Below, piece by piece: positions 1-64,000 of a stretch of 64,000 bases of DNA (position 1 is the stretch's first letter; each line of letters opens with the position of its first letter). The position numbers were made by a program, and so were the translations under genes. Under the pieces are notes generated by a model that worked only from the letters and a program-made list of their open reading frames with translations, ran no database searches and was not told the DNA's origin. Source of the stretch: Glycomyces amatae (GTDB taxonomy: Bacteria; Actinomycetota; Actinomycetes; Mycobacteriales; Micromonosporaceae); contig NZ_JAJLQZ010000005.1 of NCBI RefSeq assembly GCF_020991375.1, positions 310,001 through 374,000 of the forward strand, in the 5' to 3' direction.

Positions 1-226
1 TCCCGACCACGGCGAGGCGCCGGTCCAGGTGGCGGGCGCCCACGTGCGAGAACAGCGCCAGCGTCGCCACCGCCCAGCCCACGCCGATGGCGAGGAACCG
101 GATGGCCTGGCCCTGCATGTCGCTGCGCGCGGCGTAGAACGCCAGCGGCAGCGCGACGACCAGCAGCAGCGCGGCGCGGCGGCGCCCCGTCTCCCGCAGG
201 CTCGTCCCTGCGATCGTCCACAGCAT
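1..226 (-). CDS. ABC-2 type transporter permease, N-terminal part (cut by window edge)
   Basis: Only the first 75 codons are present. They start at an ATG whose first two bases share a TGATG overlap with the stop of the upstream ATPase gene. The visible protein begins MLWTIAGTSLRE, has a basic RRR patch and then a hydrophobic segment ending near residue 32 (LLLVVALPLAFYAA), followed by a second one around residues 43-59. This is the usual start of an ABC-2 membrane subunit. It is the third gene of a PadR-ATPase-permease operon, so it most likely forms the membrane channel for the ATPase next to it. The substrate cannot be told. Confidence 0.7.
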   Translation of the reverse strand, partial: MLWTIAGTSLRETGRRRAALLLVVALPLAFYAARSDMQGQAIRFLAIGVGWAVATLALFSHVGARHLDRRLAVVG

Positions 227-1044
227 CAGCGGTCCTCCGCTCCCTTGAGTTCGAGCACGTGGTCGACGCGGTCGAGGTCGTGCAGCAGGTGCGTCACCAC
301 GAGCACTCCCGCGCCCGCGTCGCGCCAGGCGTAGACCTGCGACCACAGGTCCAGATAGGAGTCCTGGTCGAAGCCCTGGTACGGCTCGTCGAGCAGGATC
401 AGGTCCGGCCGGTGCAGCTCGCCGAGGACGACGTTGAGCTTCTGTCGGGTGCCGCCGGACAGCTGTGCCGCGACGGTCCCCGCTCGCGGGCGCCACCCCA
501 GTCCCGCCGCCAGGTGCGTCCCGGTGGCCACGGCCCGCTTGGCTCCCATGCCGTGCGCCCCGCCGAAGAGCCGGAAGTGCTCGTCGGCGGTGAGGTAGGG
601 CGCGGTGCCGTGCTGCTGCGGCGCGTAGCCGATCCGCGCGGTGCGCTCCACGAGGCCCGAGGTCGCCTTCGACGCCCCGGCGCAGATGTCGAGCAGCGTG
701 GACTTGCCGGAGCCGTTCGCGCCCACCACGGCCGCGACCTCGCCCGCGCGCAGCGTCAGGTCGACGCCGCGCAGCACCTCGCGGCGCCGGTACCGCTTCG
801 TCACGCCGGTCAGGCGCAGGACCACCGGCCCGCGGGCCCGGGGCAGCGCCGCGAGGGGGGCGGGCCGGGCGGCCCTGGCGATGCCGGCCGCGTACGCCGC
901 GGCCGGGCCGAAGAGCTCGGCCGGGGGCAGCCCCGCGGCCCGCGCCTCGTCGCGGCTGTCCGCGGCCAGCCGCCGCGCCTCACCGGGGGCCACGCCGCGC
1001 TCGACGAGGAGGCGCGCGAAGGACTCGTGCCACTGGTCGGTCAC
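226..1044 (-). CDS. ABC transporter ATP-binding protein
   Basis: A 272-residue protein starting at GTG (VTDQWHESFA), which overlaps the PadR stop as GTGA. An N-terminal stretch of about 70 residues, rich in Ala and Arg and containing a SRDEARAAGLPP helix, precedes the nucleotide-binding domain. The domain shows the Walker A motif VGANGSGKST, the ABC signature LSGGTRQKLN, the Walker B LILLDEPYQGFD and the switch His in VVTHLLHDL. The extra N-terminal helical region is unusual and may bind the PadR protein or the permease; this is inference. The gene would power export by the downstream ABC-2 permease. The longer reading frame running upstream lies over the PadR gene and is not used. Confidence 0.88.
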   Translation of the reverse strand: MTDQWHESFARLLVERGVAPGEARRLAADSRDEARAAGLPPAELFGPAAAYAAGIARAARPAPLAALPRARGPVVLRLTGVTKRYRRREVLRGVDLTLRAGEVAAVVGANGSGKSTLLDICAGASKATSGLVERTARIGYAPQQHGTAPYLTADEHFRLFGGAHGMGAKRAVATGTHLAAGLGWRPRAGTVAAQLSGGTRQKLNVVLGELHRPDLILLDEPYQGFDQDSYLDLWSQVYAWRDAGAGVLVVTHLLHDLDRVDHVLELKGAEDR

Positions 1045-1385
1045 GGCCGCTCCACCTCCGTCGCCGCGGTCATGCGGTCCATGACGTCGCGGAACTCCCG
1101 CCACACCGCGACGCGCTCGGCCGCGGCGGCCCGCCCCTCGGCGGTCAGCTCGTAGTACTTGCGGCGCGGGCCCACATCGGACGCCGCCCAGTCGGCCCGC
1201 ACCAGACTCTGCTTCTCGAGGCGCAGGAGCGAGGGGTAGAGGGTCCCGCCGGGGATGTCCCCGAACCCGGAGCGCGCCAGCCGCTGCGCGAGCCCGACGC
1301 CGTAGTCGCGGCGCTCGAGCAGCAGGCAGAGCAGGCACAGGTCCAGGAAACCGTGCAGCCATTGCTGTCTCATCGAATCCAACAC
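1041..1385 (-). CDS. PadR-family transcriptional regulator
   Basis: A 114-residue winged-helix protein. The N-terminal region matches the PadR fold: a helix with LLLERRDYGVGLAQRL, then FGDIPGGTLYPSLLRLEKQSLV (recognition helix and wing) and RRKYYELTAEGRAA. It heads the operon with the ABC ATPase and permease, the common arrangement in which PadR represses its own transporter and is released by the transported drug. Starts at GTG 1385 or ATG 1373 are possible. The promoter -10 lies 7 nt upstream of GTG 1385, which suggests a leaderless transcript starting at that GTG. There is no Shine-Dalgarno sequence in front of it. Confidence 0.88.
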   Translation of the reverse strand: MLDSMRQQWLHGFLDLCLLCLLLERRDYGVGLAQRLARSGFGDIPGGTLYPSLLRLEKQSLVRADWAASDVGPRRKYYELTAEGRAAAAERVAVWREFRDVMDRMTAATEVERP

Positions 1386-1392
1386 GGTAGAA

Positions 1393-1421
1393 AGGCTAAC
1401 TGACTAGCGGTAGATAGTCAA
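1393..1421 (-). promoter_or_regulatory. Promoter of the PadR-ABC operon with internal operator
   Basis: On the minus strand a -35 TTGACT (1416-1421) and a -10 TAGCCT (1393-1398) are 17 bp apart. The spacer and -35 are covered by the inverted repeat GACTA-N8-TAGTC (1402-1419), a likely binding site for the PadR protein. A dimer bound here would block RNA polymerase, giving autorepression. Confidence 0.6.
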
Positions 1422-1658
1422 ACTACTTACTGGGGTCGGCGCGCCCTCGCGGAGACGGGCCCGCCGGGCCGCCGCGGCTCTCCGCGACGCCCGGCCGCAG
1501 CCATGGGTCTCGAACGGCCCCACCGGGTACGCCCACGCGCCCGATCCTTCGGCACGCGGGCCCGTCAGGCCCGCCGGTCCCCAACGCGCATCCGGCCCTT
1601 CGACGGTGATGTCGTTTCGCGGCCAGCCTCCAGGCGACACCGATGGTTCGATTGCAGC

Positions 1659-2471
1659 ATGACGAACGACAAGGCCGCCCGCTTCCGCTCCCTCCACACC
1701 ACGCCCCCGCTGCTCCTGCCGAACTGCTGGGACGCGGCCAGCGCCGCGGTCGTCGCCGCCGCGGGCGCTCCCGCGATCGCGACCACCAGCGCCGGGATCG
1801 CCTGGAGCCTCGGCTTCCCCGACGGCGACGCGATCGACCGTGAGACGGCCGTCGCCGCGATAGCGCGCGTGGCCCGGTCGGTGGACCTGCCGGTCACGGC
1901 CGACATCGAGTCCGGGTTCGGGGCGACGGCGAAGGACGTCGCCGCGACGCTCGCCGCGGTCGCCGATGCCGGTGCGGTCGGCGTCAACATCGAGGACTCC
2001 GTGGCGGCGGCGCCGGGCGTCCTGCGCCCGGTCGCCGAGCAGGCCGAGCGCGTCGCGGCCGCCCGCGAAGGGGCGGGCGCGGACGTGTTCGTCAACGCGC
2101 GCACCGACGTCTACCTCGCGGGGATCGGCGAGGAGGCCACCCGCTTCGACGCCGTGGTGGAACGGGCCGCGGCGTACGCCGAAGCGGGCGCGGACGGGAT
2201 CTTCGTGCCCGGCGTGACCGATCCGGCGGTCATCGCCGAACTGGTGCGGTCGGTCCGCCTGCCGCTGAACGTCCTGGCGGGTCCGGGCGCGCCCGCGCCG
2301 TCCGCGCTCGCGCGACTCGGCGTGGCCCGCATCAGCCTCGGCTCGAGCGTCGCCGCCGCCGCGTACGCGGCGGCCCGCCGGGCGACCGCCGCGCTTCTCG
2401 AAGCGGACGCGTACGACGTGGACGCGGGCGGTCTCGACTACGGCGCCATGCAGGGCCTGCTCTCCCGCTGA
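1659..2471 (+). CDS. Isocitrate lyase/PEP mutase superfamily protein
   Basis: A 270-residue TIM-barrel protein of the isocitrate lyase/phosphoenolpyruvate mutase superfamily. Seen are the N-terminal substrate segment LPNCWDAASAAVV, the strand TTSAGIAWSLGFPDG, the metal-binding acidic motifs ADIESGFG and GVNIEDS, and NARTDVYL near the active site. The KKCGH loop of true isocitrate lyases is absent, so the protein belongs to the broad group of C-C or P-C lyases such as oxaloacetate hydrolases and 2-methylisocitrate lyase-like enzymes. The exact substrate is not known. The ATG at 1659 was chosen because the barrel starts right after it; the frame stays open further upstream but that part is not conserved-looking. 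It stands alone, not in an operon. Confidence 0.8.
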   Translation: MTNDKAARFRSLHTTPPLLLPNCWDAASAAVVAAAGAPAIATTSAGIAWSLGFPDGDAIDRETAVAAIARVARSVDLPVTADIESGFGATAKDVAATLAAVADAGAVGVNIEDSVAAAPGVLRPVAEQAERVAAAREGAGADVFVNARTDVYLAGIGEEATRFDAVVERAAAYAEAGADGIFVPGVTDPAVIAELVRSVRLPLNVLAGPGAPAPSALARLGVARISLGSSVAAAAYAAARRATAALLEADAYDVDAGGLDYGAMQGLLSR

Positions 2472-2581
2472 CACCGGTGCCCCGACGTCCGCCGGGCGGC
2501 CCCGCGCGGCGGCGTCGCCGCGCCCCGCCGCGAGGCCCGCGCCACGGGAAGATGTCGCCCGTCACCGCTATGGTGGCGGGC

Positions 2582-2944
2582 ATGTCAGAACGACCAGAAT
2601 TCGCGCGCTTCCCCAACGTGACGTTCGTCGAAGGCGAGACCGGCGACTCGGTGATCTACAGCCCCGGCGGTCCGGCCGACTCGCACCTGCGGGAGGCCTT
2701 CGCCGCCCACAGGCTCGAAGGCTCCGGCTACGACTGGCAGTCGGCGGTGCACGCCGCCCTGGTCGAGCGCGGTCCGCTGCTGGAGCGGTTCTCCTTCGAC
2801 TCCGAGGCCGGGATGTTCTGCGCCTACGGCACCGACCGCGAAGCGCTCGGCGAGGTCGCGGCGACCCTCGAAGGGCTGCTGGCGCACCCGGAGCGGCTGG
2901 TCGAGGCGCTGGCCGTCGCCGTCGAACGCGATCTCCTCGATTAG
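2582..2944 (+). CDS. Small Imm51-like protein
   Basis: A 120-residue acidic protein starting with MSERPEFARF. The C-terminal half (FDSEAGMFCAYG, followed by an EVAATLEGLL helix) resembles the Imm51 family, predicted immunity proteins of polymorphic toxin systems. The match is from memory of the family pattern and is tentative. No toxin gene is adjacent, so it could be an orphan immunity gene or a protein of another role. A TATGGT -10 element (2569-2574) lies 7 nt before the ATG with no ribosome binding site, so the mRNA is probably leaderless. Its stop codon overlaps the stop of the convergent thioesterase gene by 3 nt. Confidence 0.5.
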   Translation: MSERPEFARFPNVTFVEGETGDSVIYSPGGPADSHLREAFAAHRLEGSGYDWQSAVHAALVERGPLLERFSFDSEAGMFCAYGTDREALGEVAATLEGLLAHPERLVEALAVAVERDLLD

Positions 2945-3396
2945 CTCGCCTCGCCCTTGGGCTCGTCCCGGATCATGCAGGTCAGGCGGCCGGTGCAGAC
3001 GCGCCGGCCCTCCTCGTCGCTCACGACGACCTCGTAGGTCGCGGTCGAGCGGCCGCGGTGGATCGGGGTCGCCACCGCCTCGACCGTGCCCGAACGGACC
3101 GCCCGGTGGTGCGTCGCGTTGAGGTCCACGCCGACCGCGATCCTGCCCGGCCCGGCGTGGAGCATCGACCCGATCGAGCCGAGCGTCTCGACCAGCACCG
3201 CCGAGGCCCCGCCGTGCAGCAGCCCGTACGGCTGCCGGTTCCCCTCGACCGCCATCCGCGCCACGACGCGCTCCGGCGCGGCCTCGACCACGTCGACCCC
3301 CATGCGGTCGCCCAGCTCTCCGGCGGAGAACAGCCTGTCGAGGTCCATGCCCGCACCGGCGAACCGGTCGAGCACCTCAGGGGGGAATTCGGTCAT
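2941..3396 (-). CDS. PaaI-type hotdog-fold thioesterase
   Basis: A 151-residue single hotdog domain. The motif YGLLHGGASAVLVETLGS carries the conserved HGG and the catalytic-region acidic residue on the central helix. It is followed by VGVDLNATHHRAVRSG and a final strand region VCTGRLTCMIRD. Such enzymes hydrolyse acyl-CoA or aryl-CoA thioesters in the cytoplasm. The start MTEFPPEV is the first Met that fits the usual family length; a much longer open frame upstream runs antisense to other sequence and is rejected. No operon partner is seen. Confidence 0.85.
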   Translation of the reverse strand: MTEFPPEVLDRFAGAGMDLDRLFSAGELGDRMGVDVVEAAPERVVARMAVEGNRQPYGLLHGGASAVLVETLGSIGSMLHAGPGRIAVGVDLNATHHRAVRSGTVEAVATPIHRGRSTATYEVVVSDEEGRRVCTGRLTCMIRDEPKGEAS

Positions 3397-3480
3397 CTCT
3401 CGCGGCTCCGTTCCGTCTCGGCCCGCGGCGCGGGTCCCGGCACAGTCTAGGAGCCTCGGACGCGCCGGGGACATCGCCGC

Positions 3481-3568
3481 GGCCGTGCCGCCCACGGGCG
3501 GGGCCGGCGTCGGGCCCGGCCCACGAGTCCCACACCGCCAGGCCGTGCCGCCCACGGGCGGGGCCGGC
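3481..3568. repeat. 28-bp direct repeat, two copies 60 bp apart
   Basis: Positions 3481-3508 and 3541-3568 are identical over 28 bases (GGCCGTGCCGCCCACGGGCG and eight more). Each copy contains a small GCCG/CGGC dyad. They lie upstream of the thioesterase gene and just beyond the esterase terminator. The role is unknown. Confidence 0.75.
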
Positions 3569-3573
3569 ATCAC

Positions 3574-3608
3574 GGCGGGGCCGCGGGCGAATCGCCCGCG
3601 GCCCCGCC
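3574..3608 (-). terminator. Strong hairpin terminator downstream of the CE1 esterase
   Basis: A perfect 17-bp GC-rich stem (3574-3590 with 3592-3608) folds with only a few bases at its tip. It begins 15 nt past the esterase stop codon on the minus strand. There is no long T-run, as is common in actinomycetes. Confidence 0.65.
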
Positions 3609-3623
3609 GTTCTCCAGGGGGTG

Positions 3624-4940
3624 TCAAGCAGGTGTGCAGGTCACCGCCGGGGCCACTGCCGCCCCCGTGCCGATGAAGCCCCAGGCCGACGCCTTGGTCT
3701 GGCCCGCGTTCACCGTACCGTTCCAGTCCACATCGGTCGCGGTCACGGTCGACCCGCTCGTGGTCACCGTCGCGTTCCAGGAGCTGGAGATCGTCTGCCC
3801 TGCCGGCCAGGTCCACGTCAGCCTCCAGCCGCTGATCGCGGCGTCGCCCGCCGTCACGTCCACGTCGGCCTGCCAGCCCGAGTTCCACGAGCTGACCACC
3901 TTGACCGCGGCCGAGCATCCGCCCGCGGGCTCCGTCGGCTCGTCCGTGGTCGGCTCGTCCGTGGTCGGCTCGTCCGGCGAGGTCGTCGGCTCCGCGTCCG
4001 TGTCGTACCCGAAGAACTCCAGCGCCCTGGACGCCATGCCCCACGAGTACAGGTTGTGGCTCACGCCCTGGAGGCTGATCGCCTCGACCGCCGCCTGGGC
4101 CCCGGTGCCGCCGTAGCGGGTCCGGTTCCAGTTCGCCTGCGGCGTGTCGGAGAGGTCCGGGGTCTGGTCGGTGCCGTGGACGTTCGTCCACTGGTCGATC
4201 TGCTCCTGGAAGTTCGGGTAGGCCAGCGTCTCGTCGTTGGTGCCGTGCCAGATCTGCATCCGCGGCCACGGCCCCGAGTAGCCGGGGTTGTTCGCCCGCA
4301 CCGCGTCGCCCCACTGCTGCGGGGTCCGGTCGATCTGCCCGCCGGAGCACTGCGAGTTCCACTCCGAGCCGTTGTCGGTCGCGAAGCACGTGTACGGGAC
4401 CCCCGAGAACGCCGCGCCCGCCGCGAACACCTCGGGGTAGACCGCCAGCATCACGTTGGTCATCATCGCGCCCGAGGACACGCCGGTGGAGTAGACCTGG
4501 TCCGGGTCCACGTTGTACTCCGCGTCGACCCAGTCCATCATGGACTTGATGCCGACGGAGTCGCTGCCGCCGCCGGACAGCGAGGCCTGGGACGAGACGT
4601 CCCAGCACTTGCTCGCGCGCGTCACCGACGGGTACAGCACGACGAACCCGTACTGGTCGGCCAGCTGGGCCCATTCGGTCCCGCTGTGGAAGGCCGGGCC
4701 CGACCCGGTGCAGTAGTGGATGGCCACCACGAGCGCCGGCTCCGGGTCGACGTTATCGGGCACGTACAGGTACATCTGGAGGTTGCTCGGGTTGTTCCCG
4801 AAGTCCGTGATCTCGGTCAGGCTCGCCGCGCTGGCCGGCCTGGGCATCATGACCGCGACGAGCGCGGTCGCCGCGACGAAGACGGCGGCCGCCGCCGCGA
4901 CCAGTCCTCGCCGCACGCGGGGGTGGGTTGCAACTGACAT
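3624..4940 (-). CDS. Secreted CE1 esterase (acetylxylan/feruloyl type or PHB depolymerase-like) with CBM2
   Basis: A 438-residue secreted enzyme. Residues 1-38 form a signal peptide (basic RRG, hydrophobic AAAAAVFVAATALVAVMM, then ASA). Residues about 40-315 are an alpha/beta hydrolase of the CE1/PHB-depolymerase group: oxyanion region VAIHYCTGSG, nucleophile elbow STGVSSGAMM, Asp in HGTND and the last catalytic His in LQGVSHN. A linker of repeated PTTDEPTTDE follows. The C-terminal ~100 residues are a CBM2 cellulose-binding module with CSAAVKVVSSWNSGWQ, WTWPAGQTI and a terminal TCTP. Enzymes of this type remove acetyl or feruloyl groups from xylan. Start ATG 4940 precedes the signal peptide and has GAGAGGACCCC upstream. 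A CebR-like box overlaps its promoter, so induction by cello- or xylo-oligosaccharides is likely. Confidence 0.88.
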   Translation of the reverse strand: MSVATHPRVRRGLVAAAAAVFVAATALVAVMMPRPASAASLTEITDFGNNPSNLQMYLYVPDNVDPEPALVVAIHYCTGSGPAFHSGTEWAQLADQYGFVVLYPSVTRASKCWDVSSQASLSGGGSDSVGIKSMMDWVDAEYNVDPDQVYSTGVSSGAMMTNVMLAVYPEVFAAGAAFSGVPYTCFATDNGSEWNSQCSGGQIDRTPQQWGDAVRANNPGYSGPWPRMQIWHGTNDETLAYPNFQEQIDQWTNVHGTDQTPDLSDTPQANWNRTRYGGTGAQAAVEAISLQGVSHNLYSWGMASRALEFFGYDTDAEPTTSPDEPTTDEPTTDEPTEPAGGCSAAVKVVSSWNSGWQADVDVTAGDAAISGWRLTWTWPAGQTISSSWNATVTTSGSTVTATDVDWNGTVNAGQTKASAWGFIGTGAAVAPAVTCTPA

Positions 4941-5035
4941 GGGGTCCTCTCTTGACGCTGCCGGGGGCGTCGAGACGGCCCGGGGGAGCGGGCCGTGCGA
5001 GCCGAAGCGCGATGGATCGCTGTGAGGGTCCATGT

Positions 5036-5073
5036 ACTATATATCTAAAAGTTTCGATATGCAAGCGCTTCCA
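5036..5073 (-). promoter_or_regulatory. Promoter of the CE1 esterase with CebR-like and CGAAA-type boxes
   Basis: Minus strand: -35 TTGCAT (5059-5064) and -10 TATAGT (5036-5041), spacer 17 bp. The near-palindrome TGGAAGCGCTTGCA (5060-5073) overlaps the -35 and resembles the LacI-family CebR operator (TGGGAGCGCTCCCA). Inside the spacer, CGAAACTTTTAG (5045-5056) resembles the CGAAA-N-TTTCG motif known upstream of Streptomyces xylanase genes. Confidence 0.6.
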
Positions 5074-5103
5074 TCGCGTGTCCTCGCACCCGGCGCCCGC
5101 CCC

Positions 5104-5739
5104 TCAGGCGCGTTCTCCCGCAGCCGCCGCGATGCCCAGGCCGATCATGGCCGTGCCCCCGGCGCGCCCGAGGACCAGCCGCGGCCGCGGCCGCTTCAGC
5201 GCCTCCCGCGCCGCCGAGGCCGCCACGCCCCACACCGTGTCGCACGCCGCGCACAGCACCGCGAACACCCCGCCCAGCAGCAGCATCTGCGCGGTCGCCG
5301 AACCGGACCCGGCGTCGATGAACTGCGGCAGGATCGCCAGGAAGAACAGGATCGACTTCGGGTTCAGCAGCCCCACCGCGAACCCCTCGGCCATCGTCGC
5401 CAGGGCCCGCCCGCGCCCGCCCGCCTCGGCCTCCGGGGCCTCCATGAGGCCCTTGCGGTCCCGCAGCGCCTTGACGCCCAGGTAGACCAGGTACGCCGCG
5501 CCCGCGTACTTGACGACCGCGAACGCCAGCGCCGACTCCTGGACGAGCGCCCCGAGCCCGACCGCGACCAGCGCCGAGGCGCAGAAGGTCCCGAGCGCGT
5601 TGCCCCAGGCGGTGAGCACGGCCCGCTTGCGGCCGTAAGCGATGGCCCGGCTGACGGTGAACATGACCGACGGCCCGGGGACGACGATGAGGATCAGCGA
5701 GGCGGCGGTGAACGCCAGGAACTGCGCGGTGCTCGGCAT
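5104..5739 (-). CDS. LysE-family amino-acid exporter
   Basis: A 211-residue integral membrane protein with about six hydrophobic segments. The signature of the LysE/RhtB group is clear: FTAASLILIVVPGPSVMFTVSRAIAYGRKR near the N-terminus and FAVGLLNPKSILFFLAILPQFI in the middle. The family exports basic or neutral amino acids and related small molecules across the cytoplasmic membrane. The start MPSTAQFL is chosen because it directly precedes the first membrane helix; the longer open frame overlaps the divergent membrane protein gene. It is a single gene transcribed away from its neighbour. Confidence 0.88.
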   Translation of the reverse strand: MPSTAQFLAFTAASLILIVVPGPSVMFTVSRAIAYGRKRAVLTAWGNALGTFCASALVAVGLGALVQESALAFAVVKYAGAAYLVYLGVKALRDRKGLMEAPEAEAGGRGRALATMAEGFAVGLLNPKSILFFLAILPQFIDAGSGSATAQMLLLGGVFAVLCAACDTVWGVAASAAREALKRPRPRLVLGRAGGTAMIGLGIAAAAGERA

Positions 5740-5861
5740 AGGGGGATCGAACCACCCCGACGCCCCCTCGGCAACCGCTATTCCCGTCCCGCGGACGGGT
5801 CCGGATCGGACAGGCGCATGATAGGGAATCCTGTCCACCCCCTTTCCACACAGGAGACCGC

Positions 5862-7499
5862 ATGGACCGCCCCACCGGCACGGGGACCCGGCCGCACGCG
5901 CACGACCCGGCACCGGCGCCCCGCCGCGCCGCCTCCCCGGCCTACCGGCCGCCGCCGCATCCGCTGGGCGGGGCCGCCCGCGCCGCCGGGGGCCTGGCCC
6001 TGCTGGTCGTCCCGGTCGCCGCCCTCGTCCTGGCGTACGTGCTCCCCACGTTCCGCACCGTCCAGCTCAGCCGCCTCGAGCACTTCGGGACCTTCGGCGA
6101 CTCCGACACCGTGGGCCCGGCCAACTACGACGACCTGCTCGCCGGCGGCGCCTTCGCCGGCGGCCTCGCCCGACTCGCGGGCCCGATCCTCGTGTCCGTC
6201 CTCATCGGAGCCGTCCTGGCGCCCCTGCTGGCCCGGCTCCTCCACCGCTCCGGCCCCGGCGGCCGCGCCGCCGCCCGGATCGCCGCCGCCGCGCTGGCGG
6301 TCACCTTCGCGCCCACCGCGCTCACCGTCGCCTGGATCGCGGACCGCGCCCTGTCCGGCCGCGAACCGGGCGTGTACGACTGGGCCGGACTGCTCGCCGG
6401 GGTCGTGCTCGGTCTCGGCGTCCTCGCGGGCCTCGCCGCCCAGCGCGGCGCCGCCGCCGACCGGCCCGCCGCCGCGCCCCTGGCCGTGGCCGCCCTCAGC
6501 GCCCTCGCCCTGGTCGCCGCGGGCCTCCAGACCTTCGCCTACGGCTCGGTCGGCCGCGTCCCGCAGGACGCCCCGCCGCCGGTCGTCCAGATCTACGACG
6601 CCCTCTACGTCGGCCGGGACGTCGGCACCGCCGCGGCGGCCTCCGTGCTCCTCATGGCGGTCCTCGCGGGCCTCGGCCTCGCCGCGGCCGTCCTGTTCCT
6701 GCTGTCCCGCATCAGGATCGACGTCGTCCCCGGACCCGACGACCCCGCCCGCGCCCGGCCCGCCGCGTTCACCGGGGGGATCGCGCTGCTCGTCCTCGCG
6801 GTCGCCGCCGCCGGCGTCTTCCTCCTGCCCTGGGTCACCCGGCTCGGCGAAGGCCCCGACGGCGACTACGACCTGTGGTTCATCATCCGCCAGACCTGGG
6901 GCCCGCCCCTGGTCACCACCGGCGTCGCCCTCGCCACGGCCGTCGTCGGCGGTTTCGCGATCGGCGCGCTGCGCCCCTTCGGCGACGCCAGCCGCTGGCT
7001 CCTGCTGCTGTTCGCGCCCTGGCTGTTCACCGGCTCCGGGCCCCTCGGGGCGGCCAACCTCGAAGCGGTCGCCGCGGAGGGCGAGTGGATGGTCATCGGC
7101 ACGTTCCCGCCCCGCGTCTGGGTCGCGATCCCCGTCCTGTTCCTGTTCACCGCGCTGTTCTGGGGCCTGGAGGACCGGCGCCGCGCGGCCCTGGAGGCGG
7201 GCGTCGGCGAGCGGGAGGCCCGCCGCGCGTTCGCGGCCGGCGCCTGGCCCATGGCGGCCCTCGCGGGGCTCGCCCTGCTCCTCGTCTTCGGGCAGGACGC
7301 GTTCTGGCAGCAGATCACCTGGCAGGACATGCTCTCCACCGGCTACATGACCCACGCCCTGGAGAACCTCGACTTCGAGCACACGGCGGTCGCCCTCGGC
7401 TACCCGCTCCCCGTCCTCGCGGTCGCCGCGATCGCGGCGGTGGCGCTGGCCGCCCGGTACCTGCCGAAGGTCGCCGTCAAGACCGGCCGCGAGCGGTGA
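5862..7499 (+). CDS. Multi-spanning membrane protein resembling sugar-type ABC permeases
   Basis: A 545-residue protein with a proline-rich cytoplasmic N-terminus (about 45 residues) and roughly twelve hydrophobic segments. The stretch LPTFRTVQLSRLEHFGTFGDS with VGPANYDDLL after the first helix looks like the start of MalF-type permeases (periplasmic loop and the Gly-x-x-Asn-Tyr motif). The second half also begins with a helix, then a long loop and more helices, as if MalF- and MalG-like halves were fused. No clear EAA loop could be picked out and no ATPase or binding protein is adjacent, so transport function is uncertain. The ATG follows AGGAG with good spacing. The stop codon lies inside the downstream terminator stem. 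Confidence 0.6.
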   Translation: MDRPTGTGTRPHAHDPAPAPRRAASPAYRPPPHPLGGAARAAGGLALLVVPVAALVLAYVLPTFRTVQLSRLEHFGTFGDSDTVGPANYDDLLAGGAFAGGLARLAGPILVSVLIGAVLAPLLARLLHRSGPGGRAAARIAAAALAVTFAPTALTVAWIADRALSGREPGVYDWAGLLAGVVLGLGVLAGLAAQRGAAADRPAAAPLAVAALSALALVAAGLQTFAYGSVGRVPQDAPPPVVQIYDALYVGRDVGTAAAASVLLMAVLAGLGLAAAVLFLLSRIRIDVVPGPDDPARARPAAFTGGIALLVLAVAAAGVFLLPWVTRLGEGPDGDYDLWFIIRQTWGPPLVTTGVALATAVVGGFAIGALRPFGDASRWLLLLFAPWLFTGSGPLGAANLEAVAAEGEWMVIGTFPPRVWVAIPVLFLFTALFWGLEDRRRAALEAGVGEREARRAFAAGAWPMAALAGLALLLVFGQDAFWQQITWQDMLSTGYMTHALENLDFEHTAVALGYPLPVLAVAAIAAVALAARYLPKVAVKTGRER

Positions 7500-7536
7500 G
7501 CGAAGGGGGCCGGCGTCCGCCGGCCCCCTTCGCTCA
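7497..7536. terminator. Bidirectional terminator containing both convergent stop codons
   Basis: A perfect 19-bp inverted repeat (7497-7515 with 7518-7536, two bases at the apex). Its left end TGAG holds the stop codon of the plus-strand membrane gene and its right end CTCA holds the stop codon of the minus-strand phosphatase gene. It can terminate both genes. Confidence 0.75.
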
Positions 7537-8076
7537 GCCGCGCACGAACTCGATGTCGTGGAAGCGCCGCGCCGCCGTGTCGTAGTGCAGCCGCGCGCCC
7601 TCCATGTACCCGAACAGCGCGCCCCACTCGTCGTGCGCGGCCTCGGGGAACAGGGCGACCAGCGCGCACTCGATGTGGCCGCCGTGGCCGATGACCAGCG
7701 CCGCGTCGCCCGGCCCGAGCGGGGCCATCAGCTCGGCCCACTGCCGCGCGAGCGCGAACGAGTAGTCGTTGACGGCGCTGCCGCGGCGGTGCACCAGCCG
7801 CGCCAGCCGCGTGAACGGGGCGCCGACGTCCTGCGACGCCGCCTGGGACTCCTGGAGGAACGCGTTCACGTTGTGCAGGGTCGGCAGCTCGGTGGTCACC
7901 GCGAAGCCCATCGCGATCGCCGTCTCCCGCGCCCGGGGCGCGACACTGGTCGCCACGACCTCGAAGGGGCCCATGAGCGTTCCCGACCAGCGGGCCAGCT
8001 CCACCCCCTCCTGGGAGAGGTGGATGGCCTCGTCCCCGTCGCGCTTGCTGTGCCGGCGGATCTCGAGCATGGGCAT
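7534..8076 (-). CDS. Histidine phosphatase (phosphoglycerate mutase-like) family protein
   Basis: A 180-residue branch-1 histidine phosphatase. It starts MPMLEIRRHSKRDGDEA; RHS takes the place of the usual RHG and carries the nucleophilic His. Further motifs are TSVAPRARETAIAM (second Arg), and VIGHGGHIECALV, which holds the second catalytic His. Members dephosphorylate small metabolites or proteins; the substrate is not predictable. ATG 8076 is preferred because AAGAGA lies about 11 nt upstream. ATG 8070 is also possible. It stands alone. Confidence 0.82.
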   Translation of the reverse strand: MPMLEIRRHSKRDGDEAIHLSQEGVELARWSGTLMGPFEVVATSVAPRARETAIAMGFAVTTELPTLHNVNAFLQESQAASQDVGAPFTRLARLVHRRGSAVNDYSFALARQWAELMAPLGPGDAALVIGHGGHIECALVALFPEAAHDEWGALFGYMEGARLHYDTAARRFHDIEFVRG

Positions 8077-8265
8077 AGGGCGGTCTCTTCTCTTCTCGAA
8101 CACGCTGCACGGCAGGGCGGGAGCGTGTGGCGCGGCGGCGGTCCGCATCGAGCCTACGCGGCCCGGCCCGGCCGGACCAGGACGGCTGCGGGACCTCCAT
8201 TGAAGCGCCTGTCACACTGCGGCGCAAGAGGCCTTCATACGGTGATGAACGGTGCGAATCGCCGC

Positions 8266-8916
8266 TCAGCGGCCCTTCGGCTGGAGCAGGCCCCGCTCGT
8301 ACGCGGCCGCGACCGCCGCGGCCCGGTCGTTGACCTCCAGCTTCGCGTACACGTGCACCAGGTGCGTCTTGACGGTGGCCTCGGAGATGAACAGCTCGGC
8401 GGCCGTCTCCCGGTTGCTGCGGCCCCTCGCGATGAGCGCCAGCACCTCCAGCTCCCGCTCGCTCAGCGGCCCCGCCGCCGCGGCGGGCCTGCGGACCCGG
8501 TCCATCAGGACCGACGCGACCGACGGCGCCAGCACCGTCCCGCCCTCGTGCGCCGCGCGGATGGCCCGCCGCAGCTCCTCCGGCGAGGCGTCCTTGAGCA
8601 GGTAGCCGCTCGCGCCCGCCTCGATCGCGGGCAGCACGTCCGAATCGGTGTCGTACGTGGTCAGCACCAGCACCTTCGCGTCCACGCGCCGCGCCGCGAG
8701 CTCCCGGATGGCGCTCACCCCGTCGGTCCCGGGCATGCGCAGGTCCATGAGGATCACGTCCGGTCCCAGCGCGAGCGCCCGGTCCACCGCCTCGCGCCCG
8801 TCCGCGGCCTCGCCGACCACGTCGACGTCCTCGGTCCGGTCGAACATGCCGCGCAGCCCGTCGCGCACCACCGGGTGGTCGTCGACGATGAGGACGCGGA
8901 TCGGCTCAGGCGCCAC
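8266..8916 (-). CDS. NarL/LuxR-family response regulator
   Basis: A 216-residue response regulator. The receiver domain (1-120) starts with IRVLIVDDHPVVRDGL; the phosphoacceptor Asp is in DVILMDLRMPGTDG, the conserved Thr in LVLTTYD and the Lys in GYLLKDAS. The C-terminal LuxR helix-turn-helix is LSERELEVLALIARGRSNRETAAELFISEATVKTHL. The GTG start lies 11 nt inside the end of the histidine kinase gene, so the two are co-translated. Together they form a two-component system that probably controls the ABC transporter genes at the start of the same operon. Confidence 0.95.
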   Translation of the reverse strand: MAPEPIRVLIVDDHPVVRDGLRGMFDRTEDVDVVGEAADGREAVDRALALGPDVILMDLRMPGTDGVSAIRELAARRVDAKVLVLTTYDTDSDVLPAIEAGASGYLLKDASPEELRRAIRAAHEGGTVLAPSVASVLMDRVRRPAAAAGPLSERELEVLALIARGRSNRETAAELFISEATVKTHLVHVYAKLEVNDRAAAVAAAYERGLLQPKGR

Positions 8917-10201
8917 CGGGCACCGCCTGCGCGATCGCCGGGACGCTCGCCGAGACCACGGTGCCCCGGCCCGGCTCGGACTCGACCGACAGCCGCCCGT
9001 CGAGGCGCCCGACCCGCTGGCGCATCGCCGACAGCCCGTACCCGCCGCCCTTCTCGACGGTCTTGGCGCGGCCCGTCTCGAAGCCGAGCCCGTCGTCGCG
9101 GACGTCGATCGCCAACTGATCCTCCATATACGACAGCGTGATGCCGACGCGGCCCGCCTCGGCGTGCTTGGCCACGTTCGTCAGCGCCTCCTGCGCGATC
9201 CGCAGCAGCGTCACCTCGACCTCCGGGTGCATCGGGCGGGCCTCGCCGGTCGTGACCAGCTCCACCGGGACCGACGCGGACGCCGACCACTTGGACGAGA
9301 CCTCCGCGAGGGCCTCCGGCAGCTGCGAGGACTCCAGCGCGGGCGGCCCGATGGCCTGCACGGTCCGGCGCGCCTCGGCCAGGCTGTCGCGGGCGAGGTC
9401 GAGCGCGCTGTCGAGGTGGCGCCGCCGCTGCGCCTCCTCGTCGGACCCGTCGACCGCGTGGAGCTGCGCGATGACCCCCGCCAGGCCCTGCGCGACGGTG
9501 TCGTGGATCTCGCGGGCCATGCGCTGGCGCTCGTCCAGGACCCCCGCCTCGCGGGCCTGGGTGAGCAGCTGCATGTGGAGCCCGGCGTTCTCCTCCAGGG
9601 CCTCCTCCCTGGAGCGGAGGGCCTCCTGGCGCTCGTCCTGGAGCCGCGTCATCTGGTCGTTGATCCGGTACCCGACGCTGATGGCCGTGATCTGCACCGC
9701 CAGGACGATGAGGTAGATCGTCACCATGTCGGTGCTCAGCCCGCCGCTGAGGATCGGGGCGTTCACCACGACCGAGGACGCCGCGATCCCGACCACCACG
9801 AGCCGGTGCGGCCCCAGCAGCGCGGCGTGGAAGAACCCGGTGGCGCCGAAGATGAAGTAGAGCATGTCGCGGCTGGTCAGCACCGCGGCCAGGGCGAGCA
9901 TGACGAAGAAGTACACGGTGAGGCGCCACGAGAACGCGGCGGGATCGGCGCACCCCGTCCCCGCGTCGTGCCGCGTGTCCTGCCGCGGGTACATCACCAG
10001 CACCCACAGGGCGGTGGCGGCGGCGATCGCGAGGGTGGCGAGCCGCTCGCCGATCCCCGCGTCGGAGAGGAGCTGCGTGAGGGCGACGCTGAACGCCAGG
10101 GTCGCGTACGGGAGCCGGTTGAGCAGCCGGTTGTAGCCGGCGTCGATCCTCGACTGCCGCCGCCTGAAATCGGCGGCGGTCGGCGACCCTGGCGTCTTCA
10201 T
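8906..10201 (-). CDS. Sensor histidine kinase (HisKA_3 type)
   Basis: A 431-residue membrane kinase. Residues about 25-180 contain four to five hydrophobic segments forming a membrane sensor with little outside the bilayer. A coiled region (QDERQEALRSREEALEENAG) leads to the dimerisation helix DERQRMAREIHDTVAQGLAG, whose His is phosphorylated. The ATPase domain shows LLRIAQEALTNVAKHA (N box), DVRDDGLGF (G1) and GYGLSAMRQRV plus PGRGT (G2). It is the partner of the response regulator encoded next. Its ATG is 1 nt beyond the permease stop. The arrangement transporter-kinase-regulator resembles peptide or antibiotic stress sensing systems. Confidence 0.95.
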   Translation of the reverse strand: MKTPGSPTAADFRRRQSRIDAGYNRLLNRLPYATLAFSVALTQLLSDAGIGERLATLAIAAATALWVLVMYPRQDTRHDAGTGCADPAAFSWRLTVYFFVMLALAAVLTSRDMLYFIFGATGFFHAALLGPHRLVVVGIAASSVVVNAPILSGGLSTDMVTIYLIVLAVQITAISVGYRINDQMTRLQDERQEALRSREEALEENAGLHMQLLTQAREAGVLDERQRMAREIHDTVAQGLAGVIAQLHAVDGSDEEAQRRRHLDSALDLARDSLAEARRTVQAIGPPALESSQLPEALAEVSSKWSASASVPVELVTTGEARPMHPEVEVTLLRIAQEALTNVAKHAEAGRVGITLSYMEDQLAIDVRDDGLGFETGRAKTVEKGGGYGLSAMRQRVGRLDGRLSVESEPGRGTVVSASVPAIAQAVPGGA

Positions 10202-10202
10202 G

Positions 10203-10937
10203 TCACTCCCACCTGAACATTCGGCCTGCGAGCACTCCGGCCACCACGGCGGTCGCGCCCATGACGAGCAGCTGCACCGCAGAGGGGGCGGCCCCGTCCC
10301 AGGTGTCGAGGAGCGCCTGCACGCCCGGCGGCATGTAGTCGCCGATGCGCACGACCGCGTCCGGCAGCATGAACCTCGGGATGTACACGCCGCCGAAGAA
10401 CATCGCCGCCATGAACAGCACGCTCGCGATGCTGGTGGCGGCGCGGATGGTCGGGGCCAGGGCCGCGACCAGCATACCGATCGCGAAGACCGCGCCGATG
10501 CCGAGGAGGAACGCGGCGGCGAACCCCAGCGGGTTCTCCGGCAGCGGCACGCCGTAGGCGATCCGTCCGGCCGCGACCACGAGCAGGGTCGACACCAGGG
10601 CCGCTCCGAGGTTGACGAGGAGCTGGGCGAGCAGGAGCCTGCCGGGGTGCACCGGGGTGGTCCTCATGCGGCGCAGGACGCCCTGCTCGCGGTAGGTCGC
10701 CATCATGACCGGCAGGTTCGTCAGGCCCACCACGCCCACGCACATGACGATCAGGGAGGGCGCGAAGTAGTCGATGAACCGGACGCCGCCGAACTCCGCC
10801 GAGGGCTCGCGCAGCATCGGCACGGCGCCGAGTCCGATCAGGACGACGGTGGGGAGGAGGAGGCCGACCGACAGCGACATGGGGTCGCGCAGGAACAGTC
10901 GGGCCTCGGTCTGGACGAGTTTCAGTGTCGATGACAT
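10203..10937 (-). CDS. ABC-2 type transporter permease (DrrB-like)
   Basis: A 244-residue protein with six hydrophobic segments typical of ABC-2 drug permeases. The N-terminus MSSTLKLVQTEARLFLRDP is the elbow helix, and the loop YREQGVLRRMRTTPVHPGRLLLAQ is the hallmark of the family, lying between helices 2 and 3. It pairs with the ATPase gene 28 nt upstream. The two should form an exporter for a hydrophobic drug or peptide. Kinase and regulator genes follow within 1 nt, so all four are likely one transcription unit. Confidence 0.92.
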   Translation of the reverse strand: MSSTLKLVQTEARLFLRDPMSLSVGLLLPTVVLIGLGAVPMLREPSAEFGGVRFIDYFAPSLIVMCVGVVGLTNLPVMMATYREQGVLRRMRTTPVHPGRLLLAQLLVNLGAALVSTLLVVAAGRIAYGVPLPENPLGFAAAFLLGIGAVFAIGMLVAALAPTIRAATSIASVLFMAAMFFGGVYIPRFMLPDAVVRIGDYMPPGVQALLDTWDGAAPSAVQLLVMGATAVVAGVLAGRMFRWE

Positions 10938-10965
10938 GGGGATGCTCCTGATCTCCTGGGGCGGT

Positions 10966-11874
10966 TCAGTTCTCGGGGGTCTTGCCGGTGAGGGCCACGA
11001 ACGCGTCCTCGAGGCTGACCTGCTCGACGCGCAGCTCCGCGGCGACGATGTGGTTGCGCGCCAGGACGGAGGTGACGGCCTGGAGCAGGTTGCCGCGGCC
11101 GGTGACGGCCACCTGCGGGCCGCTGCGGGCCACCTCGGCGACCTCGGGCAGGTCGAGCAGGAGCGCGTCCGCGAACGGGGCGGAGGGCCGGAAGCGGACC
11201 CGCTGCTCGTCCCCGGCGCGGGCGGTGAGTCCCGCGGGCGTGTCGAGGGCGACGACCTTGCCCGAGTCGATCACGGCGAGGCGGTCGCAGAGCCGCTCGG
11301 CCTCGTCCATGAAGTGCGTGACCAGGATGATCGTGACCCCGGAGTCGCGCACCTGCTCGATGAGGTCCCAGGTGTCGCGCCGCGCCTGCGGGTCCAGTCC
11401 GGTGGTGAGCTCGTCGAGCACCGCCACTTTCGGCCTGCCCACCAGCGCCAGCGCGATCGACAGTCGCTGCTGCTGGCCGCCGGAGAGCTTCCCGAACGGG
11501 GTCTTGCGCTTGCCGCCCAGGCCGAGCCTCTCGATGAGCTCGTCGGTGTCGGCCCGCCGCTTGTAGAACGAGCCGTACAGGTCCAGGGCCTCGCCGACGC
11601 GGAGCCGGTCGGGCAGGCGGCTCTCCTGCAACTGGATGCCGAGGACCTGCTTGAGCTCGGTGCCCTCGCGCCCGGGGTCGAGCCCCATCACCGAGACGCG
11701 GCCCGAGTCGCGCCGGCGCAGCCCTTCGAGGCACTCGACGGTGGTGGTCTTGCCCGCCCCGTTGGGGCCGAGGATGCCGAAGATCTCGCCTTCGTCCACA
11801 GTGAACGACACGCCGTCGACGGCTCGTTCCGTACCGTACTGCTTGACCAGTTCTTCGACTTCGATGAACGCCAT
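10966..11874 (-). CDS. ABC transporter ATP-binding protein (DrrA-like)
   Basis: A 302-residue ATPase. Motifs: Walker A GPNGAGKTTTVECL, Q loop IQLQES, signature LSGGQQQRLSIALAL, Walker B VAVLDELTTGLDPQ (with Glu replaced in the usual DEP order, here DEL) and the switch His ILVTHFMDE. A C-terminal domain of about 80 residues, common in the DrrA group, follows (LDLPEVAEVARSG...). It is the first gene of the operon ATPase-permease-kinase-regulator. A 20-bp palindrome lies about 100 bp upstream and may control the operon. Confidence 0.94.
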   Translation of the reverse strand: MAFIEVEELVKQYGTERAVDGVSFTVDEGEIFGILGPNGAGKTTTVECLEGLRRRDSGRVSVMGLDPGREGTELKQVLGIQLQESRLPDRLRVGEALDLYGSFYKRRADTDELIERLGLGGKRKTPFGKLSGGQQQRLSIALALVGRPKVAVLDELTTGLDPQARRDTWDLIEQVRDSGVTIILVTHFMDEAERLCDRLAVIDSGKVVALDTPAGLTARAGDEQRVRFRPSAPFADALLLDLPEVAEVARSGPQVAVTGRGNLLQAVTSVLARNHIVAAELRVEQVSLEDAFVALTGKTPEN

Positions 11875-11957
11875 ACCGGCCTCCCTGCTCCGCTTCGTGT
11901 GTCCTCAACACTCGCAGGAGCGGCGCGGCCGGGCATCGCCCGAGCGGCGGGGGCCGC

Positions 11958-11990
11958 GGTTGATCCGTCCGGTCAACCGATCGGTTGACC
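11958..11990. promoter_or_regulatory. 20-bp perfect palindrome with an extra half-site, upstream of the ABC/two-component operon
   Basis: GGTCAACCGATCGGTTGACC (11971-11990) is a perfect palindrome. A further GGTTGA at 11958-11963 makes a second inverted pair with TCAACC (11973-11978). It lies between the ATPase start and the stop of the upstream methyltransferase gene, so it is placed to act as an operator for the operon. The cognate regulator is unknown. Confidence 0.5.
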
Positions 11991-12004
11991 CCGGCTCCGA
12001 CCGG

Positions 12005-12832
12005 TCAGGGCTTGACGGCGATCCCGGCCATGTGGGTGCGCTCGAACGGCGCGAGGTCGTCGACCGCGGGGACCGCCCGGTCCGGTTCGCCCGGGTGCCA
12101 GCGGGGGATGTACTCCAGGCCCGGCGGGACCATCGGCATCCCCTGGAAGTGGCGTTCGAGCCGCTCGACCGGGCGGCACCAGCCGTTGCCGAGGGTCTCC
12201 AGGCAGGCCCGGGACAGGCCGTGCTGGGCCGGTTCGCCGGTGTCGGGCCAGGCGGTGATGAGCAGGTGCGAGCCCGAGGCCAGGGGCGCCATGAGCTCGG
12301 CGATGATCGCGTCGGGCGACTCGCCCTCGGCGATCTGCATGATGGTCCCGGCGATCACGAGGCCCACGGGCCGGTCGAAGTCGAGGTGGGCGCGCACGTC
12401 GGGGTTGGCGAGGATGCCCGAGGGGTCGCGCAGGTCGGCGGTGACCACGGTGGTGGTCCGGTCGTCGGCCAGCAGGGCCCGGCCGTGCGAGAGGACCATC
12501 GGGTCGTTGTCGACGTAGACCACGCGCGCGTCGGGGTCGATCCCCTGGGCCGCCTCGTGTGTGTTCTCCTCGGCGGGCAGGCCGCAGCCGATGTCGAGGA
12601 TCTGGCCGATCCCGCCCTCGCCGACCATGTACCGGACGCCGCGCAGGAGCGCGGACCGGTTGAGGCGGGCGGCCTCCCGGACCCGGGGGCTCAGCCGCTC
12701 GAAGATCTCGGCGGCCCCGCGGTCGACCTTGAAGTTGTCCCGTCCTCCCAGGAGCGCGTCGTAGACGCGGGCGGCCGAGGGCACGTCGGGGTCGATGCCG
12801 GGGGCCGGCCACTCCGGGGCTGCATCGTTCAC
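12005..12832 (-). CDS. SAM-dependent methyltransferase, actinobacterial DUF574 family
   Basis: A 275-residue protein of the actinobacterial DUF574 (Methyltransf_19) family. Typical features are PSAARVYDALLGGRDNFKVDR at the N-terminus, the SAM-binding motif ILDIGCGLPAEENTHEAAQG, VVYVDNDPMVLSHGRALL, and the C-terminal PPGLEYIPRWHP. Family members are abundant in Streptomyces and relatives; the substrate is unknown for nearly all. The GTG start matches the usual family start (MNDAAPEW...GIDPDVPSAARVYD). It sits between the transporter operon and the biosynthetic cluster and may belong to either or neither. Confidence 0.88.
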   Translation of the reverse strand: MNDAAPEWPAPGIDPDVPSAARVYDALLGGRDNFKVDRGAAEIFERLSPRVREAARLNRSALLRGVRYMVGEGGIGQILDIGCGLPAEENTHEAAQGIDPDARVVYVDNDPMVLSHGRALLADDRTTTVVTADLRDPSGILANPDVRAHLDFDRPVGLVIAGTIMQIAEGESPDAIIAELMAPLASGSHLLITAWPDTGEPAQHGLSRACLETLGNGWCRPVERLERHFQGMPMVPPGLEYIPRWHPGEPDRAVPAVDDLAPFERTHMAGIAVKP

Positions 12833-13114
12833 GTCGTTCCAATCGGCGCTGAATGGGGTGAGGTGACAAGGGGATCGGGGACGACGCGGCGGCCGGGCGC
12901 GTCACGCCCGTCTCGCTGCGCGGCAGAAGGCGACCGGTCCCGCCGCCGGTGCGGGACGTCGCTCCAGACTACTGCACGGCGGACCGGGAGACGAGCCGCG
13001 CTCGCCCCCGATCCGGGCCCCTCGGGGCCCCGTTCCGCCCGTCCCGCATACGGAACGGGACCGGCCGCCCCGAGATCGCTCCGGCCGTGTCGCGCCGTCC
13101 CCCGTCCGAGGCGC

Positions 13115-15445
13115 TCAGGACCGCGCCGCCCTCCCGATCGGACGCCCGCCGCGCGGGGCGGTGAGCGGCTCGGTGAGCTCCAGCCGCCCCCGCACCGCCG
13201 TCACCAGCGGGTCGCCCACGGCCGCGAGCACCGCCTCGGCCTCGTGCCACTCCGCGCGCGCGTCCGCGATCTCGCCCAGGTCGAACCGCAGGTTCCCGAT
13301 CCGGTAGCGGAACCGGCCCTCGCTGAGCTGGTCGCCGATCTCGGCGGCGAGCCCCAGCGCCTTCCCGTAGGCCGCCATGGCCCGGCCGTGGTCGTCCATC
13401 TCCCGGCAGGTCTCGGCGATCACCTGGAGCGAGCGCATCTGCGCCCACCGGTTCCCGATCACCTCGGAGCGGTCGAGGGCGGCCTGGAACATCTTGAGCG
13501 CCATCTCGAACCGGCCCTGCGCGATGTACGCCCGCCCGATCGCGCACAGGCTCCCGCCCTCGCCCCAGGCGTCCCCGGCCCGCTCGGCGATGTCGTAGGC
13601 CCGCCGGGCGTGCTCGAGGGCCTCGCCGACCCGGTCGTGCACGACGCAGGCGTGGCTGAGCCCGCCGAGGGCCTGCACGAGCCCGGTCGCGTCCCCGGCC
13701 TCCTCGTAGAACGCCGCGGCGTCCCGCAGCAGGTCGATCGCGTCGCGGGAGCGGCGCAGCTCGGTGTAGGCGGCGGCGAGGTTGACCGCCAGGGCCGCGG
13801 CCACCGCGCGGTCGCCCGCGCGCCGCGCCGCGGCGAGCGCGGTCTCCCCGGTGGCCGCGTAGGACTGCCAGTGCCGCAGCAGGACGAAGAACCCGCCCGC
13901 CGCGTACGCGAGCCGCCACGACAGGGCGTCCTCGCCGGTCTCGGAGGCGAAGCGCACGAGCGCGGCGATGTTGTGCCGCTCGCGCTCGTACCACTCCAGG
14001 GCCTCGCGGGCGTTCGACATCGGCGCGTCCGGCAGGGCCGGGACGTCGAGTGCGAACCAGTCGGGCATGAGCAGCCGGGTCGCGGCCGCGGCGGTCCCGG
14101 TGTACCAGGCGAGGAGCCGCCGGGCGGCGTCGTCGGGCTCGTCCTCGGCGACCCACCGCGTGGCCGCGTACAGCCGCAGCAGGTCGTGCATCTGGTAGCG
14201 GCTCGGCCCCGAGCTCTCCAGGAGGTTCGCGTCGACCAGGGTCTCGAGGCGGAGCTCGGCCTCGCCCTCGCCGATCCCGGCCAGGCGCGCGGCGACCGCG
14301 GGCCCGAAGTCCACGCCGGGGAACAACGCTCCCAGCCTGCGGAACAGCAGCCGCTCGGCGTCCTCGAGGGCCCGGTAGGACATGGAGAACGCCTCCATGA
14401 GCCGCAGGTCCCCGGCCTCGAGCTCGGCCAGGCGGCGGGCCTCGTCGCGCAGCCGCTCGGTCAGCGTCGTGACCTTCCACTGGGGACGCGAGGCGAGCCG
14501 GGCCCCGGCGATGCGCAGCGCCAGCGGGTAGTGCCCGCACTGCTCGGCGAGCTCGGCGGCCGCCGCCGGCTCGGCCGCGACCCGCCCGGTCCCGGCGATG
14601 CGCCCCAGCAGCTCGAGCGACTCGGCCGCGCTGAACGGCTCCAGCTTGAGCGTCCGGGCCCCTTCGAGGCCGATGAGGTTGTTGCGGCTGGTCGCCAGCA
14701 CCAGGCACCCGGGCGCGCCCGGCAGGAGCGGACGCAGGTCGGCCTCCTCGCGGGCGTTGTCGAACACCAGCAGGCAGCGGCGGTGGCGCAGCAGCGACCG
14801 GTAGGCGCAGGCGAGCTCGTCGGGATCGGCGGGCACGCGCTCGTCCGGGTGCCCGAGGGCCCGGACGCACTGGCGCAGCACCGATTCGGGGGACAGCCGC
14901 CGCTCGTCGAAGCCGCGCATGTTGATGAACAGCTGGCCGTCGGCGTACTCGGGGGCGAGCCGGTGGGCGAGGTGGACGGCGAGCGCGGTCTTGCCCACGC
15001 CGGGGCCGCCGGTGACGCCCAGGACGGTGGGGGAGCTGCGGTCGGCCTCGTCGAGGCGCGCGAGGGTCGTCTCCAGGAGCCACTCGGTCTCCTTGGCGCG
15101 CCCGGCGAAGTCGGGCAGGTCGGCGGGGAGCTGGTAGGGCAGCGGGGCGGGGGCCGGCGCCGGCGCGGGCGCCCCCGCGAGGTCGTGTTGGAGCCGGTGC
15201 CACCGGCGGGCCCACGTCTCGGGGTCGGCGCCGCACGCGGCCGCGTAGGCCACGGTCACCTCCAGGGACGGCACCTCCCTGCCGGAGGCCGCGCGGGCGA
15301 GCGTGGACGCCGAGTAGTGGGCGCGGGCGGCCATCGCCCGGTAGGTGCGGTCCTCCGGCGCGGCGGCGCGGAGCTCGCGCAACCGCTGCGCGAACTGCTC
15401 GAGCGGACCCTGCCGCGGGTCGATCGGTTGCTCTGGTCGTCCCAT
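13115..15445 (-). CDS. XRE-NB-ARC-TPR regulator (AfsR-like without the SARP domain)
   Basis: A 776-residue regulator. Residues 10-80 form an XRE-like helix-turn-helix (LRELRAAAPEDRTYRAMAAR, then ASTLARAASGREVPSLEVTVAY). After an Ala-Pro linker comes an NB-ARC ATPase: P-loop GGPGVGKT at 146-153, CLLVFDNA (Walker B), LVLATSRN (sensor) and HYPLALRIAGARL (GxP motif). From about 530 to the end are tetratricopeptide repeats (ALGGLSHACVVHDRVGEALEHA, SLCAIGRAYIAQGRFEMALKMF). Such proteins commonly control antibiotic clusters. It is divergent from the halogenase gene, which supports control of that cluster. MGRPEQPI was chosen as start since GAGGGT lies upstream; the frame is open for 86 more codons but these look non-coding. 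Confidence 0.88.
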   Translation of the reverse strand: MGRPEQPIDPRQGPLEQFAQRLRELRAAAPEDRTYRAMAARAHYSASTLARAASGREVPSLEVTVAYAAACGADPETWARRWHRLQHDLAGAPAPAPAPAPLPYQLPADLPDFAGRAKETEWLLETTLARLDEADRSSPTVLGVTGGPGVGKTALAVHLAHRLAPEYADGQLFINMRGFDERRLSPESVLRQCVRALGHPDERVPADPDELACAYRSLLRHRRCLLVFDNAREEADLRPLLPGAPGCLVLATSRNNLIGLEGARTLKLEPFSAAESLELLGRIAGTGRVAAEPAAAAELAEQCGHYPLALRIAGARLASRPQWKVTTLTERLRDEARRLAELEAGDLRLMEAFSMSYRALEDAERLLFRRLGALFPGVDFGPAVAARLAGIGEGEAELRLETLVDANLLESSGPSRYQMHDLLRLYAATRWVAEDEPDDAARRLLAWYTGTAAAATRLLMPDWFALDVPALPDAPMSNAREALEWYERERHNIAALVRFASETGEDALSWRLAYAAGGFFVLLRHWQSYAATGETALAAARRAGDRAVAAALAVNLAAAYTELRRSRDAIDLLRDAAAFYEEAGDATGLVQALGGLSHACVVHDRVGEALEHARRAYDIAERAGDAWGEGGSLCAIGRAYIAQGRFEMALKMFQAALDRSEVIGNRWAQMRSLQVIAETCREMDDHGRAMAAYGKALGLAAEIGDQLSEGRFRYRIGNLRFDLGEIADARAEWHEAEAVLAAVGDPLVTAVRGRLELTEPLTAPRGGRPIGRAARS

Positions 15446-15502
15446 ACCCTCGCTCTTCGCCTCGAAGTCAAGCCGGTTCGAGTCCCCCCGTGGACGCTTC
15501 AC

Positions 15503-15508
15503 ATTGTA
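15503..15508 (-). promoter_or_regulatory. -10 element TACAAT for the NB-ARC regulator gene
   Basis: A consensus-like TACAAT on the minus strand, 58 nt before the regulator start codon. No good -35 is seen at 17-18 bp, so an activator or another sigma factor may be needed. Confidence 0.35.
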
Positions 15509-15747
15509 TTGACTCGGTGCGATGCGCGCAGAGCGAACATTTGCGGGCCGGGGCCGCGAAGCCGTCGAAAGAAGGACGCGGCGCGGCCCGCGCGGCGTTG
15601 TCCGCCGATGCGCTCCGCGGTCGCGTTGTCGCGCAACAACCGCGCCGCTGGTCGACAATCCCGCGCCCTCCGTAGCGTCGGTGCCGGACTCAGATTCGAA
15701 CACCAGGACGCATTCGCCTCGGCGGCGCGTCGGACAGGAGCCAGCAC

Positions 15748-17352
15748 ATGGACACCTCTCCCACCGACCACCGGATCCGGAACGTGGTCGTGCTCGGCGG
15801 CGGCACGGCCGGCTGGATGACGGCCTCCTACGTGGCCAAGGCCTTCCAGGGGACCGTGAAGGTGACGGTGCTCGAGGCGCCCGCGATCCCCAGGATCGGC
15901 GTCGGCGAGGCCACCGTCCCCAACCTGCACCGGGCGTTCTTCTCGTTCCTCGGCATCGAGGAGGACGAGTGGATGCGCGAGTGCAACGCGAGCTTCAAGA
16001 TGGCCGTCAAGTTCGTCAACTGGCGCACCGAGGGCGAAGGGGTGCCGCACTCCCGCGACCACCGCGGCAAACCCGACCACTTCTACCACACCTTCGGCAT
16101 CCTCCCCGCCCACGAGCGGCTCCCGCTCTCGCACTACTGGGACGCCGCCCGCCGCGCCGGGCGCACCGACGAGCAGTTCGACTACGCCTGCTACCGCGAA
16201 CCGGCCGTCATGGACGCCAAGCTCTCCCCGCGCGACCGCGACGGCAACGCCTGGACCAACTACGCCTGGCACTTCGACGCCCACCTCGTGGCCGACTTCC
16301 TGTCCCGCTTCGCGACCAAGACCCTCGGCGTCGACCACGTGCAGGACCGCTTCACCGAGGCCGTCCGCGACGAGCGCGGCTTCGTCACCGCGCTCAAGAC
16401 CGAGGCCGGCAGGACCATCGAGGGCGACCTGTTCGTCGACTGCTCCGGCTTCCGGGGCCTGCTCATCAACCAGGTCATGCGCGAGCCGTTCCTCGACATG
16501 AGCGACTACCTCATGTGCGACAGCGCCGTGGCCGCCTCCGTCCCCCACGACGACGAGGCGAACGGCGTCGAGCCCTACACCTCCTCGATCGCGATGAAGA
16601 GCGGCTGGACCTGGAAGATCCCGATGCTCGGGCGCTTCGGCTCGGGCTACGTCTTCTCCAGCCGCTTCACCGACCGCGACACCGCCACCGAGGACTTCTG
16701 CAGGCTGTGGGGCCTCGACCCCGAGAACACGGACCTGAACCACGTCTCGTTCCGCGTGGGCCGCAACCGCCGCGCCTGGGTCAAGAACGTCGTCTCCGTC
16801 GGCCTCGCCTCGTGCTTCGTCGAGCCCCTGGAGTCCACCGGCATCTACTTCACCTACGCCGCGGCCTACCAGCTCGTCAAGCACTTCCCGGACAAGAACT
16901 TCGACCCGGTGCTCACCAAGCGCTTCAACGCCGAGATCGAGACCATGTTCGACGACACCCGCGACTTCCTCCAGGCGCACTTCAAGTTCGCGCCCCGCAA
17001 TGACACCCCCTTCTGGAGGGAGAACAAGAACCTGGTGCTGGACCCCGGGATGCAGGAGAAGGTCGACATGTACCGCGCCGGGCTGCCGGTGAACCAGCCG
17101 GTGAACGACGAGGCCACCTACTACGACAACTTCGAGGCCGAGTTCCGCAACTTCTGGACCAACGGCAGCTTCTACTGCATCTTCTCGGGGCTCGACTTCC
17201 TGCCCGAGCGCACCTACCCGTACCAGTCCCACCGGCCCGCCGACGCCGCCGGGGCCGAGCCGATCTTCGCACGGATAGCCGCCGAGCGCGACCGGCTCCT
17301 GGAGACCCTCCCCACCACGTACGAGTTCCTGCGCGGACTGCACGGGAAGTAG
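15748..17352 (+). CDS. FADH2-dependent tryptophan halogenase (PrnA-like)
   Basis: A 534-residue flavin-dependent halogenase. The FAD motif GGGTAGW is at 17-23, the halogenase motif WTWKIP at 287-292, the Lys that binds the hypohalous acid is most likely K84 ([12 protein letters not shown]) and the catalytic-region EPLESTG is at 359-365. Residues that hold free L-tryptophan in PrnA and RebH are also there: HTF near 114-116 and the C-terminal [13 protein letters not shown]. This favours free tryptophan over a carrier-bound substrate. The next gene is PrnB-like, so 7-chlorotryptophan is the expected product, by analogy with pyrrolnitrin. FADH2 would come from the flavin reductase three genes on. 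ATG 15748 follows AGGAG. Confidence 0.95.
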
Positions 17353-17369
17353 CCGGAGCCTCCGGCGAG

Positions 17370-17434
17370 CCCCCGCGCCGACCGCGGGGGCCACGACGCG
17401 CCGGGCCCGGCACTCCTCTGCCGCCGGGCCCGGC
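17370..17434 (+). other. Hairpin-rich spacer between the prnA-like and prnB-like genes
   Basis: The 106-nt gap holds an 8-bp hairpin CCCCCGCG/CGCGGGGG (17370-17390, 5-nt loop). Two identical self-complementary 12-mers GCCGGGCCCGGC follow (17400-17411 and 17423-17434), which can also pair with each other. This may be a partial terminator or an mRNA-stabilising structure that sets the ratio of halogenase to the genes after it. Confidence 0.45.
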
Positions 17435-17458
17435 CCTCTCCCGAAGGGCGACACCACC

Positions 17459-18547
17459 ATGCACCTGGCCGACCCCCGACTCCGCGACGCCCGCTTCGAC
17501 GGGGCGCGCACGGCCGGACTCGACCCCCTCGGCGCCGACGGGCCGCTGGCCGCCGTCCCGGCCATGAACGCCGGCGCCGACGTCCGGGCCCTCACCGCCG
17601 CGCTGCGCCGGCTCACCCCGAGCCTGCCCGAGGTGGCCGCGTTCGACTTCTGCGAGTGCCTGGCCGCCATGCGCGACCTCGGCCTGCTGCTCGGCTCGAT
17701 CAAGCGCCACGGCGTCCAGCCGCTCCCCGAGGTGCCCGGCCTCGAGACCGTGCTCGTCGAACTGGGGCGGCGCACCGAGATGATCCCGCGCGACACCGTC
17801 CACCACTACACCGAGTGGAACCCCCTGGGCCCCCGGCAGCGCATGTACACCGGCGACCCCCAGGAGACCGTCCTCATGGGAGGCCCCCGCGCCTCCATCC
17901 CCGAACTCGGCCAGGCCCTCGAACGCTGCGCGGCCCTGGCCGACACCGACGTCGCCGACCCCGCCTTCGCGCCGCTCCTCCAGGAGCTCGGCGACCACCT
18001 GGCGGCCTTCGAGACCGTCATCGCCGACGTCGTCGCCCGCGTCTCCCCGGAGTTCTTCGCCCAGCAGATGCGCCCCTACTACGAGGAGGTCGCGGTCGCC
18101 GGGCGCGACTGGCTCGGCCCGGCCGCCGCCCACGTCCCGCTCTACCTCGCCGACCTCGCCCTGTGGGCCTCGGACGACAACGACCCCGCCTACGAGGCGT
18201 TCCTCGAGGAGTCCGCCGAGCACACCCTCCCGGCCTGGCGGGGACTGGTGCGGCAGTGGCGCGACCGGCCCTCCATCGTGCGGCGCCTGCGCGAGGCCGC
18301 CGAGCCCGACCCGGCCCCCTGGGGCGCGCACCTGACGGCCCTGCACCGGGTCATGCGCTCCCTGGTGGTCTTCCGAGGCCGCCACCTCGGCATCGCCCGC
18401 AAGGCCTACAAGGAGGAGGTCCGCCTCTACGAGCTCGGCAGCGGCGGCGGCTCCATCGGCCTCCTCCAGTCCATCCTGGACCTCACCCGCGAGAACGCCG
18501 TGACCGCCAAGGCCCTCGCGCCCGCCCCCGCCGGGAGGACCGCATGA
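17459..18547 (+). CDS. PrnB-like enzyme (aminophenylpyrrole-forming, IDO/TDO superfamily)
   Basis: A 362-residue protein closely patterned like PrnB, the haem enzyme of the indoleamine/tryptophan 2,3-dioxygenase superfamily that rearranges 7-chlorotryptophan to monodechloroaminopyrrolnitrin. Shared blocks are AAMRDLGLLLGSIKRHG, HHYTEWNPLGPRQRMYTGDP, SPEFFAQQMRPYYEEV and WLGPAAAHVPLYLADLALW. His309 in VVFRGRHLGIARKAY aligns with the haem-ligand His of PrnB (His313). Length also agrees. It follows the halogenase and overlaps the next gene by ATGA. The likely reaction is conversion of halogenated tryptophan to an aminophenylpyrrole. Confidence 0.9.
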   Translation: MHLADPRLRDARFDGARTAGLDPLGADGPLAAVPAMNAGADVRALTAALRRLTPSLPEVAAFDFCECLAAMRDLGLLLGSIKRHGVQPLPEVPGLETVLVELGRRTEMIPRDTVHHYTEWNPLGPRQRMYTGDPQETVLMGGPRASIPELGQALERCAALADTDVADPAFAPLLQELGDHLAAFETVIADVVARVSPEFFAQQMRPYYEEVAVAGRDWLGPAAAHVPLYLADLALWASDDNDPAYEAFLEESAEHTLPAWRGLVRQWRDRPSIVRRLREAAEPDPAPWGAHLTALHRVMRSLVVFRGRHLGIARKAYKEEVRLYELGSGGGSIGLLQSILDLTRENAVTAKALAPAPAGRTA

Positions 18548-19788
18548 GGATCGTCATCGCCGGGGCCGGGATCGGCGGCCTCACCGCCGCCCTGAGCCTC
18601 CACCGCGCCGGGCACCGCGACCTCACCGTGCTCGAGGCCGCGCCCGAACTCCGCCCCCTGGGGGTCGGCCTCAACATCCTCCCCAGCGCCGTGCGCGAAC
18701 TCCACGCCCTCGGCCTCGAAGGCGCCGTCGAGGCGCACGCCGTCCCGACCGCCGAGCTCGCCTTCTACAACCGGCGCGGCGACCTGGTCTGGTCCGAGCC
18801 GCGCGGCCGCCTCGCCGGGCACCGCTTCCCGCAGTACTCCCTGCACCGCGGCCTCCTCCAGCGGGACCTCGCCGACGCCGTCGCCGCCGAGACCGGCCCC
18901 GGCACCGTCCGGACCGGACGGCCCGTCACCGGCTACACGAGGGACGGCGACCGCGTCCGCGTCCACACCCCCGCGGGCGACCTCGACGCCGACCTCCTCA
19001 TCGGCGCCGACGGCCTCCACTCCGCCGTCCGCGCCGCGATGCGCCCCGGCGAGCCCGCACCGGGCACCAACGGGCTCATGATGTGGCGCGGCACCACCCG
19101 CGCCCGCCCGTTCCTCACCGGCGCGTCCATGACCGTCCTCGGCGACGACCGCGCCAAGTTCGTCATCTACCCGATCCGGCCCGCCGACGAGACGGGCCTC
19201 GCCCTGGTCAACTGGGTCACCGGCCGCCCCGCCGACGGCCCCTCCGCCGCCACGACCACGGCCGCCCGCAAGCGCGAGGTCCTCGCCCAGTTCGGCGACT
19301 GGAAGGCGCCGTGGGTCGACATCCCCGGCCTCATCGGCGCCGCCGAGCAGATCCACGAGTACCCCATGCTCGACCGCCCGCCCCTGCCGGCCTGGAACGA
19401 CGGCCCCGTCACGCTCCTGGGGGACGCCGCCCACCCGATGTACCCCGTCGGCTCCAACGGCGCGACCCAGGCGATCATCGACGCGAGGGCCCTCGCCTGG
19501 CACCTCCACACCGCGCCCGACGCGCCGACCGCGCTGCGCGCCTACGAGTCCGAGCGGCTCCCGGCCACCCGCGGCGTCCAGGAGGCCAACCGCCGCATGG
19601 GGCCCGAGCGCGTCATCGACCTCGCCTGGCAGCGGGCCCCGCAGGGCTTCGACCGCATCGAGGACGTCTTCAGCCCCGAAGAGCTCCAGAGGATCTCGGA
19701 CGAGTACGCCTCCACCGCCGGGTTCACCGTCGAGGAGCTGGAGGGCGACTCCCCCTACACCTGCGGCCCGCCCGGGGAGGCGGCGTGA
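18544..19788 (+). CDS. PhzS-like FAD-dependent aromatic hydroxylase
   Basis: A 414-residue class A flavin monooxygenase. It shows the dinucleotide fold IVIAGAGIGGLTAALSLHRAG, the NADPH/FAD contact DLLIGADGLHSAVR and the second FAD motif LLGDAAHPMYPVGSNGATQAI. Segments such as VWSEPRGR, FPQYSLHRGLLQ and MMWRGTTRARPFL match the PhzS group, which hydroxylates and decarboxylates phenazine carboxylates. In this cluster the substrate is more likely the phenylpyrrole or a derived acyl aromatic; that is inference. It uses NAD(P)H and O2 and needs no separate reductase. Start ATG overlaps the PrnB-like stop. Confidence 0.85.
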   Translation: MRIVIAGAGIGGLTAALSLHRAGHRDLTVLEAAPELRPLGVGLNILPSAVRELHALGLEGAVEAHAVPTAELAFYNRRGDLVWSEPRGRLAGHRFPQYSLHRGLLQRDLADAVAAETGPGTVRTGRPVTGYTRDGDRVRVHTPAGDLDADLLIGADGLHSAVRAAMRPGEPAPGTNGLMMWRGTTRARPFLTGASMTVLGDDRAKFVIYPIRPADETGLALVNWVTGRPADGPSAATTTAARKREVLAQFGDWKAPWVDIPGLIGAAEQIHEYPMLDRPPLPAWNDGPVTLLGDAAHPMYPVGSNGATQAIIDARALAWHLHTAPDAPTALRAYESERLPATRGVQEANRRMGPERVIDLAWQRAPQGFDRIEDVFSPEELQRISDEYASTAGFTVEELEGDSPYTCGPPGEAA

Positions 19789-20384
19789 ACGCCACCGCGC
19801 GGCCCGCCGCGCCCGCCGACCGCCGCGCCGCCGCGGCGGGGGACCTGCGGACCCTCATGGCGGCCTTCCCCACCGGCGTCGCCGTCGTCGCCGCCTACGA
19901 CCCCGAGGGCGAGCCGTTCGGCATGACCTGCTCGTCCCTGTGCTCGGTCGCCCTGGAGCCGCCGACGCTGCTGGTGTGCCTGCGCGAGTCCGGCCCGACC
20001 GCCGGCGCGGTCCTCGCCTCCGGCGCCTTCACCGTCAACCTCCTCGACGGCGAGTCGCGGTCGGTCGCCGAGCTGTTCGCCTCCGGCGACCCCGAGCGGT
20101 TCGCCCGCGTCGACTGGGAGCCGGGCGCCGCGGGCCCGCACCTGGCCGCCGACGCCCACTCCACCGCCGACTGCCGGGTCTCGAGCACCTACAGCATCGG
20201 CGACCACGTGGTCGTCCTCGGCGAGGTCGCCGGGGTGACCGCCCACCGCGAGCCGCGGCCGCTCCTGTACGGCATGCGCCGCTTCAAGACCTGGGAAGGA
20301 GCGGAGTCCTGCCTGGACTCCGGCTGCTCGTGCCCCGACTCGGGTGCCCGACGACAACACGGCAATCACAACACGGAGAACTGA
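19785..20384 (+). CDS. Flavin reductase (NADH:FMN/FAD, PrnF-type role)
   Basis: A 199-residue member of the flavin reductase-like family. It has the split-barrel start LMAAFPTGVAVVAAYD, the flavin-binding MTCSSLCSVALEPPTLLVCL, the FTVNLLDGESRSVAELFAS stretch and GDHVVVLGEV. It should make free FADH2 for the halogenase. The C-terminus adds a Cys-rich tail (CLDSGCSCPDSG) of unknown role, not typical for the family. Start GTG overlaps the hydroxylase stop as GTGA; the stop overlaps the DoxX start as TGATG, so translation is coupled. Confidence 0.9.
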   Translation: MNATARPAAPADRRAAAAGDLRTLMAAFPTGVAVVAAYDPEGEPFGMTCSSLCSVALEPPTLLVCLRESGPTAGAVLASGAFTVNLLDGESRSVAELFASGDPERFARVDWEPGAAGPHLAADAHSTADCRVSSTYSIGDHVVVLGEVAGVTAHREPRPLLYGMRRFKTWEGAESCLDSGCSCPDSGARRQHGNHNTEN

Positions 20385-20746
20385 TGAACATCGCGACCAT
20401 CGTCATAGCCCTGCTGCTGGCGCTCGCCTTCGCCGCGTCCGGGGTCGTCAAGATCCTGTCGCTGCCCCCGGCCAAGGCCGACGCCGACCGCTTCGGCATG
20501 TCCTACAACGCCTTCAAGGGCATCGGCGTCCTCGAATTCCTCGGCGGCGCGGGCCTCGCGGTCGGGGCGCTCGTGGCCGACTTCTGGTGGGTCGGCGTCG
20601 CCGCCGCCGTCGGCCTCGTCCTGCTCACCGCCGGGGCGCTCGTGACCCACCTGAAGGCCGGCGACCCGGCCGCCAAGGCCGCCGGGGCCCCGCTGTTCGG
20701 CGTGCTCAGCGCCGTCGCCGGCGTCCTCATCTACCTCAACGCCTGA
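20384..20746 (+). CDS. DoxX-like membrane protein
   Basis: A 120-residue protein with four hydrophobic segments. The pattern ASGVVKILSL, FGMSYNAFKGIGVLEFLGGAGLAVGAL and a final helix fits the DoxX-like family (small quinone- or redox-linked membrane proteins). DoxX genes occur in several natural-product clusters, but their role there is not established. It is translationally coupled to the flavin reductase and is followed by a strong hairpin, so it ends the first sub-operon of the cluster. Confidence 0.8.
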   Translation: MNIATIVIALLLALAFAASGVVKILSLPPAKADADRFGMSYNAFKGIGVLEFLGGAGLAVGALVADFWWVGVAAAVGLVLLTAGALVTHLKAGDPAAKAAGAPLFGVLSAVAGVLIYLNA

Positions 20747-20752
20747 CCGGCC

Positions 20753-20777
20753 GCGGGGCCCGGCTCCCGGGCCCCGC
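20753..20777 (+). terminator. Hairpin between the oxidative and polyketide parts of the cluster
   Basis: A perfect 11-bp stem GCGGGGCCCGG/CCGGGCCCCGC with a CTC loop, 7 nt after the DoxX stop and 36 nt before the ketosynthase start. It may terminate or attenuate transcription into the ketosynthase-KAS III-ACP genes. Confidence 0.6.
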
Positions 20778-20813
20778 GCCTCCCCTTCCGCCCCTTCCGA
20801 AACGAGGCCACGC

Positions 20814-22501
<1,688 letters not shown>

Positions 22502-22505
<4 letters not shown>

Positions 22506-23554
22506 CCGCCGCCGCCGTCGTGGCCGGACTCGGTTCGGCCCTTCCCGAGCGCGCCGTCGGCAACGACGAGCTCGCCGCCCGCCTCGACGTCACCCCCGAG
22601 TGGATCGAGCGCCGCACCGGCATCCGCTCCCGCCGCTTCGCCGACCACACCACCCCGACCTCGGCGCTCGCCGCCGAGGCCGCCCGCGGCGCGCTCGCCG
22701 ACGCCGGGCTCACCTCCGCCGACGGCGCTTTCAACGGCGCCGTCGACGCGCTCATCGTCGCCACCTACACGCCCGACTACCAGATCCCCGCCACCGCGCC
22801 GCTCGCCGCCGCCGCGCTGGGCCTCGGCGCCGTCCCCGCCTTCGACCTCAACGCGGCCTGCTCCGGCTTCGTCTACGCCCTCGCCACCGCCGCGGGGCTC
22901 ATCGCCACCGGGGCCCGCCGCGTCCTCGTCGCCGGCGCCGAGACCGCCTCCACCCTCACCGACCCCGCCGACCGCACCGTCCACCCCCTCTTCGGCGACG
23001 GCGCCGGAGCGGTCCTCCTGCGGGCCGGCGACCCCGGCGAACCCGGCGCGCTCCTCGCCACCGACCTCGGCAGCGACGGCACCGGAGCCGGACGCCTCGC
23101 CGCCCCCGGCTCCGCCTCCCGCGCCCGCCTCCTCGACGCCGAAGGCGGGCGGCCGCGACCGGACCCGTCCTCCTACTTCATGGCCATGGACGGCCGCGAG
23201 GTCTTCCTCCAGGCCGTCGCCCGCATGAGCGCCTCCTCCAGGACCGTGCTCGACCGCGCCGGCGTCAAACCCTCCGAAGTGGACCGCATCTGCGGCCACC
23301 AGGCCAACGTCCGCATCCTCCGCGCCGTCGCCGACGAACTCGGCGCAGGCCACGACCGGCTCCTGGTCGACCTCGACCGCGTCGGCAACACCGGCGCCGC
23401 CTCCATCCCCCTCGCGCTCGACCGCGCCCGCGGCGCAGAACGCCTCGACCCCGGCGACACCGTCCTCCTGACCGCCTTCGGCGGCGGGTTCACCTGGGGC
23501 TCGGCGCTGCTGCGCTGGCCCGACACCCACCCACGGAAAGCAGGCCGATCATGA
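22502..23554 (+). CDS. KAS III (FabH-like) ketoacyl-ACP synthase
   Basis: A 350-residue thiolase-fold enzyme. Family marks: TPEWIERRTGIRSRRFAD (FabH N-terminal pattern), catalytic Cys in DLNAACSGFVYALA, His in ICGHQANVRI and Asn in VGNTGAASIPLAL, ending with GDTVLLTAFGGGFTWGSALL. All three catalytic residues are present. In a cluster it could prime the chain by condensing an acyl-CoA with malonyl-ACP, or act as an acyltransferase as CerJ- and PtmR-like relatives do. It overlaps both neighbours by ATGA. Confidence 0.92.
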
Positions 23555-23805
23555 CCACCGCAGACCGCGTCGCCGCCGTCGTCGCCAAATGGTGCCAGGC
23601 GAGCCCCGAGGAGCTCACCCCCGACACCCGCCTCGACGACCTCGACCTCGACTCGCTCAGCCGCCTGGAGACCGCCCTCGGCCTCCAGCGCGAGTTCCGC
23701 GTCGCCGTCGACGACACCCGCATGAACGACGCCGAGACCATCGCCGACGTCATCGCGATCGTCGAGACCAGCCCGCCCAAGACCGGCGACCCCGACGCGG
23801 TCTGA
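23551..23805 (+). CDS. Acyl carrier protein
   Basis: An 84-residue discrete carrier protein. The phosphopantetheine attachment site is the Ser in DDLDLDSLSRLE, preceded by LTPDTRL and followed by a third helix MNDAETIADVIAIVE. It is the likely partner of the ketosynthase and KAS III, which come just before it with ATGA overlaps. A phosphopantetheinyl transferase and an acyltransferase are not in the window and would have to act in trans. Confidence 0.93.
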   Translation: MTTADRVAAVVAKWCQASPEELTPDTRLDDLDLDSLSRLETALGLQREFRVAVDDTRMNDAETIADVIAIVETSPPKTGDPDAV

Positions 23806-23821
23806 GCCGGCCGCCGCGAAC

Positions 23822-25081
23822 ATGAGCGCCACCGCCGCACTCCTGCTGGCCCTGCTGGTCGTCGTCCTCGCCTGCCGGGCCGCGCACGCGGTCTGCCGCC
23901 GCCTCGGGCAGCCTCCCGTCCTCGGTGAGATCCTCGTCGGCATCCTCCTGGGTCCCAGCCTGTTCGGCATGGTCGCGCCCGAGGCGCACCGGACCCTGTT
24001 CGGCCCCGAGCTCGTCACCGTCATCGACGGGGTCAGCCAGATCGGCCTGGTCCTGTTCATGTTCACCGTCGGCCTCGAGTTCCCGATCGGGCGGCTGCGC
24101 AGCACCGCCCGCGTCGGCCTCGCCGTCTCGGGCGCGGGCATGGTCGTCCCGCTCGCGCTCGGCTTCGGCTTCGCGCTGTGGGCCGGACCGGCCCTCGGCC
24201 TCTTCCCCGCCGGGGTCGACCCCGCGATCGGGGCCCTGTTCATCGGCCTGCTCCTGGCGATCACGGCGTTCCCCGTGATGGCCCGCATGATCGCCGACCA
24301 CGGGGACGTGCGCACCCGCTTCGGGTCGGTGTCCCTCACCGCCGGGGCCCTCGACGACGCGGCCGCGTGGATCCTCCTCGCCGTGGTCCTGGCCGCCTTC
24401 GGGACCGGCAGCGGCGCCTCCGCCGTCATCGCCGTCGCAGGACTGCTGGTCCTGGCCGCCGCGCTGCCGCTCGTGCGCCGCGCGGCCGACCGCTGGATCG
24501 CGACCCGGAACCCCGGCCGCGACGCCGTCCTCGTCGCCGCCGCGCTCGGGCTGCTGGCCGCCGCCGGGTTCACCGAGCTCATCGGGATCCACGCCGTGTT
24601 CGGCGCGTTCGCCCTCGGGGCGGCCGTCCCGCGCGGCGCCGCCGCCGAGGTCCTGGCCGAGCGCATCCGCCCGCTCACCACGGTCCTGTTCCTGCCCTTG
24701 TTCTTCGTGCACTCGGGCATGAACACCGACCTGGGGCTCATCGACGGGGCCGGGCTCCTCGCGGGCGCCGGGGCGCTCGTGGCGCTGGCCTTCGCCGGGA
24801 AGCTCGGGGCGTGCACCGCCGCCGCGCGCCTGGCGGGGGAGACGTGGGCCGACGCGGCCCGGATCGGCTGCTACATGAACGCGCGCGGCCTGATGCAGCT
24901 GGTGGCGCTCGACATCGGGCTGCGGGCGGGCCTGATCGACCCGGCGGCGCACGCGATGATCGTGGTCGTCGCGGTCGCCACCACCTTCGCGACCGCGCCG
25001 GGCCTGGCCCTGGTCGACCGCCTCGTCCGGCGCCGAGCCCGTCCGGAACCGGAGCGCGAACCCGCGTTGGCGAGCACCTAG
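23822..25081 (+). CDS. CPA2-family cation:proton antiporter
   Basis: A 419-residue membrane protein with about 12 hydrophobic segments. CPA2 (KefB/NapA) features: PPVLGEILVGILLGPSLFG in the second helix, VLFMFTVGLEF, AITAFPVMARMIADHG, GALDDAAAW with the two neighbouring Asp residues of the ion site, and FLPLFFVHSGMNTDL. Genes of this family are often found in polyketide clusters, where they may help export or pH homeostasis. It begins 16 nt after the ACP gene and is probably the last gene of the cluster operon. Confidence 0.9.
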   Translation: MSATAALLLALLVVVLACRAAHAVCRRLGQPPVLGEILVGILLGPSLFGMVAPEAHRTLFGPELVTVIDGVSQIGLVLFMFTVGLEFPIGRLRSTARVGLAVSGAGMVVPLALGFGFALWAGPALGLFPAGVDPAIGALFIGLLLAITAFPVMARMIADHGDVRTRFGSVSLTAGALDDAAAWILLAVVLAAFGTGSGASAVIAVAGLLVLAAALPLVRRAADRWIATRNPGRDAVLVAAALGLLAAAGFTELIGIHAVFGAFALGAAVPRGAAAEVLAERIRPLTTVLFLPLFFVHSGMNTDLGLIDGAGLLAGAGALVALAFAGKLGACTAAARLAGETWADAARIGCYMNARGLMQLVALDIGLRAGLIDPAAHAMIVVVAVATTFATAPGLALVDRLVRRRARPEPEREPALAST

Positions 25082-25110
25082 GCCCTGTTCCATGACCCGG
25101 TCGGTCCGCA

Positions 25111-25157
25111 TCCGGCCCGTCCTCCCGTGGCCGGCCGCTATCCGGACCGGACGCCGC
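25111..25157 (+). repeat. Intergenic direct repeat, left copy flanking the MarR gene
   Basis: The 18-mer TCCGGCCCGTCCTCCCGT (25111-25128) and the 16-mer CCGGACCGGACGCCGC (25142-25157) recur in the same order at 25829-25846 and 25853-25868. Together they bracket the marR gene as imperfect direct repeats about 700 bp apart. Confidence 0.7.
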
Positions 25158-25269
25158 CGCGCGGCGCCGCCCCGACCCGGACGGAGCGCGGGCCTGCCGC
25201 GGGACCTGAGCCGGCCCGCGTGGCCGACGACACCCGCCACCGGTCGTGGCCTGCGAGTATGCTTGGCGC

Positions 25270-25746
25270 ATGGAGGAACACGCGGACGAGCCGATGGGCA
25301 TGGGCACCGTGCTGGTGCGCACGGCCTTCCTGGTCGACGCCGTCTACGCCGACTCGGTCCGCGACTTCGACCTCACCGTGCCGCAGGCCCAACTGCTGTG
25401 CGTGCTCATGGCCCGCCCGTACGGGATGTTCGAGCTCGCCAAGACCCTCGGCCTCGCCAAGTCCAGCATCTCCGGCCTCGTGGACCGCTCCGCCAAGCGC
25501 GACCTGGTGCGCCGCGAGGCCGACCCCGGCGACGGCCGGGCCTTCCGGGTCGCGCTCACCGCGAAGGGCGCCCAGCTCGCCGAGGAGTTCCACGACGCGA
25601 CCACCCGCCGCGTCGCCGAGCTGCCGCTCGGCCTCTCGGAGGCCGAGCGCGCCGTGCTCGTCGGCCTGCTCGCGAAGGTGGTCACCGACAACGAGGTGCC
25701 GGTGGTCTTCACCGACGGCGAGTGCCCCTCGGCCGGCGGGAGCTGA
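25270..25746 (+). CDS. MarR-family transcriptional regulator
   Basis: A 158-residue winged-helix protein: LTVPQAQLLCVLMARPYGMFELAKTL then the recognition helix KSSISGLVDRSAKRDLVRREADPGDGRAFRVALTAKG, the standard MarR wing. The MarR fold usually binds a palindrome as a dimer. ATG 25270 has a TATGCT -10 element (25258-25263) just 6 nt before it and no ribosome site, so a leaderless mRNA is likely. It lies just beyond the biosynthetic cluster and is bracketed by direct repeats. It might control the cluster or the convergent flavoprotein gene; neither is shown. Confidence 0.88.
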   Translation: MEEHADEPMGMGTVLVRTAFLVDAVYADSVRDFDLTVPQAQLLCVLMARPYGMFELAKTLGLAKSSISGLVDRSAKRDLVRREADPGDGRAFRVALTAKGAQLAEEFHDATTRRVAELPLGLSEAERAVLVGLLAKVVTDNEVPVVFTDGECPSAGGS

Positions 25747-25828
25747 GCGAGCGGCCGCCCGCCGCCGCATCGGACACGGCGGGGACCCGCGGCCCTAAAG
25801 GGTGTTGACCGACCCCTGGCGGCCGTTG

Positions 25829-25868
25829 TCCGGCCCGTCCTCCCGTCGCCACCCGGACCGGACGCCGC
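25829..25868 (+). repeat. Intergenic direct repeat, right copy flanking the MarR gene
   Basis: Second copy of the repeat described at 25111. A 20-mer GGCGGCCGTTGTCCGGCCCG (25818-25837) that overlaps it also occurs at 33121-33140. The 25747-26109 gap has no gene; it also has an inverted pair GGGTGTTGAC (25800-25809) and GTCAACACCC (26001-26010). Confidence 0.65.
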
Positions 25869-26042
25869 TGCGCGGCGGCCGGCCGATGACCCGCATCGCC
25901 GCGGTGTCGGCCCTCCGTATGCGACACCGGTATCCGGAGCGCCTGCCGCCTGGCGACCCGAACCGACTCACGGACTCGGACACCGACTCGCCGGGGGTTC
26001 GTCAACACCCCCTGGGACCATCCGTCCCCGCGCACGGCGAAA

Positions 26043-26067
26043 CCCCCGCAGCGGGTCGCTGCGGGGG
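26043..26067 (-). terminator. Terminator of the NDH-2-like gene
   Basis: An 11-bp perfect stem CCCCCGCAGCG/CGCTGCGGGGG with a 3-nt loop, read on the minus strand and followed by TTTCGCC. It lies 42 nt past the stop of the minus-strand flavoprotein gene. Confidence 0.75.
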
Positions 26068-26109
26068 CTCTCGGCCCCGTGACGATCGGCGGGACCGGGT
26101 CTGCGGGCC

Positions 26110-27207
26110 CTAGGCGAGGCCGAACAGCTCGGCGAACTTCCCGTGCATGAGGTCGCGGCCCTTCCACTCGATCACGGCCGACCTCGGCAGGAGGCTCGGT
26201 CCGTCCTCCGAGGGGATCTGCCCGACCCCGCCCTCGGGACCGAGCGGCAGCAGTACCACCGGGAGCGGCGACGGCCGGTACTCCCGCACCGGCTCCTCGC
26301 CGCCGAGCTGCGCGATGATGTTGGCCGCCACGACCTCCGCGTGCTGCATGGCGTTCCCGGCGCGCTTCTCCTCGGCCACGTCGGTGAGGTCGCCGACGGC
26401 GTACACGTGCCCGTATCCGTCCACATTGAGCTTCTCGGTGACCGGGAGCCTCCCGTGCCCGTCCAGCGGGGCGAGGCCGTCGCCCAGGAAGCCGGAGTTG
26501 ACGGTGGCGCCGTAGGCCCGGAACCAGATGTCGGCCTCGATCTTCCCGCCGCCGACCGCGACCGCCACGGCCCCGGCCCTGCCGGGCTCCACGTCGGGCT
26601 CGGTGTCGAGCGCCGCGCCCAGCCGCAGCTCGACGCCGAGCTCCTCGAGCTGGTCGTGGAGGTCGGCGCGCAGCTCGTCGGCGTACCCCGGCAGCAGCTG
26701 TTCGCCCGGGTCGACGACGGTGACGGCCTTCTCGGGCCAGGCCGACTTGATCTCGCCGGCCAGTTCCAGGCCGACCGGTCCGGCCCCGGCGATGAGCACC
26801 CGCTCGGCCCCGGCGAGCTCGGCGTGGGTGGCCTCGAACTGCGCCGCGGACTCGGCGGCCGAGTCGGTGCGGGTCTTGGCCGGGTACGGGTAGCCCGAGC
26901 CGGTCGCCACCACGATGTAGTCGGCCTCGACCCGCTCGCCCGAGGCGAGGGTGACGCCCTTCGCGTCCACTGCGGACGCGTACTCGCGGATCTGCCTGCC
27001 GTGCTTCAGGAGCTTGTCGTAGGGGTAGAAGAGCTGCTCGGCCCACTCGCCCGCCCGGGCCACCGCGCGGAGCGAGGCGGCGGCGTTGACGAAGGCGTCC
27101 TTGGGCTCGATGAGGACCACGTCGGCGTGCTCGTCCAAGGCCTTGGCGACGGCGACCCCGCCGTATCCGCCGCCGACGACGGCCACGGTGCGTCCCTGCT
27201 GCGTCAT
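26110..27207 (-). CDS. NDH-2/AIFM2-like FAD-dependent pyridine nucleotide oxidoreductase
   Basis: A 365-residue flavoprotein with two dinucleotide folds: FAD site VAVVGGGYGGVAVAKALDE at the N-terminus, NAD(P)H site VLIAGAGPVGLELAGEIKSAW in the middle and the second FAD motif HVYAVGDLTDVAEEKRAGNAMQHAEVVAAN. This fits type II NADH dehydrogenases and the related AIFM2/FSP1 quinone reductases. It probably passes electrons from NAD(P)H to a quinone. ATG 27207 follows GGAGGAG. The promoter region contains two near-identical 19-bp palindromes, so it is tightly regulated, probably by a MarR- or TetR-type repressor. Confidence 0.85.
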   Translation of the reverse strand: MTQQGRTVAVVGGGYGGVAVAKALDEHADVVLIEPKDAFVNAAASLRAVARAGEWAEQLFYPYDKLLKHGRQIREYASAVDAKGVTLASGERVEADYIVVATGSGYPYPAKTRTDSAAESAAQFEATHAELAGAERVLIAGAGPVGLELAGEIKSAWPEKAVTVVDPGEQLLPGYADELRADLHDQLEELGVELRLGAALDTEPDVEPGRAGAVAVAVGGGKIEADIWFRAYGATVNSGFLGDGLAPLDGHGRLPVTEKLNVDGYGHVYAVGDLTDVAEEKRAGNAMQHAEVVAANIIAQLGGEEPVREYRPSPLPVVLLPLGPEGGVGQIPSEDGPSLLPRSAVIEWKGRDLMHGKFAELFGLA

Positions 27208-27228
27208 GATGTTCTCCTCCGGATAAAG

Positions 27229-27269
27229 TAGTTCGTAACACGAACCATAATAGTTCGTATTACGAACTA
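27229..27269 (-). promoter_or_regulatory. Tandem 19-bp palindromic operators upstream of the NDH-2-like gene
   Basis: TAGTTCGTATTACGAACTA (27251-27269) is a perfect palindrome around a central base. A second copy, TAGTTCGTAACACGAACCA (27229-27247), matches it with a few changes. Their centres are 22 bp apart, about two helical turns, so two dimers could bind on one face. The closest known regulator gene is the MarR gene at 25270, but the link is unproven. Confidence 0.7.
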
Positions 27270-27323
27270 AAAGGGTTTCGCGGGATCCTTTCCCGTGACG
27301 GCCACCACCTCGTGTGATCCCCT

Positions 27324-27362
27324 CTGTCACAAGGTGACAGGGAGTCAAAACTCCGATACCGT
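27324..27362 (+). promoter_or_regulatory. Promoter and operator of the MalY-type C-S lyase gene
   Basis: -35 GTGACA (27334-27339) and -10 TACCGT (27357-27362), spacer 17 bp. The palindrome CTGTCAC-AAG-GTGACAG (27324-27340) overlaps the -35. The -10 is 7 nt before ATG 27370, which implies a leaderless message. Confidence 0.6.
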
Positions 27363-27369
27363 TATGTAT

Positions 27370-28548
27370 ATGAGCGTCGTCACAAATGCCGCACTCGATC
27401 TGCCCGGCAATCCGCTGCGGCAACTCACCCTCGACCAGCTCCGCCAGCGCACCAGTGCGAAATGGCGGACCCACCCGGCCGACGTGCTGCCCCTGTGGGT
27501 CGCCGAGATGGACGTCCTGGTCGCCGAACCGATCGCCAAGGCCGTCACCGACGCCATGGCCGCCGGGGACACCGGCTACCCCTCCGGCAGCGGCTACGCC
27601 GAGGCCGTCGCGGCCTTCGCCGCCGAGCGCTGGAGCTGGGACCTCGACCCCGACCGCGTCAGGACCGTGCCCGACATGATGCTCGGCGTGGTCGAGATGA
27701 TCAAGGTCCTCACCCGCCCCGGCGACGCCGTGGTCATCAACAGCCCGGTCTACCCGCCCTTCCACCGGTTCCCGGCCTTCAACGGCCGCAAGGTGATCGA
27801 AGCGCCGCTGGGACCGGACCACCGCATCGACTTCGCGGCCCTCGCCGAGGCCTTCGAACTCGCCCTCGGGCGCGGCGGCCGCGCCGTCTACCTGCTGTGC
27901 AGCCCCCACAACCCGACCGGCACCGTCCACGCCAGGGCCGAGCTGGAGCGCGTCGCCCGCCTGAGCGCCGACTACGGCGTCCGGGTCGTCGCCGACGAGG
28001 CCCACGCGCCGCTCGTCGCGCCCGACGCCGCCTTCACCCCCTACCTCGCCGTGGCGGGCGCCGCGGACGGCCTCGCGGTGACCTCCGCGGCCAAGGCCTG
28101 GAACCTGCCGGGGCTGCGCGGCGCCGTCGCCATGGCCGGACCGGACGCCGCCGTCGACCTCGCGCGCATGCCCGAGGAGATGAGCACCAGCATCAGCCAC
28201 CTGGGCGCGCTCGCCCACGCCGCCGCCTTCCGCGAGGGCGGCCCGTGGCTCGACGCGCTCGTGGCCGACCTGGCCGAGAACCGCCGCCTCCTGGCCGCCG
28301 CGGTGGCCGAGCACCTGCCGCAGGCGCGGTACCGGCCGCAGCCGGGCACGTACCTGGCCTGGCTGGACTGCCGCGACCTCGGCCTCGGCGACGATCCGGC
28401 GGCGCACTTCCTCGAGCGCGCCCGCGTCGCCGTCAACTCGGGCCTCCCCTTCGGCACGGGCGGGAAGGGCCACGTGCGGCTCAACTACGCGACCACGCCC
28501 GAGATCCTCACCGAGGCCGTCGAGCGCATGGGCGCCTCCCTGAATTGA
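27370..28548 (+). CDS. MalY/PatB-type PLP-dependent C-S beta-lyase
   Basis: A 392-residue fold-type I PLP enzyme. The N-terminal LPLWVAEMDVLVAEPI is the hallmark of the MalY/PatB cystathionine beta-lyase group. Further marks are YLLCSPHNPTGTVHARAEL (Asn contacting PLP), VVADEAHAPLV (Asp to the pyridine nitrogen) and the Schiff-base Lys in VTSAAKAWNLPGLRGA. Such enzymes cleave cystathionine or related thioethers to a thiol, pyruvate and ammonia. ATG 27370 was chosen over ATG 27364 and the upstream frame since the promoter leads to it. The stop codon lies inside the operator of the next gene. Confidence 0.88.
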   Translation: MSVVTNAALDLPGNPLRQLTLDQLRQRTSAKWRTHPADVLPLWVAEMDVLVAEPIAKAVTDAMAAGDTGYPSGSGYAEAVAAFAAERWSWDLDPDRVRTVPDMMLGVVEMIKVLTRPGDAVVINSPVYPPFHRFPAFNGRKVIEAPLGPDHRIDFAALAEAFELALGRGGRAVYLLCSPHNPTGTVHARAELERVARLSADYGVRVVADEAHAPLVAPDAAFTPYLAVAGAADGLAVTSAAKAWNLPGLRGAVAMAGPDAAVDLARMPEEMSTSISHLGALAHAAAFREGGPWLDALVADLAENRRLLAAAVAEHLPQARYRPQPGTYLAWLDCRDLGLGDDPAAHFLERARVAVNSGLPFGTGGKGHVRLNYATTPEILTEAVERMGASLN

Positions 28549-28573
28549 CAGGTACCTGTCAATGATCTAGTGT
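28545..28573 (+). promoter_or_regulatory. Promoter of the MarR-VOC operon within an 18-bp palindrome
   Basis: TTGACAGGTACCTGTCAA (28545-28562) is a perfect palindrome. Its first six bases are a consensus -35 (TTGACA); the -10 TAGTGT is at 28568-28573, spacer exactly 17 bp. GTG 28581 is 7 nt after the -10, so the mRNA is leaderless. The palindrome also contains the stop codon of the upstream lyase gene. MarR autorepression is the simplest reading. Confidence 0.75.
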
Positions 28574-28580
28574 CGAGGGC

Positions 28581-29033
28581 GTGGAGCCGTTGAGTCCCCG
28601 CGCCCTCGCCGCGTCCGACCTCGTCATCGAGGTCTTCCGCGCCAACGGCGCCCTCCTCGCCGCCGGCGACGACCTCGCCCGGCCCGCCGGCCTCACCAGC
28701 GCCCGCTGGCAGGTCCTCGGCGTGATCGACCACGCCCCGCAGACCGTCGCCGACGTCGCCCGCACCATGGGCCTGCGCCGCCAGAGCGTCCGGCAGACCG
28801 CCGACGCCCTCGTCGCCGAAGGCCTGGCCGCGTTCACCGACAACCCCCGGCACCGGCGCGCGAAGCTCCTCGCCCCGACCGAGGCCGGACGCCGCGCCCT
28901 CGCCGACGTCGAGCGCCGCCACGCCGTCTGGGCCGACGAGCTCGCCGCGGCGCTCGACCCGGCCCAGGTCGAGACCGCCACGGCCGCGCTGCGGGCCCTC
29001 ACCGCCGCACTCGAACCAGGAGCAAACCCATGA
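28581..29033 (+). CDS. MarR-family transcriptional regulator
   Basis: A 150-residue winged-helix protein. After an N-terminal dimerisation helix come LTSARWQVLGVIDHAPQTVADVARTMGLRRQSVRQTADALVAEGLAAFTDNPRHRRAKLLAPTEAG, a standard MarR helix-turn-helix and wing. GTG 28581 is taken as start since the promoter predicts transcription to begin there. It shares ATGA with the VOC gene that follows, so the two are co-translated. It likely represses itself and the VOC gene through the 18-bp palindrome at its own promoter. Confidence 0.9.
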   Translation: MEPLSPRALAASDLVIEVFRANGALLAAGDDLARPAGLTSARWQVLGVIDHAPQTVADVARTMGLRRQSVRQTADALVAEGLAAFTDNPRHRRAKLLAPTEAGRRALADVERRHAVWADELAAALDPAQVETATAALRALTAALEPGANP

Positions 29034-29749
29034 CCCGCACGACCACGATCCCCCTGCTGCCGTGCGCCTCGATCGACGAGACGAGCGACTTCTACCGGAT
29101 GCTCGGGTTCGAGCGGACCCACCACCAGACCCGCCCCAACCCGTACATCGTCATGGCCCGCGACGACTGGCAGCTGCACTTCTTCGGCGTCGACGGCCTC
29201 GACCCCGAGCAGAGCCTGGGCACCTGCCTGGTCTTCGTCCCCGACACGGGGGAGTTGTGGGACGAGTTCGCGGCGGGCATGCGCGAGGTCCACGGCAAGG
29301 TCCTGGTCTCCGGCCTGCCGCGCGTGACCCGCCCGCGCAAGCGGGCCAACACCGGCAACCGGGCCGGGTTCTCCCTGACCGACCCCAGCGGCAACGTGAT
29401 CCGCTTCTTCCCGCAGGACGCCGACGACGAGAAACCCGAAGCGCCGCAGAGCAGGCTGGGCCGGACCCTCGTGAAGGCGATCGTCCTCGGCGAGTCCAAA
29501 GGCGACACCGCGCAGGCGGTCCGCATCCTCGACTCGACCCTCGCCCGGAGCGCCGACGAAGCGCCGAAACCCGAACTCCTCGACGCGCTCGTCTACCGGA
29601 CCGAACTGGCGCTGCGCCAGGCCGACGACGCGAAGGCCGCCGAGCTGCTCGACCGGATCGCCGCAACCGACCTGACCGAGGTCGAGCGGACGGCGGCCGC
29701 GAGCGCCCTGGCCACCGTCGCAGACCTCGCAAAGCAGTTGCGGAGCTGA
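29030..29749 (+). CDS. VOC (glyoxalase/bleomycin resistance-like) protein with C-terminal helical extension
   Basis: A 239-residue protein. The first ~130 residues are a VOC domain: LLPCASIDETSDFYRMLGFE, HFFGVDGLDPEQS and a closing GFSLTDPSGNVIRFF. The domain resembles bleomycin-type resistance proteins that bind a small molecule. The last ~100 residues are predicted helical (DTAQAVRILDSTLARSA..., ADDAKAAELLDRIAA), somewhat like TPR helices, an addition I do not know as a named domain. It is paired with the MarR gene, so it is probably induced by the compound it binds. Confidence 0.8.
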   Translation: MTRTTTIPLLPCASIDETSDFYRMLGFERTHHQTRPNPYIVMARDDWQLHFFGVDGLDPEQSLGTCLVFVPDTGELWDEFAAGMREVHGKVLVSGLPRVTRPRKRANTGNRAGFSLTDPSGNVIRFFPQDADDEKPEAPQSRLGRTLVKAIVLGESKGDTAQAVRILDSTLARSADEAPKPELLDALVYRTELALRQADDAKAAELLDRIAATDLTEVERTAAASALATVADLAKQLRS

Positions 29750-30357
29750 GCTCCCGGCCCTTGGGGCGCGGTCGCGACGAGCGCGCGGCGTGGGGTTGTG
29801 GGTCCAACGCCGCTCGGTGTGCGTCGGTGCGTCGGTGGTGGATGGCAGGTGCGAGAGGATCTTGGAGATCGGCGGGTCCGGCCTTCCGGCAGCCGGGGCC
29901 GTGCGCCTGGAGCCGGTGGCAGTAGGGGGCGGGGTCCGGCTTCAGACGGCGGCGACGAGAGGGCGGGCGGGGAGTGCGTGTGGGTATGCGGGGCCGGGCC
30001 GGCGGGGTTCGAGCTGAGGGCGGCGACGGTGGGGCAGGGGTGGCGCGGGGGCGGGTCGGCCGGTTGCCGATCGCGTTGGAGCAGCGGTCAGGGCGGCGGC
30101 GACGAAGCGGTGTGCGCGGGGCTGGGGTCGGTTGGCGGGCCCGAGGTAGTGGAGGGTCGGGCGGGCGGGGCGCCATTGTGGATCCGGTGGTCGGTGTTGT
30201 TGCGGTGCAGGGACACCGGTGGAAACGTGAGGGTTCTCTACCCGTGTGGGTGTTGCCGGGGTGGGGCTGGTGGGGGGATGATTGGTGGTACGTACAGGGT
30301 TACGGAATCAGTGCAAGCGAACGAGATGTGTTCATTTAATGCAGACTACGACAGCCT
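29750..30357. other. G-rich intergenic stretch without a recognisable gene
   Basis: This 600-bp part of a 1.6-kb gene-free region is strongly G-biased on the plus strand (many GGGG, GGTGG runs). Open frames exist on both strands but have no domain patterns, biased low-complexity content and no ribosome sites. Beyond about 30480 the bias flips to C-rich. It may be a decayed element; I see no IS ends. Confidence 0.5.
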
Positions 30358-30514
30358 CTGGCCGCTCGTACCGCCCACTGGTGTCGGGGCCGCCCTCGCA
30401 GCTAGGACGGGGGTTGTTTGTCCCGCGTTCCGGTCCTGCGCTGGTACCACCGTCACCGCGGTCTACGGGCATGTGACGGGAGTGCGGCCTCCTTGAGGAG
30501 GTACCGCCGGCCAG
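30358..30514 (+). ncRNA. Candidate structured RNA (weak)
   Basis: A closing stem CTGGCCG (30358-30364) with CGGCCAG (30508-30514) continues after a 3-nt internal loop into GTACC/GGTAC (30368-30372 with 30500-30504). Further in, GGCCGC can pair with GCGGCC. The whole is a long irregular hairpin in a region without genes, preceded by the only AT-rich patch around (30320-30345). The shape is like 6S-type or leader RNAs, but the sequence matches no RNA family I know. Confidence 0.25.
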
Positions 30515-30799
30515 CACAGTCGGAGTCCCGCACACACCCCCGGGCGTATCCAGCACACCCACCCGACCACCACCACCACAGGACAGGACAGGAGGGGAAG
30601 ACCCGACAGGCCCGGCAGGTCCACACGCCAGGGAGAACCGGCGGGACCGGCAGGCCATGGCCGCACGGCGGCGGCTACTCGACGGCGATGCGAGACCCCG
30701 CTGCGAGAGGCGCTGCGAAGCGACGCCACCAGGCGGCACGCAAACGACCGCGTATCCGCGTGCCCGCGACCACACCCACCGGGAGGAGGTGAACCCACC

Positions 30800-31138
30800 A
30801 TGACCATGACCATGACCACGACCACGACGATGCCCTGCACCGCGACACCGGCGGCACCCACCGCGCGCCAGGCCGCCGGGCGACAGGCCGCCTGGTCGAA
30901 CCCGGCCGCCACCGACACCACCGCCGCCGCAGCGATGACCGGCACCGGCCCCACCGCAGCGGCGACCGGCCGAGCCGCCGCAGCGAGGACCGGCCGAGCC
31001 GCCACCGCACCGGCAACCACCGGCCCCACCGGCCTCACCACCATCGCCGCCGCCCGATTCCGGCGCCACCCACACCACCCCGGCCCCGGCAGCCCACCCA
31101 GGACCGACCCCTCCGCCACACCGTCGCTGATGGCCTGA
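30800..31138 (+). CDS. Possible low-complexity Thr/Ala-rich small protein
   Basis: A 112-codon frame starting MTMTMTTTTTMPCTATPAAP. It is made nearly only of Ala, Thr, Pro, Gly and Arg, with no known domain. What argues for it is a perfect nine-base ribosome site AGGAGGTGA (30784-30792) seven bases before the ATG, the best in the window. What argues against it is the low complexity, which random GC-rich DNA can also give. If real, its role is unknown. The stop is followed by further C-rich non-coding sequence to 31386. Confidence 0.3.
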   Translation: MTMTMTTTTTMPCTATPAAPTARQAAGRQAAWSNPAATDTTAAAAMTGTGPTAAATGRAAAARTGRAATAPATTGPTGLTTIAAARFRRHPHHPGPGSPPRTDPSATPSLMA

Positions 31139-31386
31139 ACCCCACTCGAGCACCCGCCCGGCCCCGGCAGCCCGCCCCCGCCCGGCCTCCACGCCTCCGT
31201 CGCCGCTCGCCCGAACCCCTACTGAGCACCGGCCCGGCTTCGGAAATGCGTCCCCGACCGGACCCGCGCTGTTCCATCCGCGGGATTCGGCCTTCGACCC
31301 AGGACCTGTCTCCTCCGATCGGAACCGACCAGCGGGAGAGGCAAGCCCGACACCGCCGCCGGCCCTTCAACCGAACGACATCAACC

Positions 31387-32448
31387 TTAACGGCGCCAGA
31401 GCAGGTGCAGGGCGGGCAGCCGCTCCTCGTTGCCGAGCGTCTCCATCACGAACGAGAACCCGTGCCGCGCATAGAAGGCGCGGGCGCCGTGGTTCTGCTC
31501 GAACACCTGGAGGTCCAGGCCCTTCCGGCGCCGCTTCGCCTTCGCGATCAGGGCCTCGCCGACGCCGAGCCCCTGCGAGGCGGGCTCGACGTAGAGGTGG
31601 GCGAGCACGTTCCCGTCCAAGGCCGCGAACCCGACCGGCGTCCCGCGCCGCTCGGCGATCCACAGCTCCGAGGACGGGATCATCACCTCCCTGACCCACC
31701 AGGCGGTCTCGTCGTAGGTGTGCAGCGCAGGAAGGTACGCCATCTCGCTGCGGGCGGCCCAGAAGACCTCGGTCACCCGCTCCGCGTCGCCGGTCCAACC
31801 GCGCCGCACCAGCGGCAGCGCGTCGTGGCGGATGAGCTCGGCGGTCCGCCGCAGCGGCAGTACCGGTGCCCGGACGCCGTGCTCGGTGTACAGCGCGAGG
31901 ACCGCCGCCTCCAGCCGCTCCATGAGCTCCGGAAGCCGCCGCCGTCCCGCCGCGTCGAGCCCGCCGCCGAGGTAGGCGTCCACGAGCGGGGCGAGCTCGG
32001 CCTCGAGCGGCTCTATCAAGGGCCGCGTCGGCGGCTCCTCCCGGCGCGTCGTTCGTCGCTGCCACTGATAGGCCACAGCGAAGGCCGTCGCCTCATACGC
32101 GTCGGGCCCGGGCCAGCGGCGCCCGAACCGGTACCGGACCTCGTCGCGGTCGGCGGGCAGGCGCAGGCGCTTCAGCGCGGTGCGGCGCTCCGCGAACGCG
32201 GCCGCCTCGGCGAGCCATGCCGCCCGGCTGGTCTCGATGCGTCCCAAGGCCTTCAGCAGCCCGGACTCGTCGAGGCGGCGCGGGCCCGCCGCCGAACCGG
32301 GCCGCGCGTCGTCGCGGGTGATGAACGCCCAGGCCGCGTCGTACCCGATGCGGCGGTAGTGCTCAAGGGCCGAGCGCAGCGCCGCGTAGCGCAGGCCGAG
32401 CGGGAGCTTCGGGTCGCGCACGCGGCGCGCGAGCGTCTGGAAGCTCAC
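31387..32448 (-). CDS. GNAT-family N-acetyltransferase with long N-terminal extension
   Basis: A 353-residue protein. The last ~150 residues form a GNAT domain: IRHDALPLVRRGW at the start, WIAERRGTPVGFAALDGNVLAHLYVEPASQGLGVGEALIAKA with the acetyl-CoA loop (Q-G-L-G-V-G), and QNHGARAFYARHGFSFV. The first ~200 residues are Arg-rich and helical (RYRFGRRWPGPDAYEATAFAVAYQWQRR) and are not recognised. GTG 32448 gives MSFQTLARRV and follows a purine-poor region, so the start is only probable. It is a single gene. Confidence 0.78.
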   Translation of the reverse strand: MSFQTLARRVRDPKLPLGLRYAALRSALEHYRRIGYDAAWAFITRDDARPGSAAGPRRLDESGLLKALGRIETSRAAWLAEAAAFAERRTALKRLRLPADRDEVRYRFGRRWPGPDAYEATAFAVAYQWQRRTTRREEPPTRPLIEPLEAELAPLVDAYLGGGLDAAGRRRLPELMERLEAAVLALYTEHGVRAPVLPLRRTAELIRHDALPLVRRGWTGDAERVTEVFWAARSEMAYLPALHTYDETAWWVREVMIPSSELWIAERRGTPVGFAALDGNVLAHLYVEPASQGLGVGEALIAKAKRRRKGLDLQVFEQNHGARAFYARHGFSFVMETLGNEERLPALHLLWRR

Positions 32449-32597
32449 CGGCGGGCCGCCGGGGAGGAGTGATCGAGCATCACGCCATTATTCTACGCCG
32501 CCGCCGAGCCCGCCGACCGGTCGCACCGAGGCGAGGACCAGAGCGCGCTCGGCCCGGCCGCTGCAACGGCCGGGCCGCGAGCGAGCAGGTCGCGCGC

Positions 32598-32915
32598 CTA
32601 CGCCGCCGCAAGGGCCGGGAACGCCTCGGGCTGCGCGGCCATGAACCGGTCGAAGCTCCGCGGCGCAGCCCCGGTGAGGCGTTCGACCGCTTCGGTGACC
32701 TCGCTGTGGGCGCCCTCGCCGAGCGAGGCGTACTACAGCGAGGCCGTCTCGTCGGCGAGCGCGGTGCCCATGCCGAAGCCGCGCAGCCGGTCGGCGACGG
32801 CGCGCTCCGACCGCCCGTTGAACCCGACGCGGCGGCCCCGGCCCTCGTCGGGCTTCGCGGCGATCGCGGTGTAGGCGAGCACTCCGGGGCCGGTGAGCGC
32901 GCGCTGATCCGGCGG
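32598..32915 (-). pseudogene. NmrA-like NAD(P)-dependent oxidoreductase, C-terminal remnant
   Basis: Read on the minus strand, this stretch gives LTGPGVLAYTAIAAKPDEGRGRRV, then ...FGMGTALADETASL, a TAG stop (32733-32735), then in the same frame YASLGEGAHSEVTEAVERLTGAAPRSFDRFMAA and a final TAG. The order matches the C-terminal third of NmrA-type SDR proteins (LTGPE-x-LSY-AEIA ... VTD-x-VERLTG-x-PPR-x-F). The nucleotide-binding N-terminal part is missing and one nonsense codon interrupts the rest. It is thus a dead remnant. Confidence 0.7.
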
Positions 32916-33112
32916 GGCCGGGCAGGTGAATGTGAACGGAGGGTCTGTGCAAATCGGACATCGATGGGCCCCCGGTCTCAACCCTGCCTCGGGGGTGCGA
33001 CAGTTCTCGGCCGAGGCGGCGAAAAGCGCCGGTCGCGGAGCCGAACGGCGGCTCCGCGACCGGCGCGGGCGCTCCCCAGCGCGTCTTGGGAGGGGCGGTC
33101 GGGCGGTGTCCG

Positions 33113-33151
33113 CGGGCCCGGGCGGCCGTTGTCCGGCCCGCCCCGGGCCCG
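33113..33151 (-). terminator. Terminator of the GH74 gene
   Basis: Arms CGGGCCCGGG (33113-33122) and CCCGGGCCCG (33142-33151) form a 10-bp stem just past the GH74 stop. The loop holds most of the 20-mer GGCGGCCGTTGTCCGGCCCG that also lies at 25818-25837. Confidence 0.55.
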
Positions 33152-33161
33152 TGAACACCAC

Positions 33162-35540
33162 CTAATCCCCGATGTCGCCGTAGATCAGGCCCCGGCCGTT
33201 CGTCGCGATGTAGACCCGGCCGTAGACCTCCGGGTCGCCCGAGATCGCCTTCCCGGTCCACGCCCACTGGTGCGCGTCGTCGTTGATCCGGTCCCACGAC
33301 CGGCCCTCGTCGGTCGAGCGCCAGATCCCGCGCGTCCCGCGGGCCTTCGCGGAGGCGTAGACCACCGGGTGGCCCTGCCGCCCGCGCCCCTTGCCGAAGC
33401 CGACCGCGTCCGCCTCCTCGAAGTCGCGCACGCGCTTCCACCGCCTGCCGCCGTCGGTCGAGCGCCACATGCCGTAGTCCGCCCCGGCCTGCCCCCCGAC
33501 CAGCCACAGCTGCTTCCGCTTGCCCGGAACGGCCCGGAAGTCCACGGCGCCCTCCGCCGGCAGCCCCGACGCGCCCGTCTCCGCGAAGCTCGCGCCCGCG
33601 TCGGCGCTCGCGTAGAACACGCCCGCCGCGAAGGCGTACAGCCGGTCCGGATCGCGCCGGTCGGCGCGCACCAGCGCCCCCGCCGGCAGGCCCTCCACCG
33701 CGGTCCACGTCTGCCCCAGGTCGGTGCTGCGCACCGGCGCGGTCGCCCCGTCGCCCGGCGTCCAGACGATGGCGGTCCCGTCGGCGCTCACCGCGACGGT
33801 GCCGCCGTTGGCGCCGCCCGCCACGCCTTCGAGCCGTGCGGTGGTCAGCCAGGTCGCGCCGCGGTCGAGCGAGACGCCCACGTGCCCGTCGGTCTCGCCC
33901 TCCACGTCGCCGGAGCCGACGACGACGTCGGGGTCGAGCGCGGCGAAGTCGACGCTGCGGCCCGACGTCCAGTTCGGACGGCGGATCTGCGCGCCCGCCC
34001 GGCTCAGGTCGGTCTGCACGAACCCGCCGAGGTCGCCCATCGCCGAGACCAGGGTCCCGCCGAGCGCGGCGATGTCCTGCACCGAGGTCTCCTCCAGGCC
34101 CTCGACCCGGACGCCCACGGTGAACGGGTCGATCGGCAGCGCGATCTGGCGTCCGGCCGCGTCGTCCCAGCCGACGAGCCCGCCCTGGGCGTCCCACTCG
34201 GTCAGTCGCTCGGTGCCCCAGATGGTGGCGCCGGTGCCCCACATGATCCGGTCGGAGTCGTGGGGGTCGATCGCGAGCGCGTCGATCATCCAGCCGTGCT
34301 TGACGGCGTACGCGGGCCCGTCGTCGGCGTTCCCGAAGTCCAGCCACTCGCTGCCGGTGCTGTCCATGGTGAACCGGTCGGTGCGCTCGGGCGGCCACGA
34401 CCAGTTCGCGTCCCACACGTAGTCCCAGCTGGTCTGCCAGGTCGCGCCGGAGTCGGTGGAGCGGTAGATGATCTCGTCGGGCCACCAGTTGTTCTGGGTG
34501 GCGGCCATGAGGGTGCCGGGGCGGCGGCGGTCGACGGTGAGGCCGCCGAAGCCGGGGACGGCCCCGATCGGGTTGTACGTCGGCGTGACGTCGGTCCACT
34601 CGCCGGTGGCGAGCGACAGCCGCTGGACCGAGCCGCCGCGCCCTGAGGCGGGGGCGCCGTTGTAGGGCCCGGGGTCCCAGCTCGTGACGATGAAGAGGTG
34701 GCCGTTCTCGTGGTCGAACGCGGCCTGCTTGGGGATGGTGCGGTTGCCGTCGGCGGTGCCGAGCGCTTCGGCCGCGCCGGGGACGGGCTGCCAGGTGGCG
34801 CCGCGGTCGGCGGAGGCGTAGAGCGGGTCGTCGGGGTCGGCGACGCCGACGAAGACGCGCCCGTCCTGGTCGAAGTCGATCCAGATGACGCCCTGGTTGT
34901 CGTCGGAGTAGTCGCCGCTGGGGTCCTGCACGAAGTTCCCGGCGTTGGGGAAGGCCTCCACGCGGGACCAGTTGCGGCCGTGGTCGTCGGAGCGCCACAG
35001 GCCGTTGCCGTTGGGGGTGCCGAGGTACACCCGGGCGTTGTCGTGGGGGTCGACGGCGAGGCGTTCGCCCATGCCGCGGCCGGGCATGTTGCCGCCCTGC
35101 TTGAACGGCAGCTCGGCCGCCTCCCACGTCTCGCCGTAGTCGTCGGAGTAGAGGACGGCGCCGTTGCGGGGGTCCCAGTCGTTGGTGTAGGTGCCGACGG
35201 CCGCGTACACCCTTCGCGGCTCGACGGGGTCGGTGGCGACCGAGACGACGCCGGTCCAGCCCCAGTCGTCCCAGCCGACCCAGTCGAGCAGGGGCTTCCA
35301 GGTCTCGCTGCCGGGCTGCCAGCGGTAGAGGCCGCCGATGTCGGTGCGGGCGTAGATGAGGTCCGCCTCGGTCTCGTTGAAGACGATGCCGGGGACGTAG
35401 CCGCCGCCGTTGACCACGGCGTTGCGCCACGTGTAGGCGTCTTCGCAGCGCCCGTGGGTCTTGGCGAGGGCCGCCGAGGGTACCGCGGTCGCCGCCACCG
35501 CGGCGGCGCCGAGCGAAGCGGTGAAGGTGCGTCGTCGCAC
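33162..35540 (-). CDS. GH74 xyloglucanase (secreted)
   Basis: A 792-residue secreted glycosidase. The N-terminus MRRRTFTASLGAAAVAATAVPSAALA is a signal peptide with a Tat-like RRRTF. The mature part has GH74 hallmarks: GGGYVPGIVFNETEADLIYARTDIGGLYRW, LLDWVGWDDWGWTGV, GNMPGRGMGERLAVDPHDN and many BNR-type turns (S-x-D-x-G-x-T-W), which build two seven-bladed propellers. One of the catalytic Asp residues lies in the TDIGG region by family analogy. GH74 enzymes cut xyloglucan, here outside the cell. No CBM follows, unlike many relatives. GTG 35540 follows AGGAG. The gene is divergent from a GH3 gene. Confidence 0.93.
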   Translation of the reverse strand: MRRRTFTASLGAAAVAATAVPSAALAKTHGRCEDAYTWRNAVVNGGGYVPGIVFNETEADLIYARTDIGGLYRWQPGSETWKPLLDWVGWDDWGWTGVVSVATDPVEPRRVYAAVGTYTNDWDPRNGAVLYSDDYGETWEAAELPFKQGGNMPGRGMGERLAVDPHDNARVYLGTPNGNGLWRSDDHGRNWSRVEAFPNAGNFVQDPSGDYSDDNQGVIWIDFDQDGRVFVGVADPDDPLYASADRGATWQPVPGAAEALGTADGNRTIPKQAAFDHENGHLFIVTSWDPGPYNGAPASGRGGSVQRLSLATGEWTDVTPTYNPIGAVPGFGGLTVDRRRPGTLMAATQNNWWPDEIIYRSTDSGATWQTSWDYVWDANWSWPPERTDRFTMDSTGSEWLDFGNADDGPAYAVKHGWMIDALAIDPHDSDRIMWGTGATIWGTERLTEWDAQGGLVGWDDAAGRQIALPIDPFTVGVRVEGLEETSVQDIAALGGTLVSAMGDLGGFVQTDLSRAGAQIRRPNWTSGRSVDFAALDPDVVVGSGDVEGETDGHVGVSLDRGATWLTTARLEGVAGGANGGTVAVSADGTAIVWTPGDGATAPVRSTDLGQTWTAVEGLPAGALVRADRRDPDRLYAFAAGVFYASADAGASFAETGASGLPAEGAVDFRAVPGKRKQLWLVGGQAGADYGMWRSTDGGRRWKRVRDFEEADAVGFGKGRGRQGHPVVYASAKARGTRGIWRSTDEGRSWDRINDDAHQWAWTGKAISGDPEVYGRVYIATNGRGLIYGDIGD

Positions 35541-35601
35541 GTGTGCTCCTAGGGGTCAGAGGGAGGGGAGGGGTCCGATGGGGGCGGACCCCGAAGGGTT
35601 A

Positions 35602-35642
35602 GTTGGGGGACCCAACATAACAGGACCGCTCATCGAGGGCAA
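35602..35642 (-). promoter_or_regulatory. Promoter of the GH74 gene with a 15-bp inverted repeat
   Basis: Minus strand: -35 TTGCCC (35637-35642), -10 TATGTT (35614-35619), spacer 17 bp. The inverted repeat GTTGGG-GGA-CCCAAC (35602-35616) overlaps the -10 and the start point, a typical place for a repressor. Confidence 0.5.
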
Positions 35643-35744
35643 CCGCGCGAGCGCGGAAATGTCGCACCCCTGAGGCACCCTGAATACCGGGGGCCCGCGG
35701 TGCGGGGCCGAAGAGGCCTGCGGGGTGCCTGCGCACCGTAGACG

Positions 35745-35758
35745 TGGGAGCGCTTTTC
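35745..35758 (+). promoter_or_regulatory. CebR-like operator upstream of the GH3 gene
   Basis: TGGGAGCGCTTTTC matches the left half and core of the CebR operator TGGGAGCGCTCCCA. It lies 62 bp before the GH3 start codon. A related box (5060-5073) lies at the CE1 esterase promoter. Confidence 0.55.
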
Positions 35759-35819
35759 CGTTAGGGTGGACCGAGGTTGGGCCCGTCACCGTCCGCTCAC
35801 CCCTCGAGGAGCCAGCCCC

Positions 35820-37714
<1,895 letters not shown>

Positions 37715-37718
<4 letters not shown>

Positions 37719-38179
37719 CGGGCGAAGTGCGCCCGCAGCCGCTCGGCGTAGACCCGGCGCTCCGCCGGTGCGGCCCAACCGGGTCGGGGCTGCGATCGGT
37801 AGAGCCCGTCGCCCTCGTATCGGGGGAACACGTGGACGTGCAGGTGCCAGACGTCCTGGTCGCCGGCCGGTTCGTTGTGCTGGCGGGTGGAGACGCCGTC
37901 GCAGCCGTAGGTCTCGCGGATCGCGACGGCGACCTCGCGCACCAGGTCGCCTACGGCCCGATAGGCGTCGGCGGGGATCGAGTACAGGTTCTCGTGGTGC
38001 GCGGTCGGGACGACGAGCACGTGCCCGAGGTTGTCCGGCCACCACCGCGGGGAGACGAGGGCCGCGGCGCCCTCGGTCCGCCGCACGATGTCCTCGGGGC
38101 CGGTGACCCCGTCCGACCCACCGGCCAGGAGATCGCAGAACGGGCACCGGTACCCGGCGGGTTCGTGGGTGGCTCGCAT
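37715..38179 (-). CDS. HIT-family nucleotide hydrolase/transferase
   Basis: A 154-residue HIT protein. It has a CPFC pair near the N-terminus (possible zinc knuckle with the later His), LGHVLVVPTAHHENLYSIP and the HIT triad WHLHVHVFPRYEGDGL, whose central His forms the nucleotidyl intermediate. Members hydrolyse dinucleoside polyphosphates or AMP conjugates. A TATGGT -10 (minus strand, 38186-38191) is 6 nt before ATG 38179 with no ribosome site, so the mRNA is probably leaderless. It converges on the GH3 gene. Confidence 0.9.
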
Positions 38180-38279
38180 GGGGCGACCATAGCCGAGTGG
38201 CGCACCGACGAGCTGCGCACCGACGAGCAGCCCACCGCTTTCCGCCTCGGGTGTCGGTGGGCGCTCCTACGATCGCGCC

Positions 38280-38930
38280 ATGACGGTTTTCATCACTCCG
38301 AAGCAGTTCCACGAGGCCGACGGCGTCGACGACTGGCGGGTCCTCTGGTCGGTCGCGTTCGCGCTCTACCGCACGGGCGACTTCGCCACCGGCGTGAAGC
38401 TCGTGGCCGAGATCGGCCGTATCGCCGAGGCGGCCGGGCACCACCCCGACCTGAACCTCCGCTCCAGTGTGCTGGAGGTGCGCCTGGTGACCAAGGAGCG
38501 CTGGTCGCTGACCGAGGCCGACCTCGAGCTGGCCCGGCAGATCTCCGCGGCGGCCGAGGCGCTCGGCGTCAGTGCCGATCCCGGCTCCACCCGCACCTGG
38601 GAGTTCGCCATCGACGCCCTCGACGTCGACAGGGTGCGGGCGTTCTGGTGCGCCGTGCTCGGCTACGAGATGGCCGGCGACTCCGACATCGCCGACCCGG
38701 ACGGGCTGTACCCGCCGGTCTACGTGCAGCAGATGGATGTCATGCGGGAAGGTCGGGGCCGCATCCACATCGACGTCGGCGTGCCGCATGAGCAGGCGGA
38801 GGCCCGCGTCGCCGCGGCCCTGGCCGCGGGCGGCACGCTCGTCACCGACCGGTTCGCCCCCATGCACTGGACGCTCGCCGACCCCGAAGGCAACGAGGTG
38901 GACCTCGCCACCTGGGTCGGCCGCGACTAG
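38280..38930 (+). CDS. Pterin-4a-carbinolamine dehydratase fused to a VOC domain
   Basis: A 216-residue two-domain protein. Residues 1-95 match pterin-4a-carbinolamine dehydratase: DDWRVLWSVAFALYRTGDFATGVKLVAEIGRIAEAAGHHPDLNLR with the HHPDL active-site pair, and LTEADLELARQISAAAEALG. Residues 105-216 are a VOC domain (WEFAIDALDVDRVRAFWCAVLGYEMAG ... WTLADPEGNEVDLATW). PCD recycles the pterin cofactor of aromatic amino-acid hydroxylases; here no such hydroxylase is adjacent. The fusion suggests binding of a small ligand next to a dehydratase. A TACGAT -10 (38268-38273) lies 6 nt before the ATG, which implies a leaderless mRNA. Confidence 0.85.
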   Translation: MTVFITPKQFHEADGVDDWRVLWSVAFALYRTGDFATGVKLVAEIGRIAEAAGHHPDLNLRSSVLEVRLVTKERWSLTEADLELARQISAAAEALGVSADPGSTRTWEFAIDALDVDRVRAFWCAVLGYEMAGDSDIADPDGLYPPVYVQQMDVMREGRGRIHIDVGVPHEQAEARVAAALAAGGTLVTDRFAPMHWTLADPEGNEVDLATWVGRD

Positions 38931-38979
38931 TTCACGAACCGAGTCGGCAGGACCGGCTCGCGAAGGGGCGCCCCGGCGT

Positions 38980-39621
38980 TCATCGGGAGAAGGTGACGTG
39001 GACGGTGCCGCTCTCGGCGACCTCACTGGCGACGGTGTAGTCGCGTTCGAGTTCGCGCAGGTCCGTCCAGAGGTTCTTGCCGCGGCCGAGGAGGATCGGG
39101 ACGATCGCGACGTGGAGGCTGTCGACCAGGCCCGCGGCGAGGAAGGACCGCACGGTGCGGGGGCCGCCGCCGATGCGGACGTCGCGTCCGTCCGCGGCCT
39201 CCTGCGCGCGCTTCAGGGTCTCCTCGATCGAGGTCTGGACGAAGTGGAAGGTGGTGCCGCCCTCCATCTCCAGCGTGGGCCGCTCCTCGTGGGTGAGGAC
39301 GAAGACCGGGCAGTGGAACGGCGGGTTCGGCCCCCACCAGCCCTGCCAGTCCAGGTCATCGGGGTGGAGGTGGAGGCCGAACTTGCCGGCGCCCATGATC
39401 TCGGCCCCGACGCCCTCGAAGTAGGCGGCGGCGTACCGCTCGTCGATCCCGTCGGTGCCCTTGCCGGTCTGGCCGAAGACGCGCTCCTGCATGGTCCGCG
39501 TCCCGAGGTAGGCCGCGACGAGGCGGTTCCAGTCCTGGCCGATCGGGTCCTCGGGCGTCTGGTCGGTGGTCGAGGCGTAGCCGTCGAGGGAGATGTTGAG
39601 GTCGACGCGAACCCGGCCCAT
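38980..39621 (-). CDS. DHFR/RibD-like family protein
   Basis: A 213-residue protein of the RibD C-terminal/dihydrofolate reductase-like family. It starts MGRVRVDLNISLDGYASTTDQTPEDP and contains GAGKFGLHLH, VFVLTHEERPTLEMEGGTTFHFV, the nucleotide-binding VRIGGGPRTVRSFLAAGLVDSLHVAIVPILLGRGKNLW and a final VHVTFSR. Substrates of these reductases are mostly unknown. Start ATG 39621 follows AAGGAG. It is divergent from an HxlR regulator with a shared operator, a frequent pairing that suggests redox or drug response. Confidence 0.88.
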   Translation of the reverse strand: MGRVRVDLNISLDGYASTTDQTPEDPIGQDWNRLVAAYLGTRTMQERVFGQTGKGTDGIDERYAAAYFEGVGAEIMGAGKFGLHLHPDDLDWQGWWGPNPPFHCPVFVLTHEERPTLEMEGGTTFHFVQTSIEETLKRAQEAADGRDVRIGGGPRTVRSFLAAGLVDSLHVAIVPILLGRGKNLWTDLRELERDYTVASEVAESGTVHVTFSR

Positions 39622-39637
39622 TGCCGCTCCTTGAAAG

Positions 39638-39660
39638 TAGTTGTAAAATGCAACCACTAC
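39638..39660. promoter_or_regulatory. Shared operator between the DHFR-like and HxlR genes
   Basis: GTAGTTG (39638-39644) and CAACCACTAC (39651-39660) form an imperfect inverted repeat around TAAAATG in the 47-bp divergent gap. It is placed to let HxlR control both genes. Confidence 0.5.
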
Positions 39661-39668
39661 GATAGTCG

Positions 39669-40211
39669 GTGGTGTCCGGGGACGTCAAGAAAGGGCGGCG
39701 GATGGGTCGAGGCGGTGCGGTGGAGCCGCGCTCGGGCTGCGCGATCAACGCGGCCGTGGAGGCGCTCGGCGACCACTGGTCGTTCCTGGTGCTGCGCGAC
39801 ATGGTCTTCGGCGACCGCCGCTACTTCCGGGAGCTGCTGAACGGCTTCATCGAGGGCATCGCGTCGAACATCCTCGCCGACCGCCTCAAGAAGCTCGTCG
39901 CGGCCGGGATCCTCACGAAGGAGGACGCGGTGCGCGGCCGGCGCGCCCGTTACAGCCTCACCGAGGCCGGCGTCCAGACGCTCCCGATCCTCTTCGCGCT
40001 CGGCAACTGGGGCCTGGACTGGCGCGAGGGCACCCCGGAGCTGCGCACGCGACAGGAGCTCATGCGCGCCGAGGGCCCGGCGTTCATCGAGGAGCTCATG
40101 GACGAGCTCCGCGTCCGCCACCTCGACGCGCCTCCGGTGCCACGCGAAGGCCCCGGCCCCTTCGAACGCCTCGAAGAGGCGTACCGGCGGGCCAGGGCCG
40201 AAGCGGACTGA
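39669..40211 (+). CDS. HxlR-family transcriptional regulator
   Basis: A winged-helix regulator of the HxlR group, 180 residues from GTG 39669 or 169 from ATG 39702. The conserved block CAINAAVEALGDHWSFLVLRDMVFGDRRYFRELL begins with the Cys that senses redox or aldehyde stress in some members. It continues GIASNILADRLKKLVAAGILTKED and a YSLTEAG wing. A TACGAT -10 lies 5 nt before GTG 39669, which supports a leaderless start there; GAAAGGGCGG before ATG 39702 supports the shorter form. It most likely represses the divergent reductase-like gene. Confidence 0.9.
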   Translation: MVSGDVKKGRRMGRGGAVEPRSGCAINAAVEALGDHWSFLVLRDMVFGDRRYFRELLNGFIEGIASNILADRLKKLVAAGILTKEDAVRGRRARYSLTEAGVQTLPILFALGNWGLDWREGTPELRTRQELMRAEGPAFIEELMDELRVRHLDAPPVPREGPGPFERLEEAYRRARAEAD

Positions 40212-40261
40212 GGGACTGCGTTCGCGAACACGGCCTGGGCGGCGCTCGAGAGCTTCGATGC

Positions 40262-43200
40262 TCAGTCGAGGACGCCGTCCGGCTCGAGCGGATCCGGACG
40301 GCCCGCCCGGGCCGCCGCGATCGCCTCCACCCGGGCTTTCGCCCGGGCCCCGGCACGAGGAGCGACCTCGACCAAGGTGGCGGCGAGGTCGCGTACCCGA
40401 TCGAGCGCTGGCGAGGCGATCCCCTTGTAGCGTTCGGGGAGCGCCGCGCGCAGATCGGCGTCGTGGTCGGCTGACGCGATGTCGGCCCAGCATCGGACCG
40501 CTTCCTCCGAGCTCGCCCGCAGTGCGGCCAGCGCGTGGTCAGCCTCCCTTCTGCACTCGAAGCTCAACGACCAGGCCGCCTCGACCTTGCCGAGCTCGTC
40601 GAATTCGGGGTCTGCAATGAAGCTCCTGAGCAGTTGCAGGCTCTCGCGACCGTTCGATGGCAGCAGACCTGCCGCGGCGACCCGCATGGCGTGGTCGCCG
40701 CGGTCGTCTTCCGCGACCGTTCTGAGCACGGCGATCGCGTTCGGTCGATGATGGGGGAGCAGGCTTGAGGCGGCCATGAGCCGGGCGGTCGGCCGGAATG
40801 CCGCGGTCTCCGCGAACTGCGAGAGCGCGGCGATGCCGATAGGACGGTCGCAGGACACCAGTGCCGAAGCGGCGTGGACCCGGACCAGGTCGTCCGCGTC
40901 CTGGTCTGCAACGGTTCGCGACAGCCGTTCCACGGCATCCGGCTCATACCGGGCCAGGGCCCCGTCGACCAGGACCGCCAGCATCGGCCGCTCTCGCCGA
41001 GTCTGCTCGGCCGCGTGCAGCAGTCGCAAGCCGATTTCGGGATCGTGGTGCGCGAGCTTGGACAGCGCATCGGCTCTGGCGACATCGTTGAAGTCGGCGT
41101 TGGAACCATGAGCGCGCAGCGATTCCAAGGCGGTATCGCGATCGAATTTGAGCAGGTGTTCAGCGGCGTTCACACGAGCCTGCTCCTCGATCCCCGTGTC
41201 CTGCGCGTACTGCTTGAGCAGCGCCACGCCACGGGCGTCCCCGTGCAGTGCGAGCAGTTCCGCTCCTTCCGGGGCGCTCGTATCGGAGCCGGTGGAGTCG
41301 CACGCATAGGCGCGCAGCAGTTCCATGCCCTCGTCCGGCTCCAAGGCGATCATGGCCTGTATCGCTTCCAGCCGCGCCGTTTCATGGAGTCCGTTGTCGG
41401 TCGCGTACCGCCGCACCAGGGTGGATCCTGCGGCGCGGTCGTACTTGGCGAGTGTTGCTGTGGCAGTACAGCGGTCAGCGTCCGTCAACTCGGGGGTCTC
41501 AGCCAAGGCCCGAAGTATTTTGAGCGCTTTCGGCTTCTGGTACGGCATCAGACGTTCTGCCGCGAAGAGGCGGGCAGCGCCGTCGAGCTCCAGGGCCTCG
41601 GCCAGCTCTCGCAACCGGTCGGCTTCGCCGGGTGCGTCGAGATCGATCCATCGGCTTGTCGCAGCTACACGGTCGCGGTCGGTTAGCCCCGGGTCGGTTC
41701 GCAATCGACGCAAGCATGCCAAACCCTTCGGAAAGTCGAGTTTTGCCAACTCCTCTGCCGCCCATACTCGAGCGCCACTGCTCGCGTTCGGCTCCTGTGC
41801 GAGTAGCCTCAGCCGTTCCAAACCACCCGAATCACCTCCCGTGATAAGACCCAGGCTGACCAATACTCGGTCAAAATCATCAAGGCGCGCGTCGTTCGCA
41901 AGATGAGAGAGGATGGGCATACCGAGCGAAGGGTCCTTTTCGATCAGTATTCTGGCCGCCGCGGCCTGTCCTCCATTCTCATGATCGGCACTTTCCATGA
42001 TCGCCGACAACCGCGGGAACCATGCAGGCCGATCGAATTCGACCAGTCTGCCGAGTGCATGTACTCTGGCCCCGATCTCAATGGTGGTGTCTGCGGCCAG
42101 CAGGGCAAGATGGTGGCGCGAATATTCAGGGGCGTCAGTTTCAAGGATGCTTGCTGTCGTGATACGTGTCCACGCGTCCATCCGCAGATCCTCGACGGCT
42201 TCAATGAGGAGGGGCGATTCTGGTAGTTCTTCATGCTGCGCCAGATCCTGCCTGGCCTGGAGTCGTACCACATCAGACAGCAAAGCGTCTGAAGCGAATT
42301 CGAGGAGCAGGCGGACGCTCTCCTCGCGATCGAACTTCTTCAAGTGGTTTGCGGCTTGTTCTCTCGCTATATCCTCTATGCAGTCGTCGTTTGCAAATTC
42401 TCGCAATAGTCTGAGTCCGTCAGGGTGATCCTGATTCGCCAAACGTTCGGCCAAGTAGACCCGGTAACTATCCGAGTAGATTCGGTGTCTTGCATACCGC
42501 CTGGCCAATTTCAAGCCTTTTTTATTTCCATGCCTTATGAGTTCTACGACCGCGAGTATCCGTGTATCCGAGGATACGAACTGGTCCACGGCAAGCGATT
42601 GCAACTTGCTTTCGGCTTCACTCCACTGGTAATTTGCAAGCGCTTGTGCCGTTCCCAGGCGGCGTGCTCCGTCTGGATCGGGTTCGGAGGCAAGCTGTTC
42701 CAACAGCTTCAACCCCGCCTCGGAATCATGTTCGAGCAGATGGGATGCTGCATTTGAACGAACATGATGATTGAAAGAATTGCTTTCGGCGTACTCTTTC
42801 AAGAGCATTATGCCCCGCTGATCATGGTTGGCGATCTCGTTGCAGATCCGCTCGAGCGTCCAATCCGAGATCTCCCGACTCTCGACTTTGGCGATGAGGT
42901 GGTCACGTCCCTTGTCGATCGTAGCGAGCGCTTCGATGAGATTCCACCAATCGCTCTTCGGTCGGGGTGTTATGGCTCGTACACAGGCTTGTATCAATCG
43001 GTTTCGCTGATCTTCGTCGATCCTGCCCGAGACGCCTTCGATGCACAGCCCTTCGACGGCGATCCAACCGCACGCCTCCGGGAACTCGTCGGTCTCGGCC
43101 ATGGCGTCGCACAGTTCCCGGCGGCGCTCGGGATCCATTTGAGCGAGCGCGAAGACCGCCCCGATGCGGCGGTCGGGGTCGCGCAGGACCGCGTTCCACC

Positions 43201-44758
43201 GCTCGACGTCCGACCCCTGGTCGAACAGCGCGGGCGCCGCGAAGTACTCGGCGAACGACTTGTGCACGAAGCTCGGGTTGATCGCCTTCACATCGTGGAT
43301 GAGCCCGGTGGCGTCGAGCAGCGCCAGCACGGCGCGCACCCGCTGCCGGTCCTTGGGCCCCATCGGCACCCCGAGCAGGTCGCACGCGGTCGGCACCACC
43401 GACTCCGGTCCCGATTCGATGTGGGCCACCGCGAGCCGGCGTAGCAGATCGCGAATGGCGGCGTCGACGTCCGCCGCGGACGGTTCTTCAGCGTTCGCCC
43501 ATTCCCGCAGCAGTCCCAACGCGGGCGCGTACCGGTCCCGCTCGCCGCTCATCCGCTTGTGGAACTGGGCGATCAGGTGCTCGATCGCGTCCTGGTAGAT
43601 GTCGACCCGCCGCTTCGGGATGTCCAGCAGGAGGTCCTGGAAGTAGATGGTCGAGGTGACCCGCGCCAGGAGCGGCAGCCTGATCAGCTCCAGGAGTTCG
43701 TCATGGCCCTCCCAGCGGTCCATGAAGCGGTCGACCTTCTCGGTCGCCGCGTCGTACGCCGCAGTGCGGCCGTCGATGTCGCGCCCGCTCGTCTCCTCGC
43801 GGACCAGATACTGCCGCAACTGGTCGTCCGTGAACGACTGGAGCCGGTACTCCGAGACCCCTCGCGTGTCGAAGCTGCGGCGCCGGTCGTCGGTGAGGCC
43901 GCGGCTGGTGACCGCGAACTTCATGTGCCCGCGGTCGCCGATCTCGTCGATGGCCTCGAAGACGATCCGCTCCACCTCGGCGCGCGAGTCGGCGTCGGTG
44001 ATCTCGTCGAACGCGTCGATCATCAGGAACCACCGCATGCCCGCCCCCGGCGGCCGCGACAGCACGTCCGGCCCCTCCGGGCCGAACGCCTCGCCGACCG
44101 AGCCGAGGCCCACCAGGCTCCTGGCGGGAATGAGCAGCGGCACGAGCCGGGACAGGGCGTCGCCGTGCGCCGGTCTGCGCAGCCGCAGGTCGTGGCGCCA
44201 GAACTGGAGGAGGCTGGTCTTGCCCGTGCCCGCCTCGCCGGTGAGCGCGAGATGCCGCACCGCGGGATCGGCGAGCAGGTCGTCGAAGCCGCGCGGCCGC
44301 GTCGGATCGGGACCCTTCCGCCGCCGCGACGCGGCCGGATCGCCCGGTTCGCCCGTCCCCACGAGGTCGTTCTTCGTGTACACGCGCACCAGGTCGGGCA
44401 GGAAGTCCCGGTCGTAGGGGTAGCCGCCGTCCTTGCCGCCCCACTCTTTCAGGAACCGCTCGGTCTCGGGGTGCGGGCCCACCCTCCGGGCGCGCCGCCA
44501 TGCCAGCAGCGCGTACGAGGCGACGCTCAGGACGACGCAGCCGACGAGCGCGGGCCACCGCCAGGGTCCGGGCGCCAGCCAGAACACCACGGTCGCCGCG
44601 GCGACCGTGGTGGAGAAGGCGGTCCACAGCGTCTTCCGCTTCGCGCGCCGCCCGTGCGCCGTGTTCGCGGTGCCGGGCTTCGTGACGCGGTCGATGAACC
44701 AGGGGAGCATGGGGGACAGCAGTGCGGCGAGGGACGGAACCCAGACTTCGGGCTTCAT
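40262..44758 (-). CDS. Membrane-anchored NACHT-like STAND NTPase with HEAT-like repeats
   Basis: A 1498-residue protein. Two hydrophobic stretches (residues about 5-22 and 46-85, the latter probably two helices) anchor the N-terminus. A NACHT-like NTPase follows: P-loop GEAGTGKT 174-181, Walker B FLMIDAFDE 244-252, VTSRG sensor, and a helical region ending with the NACHT-type PSFVHKSFAEYFAAPALF. From about residue 600 to 1450 there are tandem helical repeats of roughly 30-35 residues (GLKLLEQLASEPDPDGAR, GLRLLREFANDDCIEDIAR, ALKILRALAETPELTDADR). This layout (membrane, STAND core, repeat sensor) matches bacterial NLR-like antiphage or cell-death proteins. No separate effector domain is visible. 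The repeat part has much lower GC than the rest. A TATGGT -10 lies 6 nt before the ATG. Confidence 0.85.
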   Translation of the reverse strand: MKPEVWVPSLAALLSPMLPWFIDRVTKPGTANTAHGRRAKRKTLWTAFSTTVAAATVVFWLAPGPWRWPALVGCVVLSVASYALLAWRRARRVGPHPETERFLKEWGGKDGGYPYDRDFLPDLVRVYTKNDLVGTGEPGDPAASRRRKGPDPTRPRGFDDLLADPAVRHLALTGEAGTGKTSLLQFWRHDLRLRRPAHGDALSRLVPLLIPARSLVGLGSVGEAFGPEGPDVLSRPPGAGMRWFLMIDAFDEITDADSRAEVERIVFEAIDEIGDRGHMKFAVTSRGLTDDRRRSFDTRGVSEYRLQSFTDDQLRQYLVREETSGRDIDGRTAAYDAATEKVDRFMDRWEGHDELLELIRLPLLARVTSTIYFQDLLLDIPKRRVDIYQDAIEHLIAQFHKRMSGERDRYAPALGLLREWANAEEPSAADVDAAIRDLLRRLAVAHIESGPESVVPTACDLLGVPMGPKDRQRVRAVLALLDATGLIHDVKAINPSFVHKSFAEYFAAPALFDQGSDVERWNAVLRDPDRRIGAVFALAQMDPERRRELCDAMAETDEFPEACGWIAVEGLCIEGVSGRIDEDQRNRLIQACVRAITPRPKSDWWNLIEALATIDKGRDHLIAKVESREISDWTLERICNEIANHDQRGIMLLKEYAESNSFNHHVRSNAASHLLEHDSEAGLKLLEQLASEPDPDGARRLGTAQALANYQWSEAESKLQSLAVDQFVSSDTRILAVVELIRHGNKKGLKLARRYARHRIYSDSYRVYLAERLANQDHPDGLRLLREFANDDCIEDIAREQAANHLKKFDREESVRLLLEFASDALLSDVVRLQARQDLAQHEELPESPLLIEAVEDLRMDAWTRITTASILETDAPEYSRHHLALLAADTTIEIGARVHALGRLVEFDRPAWFPRLSAIMESADHENGGQAAAARILIEKDPSLGMPILSHLANDARLDDFDRVLVSLGLITGGDSGGLERLRLLAQEPNASSGARVWAAEELAKLDFPKGLACLRRLRTDPGLTDRDRVAATSRWIDLDAPGEADRLRELAEALELDGAARLFAAERLMPYQKPKALKILRALAETPELTDADRCTATATLAKYDRAAGSTLVRRYATDNGLHETARLEAIQAMIALEPDEGMELLRAYACDSTGSDTSAPEGAELLALHGDARGVALLKQYAQDTGIEEQARVNAAEHLLKFDRDTALESLRAHGSNADFNDVARADALSKLAHHDPEIGLRLLHAAEQTRRERPMLAVLVDGALARYEPDAVERLSRTVADQDADDLVRVHAASALVSCDRPIGIAALSQFAETAAFRPTARLMAASSLLPHHRPNAIAVLRTVAEDDRGDHAMRVAAAGLLPSNGRESLQLLRSFIADPEFDELGKVEAAWSLSFECRREADHALAALRASSEEAVRCWADIASADHDADLRAALPERYKGIASPALDRVRDLAATLVEVAPRAGARAKARVEAIAAARAGRPDPLEPDGVLD

Positions 44759-44833
44759 CTGCCCACCATAACGGCTAGCGGCCCTTGGCGGTCGGCCCGA
44801 TCGCGGCGCCCGACCGCGCCGGTGCGTCCGTCC

Positions 44834-45502
44834 TCAGTCCTCTGCCGCGCAGGGTACCGAATCCGGCATTTCGAAGTCCCAGTCGGTCTCGGCCTGGAAT
44901 CCCACCACCGCGTCCTCGCCGGGGTCGAGCCGCCCGTTCCAACCGGAGTCGCCGTACCAGTCCCGGCCGAGTTCCTCCATGTTCCAAGTGGAGGTGACCT
45001 CGGCGTCGTCGAGGTCGAGGTCGATCGCCCACGAATCGATCTCGCCGTCGCCGGTGTTCACGACCGCCACGGTCACGGTGGCCCCGCCCCGCCACTCCTC
45101 CGCGAGCGCCAGCGTCGCCGAGCAGGAGGCCCCCGCGGGGGCGTGCTCCTCCTCCCGCGTCGGCTCCTCCTCGCGGGCCGAGGTCTCCTCGGCCTCCGCC
45201 GTGCTCGCGGCCGCCTCGGAGGGCGCCTCCGTGGTCGGCGACGCCGAGGACGCCGAAGGCGATGCGGACGTGGCACTGGCGGCATCGGCCGACGCGGTCG
45301 CGCTCGTGCCGTCCTCTCCCGGGGAGAGCCAGGCCGTCTCCGGGCCGTCGAGCGTGCCCACGGGATCGCGGTCGTCCTCGCCGCCGAACTGCCACAGCGC
45401 GACCACGGCGGCCAGGGCGACGACCGCCGAGAAAACGCCGAGGACGTGCAGCAGGCGGCCGTGCAGGCGCCCGCTCCGGGTCGGGACGTGGTGCCGGCCC
45501 AT
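44834..45502 (-). CDS. Membrane-anchored protein with CBM2-like extracellular domain
   Basis: A 222-residue protein. A short basic N-terminus (RHHVPTRSGRLHGRLLH) is followed by one membrane helix (VLGVFSAVVALAAVVALW). A long Ser/Ala/Thr/Glu-rich linker (about residues 55-130) leads to a ~95-residue domain with SCSATLALAEEWRGGATVTVAVVNTGDGEIDSWAIDL and a terminal Cys pair, as in CBM2 carbohydrate-binding modules. No catalytic domain is present. Two expected surface Trp residues are only partly kept. It may tether the cell to plant polymers or sense them. ATG 45502 has AAGG at good spacing; ATG 45517 is an alternative. Confidence 0.65.
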   Translation of the reverse strand: MGRHHVPTRSGRLHGRLLHVLGVFSAVVALAAVVALWQFGGEDDRDPVGTLDGPETAWLSPGEDGTSATASADAASATSASPSASSASPTTEAPSEAAASTAEAEETSAREEEPTREEEHAPAGASCSATLALAEEWRGGATVTVAVVNTGDGEIDSWAIDLDLDDAEVTSTWNMEELGRDWYGDSGWNGRLDPGEDAVVGFQAETDWDFEMPDSVPCAAED

Positions 45503-45722
45503 TCCACTACCTTCCATTGAGGACGAAAGGCGGAGCCGCGCTCGCGGACCCACCCCGGTCAGCCTACCCGGGCGGGTCCTCCGCGGCGGCCCGCGCTGAT
45601 TCGCCCCGGTACCCGGTGAACTGGGATTTCAGGTGGTTTTCGTGCCCATTCATGACGGTGTCCGACCGGCCTGATCACCACTCGACCGCCGCGTACCGCT
45701 ACCGCCGACCTACACTGAGTCG

Positions 45723-48023
45723 ATGAGCAAGGCACCGCGCCAGGACCCCGCCCAGGACGCGCCCGACGTCCGCGGCCCCAAGCACCGGGCGGCGGGCCTG
45801 CCCGCCGTGGTCGGCTCGGTGCGGTTCGTCGGCTCCCAGGCCGGGATCAGGCGCGGACTGCCGCTGCTGCGCGACATCAACCAGACCGACGGCTTCGACT
45901 GCCCCGGCTGCGCCTGGCCCGAGCCGGGCCACCGCCACCCCGCCGAGTTCTGCGAGAACGGCGCCAAGGCCGTCGCCGAGGAGGCCACCCGGCGCACCGT
46001 CGGCCCCGAGTTCTTCGCCGCCCACCCCGTCGCCGACCTCGCCGACAGGTCCGGGTACTGGCTCGGGCAGCAGGGCCGCCTCACGCGGCCCATGCACCTC
46101 GCCGAAGGCGCCGACCACTACACCCCGATCGGCTGGGACGAGGCCTTTGACCTCATCGCGGCCGAACTCGACGCGCTCGACCACCCCGACGAGGCCGCCT
46201 TCTACACCTCCGGGCGCACCAGCAACGAGGCCGCGTTCCTCTACCAGCTGTTCGCCCGCAAACTCGGCACGAACAATTTGCCCGACTGCTCCAACATGTG
46301 CCATGAGTCCTCCGGCTCCGCCCTGTCCGAGACCATCGGGGTCGGCAAGGGCAGCGTCACCCTCGACGACCTCTACCGGGCCGACCTCATCATCGTCGCC
46401 GGCCAGAACCCCGGGACCAACCATCCCCGGATGCTCACCGCGCTCGAGAAGGCCAAGCGCGCCGGCGCCCGCATCGCCACCCTCAACCCCCTCCCCGAAG
46501 CGGGCATGCGGCGCTTCAAGAACCCGCAGACCGCGCGCGGCCTGACCCTCGGCACCGAGCTCACCGACCTCTTCCTCCAGATCAAGGTCGGCGGCGACCT
46601 CGCCCTGTTCAGCGCCCTCAACCGGATGCTCCTGCGCTCCGACGCGCCCGGCGCGATCGACCGCGACTTCATCGCCGCGCACACCCACGGCTTCGAGGCC
46701 TTCGCCGCCCACCACGCGGCGGGCGACGACGAGGACGCGCTCGCCGACGCCGTCCGCCGCACCGGCCTCACCGCCGAGGAGATCAGGCGCCTGCTCGAGG
46801 AGGTCCTGGCCGCCGACCGGATCGTCGTCTGCTGGGCCATGGGCCTGACCCAGCACCGGCACGCCGTGCCGACCATCCGCGAGATCGTCGCCTTCCTCCT
46901 GCTGCGCGGCAACATCGGACGCCCCGGCGCCGGCGTCTGCCCCGTGCGCGGCCACTCCAACGTCCAAGGCGACCGCACCATGGGCATCTGGGAGCGGATG
47001 CCCGACCGGTTCCTCGACGCCCTCGGCACCGAGTTCGACTTCGCTCCGCCGCGCGACCACGGCCACGACACCGTCGAGACGATCCGCGCCATGCGCGACG
47101 GCCGCGTCAAGGTCTTCGCCGCCATGGGCGGCAACTTCGTCGCCGCCACCCCCGACACCGAGGCCACCGAGAACGCCATGCGCCGCTGCCGCCTCACCGT
47201 GCACGTCTCGACCAAGCTCAACCGCTCGCACGTGGTCACCGGCGCCCGGGCGCTCATCCTCCCCGCCCTGGGCCGCACCGACATCGACGCGACCGGCGGC
47301 CGCGAGCAGTTCGTGACCGTCGAGGACTCGATGGGCATCGTCCACGCCTCCCGCGGCACGGTCCCGCCCCTGAGCCCCGACATGCGCTCCGAGGTCGCCA
47401 TCGTGACCGGCCTGGCCCGCACCGTCTTCGGCCCCGACGACGCCGTGCCCTGGGACGACCTCGCCGCCGACTACGACCGCATCCGCGACCGCATCGAACG
47501 CGTCGTGCCCGGCTTCGCCGACTACAACGCCCGCGCCCGCGTGCCCGGCGGCTTCACGCTCCCGCACGCGCCCCGCGACACCCGCGCCTTCCCCACGAGC
47601 ACCGGCAAGGCCAACTTCACCGTCAACCCCGTGACCTCGCCCGAGGCCGGCCCCGGCCGCCTGCTGCTCCAGACCCTGCGCAGCCACGACCAGTTCAACA
47701 CCACGATCTACGGACTCGACGACCGCTACCGCGGCATCAGCGACGGCCGCCGCGTCGTGCTCGTCAACCCCGAGGACGCCCGCGAACTCGGCCTCGCCGA
47801 CGGCGCCTACTGCGACCTCGTCAGCGAATGGTCCGACGGCGACCGCCGCGCCCCGCACTTCAAGATCGTCCACTACCCGACGGCCCGCGGCTGCGCGGCC
47901 GCCTACTTCCCCGAGACGAACGTGCTCGTCCCGCTCGACTCCGTGGCCGAGACCAGCAACACCCCCACCTCCAAATCGATCGTCGTCCGCTTCGAGCCCG
48001 ACAGCGCCCCGGCCGTTCGGTGA
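45723..48023 (+). CDS. FdhF/YdeP-family molybdopterin oxidoreductase
   Basis: A 766-residue molybdopterin enzyme of the YdeP group. It has a short CPGCAWP near residue 60 in place of a full iron-sulfur motif. Then come GWDEAFDLIAAEL, YTSGRTSNEAAFLYQLFAR, NMCHESSGSALSETIG (at the position of the Cys/SeCys ligand of formate dehydrogenases), IIVAGQNPGTNHPRML and the C-terminal MGD-binding region DQFNTTIYGLDDRYRG ... SNTPTSKSIVV. The true substrate of YdeP proteins is not known; E. coli YdeP is linked to acid resistance. FdhD, needed to sulfurate the cofactor, is encoded 1.8 kb downstream. TACACT (45711-45716) lies 6 nt before the ATG, so the mRNA is probably leaderless. Confidence 0.9.
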   Translation: MSKAPRQDPAQDAPDVRGPKHRAAGLPAVVGSVRFVGSQAGIRRGLPLLRDINQTDGFDCPGCAWPEPGHRHPAEFCENGAKAVAEEATRRTVGPEFFAAHPVADLADRSGYWLGQQGRLTRPMHLAEGADHYTPIGWDEAFDLIAAELDALDHPDEAAFYTSGRTSNEAAFLYQLFARKLGTNNLPDCSNMCHESSGSALSETIGVGKGSVTLDDLYRADLIIVAGQNPGTNHPRMLTALEKAKRAGARIATLNPLPEAGMRRFKNPQTARGLTLGTELTDLFLQIKVGGDLALFSALNRMLLRSDAPGAIDRDFIAAHTHGFEAFAAHHAAGDDEDALADAVRRTGLTAEEIRRLLEEVLAADRIVVCWAMGLTQHRHAVPTIREIVAFLLLRGNIGRPGAGVCPVRGHSNVQGDRTMGIWERMPDRFLDALGTEFDFAPPRDHGHDTVETIRAMRDGRVKVFAAMGGNFVAATPDTEATENAMRRCRLTVHVSTKLNRSHVVTGARALILPALGRTDIDATGGREQFVTVEDSMGIVHASRGTVPPLSPDMRSEVAIVTGLARTVFGPDDAVPWDDLAADYDRIRDRIERVVPGFADYNARARVPGGFTLPHAPRDTRAFPTSTGKANFTVNPVTSPEAGPGRLLLQTLRSHDQFNTTIYGLDDRYRGISDGRRVVLVNPEDARELGLADGAYCDLVSEWSDGDRRAPHFKIVHYPTARGCAAAYFPETNVLVPLDSVAETSNTPTSKSIVVRFEPDSAPAVR

Positions 48024-48155
48024 CCCCGGCGCCGGCCTTCGCGGTTCCCCGTGCGGCCCACCGGCTCGAACGCGAAACAGTCGCTTCTCGGGGCGCCCTC
48101 AAACGTGTGAAACCGGTATGATCGAGCCGACCGCCTCCCCTCCAGGAGCGCCCGC

Positions 48156-49040
48156 ATGGCTTCCGATGATCGGCCGGACGAGGACTCCGGCGACGTCCAA
48201 TTCCACAACCGGTTCGACGGTCCCGTCGACGCCGTCGTTCAGGCGGGGACGTTCAACGGGCGCATCGACTTCCATTTCCAAGCCGAGCGCGCCCCGCTCG
48301 ACCTGTACGCCCTGCGGCTGTGGATCGACCGCATCGCCCGCGACCACCGGCTCCGGCTCGACCGGGGCGGCGGCGGCCCCGAAGGGCCAGGCCGCCTCGC
48401 CGACGTCGAAGCGGTCCTCGGCGGCATCAACGACTCGCCGAAGGCGAGAACCCGGCAGGACATGGTCCCGAGGCTGATCATCGGCGGGGTCGTGGCCTAC
48501 CTCGGGCGGGCCGGGCACGCCCCCCGCACGCCGCTTCCCGAGCAGGTCCTGCTGGACCTCATCGTCTTCGGCATGTGGCCGATCGTCACCGCCAGGAAGC
48601 TCCCCGAGCACTGGCAGGGGCAGCTCTCCATGCTCACCTCGCCCCGGCTGGCCGCCCTGGTCGCCCGCGCCCGGGAGGCGCACCGCTCGGACGGGGAGGC
48701 CGCCGCCGAGGACTTCGCGCGCCGTGTCGCCGACCGCGACTTCGCACCGGCCATGATCAACCTCTTCGACTACCTGGGCGACCCCCGGCGCGGCGGCGCC
48801 CTGCTGGCCTCCATGGCCGTCGTCGGCGGTCTGGAGCAGCCGTCCGGACGCGGCGCGCGCAAGGTCCTCACCTGGGTCGTCGGCATCGCCGGAGGCGCGG
48901 CGGTCGTCGAAGCGGTGCTCGACCCGGACTCGCGCCTCCGCGGGCTGATCGAGGCCGCGATAGCGGACCTGCCGGTCGACCCCTTCGTGCTCGACCTCTC
49001 CGAGCTCTTCGCCGACATCATGGAAGGGCTCGAAGGTTGA
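48156..49040 (+). CDS. Protein with N-terminal RHIM-like amyloid motif (possible immunity or signalling protein)
   Basis: A 294-residue protein. Residues 15-41 (QFHNRFDGPVDAVVQAGTFN and GRIDFH) fit the pattern N-x-x-x-G-x-x-x-x-VVQAG-x-x-x-G known from actinobacterial amyloid signalling motifs (RHIM-like or BASS3 type), which occur on NLR-type immune proteins and their effectors. The rest is mostly alpha-helical and not recognised (LDLYALRLWIDRIARDH, PRLIIGGVVAYLGRAG, LDLIVFGMWPIVTARKL, VLTWVVGIAGGAAVVEAVL), with one or two weak hydrophobic segments that might insert in a membrane. It is coupled to a membrane protein by a TTGA overlap. ATG follows AGGAG. The motif match is by eye and should be tested. 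Confidence 0.6.
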   Translation: MASDDRPDEDSGDVQFHNRFDGPVDAVVQAGTFNGRIDFHFQAERAPLDLYALRLWIDRIARDHRLRLDRGGGGPEGPGRLADVEAVLGGINDSPKARTRQDMVPRLIIGGVVAYLGRAGHAPRTPLPEQVLLDLIVFGMWPIVTARKLPEHWQGQLSMLTSPRLAALVARAREAHRSDGEAAAEDFARRVADRDFAPAMINLFDYLGDPRRGGALLASMAVVGGLEQPSGRGARKVLTWVVGIAGGAAVVEAVLDPDSRLRGLIEAAIADLPVDPFVLDLSELFADIMEGLEG

Positions 49041-49732
49041 CCTGGACGAACCTGCTCATCGCCGTGGTGGCCGGCCTTCTCATGATCCCCCTCTGCAACG
49101 GCTTCCTCATCTTCCTGAGCCCGGGGAACCCGCGCTCGGTCGCCGTCGCCGCCGCGCGGCTCAAGGCATTGCGGTCCGCCTCGCCCACCATGCTCTTCCG
49201 CTGGCGGAAGGGCATGGGCCTGCACGTGATCTTCTACGACGAGAAGGCCGACGAGGAGCGGGAGATGCCCTCCGCGTGGAACCTCGATCCGTATTCGTCG
49301 ACGTACTGGGTGTGGGCTATCGGCTGGGGCGACGAGCCCCTCCCCAAGTTCGCCGCGGAGCGACGCGCCCGACTCGACCTGGTCCTTCGCGTCCTGTGCT
49401 GCCTGTTCCAGATAGGGACGGTGATCGCGCTCGTGTACCTGGCATTCGCGTGGACGTGGCTCTGGGCCGTCGCGCTCGCCTTCCTCCTCGTCCATGAGCT
49501 CATGTTCATGAGGGTCGGTCGCCACCTGCTCTTCGCGAGACGGGCCCACTTCATCGCCTCGTGCGCCGGTGTGTTCGTGTTCCTCCAAGGAGGCCCCTGG
49601 GAGGCGGTCGCCGTGTGCGCGGTCGGCGGCTTCTTCATCGTCGTCGTCATCGCCTCCTGGGCCCAGCTCCGAAACGAAGAGCGTAGCCCGGAGCTGTACG
49701 CCCAGCTCAGGAGATACGGGATGTGGCCCTGA
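49037..49732 (+). CDS. Integral membrane protein, partner of the RHIM-like gene
   Basis: A 231-residue protein with about five hydrophobic segments: 1-26 (LLIAVVAGLLMIPLCNGFLIFL), two in the middle (VLCCLFQIGTVIALVYLAFAW and LWAVALAFLLVHELMFM) and two near the end (FIASCAGVFVFL, AVAVCAVGGFFIVVVIASW). A soluble part of about 70 residues follows the first helix. I do not recognise the family. The start is TTG 49037, overlapping the upstream stop as TTGA, which would couple translation tightly. The pair may work as a sensor and membrane effector; this is inference. Confidence 0.6.
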   Translation: MTWTNLLIAVVAGLLMIPLCNGFLIFLSPGNPRSVAVAAARLKALRSASPTMLFRWRKGMGLHVIFYDEKADEEREMPSAWNLDPYSSTYWVWAIGWGDEPLPKFAAERRARLDLVLRVLCCLFQIGTVIALVYLAFAWTWLWAVALAFLLVHELMFMRVGRHLLFARRAHFIASCAGVFVFLQGGPWEAVAVCAVGGFFIVVVIASWAQLRNEERSPELYAQLRRYGMWP

Positions 49733-49817
49733 CCCGGCGGCGACGCCGCCCGAGCCGTGAATCACCTCCGTTCCCGGATGAGAGAATGGCTAATTGGGCA
49801 AGTAGAGCACCCCGAAC

Positions 49818-49855
49818 CTGAAGCCACGCTGAAGCCGCCTGAAGGGAACCTGAAG
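49818..49855 (+). promoter_or_regulatory. Four CTGAAG direct repeats in front of fdhD
   Basis: CTGAAG occurs at 49818, 49829, 49839 and 49850, that is at steps of 11, 10 and 11 bp, one helical turn each. The last copy ends 4 nt before the start codon. Such phased direct repeats are typical of OmpR/PhoB- and SARP-type regulators. Confidence 0.5.
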
Positions 49856-49859
49856 CGCC

Positions 49860-50681
49860 ATGGGCCGCGTCACCGTCCGCCGCAAGACCACCCGCCTCAA
49901 CGGTGGGCACCGCACCGAGCGCGTCGACACCCTCGCCGTCGAGGAGCCCCTCGAACTGCGCGTCGGCGGCGAATCCCTCCAGGTCACCATGCGCACCCCC
50001 GGCGACGACTTCGACCTCGCCACCGGCCTCCTCCTCGCCGAGGGCGTCATCACCAGGTCCGAAGACCTGGTCAACATGCGTTACTGCGCGGGCGTGGACG
50101 AGAACGGGGAGCAGACCTACAACCTCCTCGACCTCACCCTCGCCCCCGGCGTCGCGCCGCCCGCCAAGGCCGCGAAGCGGAACACCACCGTCACCTCGGC
50201 CTGCGGCGTGTGCGGCAAGGACAGCCTCGCCGACGTCCGCACCAAGGCCGCCTGGGACCTCGGCGAGGACGCCACGACCGTCCGCGCCGACGTACTCGCC
50301 TCACTCCCCGAGCGACTCCGGAAGACCCAGAAGGTCTTCGACAAGACCGGCGGCCTCCACGCGGCGGGCCTGTTCACCGCCGAGGGCGAGCTCCTCGCCG
50401 CCCGAGAGGACGTGGGCCGCCACAACGCGGTCGACAAGGTCCTCGGCCGGGCCCTCCGCGACGGCCTCGTGCCGCTGCGCGGCACCGTTCTCGCCGTCTC
50501 CGGGAGGGCCTCCTTCGAACTCGTCCAGAAGGCCGTGATGGCCGGCGTCCCCGTCCTGGCCGCGGTCTCGGCCCCGTCCTCCCTGGCCGCCGACCTCGCC
50601 GACGAGCAGGGCCTCACCCTCGCGGGCTTCGTCAGGGGCGACACGATGAACCTCTACACCCACCCCGGCCGCGTCGCCTGA
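49860..50681 (+). CDS. fdhD: FdhD, sulfur carrier/sulfurtransferase for formate dehydrogenase-type enzymes
   Basis: A 273-residue FdhD protein. It has VEEPLELRVGGESLQVTMRTPGDDFDLATGLLLAEG, the sulfur-carrying CxxC in TSACGVCGKDS, KTGGLHAAGLF, and EDVGRHNAVDKVLGRAL, all standard for the family. FdhD moves sulfur from a cysteine desulfurase onto the molybdenum cofactor of formate dehydrogenase-type enzymes in the cytoplasm. The YdeP-type oxidoreductase at 45723 is its likely client. Four phased CTGAAG repeats stand directly before the ATG and leave little room for a normal ribosome site (GAAGGGA is 13 nt away). Confidence 0.95.
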   Translation: MGRVTVRRKTTRLNGGHRTERVDTLAVEEPLELRVGGESLQVTMRTPGDDFDLATGLLLAEGVITRSEDLVNMRYCAGVDENGEQTYNLLDLTLAPGVAPPAKAAKRNTTVTSACGVCGKDSLADVRTKAAWDLGEDATTVRADVLASLPERLRKTQKVFDKTGGLHAAGLFTAEGELLAAREDVGRHNAVDKVLGRALRDGLVPLRGTVLAVSGRASFELVQKAVMAGVPVLAAVSAPSSLAADLADEQGLTLAGFVRGDTMNLYTHPGRVA

Positions 50682-50703
50682 CCCGGCGTGTCGCCACCAG
50701 ATA

Positions 50704-50717
50704 TTACCGCTCGGTAA
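50704..50717 (+). promoter_or_regulatory. TTACCG-CT-CGGTAA palindrome (TetR-type operator candidate)
   Basis: A 14-bp perfect palindrome, 39 bp before the start of the unknown gene at 50757. The half-site TTACCG is common in TetR-family operators. No TetR gene is in this window. Confidence 0.45.
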
Positions 50718-50756
50718 CTAATCTCCCCGTCAGGACGACACCTGAACGGGGGCACC

Positions 50757-51278
50757 ATGTGCAAGCCGCAGCATCGAACCCGAGTAGTGCTGGACGAATC
50801 CGAGATCCGGCGCCGCACGGCCCGGCCCGAGCGGCCCACGCTGGCCGAGCGCTACGCCCGAGCCTCCACTTCGGCCGAACGAGACCGCTTCTACGGCGCC
50901 GGCGACCACCGCAGTGAACCCGAACCGGCGCGCGGTACGGGCCGCCCGCCTTCGACGGTCTGGATCACCAAGCCGATCCTGAGGACCCGCGGCTGGACCG
51001 AGTCCGCCATCCGCGAATTCCTGCCGCCGCCCGAACGCCACTACTCCAATCCGCACGTCAAGGGCGGCAGCCCGATGCAACTGTGGAGCGCCCGCACCGT
51101 GGGCCGGGTCGAAGCCACCGACGAATGGCGTGCCTGGCTCGCCCGGTCCCTGGCCCGCCGGGGCACCACCCTCCGCGACCTCGCCGAATCCATCCGCGAG
51201 ACCGCATTCCGGCAACGGGCCCTGGCCGCCGACAAGGCCATGGCCTTTTACCGGAAACCCCGCTGCGGAGTCCGGTAG
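50757..51278 (+). CDS. Unknown actinobacterial protein with RGWT...LPPP motif
   Basis: A 173-residue protein. The first ~65 residues are basic and look disordered. The middle contains ILRTRGWTESAIREFLPPPERHYSNP, then LWSARTVGRVEATDEWRAWLARSLARR, a pattern I associate with small helical, possibly DNA-binding segments of actinobacterial proteins of unknown role (RGW-T, LPxPD, NP, R-V-xx-xE). The C-terminus is helical and basic. There is no known domain. It has its own palindromic operator and a strong terminator, so it is a single-gene unit. Confidence 0.55.
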   Translation: MCKPQHRTRVVLDESEIRRRTARPERPTLAERYARASTSAERDRFYGAGDHRSEPEPARGTGRPPSTVWITKPILRTRGWTESAIREFLPPPERHYSNPHVKGGSPMQLWSARTVGRVEATDEWRAWLARSLARRGTTLRDLAESIRETAFRQRALAADKAMAFYRKPRCGVR

Positions 51279-51294
51279 TCACGCGCCGGTCGTA

Positions 51295-51344
51295 TTCGGG
51301 GAGGCGCGGTTCAACAGATCCACGCCTCCCCGAATCTTTTTCTA
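51295..51344 (+). terminator. Rho-independent terminator with T-run
   Basis: A 13-bp perfect stem ATTCGGGGAGGCG (51295-51307) with CGCCTCCCCGAAT (51324-51336), a 16-nt loop, followed by CTTTTTCT. This is the most classical terminator in the window and closes the gene at 50757. Confidence 0.85.
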
Positions 51345-51630
51345 AAATGGATTATGGGAAAACCTTCGGCGATCGCATTCGACGAATTCGTTAATGCCGA
51401 CGAGGTCGTATGCGCCATGAGTGTCGATCAGAGTCGGTTTCCGTTCAAGGGCAGATCGCCGTCATTCCTGAAGTCATTCTGACCTGGTATTCATCTGCTT
51501 TGCGACCGTGTTGGATTCCGTCCGGATTCGTTGTCATACAAATGTTCGATTATTGTCGATCGGGGATTCACAACCGGCCAAGATCAACTTCAGGGTTGCA
51601 GCGGAAATGGTCTCAGAGGAGAATCCGGGG
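51345..51630. other. Lower-GC spacer before the HerA/AIPR operon
   Basis: About 290 bp with clearly lower GC than the surroundings (32 of 60 bases in 51361-51420 are G or C). Short frames here have no ribosome sites or domain patterns. It may mark the border of a transferred defence cassette. Confidence 0.5.
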
Positions 51631-51659
51631 CTGACAAGCATTGCAAGAGACGGTATCGT
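51631..51659 (+). promoter_or_regulatory. Promoter of the HerA/AIPR operon
   Basis: -35 CTGACA (51631-51636) and -10 TATCGT (51654-51659), spacer 17 bp. Transcription would begin near 51666, upstream of both ATG candidates of the first gene. Confidence 0.55.
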
Positions 51660-51706
51660 GCCTGTATTCCTCTGACCTCTCCCAGCGCTATGGAATGGAC
51701 CCCTCT

Positions 51707-52345
51707 ATGTCCGACCTCGAGTTCAGCGTCCCCGAGTTCAACCTGCTGCTCGCGCTCGTGCACCTGCGCGGCAGCGGCACCACGGCGGCGGTCGATGCGG
51801 CCTTCGGCCCCTACGAGCCCAAGAAGAGCGAGAAGGACGGCCTCAGCGCGAAGGGGCTGATCACCATCCGCAAGGTCGGCAGAGCCCAGGTCTGGGAGTT
51901 GACCGACTCGGGGTGGCGAACTGCGGATGAGCTGCTCGCAGAGCCTGCGCCCGCCAAGATGTCCAACCGCACCGCTCGAATCCTCTGGGCGATCATCGGC
52001 GACTTCTCCAGGCACATGGGGCGTGAGAGCATCCGACTCGCCGACGTCTACTCGGCCGAACCTGAGGATGAACCCGCTCCCGGGACGCTCGGCGAACGGA
52101 TCGTCGCGGCCTTCCATGAGCTCACGGGTGGAAACCCCGACTGGGTGCCGCTCCTTGTCCTGCGCGAGCGGCTCGACGGCGAGGACCGGGCCGAAGTCGA
52201 CAAGGCGCTCACTGAACTCCACGCCACGCGTGAGGCCGAACTCATCCCCGAGTCCAACCAGATGTCGCTGACCGACGCCGACCGAGAAGCGGCTATCTGG
52301 CTCGGTGGCGAATACCGCCACCTGATAGGGATCGGGGTGCGATGA
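51707..52345 (+). CDS. Small winged-helix-like protein, first gene of HerA/AIPR operon
   Basis: A 212-residue acidic protein. The first half (LEFSVPEFNLLLALVHLRGSGTTAAVDAAFG ... KDGLSAKGLITIRKVGRAQVWELTDSGWRTADELL) has the helix-helix-wing pattern of a winged helix. The second half is helical (RTARILWAIIGDFSRHMG, WVPLLVLRERLDGEDRAEVDKALTELH). I do not know the family. It overlaps the ATPase gene as ATGA, so it is part of the same complex or a regulator of it. Start ATG 51707 is preferred, ATG 51695 is possible; neither has a good ribosome site. Confidence 0.7.
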   Translation: MSDLEFSVPEFNLLLALVHLRGSGTTAAVDAAFGPYEPKKSEKDGLSAKGLITIRKVGRAQVWELTDSGWRTADELLAEPAPAKMSNRTARILWAIIGDFSRHMGRESIRLADVYSAEPEDEPAPGTLGERIVAAFHELTGGNPDWVPLLVLRERLDGEDRAEVDKALTELHATREAELIPESNQMSLTDADREAAIWLGGEYRHLIGIGVR

Positions 52346-55300
52346 GCAGCGCACTTGAAGCACTGCGGAAAGCTCCGAGCGACTTCGCGGTCACCCCCGA
52401 CGACATATGGGACGACGGCTCCCGGCCGCATGTGAAGGGGATCAACGAATCTGTGTTGCAGGCTATCGAGGCCCAGATAGCACTCGCCGAACGCAGTCCG
52501 AAAGCAAGCGTCTACGGTCTTCCGATCATCGGTGAAGGTGGCCGCGGCAAGAGCCACCTGCTCGGTCAGACCCGCACCATGGTCCAGCAGCGCGGTGGCT
52601 TCTTCGTACGATTGAACCTGCTCCACCTAGACCAGTTCTGGTTGAACCTGGCGGGCAGCTACCTCTACGCGCTGAACATGCCGCACCGGCTCGCCGAGAC
52701 CGGCCTCGCCTACCTGCTCGAGGCTCTGGCGAAGCGCGCGAGCGTTCCCGACAAGGTCTGCCGCCGGATTCTTGGCGACCGGCAGCCCGACAACGAGTCG
52801 ATCTCGAGGTACATCGAGGCAGTGCGAGAACTCGACCCGAGCCTCGCCAGTACGCGCAAGACGCTGCGGGCCCTGATAATGCTGCACTCCCAGGACGAGG
52901 TCACCGCGAACGCCGGTGAAGACTATCTCAACGGCGGCGAGGTCGGCTTCGATCCGGAAATCGGCATGACCCATTCCCAGCCGAAACCTCCCAGGGAGAT
53001 CGTGCGGGACTTGTCGCGGTTGATGTCACTCTGCGGTGCCACCGTGGTCGCGGTCGATCAGGTCGACGACATCGTGAGAGCTTCTAACAGCGGCACTACG
53101 GAGAAGCATCGCGAGAGCGCGGGGCAGCTGCTCGACATGCTGGGGATCAACCTCATTGACGTGCGGGACGAAACGAGGCGGACCACGGTGGTCATCGCCT
53201 GTCTGCGGAACACGTGGAGGGAGTTCGGGAGCCACACGACCGCGACCATTGTCCAGCGTTTCGAATCTCCGGTGTTCCTGGACGATGCGCTGCCGAGCGC
53301 TGAGGTCGCGGCATCGCTCCTCGCGGAGGTGCTCGGGCCTGTCTACCGGGACGCCAATTTCACGCCCCCGTACCCCAGCTACCCGTTCCCGGTCGAGCGC
53401 CTCGCCACCGCGACCAACTACAGTCCCCGCCAACTGCTGCGCGCCGCCGGTTCACATCTGCGAGCGTGTGTCGCGGCGGGGACGGTGACCGAATTGGAGC
53501 GGCTCGAGATCATCGACGTCCCCGTGGCGCCGCCGGCGACCGACGCGACGTCGCTCGGCGATCTCGATGAGCGGTTCGCGAGGTACCGCTCTGAAGTACC
53601 CGCCGATCACGGAGTCGGCTCGGACGCCGAGTACGCGGTCCTGCGTCCTTACCTCGGCGCAGCTCTGAACGCCTACCGGATCGAGTCGGGCCGCGATCCG
53701 GAGCAGTTCACCGTGCAGCTTTCGATGGGTCCCAAGCAGGGATATCACGCTGAGGTCCGTGACCGGAGCGGCGAGCGTACGCAGCGGTGGGTGTTCCGGG
53801 CGATCGGGACCGACCACGGCGGAGCGGTGCTGCGCCGCGTGCACCAGCTTTACGACTGGGCCAAACTTGGCGAGGACAACCCGGTCGAAGAAGACCACGG
53901 GATCCTCTGGGTGACCGCCCGGCGCGACAAGTGGCGAAAGTGGACTCCCGGGGCCCAGGTGTGGGAGTGGGTCGAGCGGTTCGGCGGCGTGGGCATGGAG
54001 ATTCTGACCTCTGAAGAGGATCTTCAGGTTTTCGGGGCTCTGCACCGGATGGAGGTCGAACACGTTCCGGGGTACGAGTCCTGGCTCCGCAGCAGGCGCC
54101 CGGCGTCCCGGACCAACCTGATGCAGGCCGTCTTTGGCGGCCCGCCGGAAGCGGCGGCCCGGGCCGCCGGTCCGGTGACCCCGCCGCAGAGCGGGCCGGT
54201 CCTCAAAGGAACCGACGATGAAGCGGCCGCTTCCGCCGGGGAGTCGCGGTTCCTGGACATCCCCCTGTTCCCGCAGGCCACCGCCCGCGCCGTCGCAAAG
54301 GGCGGGAGCGTCAACGTCGGCGCGGTCGGCAGCGGCGCCAGCAGCCGCATCGGCTCCATCGGCGAATCCGCCAAAGGCCAGGTCAGCATGGCCGAGGTCA
54401 TGGCCCCCCGGCCCGCGCCCCGCGCCCCCGCCATCGGGCGCCGACCGGACCGCGACCCGGTGCACGCCGACCTCGCCGCGATGGCCAAGCACACCGCCGT
54501 CTTCGCCGGCTCCGGGTCGGGCAAGACCGTGCTGCTGCGGCGCATCATCGAAGCCGCTGCGCTGCAAGGCGTCTCCTCGATCGTGCTCGACCCGAACAAC
54601 GACCTGTCCCGGCTCGGCCTGGCATGGCCGACCCCGCCGGAGCACTGGCTCGACGGTGACGCCGCCTGGGCCGAGGAGTACGCGAAGGTCGTCGAGGTGG
54701 TGGTGTGGACGCCGGGCCGCAGCCGCGGCCGCCCGCTGAGCTTCCAGCCGCTGCCCGACTTCTCGGCCGTCGCCGCCGATCCCGACGAGTTCGAGATCGC
54801 GGTCGACACCGCGGTGAACTCGCTGGTGCCGCGGGCGCGGATCGGCAGGGCGACACCGAAGGACGACCACGCCAAGGCGGTCCTGAAGCAGGCGCTGGCG
54901 GCCTACGCCCGCGACGGCAGCTCCGACTTCGAAGGGTTCCTCCTGTTCCTCGAGGACCTGCCCGAGGACACCAGCTCGATCGCGAAGGCGGCGGACATCG
55001 CCGCGGGCATCGCCTCCACGCTCCGCGCGGCGATGATCAACGACCGCGTGTTCGCCGGCACGGGCCAGTCGCTCGACCCGGGCGTGCTGCTGACGCCCGC
55101 GGCGGGCAGGCGGGCCCGCGTCTCGGTCGTCAACTTCATCGGACTGCCCACAGAGGAGCAGCGGCAGGGTTTCGTGAACCAGCTCGAACTGGCGCTGTTC
55201 TCCTGGGCCAAGCGCCATCCGGCGGTCGACCGGCCGCTGTCGGGACTGCTCGTGCTCGACGAGGCGCAGACGCTGGCGCCGTCGGCCGGACCCTCCATCT

Positions 55301-55662
55301 GCCTGGACTCGACGCTCGCGCTGGCCTCGCAGGCCCGCAAATACGGGCTGGGGATGCTGTTCGCCACCCAGGCCCCGAAGGGCGTCCACAACCGGATCGT
55401 GGGCAACTGCGCCACGCACTGGTACGGGCGCATCAACGCCCCCTCGCAGATCGCGGCCGCCAACGAGGTGGCGCAGAGCCGGGGCGGCACCTCGGTCGAC
55501 CTGGCCCGCCTGTCCGCCGGCCAGTTCCACCTGGCCGCCGACGGCAGCCCGACCGAGCGCGTCGACGTGCCGATGTGCCTGACCTTCCACCCGTCGACGG
55601 CCCCGACCGTCGAGGAGATCCTCGACGCGGTCGGGCGGACCGGCGAGGAGCCCGGCGAGTGA
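52342..55662 (+). CDS. Double P-loop ATPase: AAA/STAND-like N-terminus and HerA-like C-terminus
   Basis: A 1106-residue protein with two ATPase units. The N-terminal one has P-loop GEGGRGKS (64-71), VVAVDQVDDIV (Walker B), and VVIACLRNTWREFG (sensor). A middle region (about 450-690) is not recognised. The C-terminal unit is HerA/FtsK-like: KHTAVFAGSGSGKTVLLRRIIEAA (P-loop 723-729), IVLDPNNDLSRLGL, GLLVLDEAQTLAPSAG (about 966-981), LFATQAPKGVHNRIVGNC and HWYGRINAP. HerA ATPases translocate or remodel DNA with a nuclease partner. The partner here is probably the AIPR protein, which overlaps by GTGA. The joining of two ATPases in one chain is unusual. The layout suggests a phage defence complex. 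Confidence 0.85.
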   Translation: MSSALEALRKAPSDFAVTPDDIWDDGSRPHVKGINESVLQAIEAQIALAERSPKASVYGLPIIGEGGRGKSHLLGQTRTMVQQRGGFFVRLNLLHLDQFWLNLAGSYLYALNMPHRLAETGLAYLLEALAKRASVPDKVCRRILGDRQPDNESISRYIEAVRELDPSLASTRKTLRALIMLHSQDEVTANAGEDYLNGGEVGFDPEIGMTHSQPKPPREIVRDLSRLMSLCGATVVAVDQVDDIVRASNSGTTEKHRESAGQLLDMLGINLIDVRDETRRTTVVIACLRNTWREFGSHTTATIVQRFESPVFLDDALPSAEVAASLLAEVLGPVYRDANFTPPYPSYPFPVERLATATNYSPRQLLRAAGSHLRACVAAGTVTELERLEIIDVPVAPPATDATSLGDLDERFARYRSEVPADHGVGSDAEYAVLRPYLGAALNAYRIESGRDPEQFTVQLSMGPKQGYHAEVRDRSGERTQRWVFRAIGTDHGGAVLRRVHQLYDWAKLGEDNPVEEDHGILWVTARRDKWRKWTPGAQVWEWVERFGGVGMEILTSEEDLQVFGALHRMEVEHVPGYESWLRSRRPASRTNLMQAVFGGPPEAAARAAGPVTPPQSGPVLKGTDDEAAASAGESRFLDIPLFPQATARAVAKGGSVNVGAVGSGASSRIGSIGESAKGQVSMAEVMAPRPAPRAPAIGRRPDRDPVHADLAAMAKHTAVFAGSGSGKTVLLRRIIEAAALQGVSSIVLDPNNDLSRLGLAWPTPPEHWLDGDAAWAEEYAKVVEVVVWTPGRSRGRPLSFQPLPDFSAVAADPDEFEIAVDTAVNSLVPRARIGRATPKDDHAKAVLKQALAAYARDGSSDFEGFLLFLEDLPEDTSSIAKAADIAAGIASTLRAAMINDRVFAGTGQSLDPGVLLTPAAGRRARVSVVNFIGLPTEEQRQGFVNQLELALFSWAKRHPAVDRPLSGLLVLDEAQTLAPSAGPSICLDSTLALASQARKYGLGMLFATQAPKGVHNRIVGNCATHWYGRINAPSQIAAANEVAQSRGGTSVDLARLSAGQFHLAADGSPTERVDVPMCLTFHPSTAPTVEEILDAVGRTGEEPGE

Positions 55663-57377
55663 ACGAGATCATCCGCGAACGCCTGGCGGCCTTCCGCAAC
55701 GACCAGGAACTGCCCGAACTGGACGACACGACGCTCTTCGAGGCGTTCGCCGCCTACTGCGTGCTCCACCAGTTCCACGAGGAGCGCTTCGAACCGGAGC
55801 TCCACCGCACCGGCGGCGGCAACGACCTCGGCGTCGACGCGTGGGGGATCGTCGTCAACGGCGACCTCCACCACGACCTGGGCGGCGTCAGGCACGCCAT
55901 CGAGACCAGCCGCGAGATGAACGTGGTCGTGATCGTGGTGCAGGCCAAGACGAGCGCCTCCGCCGAAGGCAAGGTCGTCGCCGATCTCGCCGACAACCTG
56001 CGCCAGATCTGCTCCCGCCGGCCGATCTCCTACACCGCCTCCCCCGAGGTGGGCGAGCTGCACGAGGCGCTGGGACTCCTCTACGACCACCAGCATCGAT
56101 TCACCGAGCACAGCCCGCGGCTCGAGGTGCGGTACGTCCACTGCGGACAGGAGGCCAACGCCGACCTCGCCGAGAAGTGCCGGTCGGCCGAGGCCGCCGT
56201 CGACGAGCTCGGGCGCTTCCAGTCGATCAGGTTCGCCGCCGTCGGCTGGAGGGAGCTCGACCGCCTTTACAAGCTCACCAACCGCAAGGTCAAGGCGAAG
56301 TTCGAATGGCCGAACCGGTCGGCGATCCCGGCGATGGAGGGCGTCAAGGAGGCCTGGGTGGGGACCATCCCGGCCGCGGAGTTCGTCGAGCGGCTGCTGG
56401 TCGACGAGGGCGGCAGCATCCGCAAGTTCCTGTTCGAAGACAACCTCCGCGAGTTCCTGGGGCAGGCCAACGAGGTCAACGACGGCATCGCGCAGACGCT
56501 CGCCGACCCCGCGAAGCGCAAGCGCTTCGCGGTGCTCAACAACGGCATCACCGTGATCGCGGAGAGCTTCGACACCTCGGGCAACGAGTGCCATATGAGC
56601 CGCTTCCAGATCGTCAACGGCTGCCAGACGGGCCATGTGCTCTTCGAGAACCGCGACAAGCTGACCGACGACGTCCACGTGAAGCTCACGGTGATCGAGC
56701 CCGAGGACAAGGGCATCGCCGAGGCCATCACGGTGGCCACCAACCGCCAGACCGAGATCGCCTCCGAAGACCTGCGCGGCGATCAGCAGATCCACCGCGA
56801 CATCGAGGAGTACTTCCTCATCCAGGAGGCGCCGCGGAACCTCTACTACGAGCGCCGCAGCGGCCAGTACGACGCCCGGTCGGTGACGATGACGCGCGTC
56901 GTCAAGCAGAGCCAGCTGATCCAGGCCTACGCCTCGGTGTTCCGCGGCCACGTCCACGAGGCGTCCCGGACCGCGAAGCTGCGCCGGGACCCCGAACTGC
57001 GCATCTTCCACGCCGACAGCCACCCGATCGCCTACTACACCGCGGCCGCGATCTGGTACCAGATCGACTGGCTGCTGCGGAACAACCACCTCGACCGCAA
57101 GTGGAAGCCCGCGCGGTTCATGCTCATGGCCGCGGCGGTCCGCCGGTTCGCGAACGGCCTCGTGCTGCCGCAGAGCCCGCGCTTCGCCCAGCGCCACTGC
57201 GAGGCGCTGCTGGAGCAGATCTGGAACCGCGACAAGGTGGAGCGCCTGGTGGGCCTCATGATCCCCCATCTCGAGAAGCTCCTGGACGCGGAGGCCTCGA
57301 AGCAGCGCCTGAACGACCTCGCCCGGACCAAGGGCTTCACCGAGCGCTTCCTGCGCGCCGTCGCCGACGTGGAGTAG
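55659..57377 (+). CDS. AIPR-family (abortive infection) protein with PD-(D/E)XK-like N-terminus
   Basis: A 572-residue protein. The core has AIPR marks: KRFAVLNNGITVIAESF, CHMSRFQIVNGCQTGHVLFENRD and ITVATNRQTEIASEDLRGDQ. The N-terminal ~200 residues look like an Mrr-type nuclease, with Asp60 in GGGNDLGVDAWG and Q-x-K in VVIVVQAKTS (Gln95, Lys97). AIPR proteins occur in abortive-infection and restriction-like phage defence loci. It is the last gene of the three-gene operon; its GTG overlaps the ATPase stop. The likely role is DNA or RNA cleavage once the ATPase senses infection. Confidence 0.85.
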   Translation: MNEIIRERLAAFRNDQELPELDDTTLFEAFAAYCVLHQFHEERFEPELHRTGGGNDLGVDAWGIVVNGDLHHDLGGVRHAIETSREMNVVVIVVQAKTSASAEGKVVADLADNLRQICSRRPISYTASPEVGELHEALGLLYDHQHRFTEHSPRLEVRYVHCGQEANADLAEKCRSAEAAVDELGRFQSIRFAAVGWRELDRLYKLTNRKVKAKFEWPNRSAIPAMEGVKEAWVGTIPAAEFVERLLVDEGGSIRKFLFEDNLREFLGQANEVNDGIAQTLADPAKRKRFAVLNNGITVIAESFDTSGNECHMSRFQIVNGCQTGHVLFENRDKLTDDVHVKLTVIEPEDKGIAEAITVATNRQTEIASEDLRGDQQIHRDIEEYFLIQEAPRNLYYERRSGQYDARSVTMTRVVKQSQLIQAYASVFRGHVHEASRTAKLRRDPELRIFHADSHPIAYYTAAAIWYQIDWLLRNNHLDRKWKPARFMLMAAAVRRFANGLVLPQSPRFAQRHCEALLEQIWNRDKVERLVGLMIPHLEKLLDAEASKQRLNDLARTKGFTERFLRAVADVE

Positions 57378-57457
57378 CCGTTCGTCCCGTACGCGCCCGA
57401 GTGGGGTGGAGTTTTCCGAAAGCTCCCGCTCTTGATTCGCGGGTTCCGGCCGCGATC

Positions 57458-57481
57458 TAATATTTACGTCCGTAAATATTA
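57458..57481 (+). promoter_or_regulatory. 24-bp AT-rich perfect palindrome upstream of the CBM2 metallopeptidase-like gene
   Basis: Arms TAATATTTACG (57458-57468) and CGTAAATATTA (57471-57481) around TC. It holds a -10-like TAATAT, with TTGATT (57432-57437) as a possible distant -35. In a genome of this GC content such a palindrome by chance is very unlikely. A repressor site is the best guess. Confidence 0.65.
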
Positions 57482-57569
57482 AGTGCGGTTCGGCCGTAAG
57501 CCCTGGTCACGCGGGCTCCGGTCGGCTGCGGGCGTGTCCTGGACGCGCCGGAGCGAAGGAGCTCATCCC

Positions 57570-59264
57570 ATGGAAGTCACGCGGAGTCGCAGGAGGCGGC
57601 TCGGGGCCGTCGGATTGGCGGCGGGCGCGCTCATGGCCGCCTCCGCGGCGGTGGTGGCGGCAGTCCCGGCATCTGCCGCCGTCTGCGACGCCGTCCAGTA
57701 CTCGATCACCTCCCAGTGGGGGACCGGGCACAACGCGGCGGTGTCCATCAAGGCCGGTTCGGAGCCGATCGACGGCTGGACCGTGGAGTTCGACCTGCCC
57801 GCCGGCTCGACCGTGCAGAACGCCTGGAACGTCGAGTACACCCAGTCAGGGCAGCGGTTCCGAGGCGAGGACGCCGGCTGGAACGCCCAGATCGGTGCAG
57901 GCCAGACCAAAGAGGTCTTCGGCATGACCGTCACCGGCACGGGCACCACCCCGACCGCGTTCGCGGTCAACGGCGTCGACTGCGGCGAGGACAGCGTCCC
58001 CACGACCGAGCCCACCGAGGAGCCCACCGGCGAGCCGAGCCAGCAGAAGCAGACCCGCACCCCCGCGTTCCTCATCGAGGCCGGGGCCGAGACCGACAAC
58101 TACGTGGAGTCCGAGAACTTTACCGTCCGCTGGGGCGACGCCGTCGACGCGGTCGCCTGGGGCCGGCAGCGCGGCTACGACAACTACCCCCAGTGGGTCG
58201 CGGACCACATGGAGGAGATCTACGACTACTACGTCGACGAGGTGGGCTTCGTCGACCCCGCCGACCACGACCTGGGCTCCCGGTACCGCATCAACCTCTA
58301 CCTGTGCGGCACCTGGTCGAACGGCTTCCTGCCGCCCGCGAACTGGGCCGGGCCCGACGAGACCGGCGTGGGCCACATCTGCATGCCGTACGACAAGACC
58401 TGGGACGACTGGGTCGAGTCCCACGAGTTCAACCACATCCTCCAGTCCTACGCCAGCGACATCAACGCCGACGACGGGAACGGCGGCGGCTGGGGCCACG
58501 GCAACCCCGTGGCGGGCCCGGTGTGGGAGGCGCACGCCAACTACATGGCCCGCATGCAGCGCCCCGACGTGGTCCTCGGCTCCGGCTACTACCTCGAGCG
58601 CCAGCACTTCCGCTGGCTCGCGCAGGAGACCTACTACGGCGACTGGCTGATGTTCGACACGATCGCCGAGCTCTACGGCCCCGAAGCGGTCGACCGGCTC
58701 TGGTTCGAGGCCGAGCAGGGCGAGCACCCGATCGACACCATCAAACGCGTCCTCCAGCTCGACCACGCCGAGTTCGCGGCGCTCATCGGCGAGATGACCT
58801 CCCGGCAGGTCGTCTACGACTTCGACCAGGGCCAGGCCATGCGCTCGGACCTGTGGCGCAGCGGCGGCTCCTACCGGCCGCTCCACACCGACGCGCTCCA
58901 GGGCCTCGGCTCGAACCGCTACCGGATCGCCGCCTCGGACGCCCCGCACCAGTACGGGCACAACATCATCCGGTTGAACCCGACCACGAGCGACGTGAGC
59001 GTCCAGCTCGCGGGCGCCTCGAACCTCTCAGGCGCCGACTGGCGCTTCCGGCTCGTGGCCGTGAAGGCCGACTTCTCGGTCCGCTACAGCGACTTCTTCT
59101 CGCCCGGCCAGACCGCGAACTTCTCGCTCCAGAGCGGGGAGACCCACATGATGCTCGTCGTCGCCGCGACCCCGTCGCAGCACCGCAACTACACGATGTG
59201 GGAAGTGGGCGTGGGAGACCCGTTCCCCTACGAACTCACCATCAACGGCGCCACACCGTCCTAG
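57570..59264 (+). CDS. Secreted CBM2 protein with HEXXH gluzincin-like domain (DUF6055-like)
   Basis: A 564-residue secreted protein. A signal peptide (RSRRRRLGAVGLAAGALMAASAAVVAAVPASA) is followed by a CBM2 module (about 37-135; CDAVQYSITSQWGTGHNAAVSIKAG ... GWNAQIGAGQTKEVFG). After a short Thr/Pro/Glu linker comes a large domain with a metal site: HEFNH in WVESHEFNHILQSY fits HEXXH, and WEAHANYMARM may give the third ligand. It resembles DUF6055-type proteins. The last ~120 residues are beta-rich. It may cut proteins or glycoproteins bound to plant fibre; the substrate is unknown. ATG 57570 has GAAGGAG upstream. Confidence 0.75.
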   Translation: MEVTRSRRRRLGAVGLAAGALMAASAAVVAAVPASAAVCDAVQYSITSQWGTGHNAAVSIKAGSEPIDGWTVEFDLPAGSTVQNAWNVEYTQSGQRFRGEDAGWNAQIGAGQTKEVFGMTVTGTGTTPTAFAVNGVDCGEDSVPTTEPTEEPTGEPSQQKQTRTPAFLIEAGAETDNYVESENFTVRWGDAVDAVAWGRQRGYDNYPQWVADHMEEIYDYYVDEVGFVDPADHDLGSRYRINLYLCGTWSNGFLPPANWAGPDETGVGHICMPYDKTWDDWVESHEFNHILQSYASDINADDGNGGGWGHGNPVAGPVWEAHANYMARMQRPDVVLGSGYYLERQHFRWLAQETYYGDWLMFDTIAELYGPEAVDRLWFEAEQGEHPIDTIKRVLQLDHAEFAALIGEMTSRQVVYDFDQGQAMRSDLWRSGGSYRPLHTDALQGLGSNRYRIAASDAPHQYGHNIIRLNPTTSDVSVQLAGASNLSGADWRFRLVAVKADFSVRYSDFFSPGQTANFSLQSGETHMMLVVAATPSQHRNYTMWEVGVGDPFPYELTINGATPS

Positions 59265-59278
59265 AGGGAGGAAACGGT

Positions 59279-59308
59279 CGGCGACGCGGCCCTCGGGTCG
59301 CGTCGCCG
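59279..59308. terminator. Hairpin between convergent genes
   Basis: CGGCGACGCG (59279-59288) pairs with CGCGTCGCCG (59299-59308), 10-nt loop. It lies between the stops at 59264 (plus) and 59317 (minus) and can serve both. Confidence 0.65.
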
Positions 59309-59316
59309 CACTCGGT

Positions 59317-59601
59317 TCACGACTGGCGGTGCCTGCGGACGGCCGCGAGCGCCTGGCGCGGATCGGCGAAGTCCTCGGTGCCCGCGCAGGTGTAGGCGAC
59401 CAGGTCCTCTTTGGAGCCGGTCGCCCTGACGAACATGAAGCCCTCCGTGGGGTGGGTGACCGCGGCGCGCCACTTGGACGGTCTGACGTCGCTCGGGATG
59501 ACCGACCCGACCCACTGGCCGGTGGCCCCGTCGATCGCGGCGAAGCCCTCCGACACGAGGTCCGCGTTCTCGACCAGTTGCAGTTCGCCCTTCTTGCCCA
59601 T
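59317..59601 (-). CDS. Small protein of unknown function
   Basis: A 94-residue protein, MGKKGELQLVENADLVSEGF, continuing with ATGQWVGSVIPSDVRPSKWRAAV and THPTEGFMFVRATGSKEDLVAYTC. The pattern of a short beta-rich fold with a DPRQALAAVRRH helix at the end does not match a family I know. GAAGGAGTCCC stands before the ATG, so expression is likely. No operon partner. Confidence 0.65.
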   Translation of the reverse strand: MGKKGELQLVENADLVSEGFAAIDGATGQWVGSVIPSDVRPSKWRAAVTHPTEGFMFVRATGSKEDLVAYTCAGTEDFADPRQALAAVRRHRQS

Positions 59602-59821
59602 GGGACTCCTTCGATCGGTGCGGGAGATGAGCAGGAGTATAGGTTCGCGGCGCCCGGCGGGCATCCTCCGCGAGCGCCGATCGGAGCGGAACCACCCTTG
59701 GTGTCCATGATCCGACAGTAGAGCGCGATGCGCCGACCAGGGCCCCTGGCTAGTCTTGGCCTTCCCCGAGTCGCAGCCGAGCCGTAGCATGTCCGGATCG
59801 CCGATCACCGCTGGAGGCGCC

Positions 59822-60190
59822 GTGAACCCCCTTACCTCCGAACCGCCTCGGGACGCCCCGCGAGTCCCCACCGAGGCCCGGATCTCCGTCTCGGACCAGG
59901 CGGAGCTGCGCTCGCTGCGGGAGCACCTGCGGCGGATCCGCGGCGCGCAGGTCGAGCAGGTCGCGGCGGAACCGGAGGCCGGGGCGCTCGGCTCGGGCGA
60001 ACTGCTGCAGATCGCCGTCCCCGCCGCAGGACTGCTCGCGGTCGTCGTCAGGACGCTGCCGGAGTTCATCCGGTCCCGGCGTTCCTCGGTCAGCGTCACC
60101 GTGGAGACCGCGGACTGGAACGTCACCGTCTCCGGCGAGAACCTCGACGACGTGGAATCCGTCATCAAGCGGGTCCTGCCGGATGCCTGA
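59822..60190 (+). CDS. EACC1-type effector-associated protein
   Basis: A 122-residue protein. It has a short disordered start, then LRSLREHLRRIRGAQVEQV, the segment GALGSGELLQIAVPAAGLLAVVVRTLPEFIRSRRSSVSVTVE with one membrane-type helix, and a final small beta domain (WNVTVSGENLDDVESVIKRVL). This order (helix, Gly-rich segment, membrane helix, W-x-R-x-RR, beta hairpin, acidic helix) is that of the effector-associated constant component EACC1, described in bacterial systems with caspase-like or other effectors. GTG 59822 has GGAGG before it. It overlaps the caspase gene by 8 nt. Confidence 0.75.
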   Translation: MNPLTSEPPRDAPRVPTEARISVSDQAELRSLREHLRRIRGAQVEQVAAEPEAGALGSGELLQIAVPAAGLLAVVVRTLPEFIRSRRSSVSVTVETADWNVTVSGENLDDVESVIKRVLPDA

Positions 60191-61379
60191 CGCGCTCGAC
60201 GGCGACTACTCGCGCTCGCGCGCGGTCCTGATGGGCACCTGGTCCTACCGGCACCTCAAACCGGTCGACGCGGCCGAGCGCAGCTACCACCGCATGCGCG
60301 ACCTCCTGCGCGGCCCGGTCTGCGGCGAGTGGCCCGAGGACCGGATGACGGCCGTCGCGAACCCGGAGACGGTCGGGGAGCTCCGGCGCGAACTCGTCGA
60401 GGCATTCCTGGACGTCGAGGACGTCGCCCTGTTCTACTTCGTCGGCCACGGGCTCTACGACTACCGCGACCGGCTGCACTTGACCGTCCAGGCCACCGAG
60501 CCGCGCACGCCGTACCGCGGCGCGACCAGCCTGCCGTTCGAATCCGTCCGCGAGGCCTTCCACCACAGCCGGGCCCGGACCAAGATCGCCGTCCTCGACT
60601 GCTGCTTCGCCGGCCTGGCCGCCCGCGCCGAAGGCTCCCTGGCGATCGACATGCCGCTCCCGCAGTCGGGCTCGTACCTCATGATGAGCAGCAGCGAGTA
60701 CGCCAAGTCGTGGTACGAGCTCCCCGATGAATCGGCCGAACCGCAGACCTACTTCACCAAGTACTTCGTGGACACCGCCGAGGCGGGCATCGCGGGACGA
60801 CCGCCCGGCCTGACCCTCGACGACCTCTTCGCGACCGTCGCCCGCCGACTCGTCCGCGACGGGATCCCCGAGCCGCGCAGCCGCACGGACGACTACGCCG
60901 CCCGGTTCGCGTTCGCCCGCAACAAGGCGGCCGAGAACGGACCGGACGCGCTGTACGAGGAGGCCTACCGCCTCGAGCGCGAGGGCGGCGCCGAGCACCT
61001 GCCGACCATGAAGGCCCTGTACCGAACGGCCGCAGAGCAGGGCCATGGCCGCGCGATGTGCCGACTCGGCCTCATCGAGGAGGGCCGGACGCTCGCGGAG
61101 ATGGAGGGGACCCCGCTCGGGGAGGTGGTCGACACCGACGTCTTCGCGGCCGTCCGCTGGTACACCAGGGCCTCCGAGGGAGGGGACGAGGCCGCCCCGC
61201 TCCTGCTGGGACGCGTCTACGAGGAGGTGTTCCGCGAGCCGCACGAGGCGCTCCGCTGGTACCAGCTGGCCGTCAACCGAGGCAACAGCGCCGCGAGGGA
61301 GCGGCTGAACGGGCTGCGGTACCGGCTGGACCACGGACTCGGCCCGCCCTCCCGCGACGAGGACCACGAGACGACCTGA
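60183..61379 (+). CDS. Caspase-like (C14) peptidase with Sel1-like repeats
   Basis: A 398-residue protein. Residues 1-240 are a caspase/metacaspase-like domain: catalytic His89 in VALFYFVGHGLYDY and Cys141 in IAVLDCCFAGLA. LMMSSSEYAKSWYE and TYFTKYFVDTAEAG are also typical of bacterial EACC1-linked caspases. Residues about 255-380 are Sel1-type repeats (YRTAAEQGHGRAMCRLGLI, WYTRASEGGDEAAPLLLGRVY, WYQLAVNRGNSAARERL), which bind partner proteins. The EACC1 protein encoded just before is the likely membrane partner. The pair is a candidate for infection-triggered cell death or protein-cleavage signalling. The targets are unknown. Confidence 0.85.
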   Translation: MPDALDGDYSRSRAVLMGTWSYRHLKPVDAAERSYHRMRDLLRGPVCGEWPEDRMTAVANPETVGELRRELVEAFLDVEDVALFYFVGHGLYDYRDRLHLTVQATEPRTPYRGATSLPFESVREAFHHSRARTKIAVLDCCFAGLAARAEGSLAIDMPLPQSGSYLMMSSSEYAKSWYELPDESAEPQTYFTKYFVDTAEAGIAGRPPGLTLDDLFATVARRLVRDGIPEPRSRTDDYAARFAFARNKAAENGPDALYEEAYRLEREGGAEHLPTMKALYRTAAEQGHGRAMCRLGLIEEGRTLAEMEGTPLGEVVDTDVFAAVRWYTRASEGGDEAAPLLLGRVYEEVFREPHEALRWYQLAVNRGNSAARERLNGLRYRLDHGLGPPSRDEDHETT

Positions 61380-61395
61380 AGAGAGGACGAGGAAG

Positions 61396-62007
61396 ATGAG
61401 CGGCACCGATCAGGAGCGGGCCCGAGCCGCCCACCGCCGCTGGATCGAGCGGGAATGGGAGGGGCAGGACAGCCTCGCCGTCGCGTACTGCCTGGACGCG
61501 CTCCTCGAAGCAGGAGGCGGCGACTACGGCGAGTTCGCGATGCTCGCCGAACCGGAGCAGGCGCTGCTGCTCAGGTGCTTCTGCGGCCTCCTCCCGCCCC
61601 GGGCCGGCCTCCGCCGGGCGGCCCGCGACTTCTACGAGCAGATCGGACCCGGCCGCCTCAGCCCGTTCGCGGCCGAACTGGCGCAGCCCGAAGGCGGTCG
61701 CCTCCTGGATGGGTTCCGCCTGGCCGAACCGGGACGTCCGGACGCCTCCCGCATCGGTCCCGAACTGCGGCAGGCCCTGTCGCGGCACGGGTGCACGCCG
61801 GTCTTCGCGGCCGACGCGTCCGTCGGGGACACCTGGCAGCTCGTGTTCGACGGCGGTCTCAGCGTGGGGCACGCCGTCGCCGTCGGCGGGCTCTGGGAGG
61901 CGTATTCGCTGGTGCGGCCGAACTCCATGTGGGGCATGGAGAAGGTCGGCGCCCACGCCGACCTCGAGGACGCGGTCCGCGACGTCCTCGTGAACTACCT
62001 GGCCTGA
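61396..62007 (+). CDS. Unknown protein in the EACC1-caspase operon
   Basis: A 203-residue protein starting 16 nt after the caspase gene, with GAGGAAG before the ATG. The N-terminal part is helical (ARAAHRRWIEREWEGQDSLAVAYCLDALLEAGG). The middle has FYEQIGPGRLSPFAAELAQ and the C-terminal half looks beta-rich (TPVFAADASVGDTWQLVFDGGLSVGHAVAVGGLW). I do not recognise a family. Its place suggests a substrate, inhibitor or sensor for the caspase; this is inference. Confidence 0.7.
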   Translation: MSGTDQERARAAHRRWIEREWEGQDSLAVAYCLDALLEAGGGDYGEFAMLAEPEQALLLRCFCGLLPPRAGLRRAARDFYEQIGPGRLSPFAAELAQPEGGRLLDGFRLAEPGRPDASRIGPELRQALSRHGCTPVFAADASVGDTWQLVFDGGLSVGHAVAVGGLWEAYSLVRPNSMWGMEKVGAHADLEDAVRDVLVNYLA

Positions 62008-62020
62008 CAGGAGGAACCAG

Positions 62021-62462
62021 ATCAAGGTCGAACCGCGTTTCCGCCGTCAGGTCAAGGCGTTGATCACCAAGGACCCCAGTGCCCGCGCGCTCAACGACGC
62101 GCTCTCCCCGAAGGAGCGCACCAGGTTCAACGCCTACGCCGAAGCGGTCGTCCTCGCCCTGCTGCGGCCGCGGCTCGGCGACGCCGCAGGCGTCGCCGAG
62201 CTCGCCGACCTCACCTCGGCGATCACGGTCGGCCACCGGGCGCAGCGGCGGCCGGTCAACGAGTTCGTCATCGAGCACGTCCTGCTCTCAGCGTTCGGGC
62301 GGCCGTCGGACTTCGACGCCGCCGCGATACCCGCGACCGCCTTGTCCGCGGCGGCGGCCGCGATCATCCGGCACGAGCGCGACACGCGACCCGAGGTCGC
62401 CGAGACGGTCGACGCGATCCTCGACCACGCCGAGACGCTGCTGCGGGCGAGACCCGACTTAG
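62021..62462 (+). pseudogene. Unknown helical protein with ATC at the start position and a lost stop
   Basis: A consensus ribosome site AGGAGG (62009-62014) is followed, six bases on, by ATC AAG GTC GAA, where an ATG would be expected. The frame then codes for KVEPRFRRQVKALITKDPSA, then RALNDALSPKERTRFNAYAEAVVLALLRPRL and a helical remainder to RARPDL. Instead of stopping, it runs 200 codons antisense into the next gene; a TAG lies one base out of frame at 62460-62462. So the gene either uses a rare ATC start and ends oddly, or is decaying, or holds two sequence errors. TTG 62060 is the first in-frame normal start. It belongs to the EACC1-caspase operon. Confidence 0.5.
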
Positions 62463-62476
62463 GGGGTGTGACCGGC

Positions 62477-63061
62477 TCAGTGGAGCCGACCGGTCGCCAC
62501 AGGGCTCCGAGCGTCCACGACCGGGACTTCAGCGGTCGCGGAGGCTATCAGTCGGGTCAGGGCCTGGACGTCGATCCTGCCGGAGACCACCGACGTGTTC
62601 GCGAGCGCACGGCTGACCCCCATCGGGAGCGGGGACGCGCCGAGGGCGCGGGTGACCCGGTTCTGCTTCGCTTCGCGCGGCAGCGGGGAGGCGGTCGGCG
62701 TCCGCTCGATCCCGATGAACGACTGCTTGGCCGCGCCCGCCTGCCGCTCCCAGAGCACCACCGTCTTGACGTCCCGCCAGGGGATGAACGTGCGCCGCAG
62801 ACCGATGAACAGCCGGAGCTCGATGCCCTCCGCGCTCGTGGTCACCACATTGGTCCGACGCACGAGAGGGTACAGGTAGAACGCCAGACCGGTTACGACG
62901 AACGGCAGCAAGATCAGCTTCGGGTCGCGCCCGTTCGGGTCGTTGTTCGGCATGAACGCGAGAATCGTCATGAGCGCGAGCAGCACCAGCAGCATGTTCA
63001 TGGCGGCGCCGTGGCGGTAGCGGATCGAGCCGAAGATCGGATCGGGGACGAGGGCGGCCAT
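62477..63061 (-). CDS. Small membrane protein with bacterial PH-like domain
   Basis: A 194-residue protein. Two membrane helices lie near the N-terminus (MNMLLVLLALMTILAFM and LILLPFVVTGLAFYLYPLV). After them comes a PH-like domain of the bPH2 kind: VVTTSAEGIELRLFIGLRRTFIPWRDVKTVVLWERQ. These domains are common in actinomycete membrane proteins of unknown role. The C-terminal helix is QALTRLIASATAEV. Start ATG 63061. It converges on the broken gene of the caspase operon; a weak hairpin CGGCTC/GAGCCG overlaps its stop. Confidence 0.75.
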   Translation of the reverse strand: MAALVPDPIFGSIRYRHGAAMNMLLVLLALMTILAFMPNNDPNGRDPKLILLPFVVTGLAFYLYPLVRRTNVVTTSAEGIELRLFIGLRRTFIPWRDVKTVVLWERQAGAAKQSFIGIERTPTASPLPREAKQNRVTRALGASPLPMGVSRALANTSVVSGRIDVQALTRLIASATAEVPVVDARSPVATGRLH

Positions 63062-63269
63062 GGGCGGGGCTCTTTCCGAAGGGCCGTCTGATGAGGCCGG
63101 GCGGAGCCGAACCTACCCGAGGCGGTCGCGGCACTCCTCCACATGCGGCGGTCACCGATCCGAACGCGCTCAGGCCCGCACCGGTCGAGGCGGGCCGGTT
63201 CGCGGGGCCGGTGATGCCGGGGCGCCCGCGCACCGGTGGCGGATCGGCCGGCGACACTAGAATTGCGGG

Positions 63270-64000
63270 ATGACTATGAGCGAACAGCAGCTTTTCGGTT
63301 CGCCGCAACGGTTCTGGCCGACCGGGGAGGTCGCGCCGCTGCGTCGCCGGCCGCCGCCTTCGCTCGCGGACTTCAGGGACTTCATCGTCCTGACCGAACT
63401 GCGCTCGCCCCGCTGGTACGGACCGGTGCTGCTGGCGGGGCTGGCCGTGTTCTGCGCGCTGTACTCCTTCGCGCCGTACGGCGGAGAACTGCTCTCGACC
63501 GACGCCCGGCGGTTCGCGCTCTGGGCGCTCGGCGCGGGGTTCGCCGTCGCTGCGGTGGCGGTTCTGCTGTGGGACTTCCGGACCCGGGCGAACTCGCAGA
63601 TCCGCGCGCATGAGCGCTTCCTCGAGTACGGGATCGTGGCCCACGCCTACAAGACCGGTCTGAACGTGGACGACGAGAGCTTCCTGCCGGCGTGGGTGCT
63701 CATCGACGCCGAGGTCGCGGACGAGCAGGCCGCCCGGCTGCACGCCGCGTTCGACGCGTGGCTGAACGCGGTGCTGGAGGACGAGAAGCTGCGATCGCAG
63801 GTGCGGACGATGTTCCACGCGAAGGACGGCCTGGTCGCGAGCGAGACGCTGTTCGGCCCCGAGGCGGCGGGCGGGTTCCTGGCGGGGCCCTACAAGTCCG
63901 GGCATTGGAGAGGCCTGCTGCCGAAGGGGAACGGGGTGCCGCTCCCGCGGGCCGAAGGCGGAGCGTGGCGGACGTTCACGGTCTTCGACCCCGAGCCGTC
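63270..64000 (+). CDS. Unknown membrane protein, 3' end outside the window
   Basis: The frame is open from ATG 63270 to the window end (243 residues so far). It begins MTMSEQQLFGSPQRFWPTGE. Two hydrophobic segments follow at about residues 52-72 (YGPVLLAGLAVFCALYSFAPYG) and 84-104 (FALWALGAGFAVAAVAVLLW), then a soluble part (ARLHAAFDAWLNAVLEDEKLRSQV). I do not recognise it. The -10 TAGAAT (63258-63263) lies 6 nt before the ATG, with no ribosome site, so it is probably leaderless. Confidence 0.65.
   Translation, partial: MTMSEQQLFGSPQRFWPTGEVAPLRRRPPPSLADFRDFIVLTELRSPRWYGPVLLAGLAVFCALYSFAPYGGELLSTDARRFALWALGAGFAVAAVAVLLWDFRTRANSQIRAHERFLEYGIVAHAYKTGLNVDDESFLPAWVLIDAEVADEQAARLHAAFDAWLNAVLEDEKLRSQVRTMFHAKDGLVASETLFGPEAAGGFLAGPYKSGHWRGLLPKGNGVPLPRAEGGAWRTFTVFDPEP

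What the first reader, a model, noticed from the sequence alone, without database searches (positions are those of the whole stretch)
15748..25081. PrnA/PrnB-like pair joined to AT-less polyketide genes: candidate new phenylpyrrole-polyketide pathway
Seen: a PrnA-type tryptophan halogenase, a PrnB homologue with the haem-ligand His, a PhzS-like hydroxylase, a flavin reductase, DoxX, a ketosynthase without AT, KAS III, ACP and an antiporter, almost all with 1-4 nt overlaps. Known: PrnA and PrnB make 7-chlorotryptophan and then monodechloroaminopyrrolnitrin; PrnC (second halogenase) and PrnD (Rieske N-oxygenase) finish pyrrolnitrin. Neither PrnC nor PrnD is in the window. Inference: the aminophenylpyrrole is not turned into pyrrolnitrin but is hydroxylated and acylated or extended by the KS/KAS III/ACP set. 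I know of no described product of this kind.
Basis: partly seen in the sequence, partly recalled or inferred. Interest (0 to 1): 0.88.

Follow-up and report, generated by a model that had tools for sequence, protein, structure and literature searches.

The report
Halogenase, PrnB and ketosynthase gene cassette
A ten-gene cassette in an actinobacterium (Glycomyces) looks able to chlorinate tryptophan, rearrange it as in the making of the antifungal pyrrolnitrin, and then hydroxylate and acylate the product instead of finishing pyrrolnitrin, so its product is probably an undescribed relative of a known alkaloid class.

Summary
The gene list is right; two details are not. The halogenase is nearer to the tryptophan 6-/7-halogenases Thal and RebH than to PrnA, and 5 (not almost all) of 8 gene junctions overlap. 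The PrnB homologue is real: fold match to PrnB (TM 0.88), haem His and carboxylate-binding Ser kept. It occurs in 3 of 22 Glycomyces genomes. The whole genome shows no PrnC or PrnD homologue and one acyltransferase (FabD-like), so pyrrolnitrin is very unlikely and the lone ketosynthase must borrow malonyl-ACP. So this is a halogenated branch of a broad family, with no product found for it here. Most likely product: a chlorinated, hydroxylated aminophenylpyrrole with a short polyketide acyl group; no chemistry is shown. New variant of a known kind.

The parts
13115..15445 (-). Divergent regulator: helix-turn-helix (HTH_31), NB-ARC, TPR
15748..17352 (+). Flavin-dependent tryptophan halogenase, Thal/RebH-like; K84, E362 and WTWKIP present
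   Evidence: the only full-length PF04820 match in the genome
17459..18547 (+). PrnB homologue; haem ligand H309, carboxylate-binding S328, Y117 where P. fluorescens PrnB has V117
   Evidence: model pLDDT 86.1, TM 0.88 to PrnB
18544..19788 (+). PhzS-like flavin hydroxylase (PRK07538 family)
   Evidence: NCBIfam 513 bits over cut-off 400; structures 2rgj and 3c96 at 8e-84, titled 'flavin-containing monooxygenase' (that these are PhzS is recalled)
19785..20384 (+). Flavin reductase
   Evidence: PF01613, 1.2e-36
20384..20746 (+). DoxX_2 small membrane protein
   Evidence: PF13564, 2.6e-16
20814..22505 (+). Stand-alone type I ketosynthase without AT; C175, H311, H351 intact
   Evidence: one of two full-length KS matches in the genome, the other lying beside the AT on C66 and FabF-like
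22502..23554 (+). KAS III; C120, H266, N296 intact
23551..23805 (+). Acyl carrier protein; DSL serine S35
23822..25081 (+). Cation:proton antiporter
   Evidence: PF00999; 36% identical to the antiporter beside prnABCD in Azotobacter salinestris

Best explanation
A ten-gene cassette, gained or lost as a whole, for one small molecule. The halogenase, fed with reduced flavin by the reductase, chlorinates (or brominates) tryptophan, more likely at C6 than C7. PrnB rearranges and decarboxylates the halotryptophan to a 3-(2-amino-chlorophenyl)pyrrole (the 4-chloro isomer if C6 is hit). The PhzS-like enzyme hydroxylates that core. KAS III joins an acyl-CoA to malonyl-ACP, the malonyl group being loaded by the one cellular FabD; the KS extends the chain or transfers it; the aniline nitrogen or the new hydroxyl takes it up, giving an acylated, perhaps ring-closed (pyrroloquinoline or quinolone-like) product. 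The antiporter and DoxX serve export or tolerance; the NB-ARC regulator controls the set. Shown here: gene content, family membership, catalytic residues, cassette limits, no pyrrolnitrin finishing genes found. Inferred: every chemical step and their order.
For: Halogenase catalytic residues intact. PrnB sequence, fold and pocket residues match the two crystallised PrnB proteins far better than SO4414. PrnB is directly followed by the hydroxylase in 69 of 79 named-genome loci, so the two probably act together. In L033 a methyltransferase of the LCM family is fused to the hydroxylase, in L123 it follows it, as expected if the hydroxylase makes a methylatable group. Locus L054 has PrnB-hydroxylase-KS with an AMP-ligase and an ACP and no KAS III, so a carrier-bound acyl group looks like the common need. 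A tryptophan-making gene (IGPS) sits in 9 of 80 loci, and in L041 IGPS and a PALP-family (TrpB-like) gene follow the run. Exact empty sites. One AT in the genome.
Against: No substrate or product is known to me for any enzyme of this clade. In vitro activity of PrnB has been hard to reconstitute, and it was inactive with common redox systems (PMC11791213, abstract). Y117 should narrow the pocket; FbPrnB, with the same Tyr, still binds 7-Cl-Trp and Trp. The KS kin in 12 loci beside PrnB have Gln for the catalytic Cys and are not expected to condense, and type A loci have no KS at all, so the KS is not needed for all products of this family. The KAS III of the Streptomyces plasmid locus is spread over several reading frames, and in Lentzea my gene caller found only 170 residues of it.
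Confidence: 0.55

Rival explanations
1. The product is a member of the known marinoquinoline-type aminophenylpyrrole alkaloids with a chlorine and a different acyl group: KAS III/KS/ACP only supply the acyl chain, the amine is acylated and the ring closes to a pyrrolo[2,3-c]quinoline.
For: 3-(2'-aminophenyl)-pyrrole and marinoquinoline A were both isolated from strains of Rapidithrix thailandica (PMC2630848, abstract start in the listing); PrnB can take tryptophan itself to aminophenylpyrrole (PMC11434214, passage citing the 2019 work). The Streptomyces sp. 3211 locus has PrnB followed by a GNAT acyltransferase.
Against: No cyclase or GNAT-type acyltransferase gene was recognised in the cassette; the hydroxylase has no role in that scheme as I recall it; the marinoquinoline cluster itself could not be read.
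Confidence: 0.2
2. The PrnB-like protein does not make aminophenylpyrrole but hydroxylates or otherwise oxidises (halo)tryptophan, as other haem enzymes do.
For: A PrnB homologue in a Paenibacillus lipopeptide cluster was predicted, with caution, to hydroxylate Trp, and Luz15 is a Trp 5-hydroxylase of a haem-dependent family (PMC13036774 passage; the same passage says that the homologue does not clade with Luz15). I found no assay of an actinobacterial PrnB-clade enzyme in the searches named.
Against: Profile match to crystallised PrnB 9e-88 and 2e-71 against 3e-9 for SO4414; fold TM 0.85-0.89 to the twelve PrnB chains, 0.57-0.74 to the SO4414 and IDO chains listed.
Confidence: 0.17
3. KS, KAS III and ACP form a separate short acyl-chain or lipid pathway that merely shares the operon, for example for membrane adaptation to the toxic phenylpyrrole.
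For: Type A loci in many Streptomyces have no KS; membrane genes (DoxX, antiporter) are in the cassette.
Against: A KS lies in 17 of 79 PrnB loci and here in one run with PrnB; KS-bearing layouts cluster on the PrnB tree.
Confidence: 0.07
4. A degraded or unlinked pyrrolnitrin pathway.
For: A prnA/prnB-like pair comes first; an antiporter and a flavin reductase also lie beside prnABCD in Azotobacter.
Against: No PrnC or PrnD homologue found in a genome rated 100% complete; all genes open and conserved in three species.
Confidence: 0.01

Closest known systems
Pyrrolnitrin cluster prnABCD (Pseudomonas, Burkholderia, Azotobacter)
   Same: Trp halogenase then PrnB; 58% and 37% identity to the Azotobacter PrnA and PrnB; a flavin reductase and a 36% identical antiporter also lie beside the Azotobacter set
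   Different: No PrnC, no PrnD; adds hydroxylase, DoxX, KS, KAS III, ACP; pocket residue Val117 is Tyr; halogenase nearer Thal/RebH
Aminophenylpyrrole-derived alkaloids (marinoquinolines; Linares-Otoya 2019, doi 10.1021/acschembio.8b00993, seen only as a citation)
   Same: PrnB-type step on tryptophan as branch point to products other than pyrrolnitrin
   Different: Gene set of that pathway not seen; no halogenase or PKS-type KS in it as far as I recall
Thal and RebH, tryptophan 6- and 7-halogenases
   Same: 840 and 825 bits by phmmer
   Different: Context is PrnB; mixed letters at the five switch sites
PhzS-like monooxygenases (PRK07538)
   Same: Over the family cut-off
   Different: Substrate must differ (inference)
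RedP/RedR/RedQ of prodiginine pathways (recalled)
   Same: A KAS III, a KS and an ACP that make an acyl chain for a pyrrole product
   Different: KS here is PKS type I-like with a post-KS linker; downstream enzymes differ

Membership tests
Pyrrolnitrin (prn) pathway | Trp 7-halogenase PrnA | tested here: inconclusive
   Halogenase present; V57, V87, S474 as in Thal (6), T364 as in the 7-type, G473 as in Thal and Azotobacter PrnA
Pyrrolnitrin (prn) pathway | PrnB | tested here: met
Pyrrolnitrin (prn) pathway | PrnC second halogenase | tested here: not met
   Whole genome: best 19.6 bits over 57 residues; PF04820 finds only the one halogenase and, weakly, the hydroxylase
Pyrrolnitrin (prn) pathway | PrnD Rieske N-oxygenase | tested here: not met
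   Whole genome: best 37.5 bits over 91 residues
PrnB enzyme family | IDO-like fold with haem His and substrate-carboxylate Ser | tested here: met
   H309, S328 invariant in 25 sequences; TM 0.88 to 2x67
PrnB enzyme family | Converts (halo)Trp to aminophenylpyrrole | not testable with these tools
   needs expression and LC-MS
Aminophenylpyrrole-derived alkaloid pathway | PrnB-type step with tailoring genes other than those of pyrrolnitrin | tested here: met
   gene content only
Aminophenylpyrrole-derived alkaloid pathway | Aminophenylpyrrole-derived product | not testable with these tools
   no metabolite data
trans-AT polyketide synthase | Dedicated trans-acting AT | tested here: not met
   Only one PF00698 match in the genome, beside a FabF-like KS on C66, so FabD
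Two-component flavin-dependent Trp halogenase | WxWxIP, catalytic Lys and Glu, flavin reductase partner | tested here: met
   roles of Lys and Glu recalled

The most novel reading that the evidence does not exclude
A new family of hybrid natural products: halogenated aminophenylpyrroles onto which a single free-standing ketosynthase, the only PKS-type KS found in the genome, puts a polyketide chain started by a dedicated KAS III, with FabD as the sole malonyl source. It is one branch of a large, uncharacterised actinobacterial family built on a PrnB-hydroxylase pair, whose other branches use a Gln-type (decarboxylase-like) KS, an HpaB oxygenase or a methyltransferase.
Probability: 0.42. Interest if true: 0.8.

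Novelty: new variant of a known kind. Interest (0 to 1): 0.62.

Why it matters
How PrnB works is an open problem: its activity has been hard to reconstitute in vitro and it was inactive with common redox systems (PMC11791213, abstract). A large natural family, here 69 loci in named genomes, in which PrnB is followed by one flavin hydroxylase gives many new enzymes to try and may show what the true partner reactions are. The Glycomyces cassette is compact, has exact limits from empty sites, and the halogen gives an isotope handle, so the pathway can be tested directly. If the reading holds, it links phenylpyrrole chemistry, the basis of antifungals, to polyketide chemistry.

Tried and rejected
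Pyrrolnitrin: rejected, no PrnC or PrnD found in the genome. trans-AT PKS: rejected, single AT; the top structure hit of the KS, 7zma at 555 bits, has two matched stretches and so looks like a sum over two KS domains, the next being CurL at 387. Methyltransferase 12005-12832, MarR 25246-25746 and the ABC transporter/two-component genes 8266-11874 as cluster parts: rejected; the first two flank the empty sites in all five cluster-free loci read, the others are present in cluster-free L139. Cytochrome bd genes as a self-resistance hint: cydA in one locus only (L123; 1 of 80), dropped. A halogenase tree: not built, the named halogenase sequences were not in the box. The PrnB tree is a quick one with long branches; before building it I dropped seven duplicate loci, three SO4414-like proteins and one gene call outside 250-450 residues (L080). 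In that tree L040 was labelled Gln-type; a later look at its longer frame shows Cys, so that label is wrong there. Gene calls in fetched loci come from a simple codon-usage caller of my own, not from a standard program; some genes were missed or merged.

Errors of mine: I gave DoxX and ACP in a wrong frame (no hits); they were repeated in frame. My label SARP for the regulator in scripts and notes is wrong: no such domain was found.
Full report
Where it is. The window is G000:C45:310001-374000 of a 6.17-Mb, 68-contig genome rated 100% complete. So the organism is a Glycomyces.

What is there. Junctions in nt: halogenase/PrnB +106, PrnB/hydroxylase -4, hydroxylase/reductase -4, reductase/DoxX -1, DoxX/KS +67, KS/KAS III -4, KAS III/ACP -4, ACP/antiporter +16.

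Limits. The cluster PrnB is in 3 of 22 Glycomyces genomes (own, G291, G323); a fourth, G252, has a distant one at 42%. I read the site in five cluster-free genomes. In three (L139, L141, L142) the methyltransferase homologous to window 12005-12832 and the MarR homologous to 25246-25746 are next to each other, about 250-405 nt between the matched ends. In two (L140, L143) about 3.8 kb of other DNA lies there, which I did not identify. In the window, L052 and L053 the regulator and the nine genes lie between the same two neighbours. So the unit is a ten-gene cassette gained or lost as a whole, and the flanking methyltransferase and MarR are not part of it.

Halogenase. Full-length PF04820 protein, the only one in the genome; the second, weak match is the hydroxylase. 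phmmer bits: Thal 840, RebH 825, PrnA 703. A review table seen as a passage (PMC7644825) says that V52I, V82I, S360T, G469S, S470N turn Thal from a 6- into a 7-halogenase. The alignment puts V57, V87, T364, G473, S474 there in the window protein; both Glycomyces relatives have the same letters, and Azotobacter PrnA has I, I, T, G, N. Four of the five thus have the Thal letter and one the 7-type letter; G473 is shared with PrnA and tells little. I take 6-chlorination as more likely, not as shown.

PrnB. Matches P. fluorescens PrnB (2v7i, 2.6e-59) and the Flavobacteriales PrnB (9dfg, 1.2e-46). With a profile of 12 family members the values are 9e-88 and 2e-71, against 3e-9 for SO4414. By the numbering of PMC11791213 (abstract, section 7 and passages seen), FbPrnB Ser319 is window S328, and FbPrnB Tyr104 / PfPrnB Val117 is window Y117; His313 as haem ligand is recalled and is window H309. 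That site is Tyr in 21 of 24 distinct actinobacterial rows (Gln in the three SO4414-like ones) and Val in the Burkholderia and Azotobacter prn proteins. An AlphaFold model of the window protein, with an alignment of 25 sequences, has mean pLDDT 86.1 and pTM 0.84; the first twelve Foldseek hits in the PDB are all PrnB chains (TM 0.85-0.89 on the query), then SO4414 and human IDO chains (0.57-0.74 in the rows listed).

Condensing enzymes. KS C175-H311-H351, KAS III C120-H266-N296, ACP S35. The genome has one PF00698 acyltransferase (C66) and two full-length KS matches, this one and one 1.3 kb from that acyltransferase; three further KS matches are fragments of 20-22 bits. So this KS is the only PKS-type one found, and its malonyl-ACP must come from FabD (inference). 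NCBIfam places the KS nearest to the KS domain of one type I PKS family (NF045894, 558 bits over its first 517 positions), below that full-length family's cut-off of 1740.

The wider family. PrnB loci came from three sources: 23 of 397 genomes of the order, 6 plasmid records, and 80 loci kept of 104 confirmed in named genomes. In 79 of those 80 a PrnB gene was called (not in L128). Best-hit labels anywhere in the 79: hydroxylase 69, KS 17, KAS III 4, DoxX 4, ACP 4, halogenase 2, the last both Glycomyces. PrnB is directly followed by the hydroxylase on the same strand in 69 of 79; of the other ten, two end at a contig edge, in L080 and probably L060 my gene caller went wrong, and six have another neighbour. 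In the set, PrnB loci without hydroxylase also occur (L030, L037, L039, L042, L044, L046, L047). On a quick PrnB tree of 94 rows the layouts cluster (12 changes against 37.9 in shuffles). Types C and D without halogenase form one set of six (99). The three Glycomyces proteins (100) fall with that set and with the methyltransferase-type loci in a larger set of 16 with weaker support (91), so types C with and without halogenase are not shown to be sisters. That the halogenase was added to a halogen-free pathway is an inference from its presence in Glycomyces alone among the actinobacterial loci labelled.

Gln-type KS. All 12 distinct type B loci have Gln in place of the catalytic Cys, while the window and the type C and D proteins have Cys (L040 also Cys). 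Mean identity is 64% within nine Cys proteins, 63% within twelve Gln proteins and 51% between them (duplicates and L040 left out). Gln-type KS domains are known from PKS loading modules as malonyl decarboxylases (recalled). So two different uses of a KS seem to have become tied to PrnB-hydroxylase.

How it most likely works is set out under Best explanation. Every chemical step is inferred from family knowledge; what is shown is gene content, residues, limits and distribution.

Novelty. Ten searches of an open-access library (one search was on halogenases only) listed no paper that describes a PrnB-KS pathway, as far as titles and abstract starts show; some searches listed only 20 of 54, 20 of 24 and 15 of 113 papers found. 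Most subscription papers are missing there, the 2019 aminophenylpyrrole paper among them (seen as a citation; not held), so novelty of the product class is not proven. PrnB acting on tryptophan to give aminophenylpyrrole is already in print according to PMC11434214 (passage). I therefore file this as a new variant of a known kind.

Noticed in passing
L056, L058, L065, L068, L074, L077, L084, L085, L089, L102, L103, L104 (KS genes upstream of PrnB): Free-standing ketosynthases with the catalytic Cys replaced by Gln, upstream of PrnB; as far as I recall, stand-alone Gln-type KS genes are unusual.
   Followed up: partly
L097 5947-12410 and similar loci: AraC regulator, HpaB oxygenase, MFS, PrnB, PhzS-like hydroxylase: a compact layout in many Streptomyces (an HpaB match in 58 of 80 loci) and in Crenobacter; no product known to me.
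   Followed up: partly
window 52342-57377 (+): HerA/DUF87-like gene (PADLOC mad8, 2.6e-18) overlapping by 4 nt an AbiU-like gene (6e-101): candidate phage-defence pair.
   Followed up: no
L029 11953-13946: Streptomyces sp. 3211 plasmid: PrnB-like gene followed by a GNAT acyltransferase, no hydroxylase annotated nearby; could be an N-acyl aminophenylpyrrole route.
   Followed up: no
L030 8708-10452: Another Glycomyces (G252) has a different PrnB (42%) behind a LysE exporter; a LysE gene also lies upstream of prnABCD in Burkholderia pyrrocinia (L027).
   Followed up: no
L140 7764-11608 and L143 7124-10965: Two Glycomyces carry about 3.8 kb of other DNA at the site where the cassette sits, so the site may be a hot spot; contents not identified.
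   Followed up: no
L123 2588-8798: PrnB, hydroxylase and LCM methyltransferase followed by cytochrome bd genes; possible link to respiration, cydA seen in 1 of 80 loci.
   Followed up: no
L048, L049, L050: Pfam PF08933 scores these proteins at 288-329 bits and the window PrnB at 132; L048 matches SO4414 at 8e-84 and PrnB at only 1e-8, so the family name PrnB covers at least two branches.
   Followed up: partly
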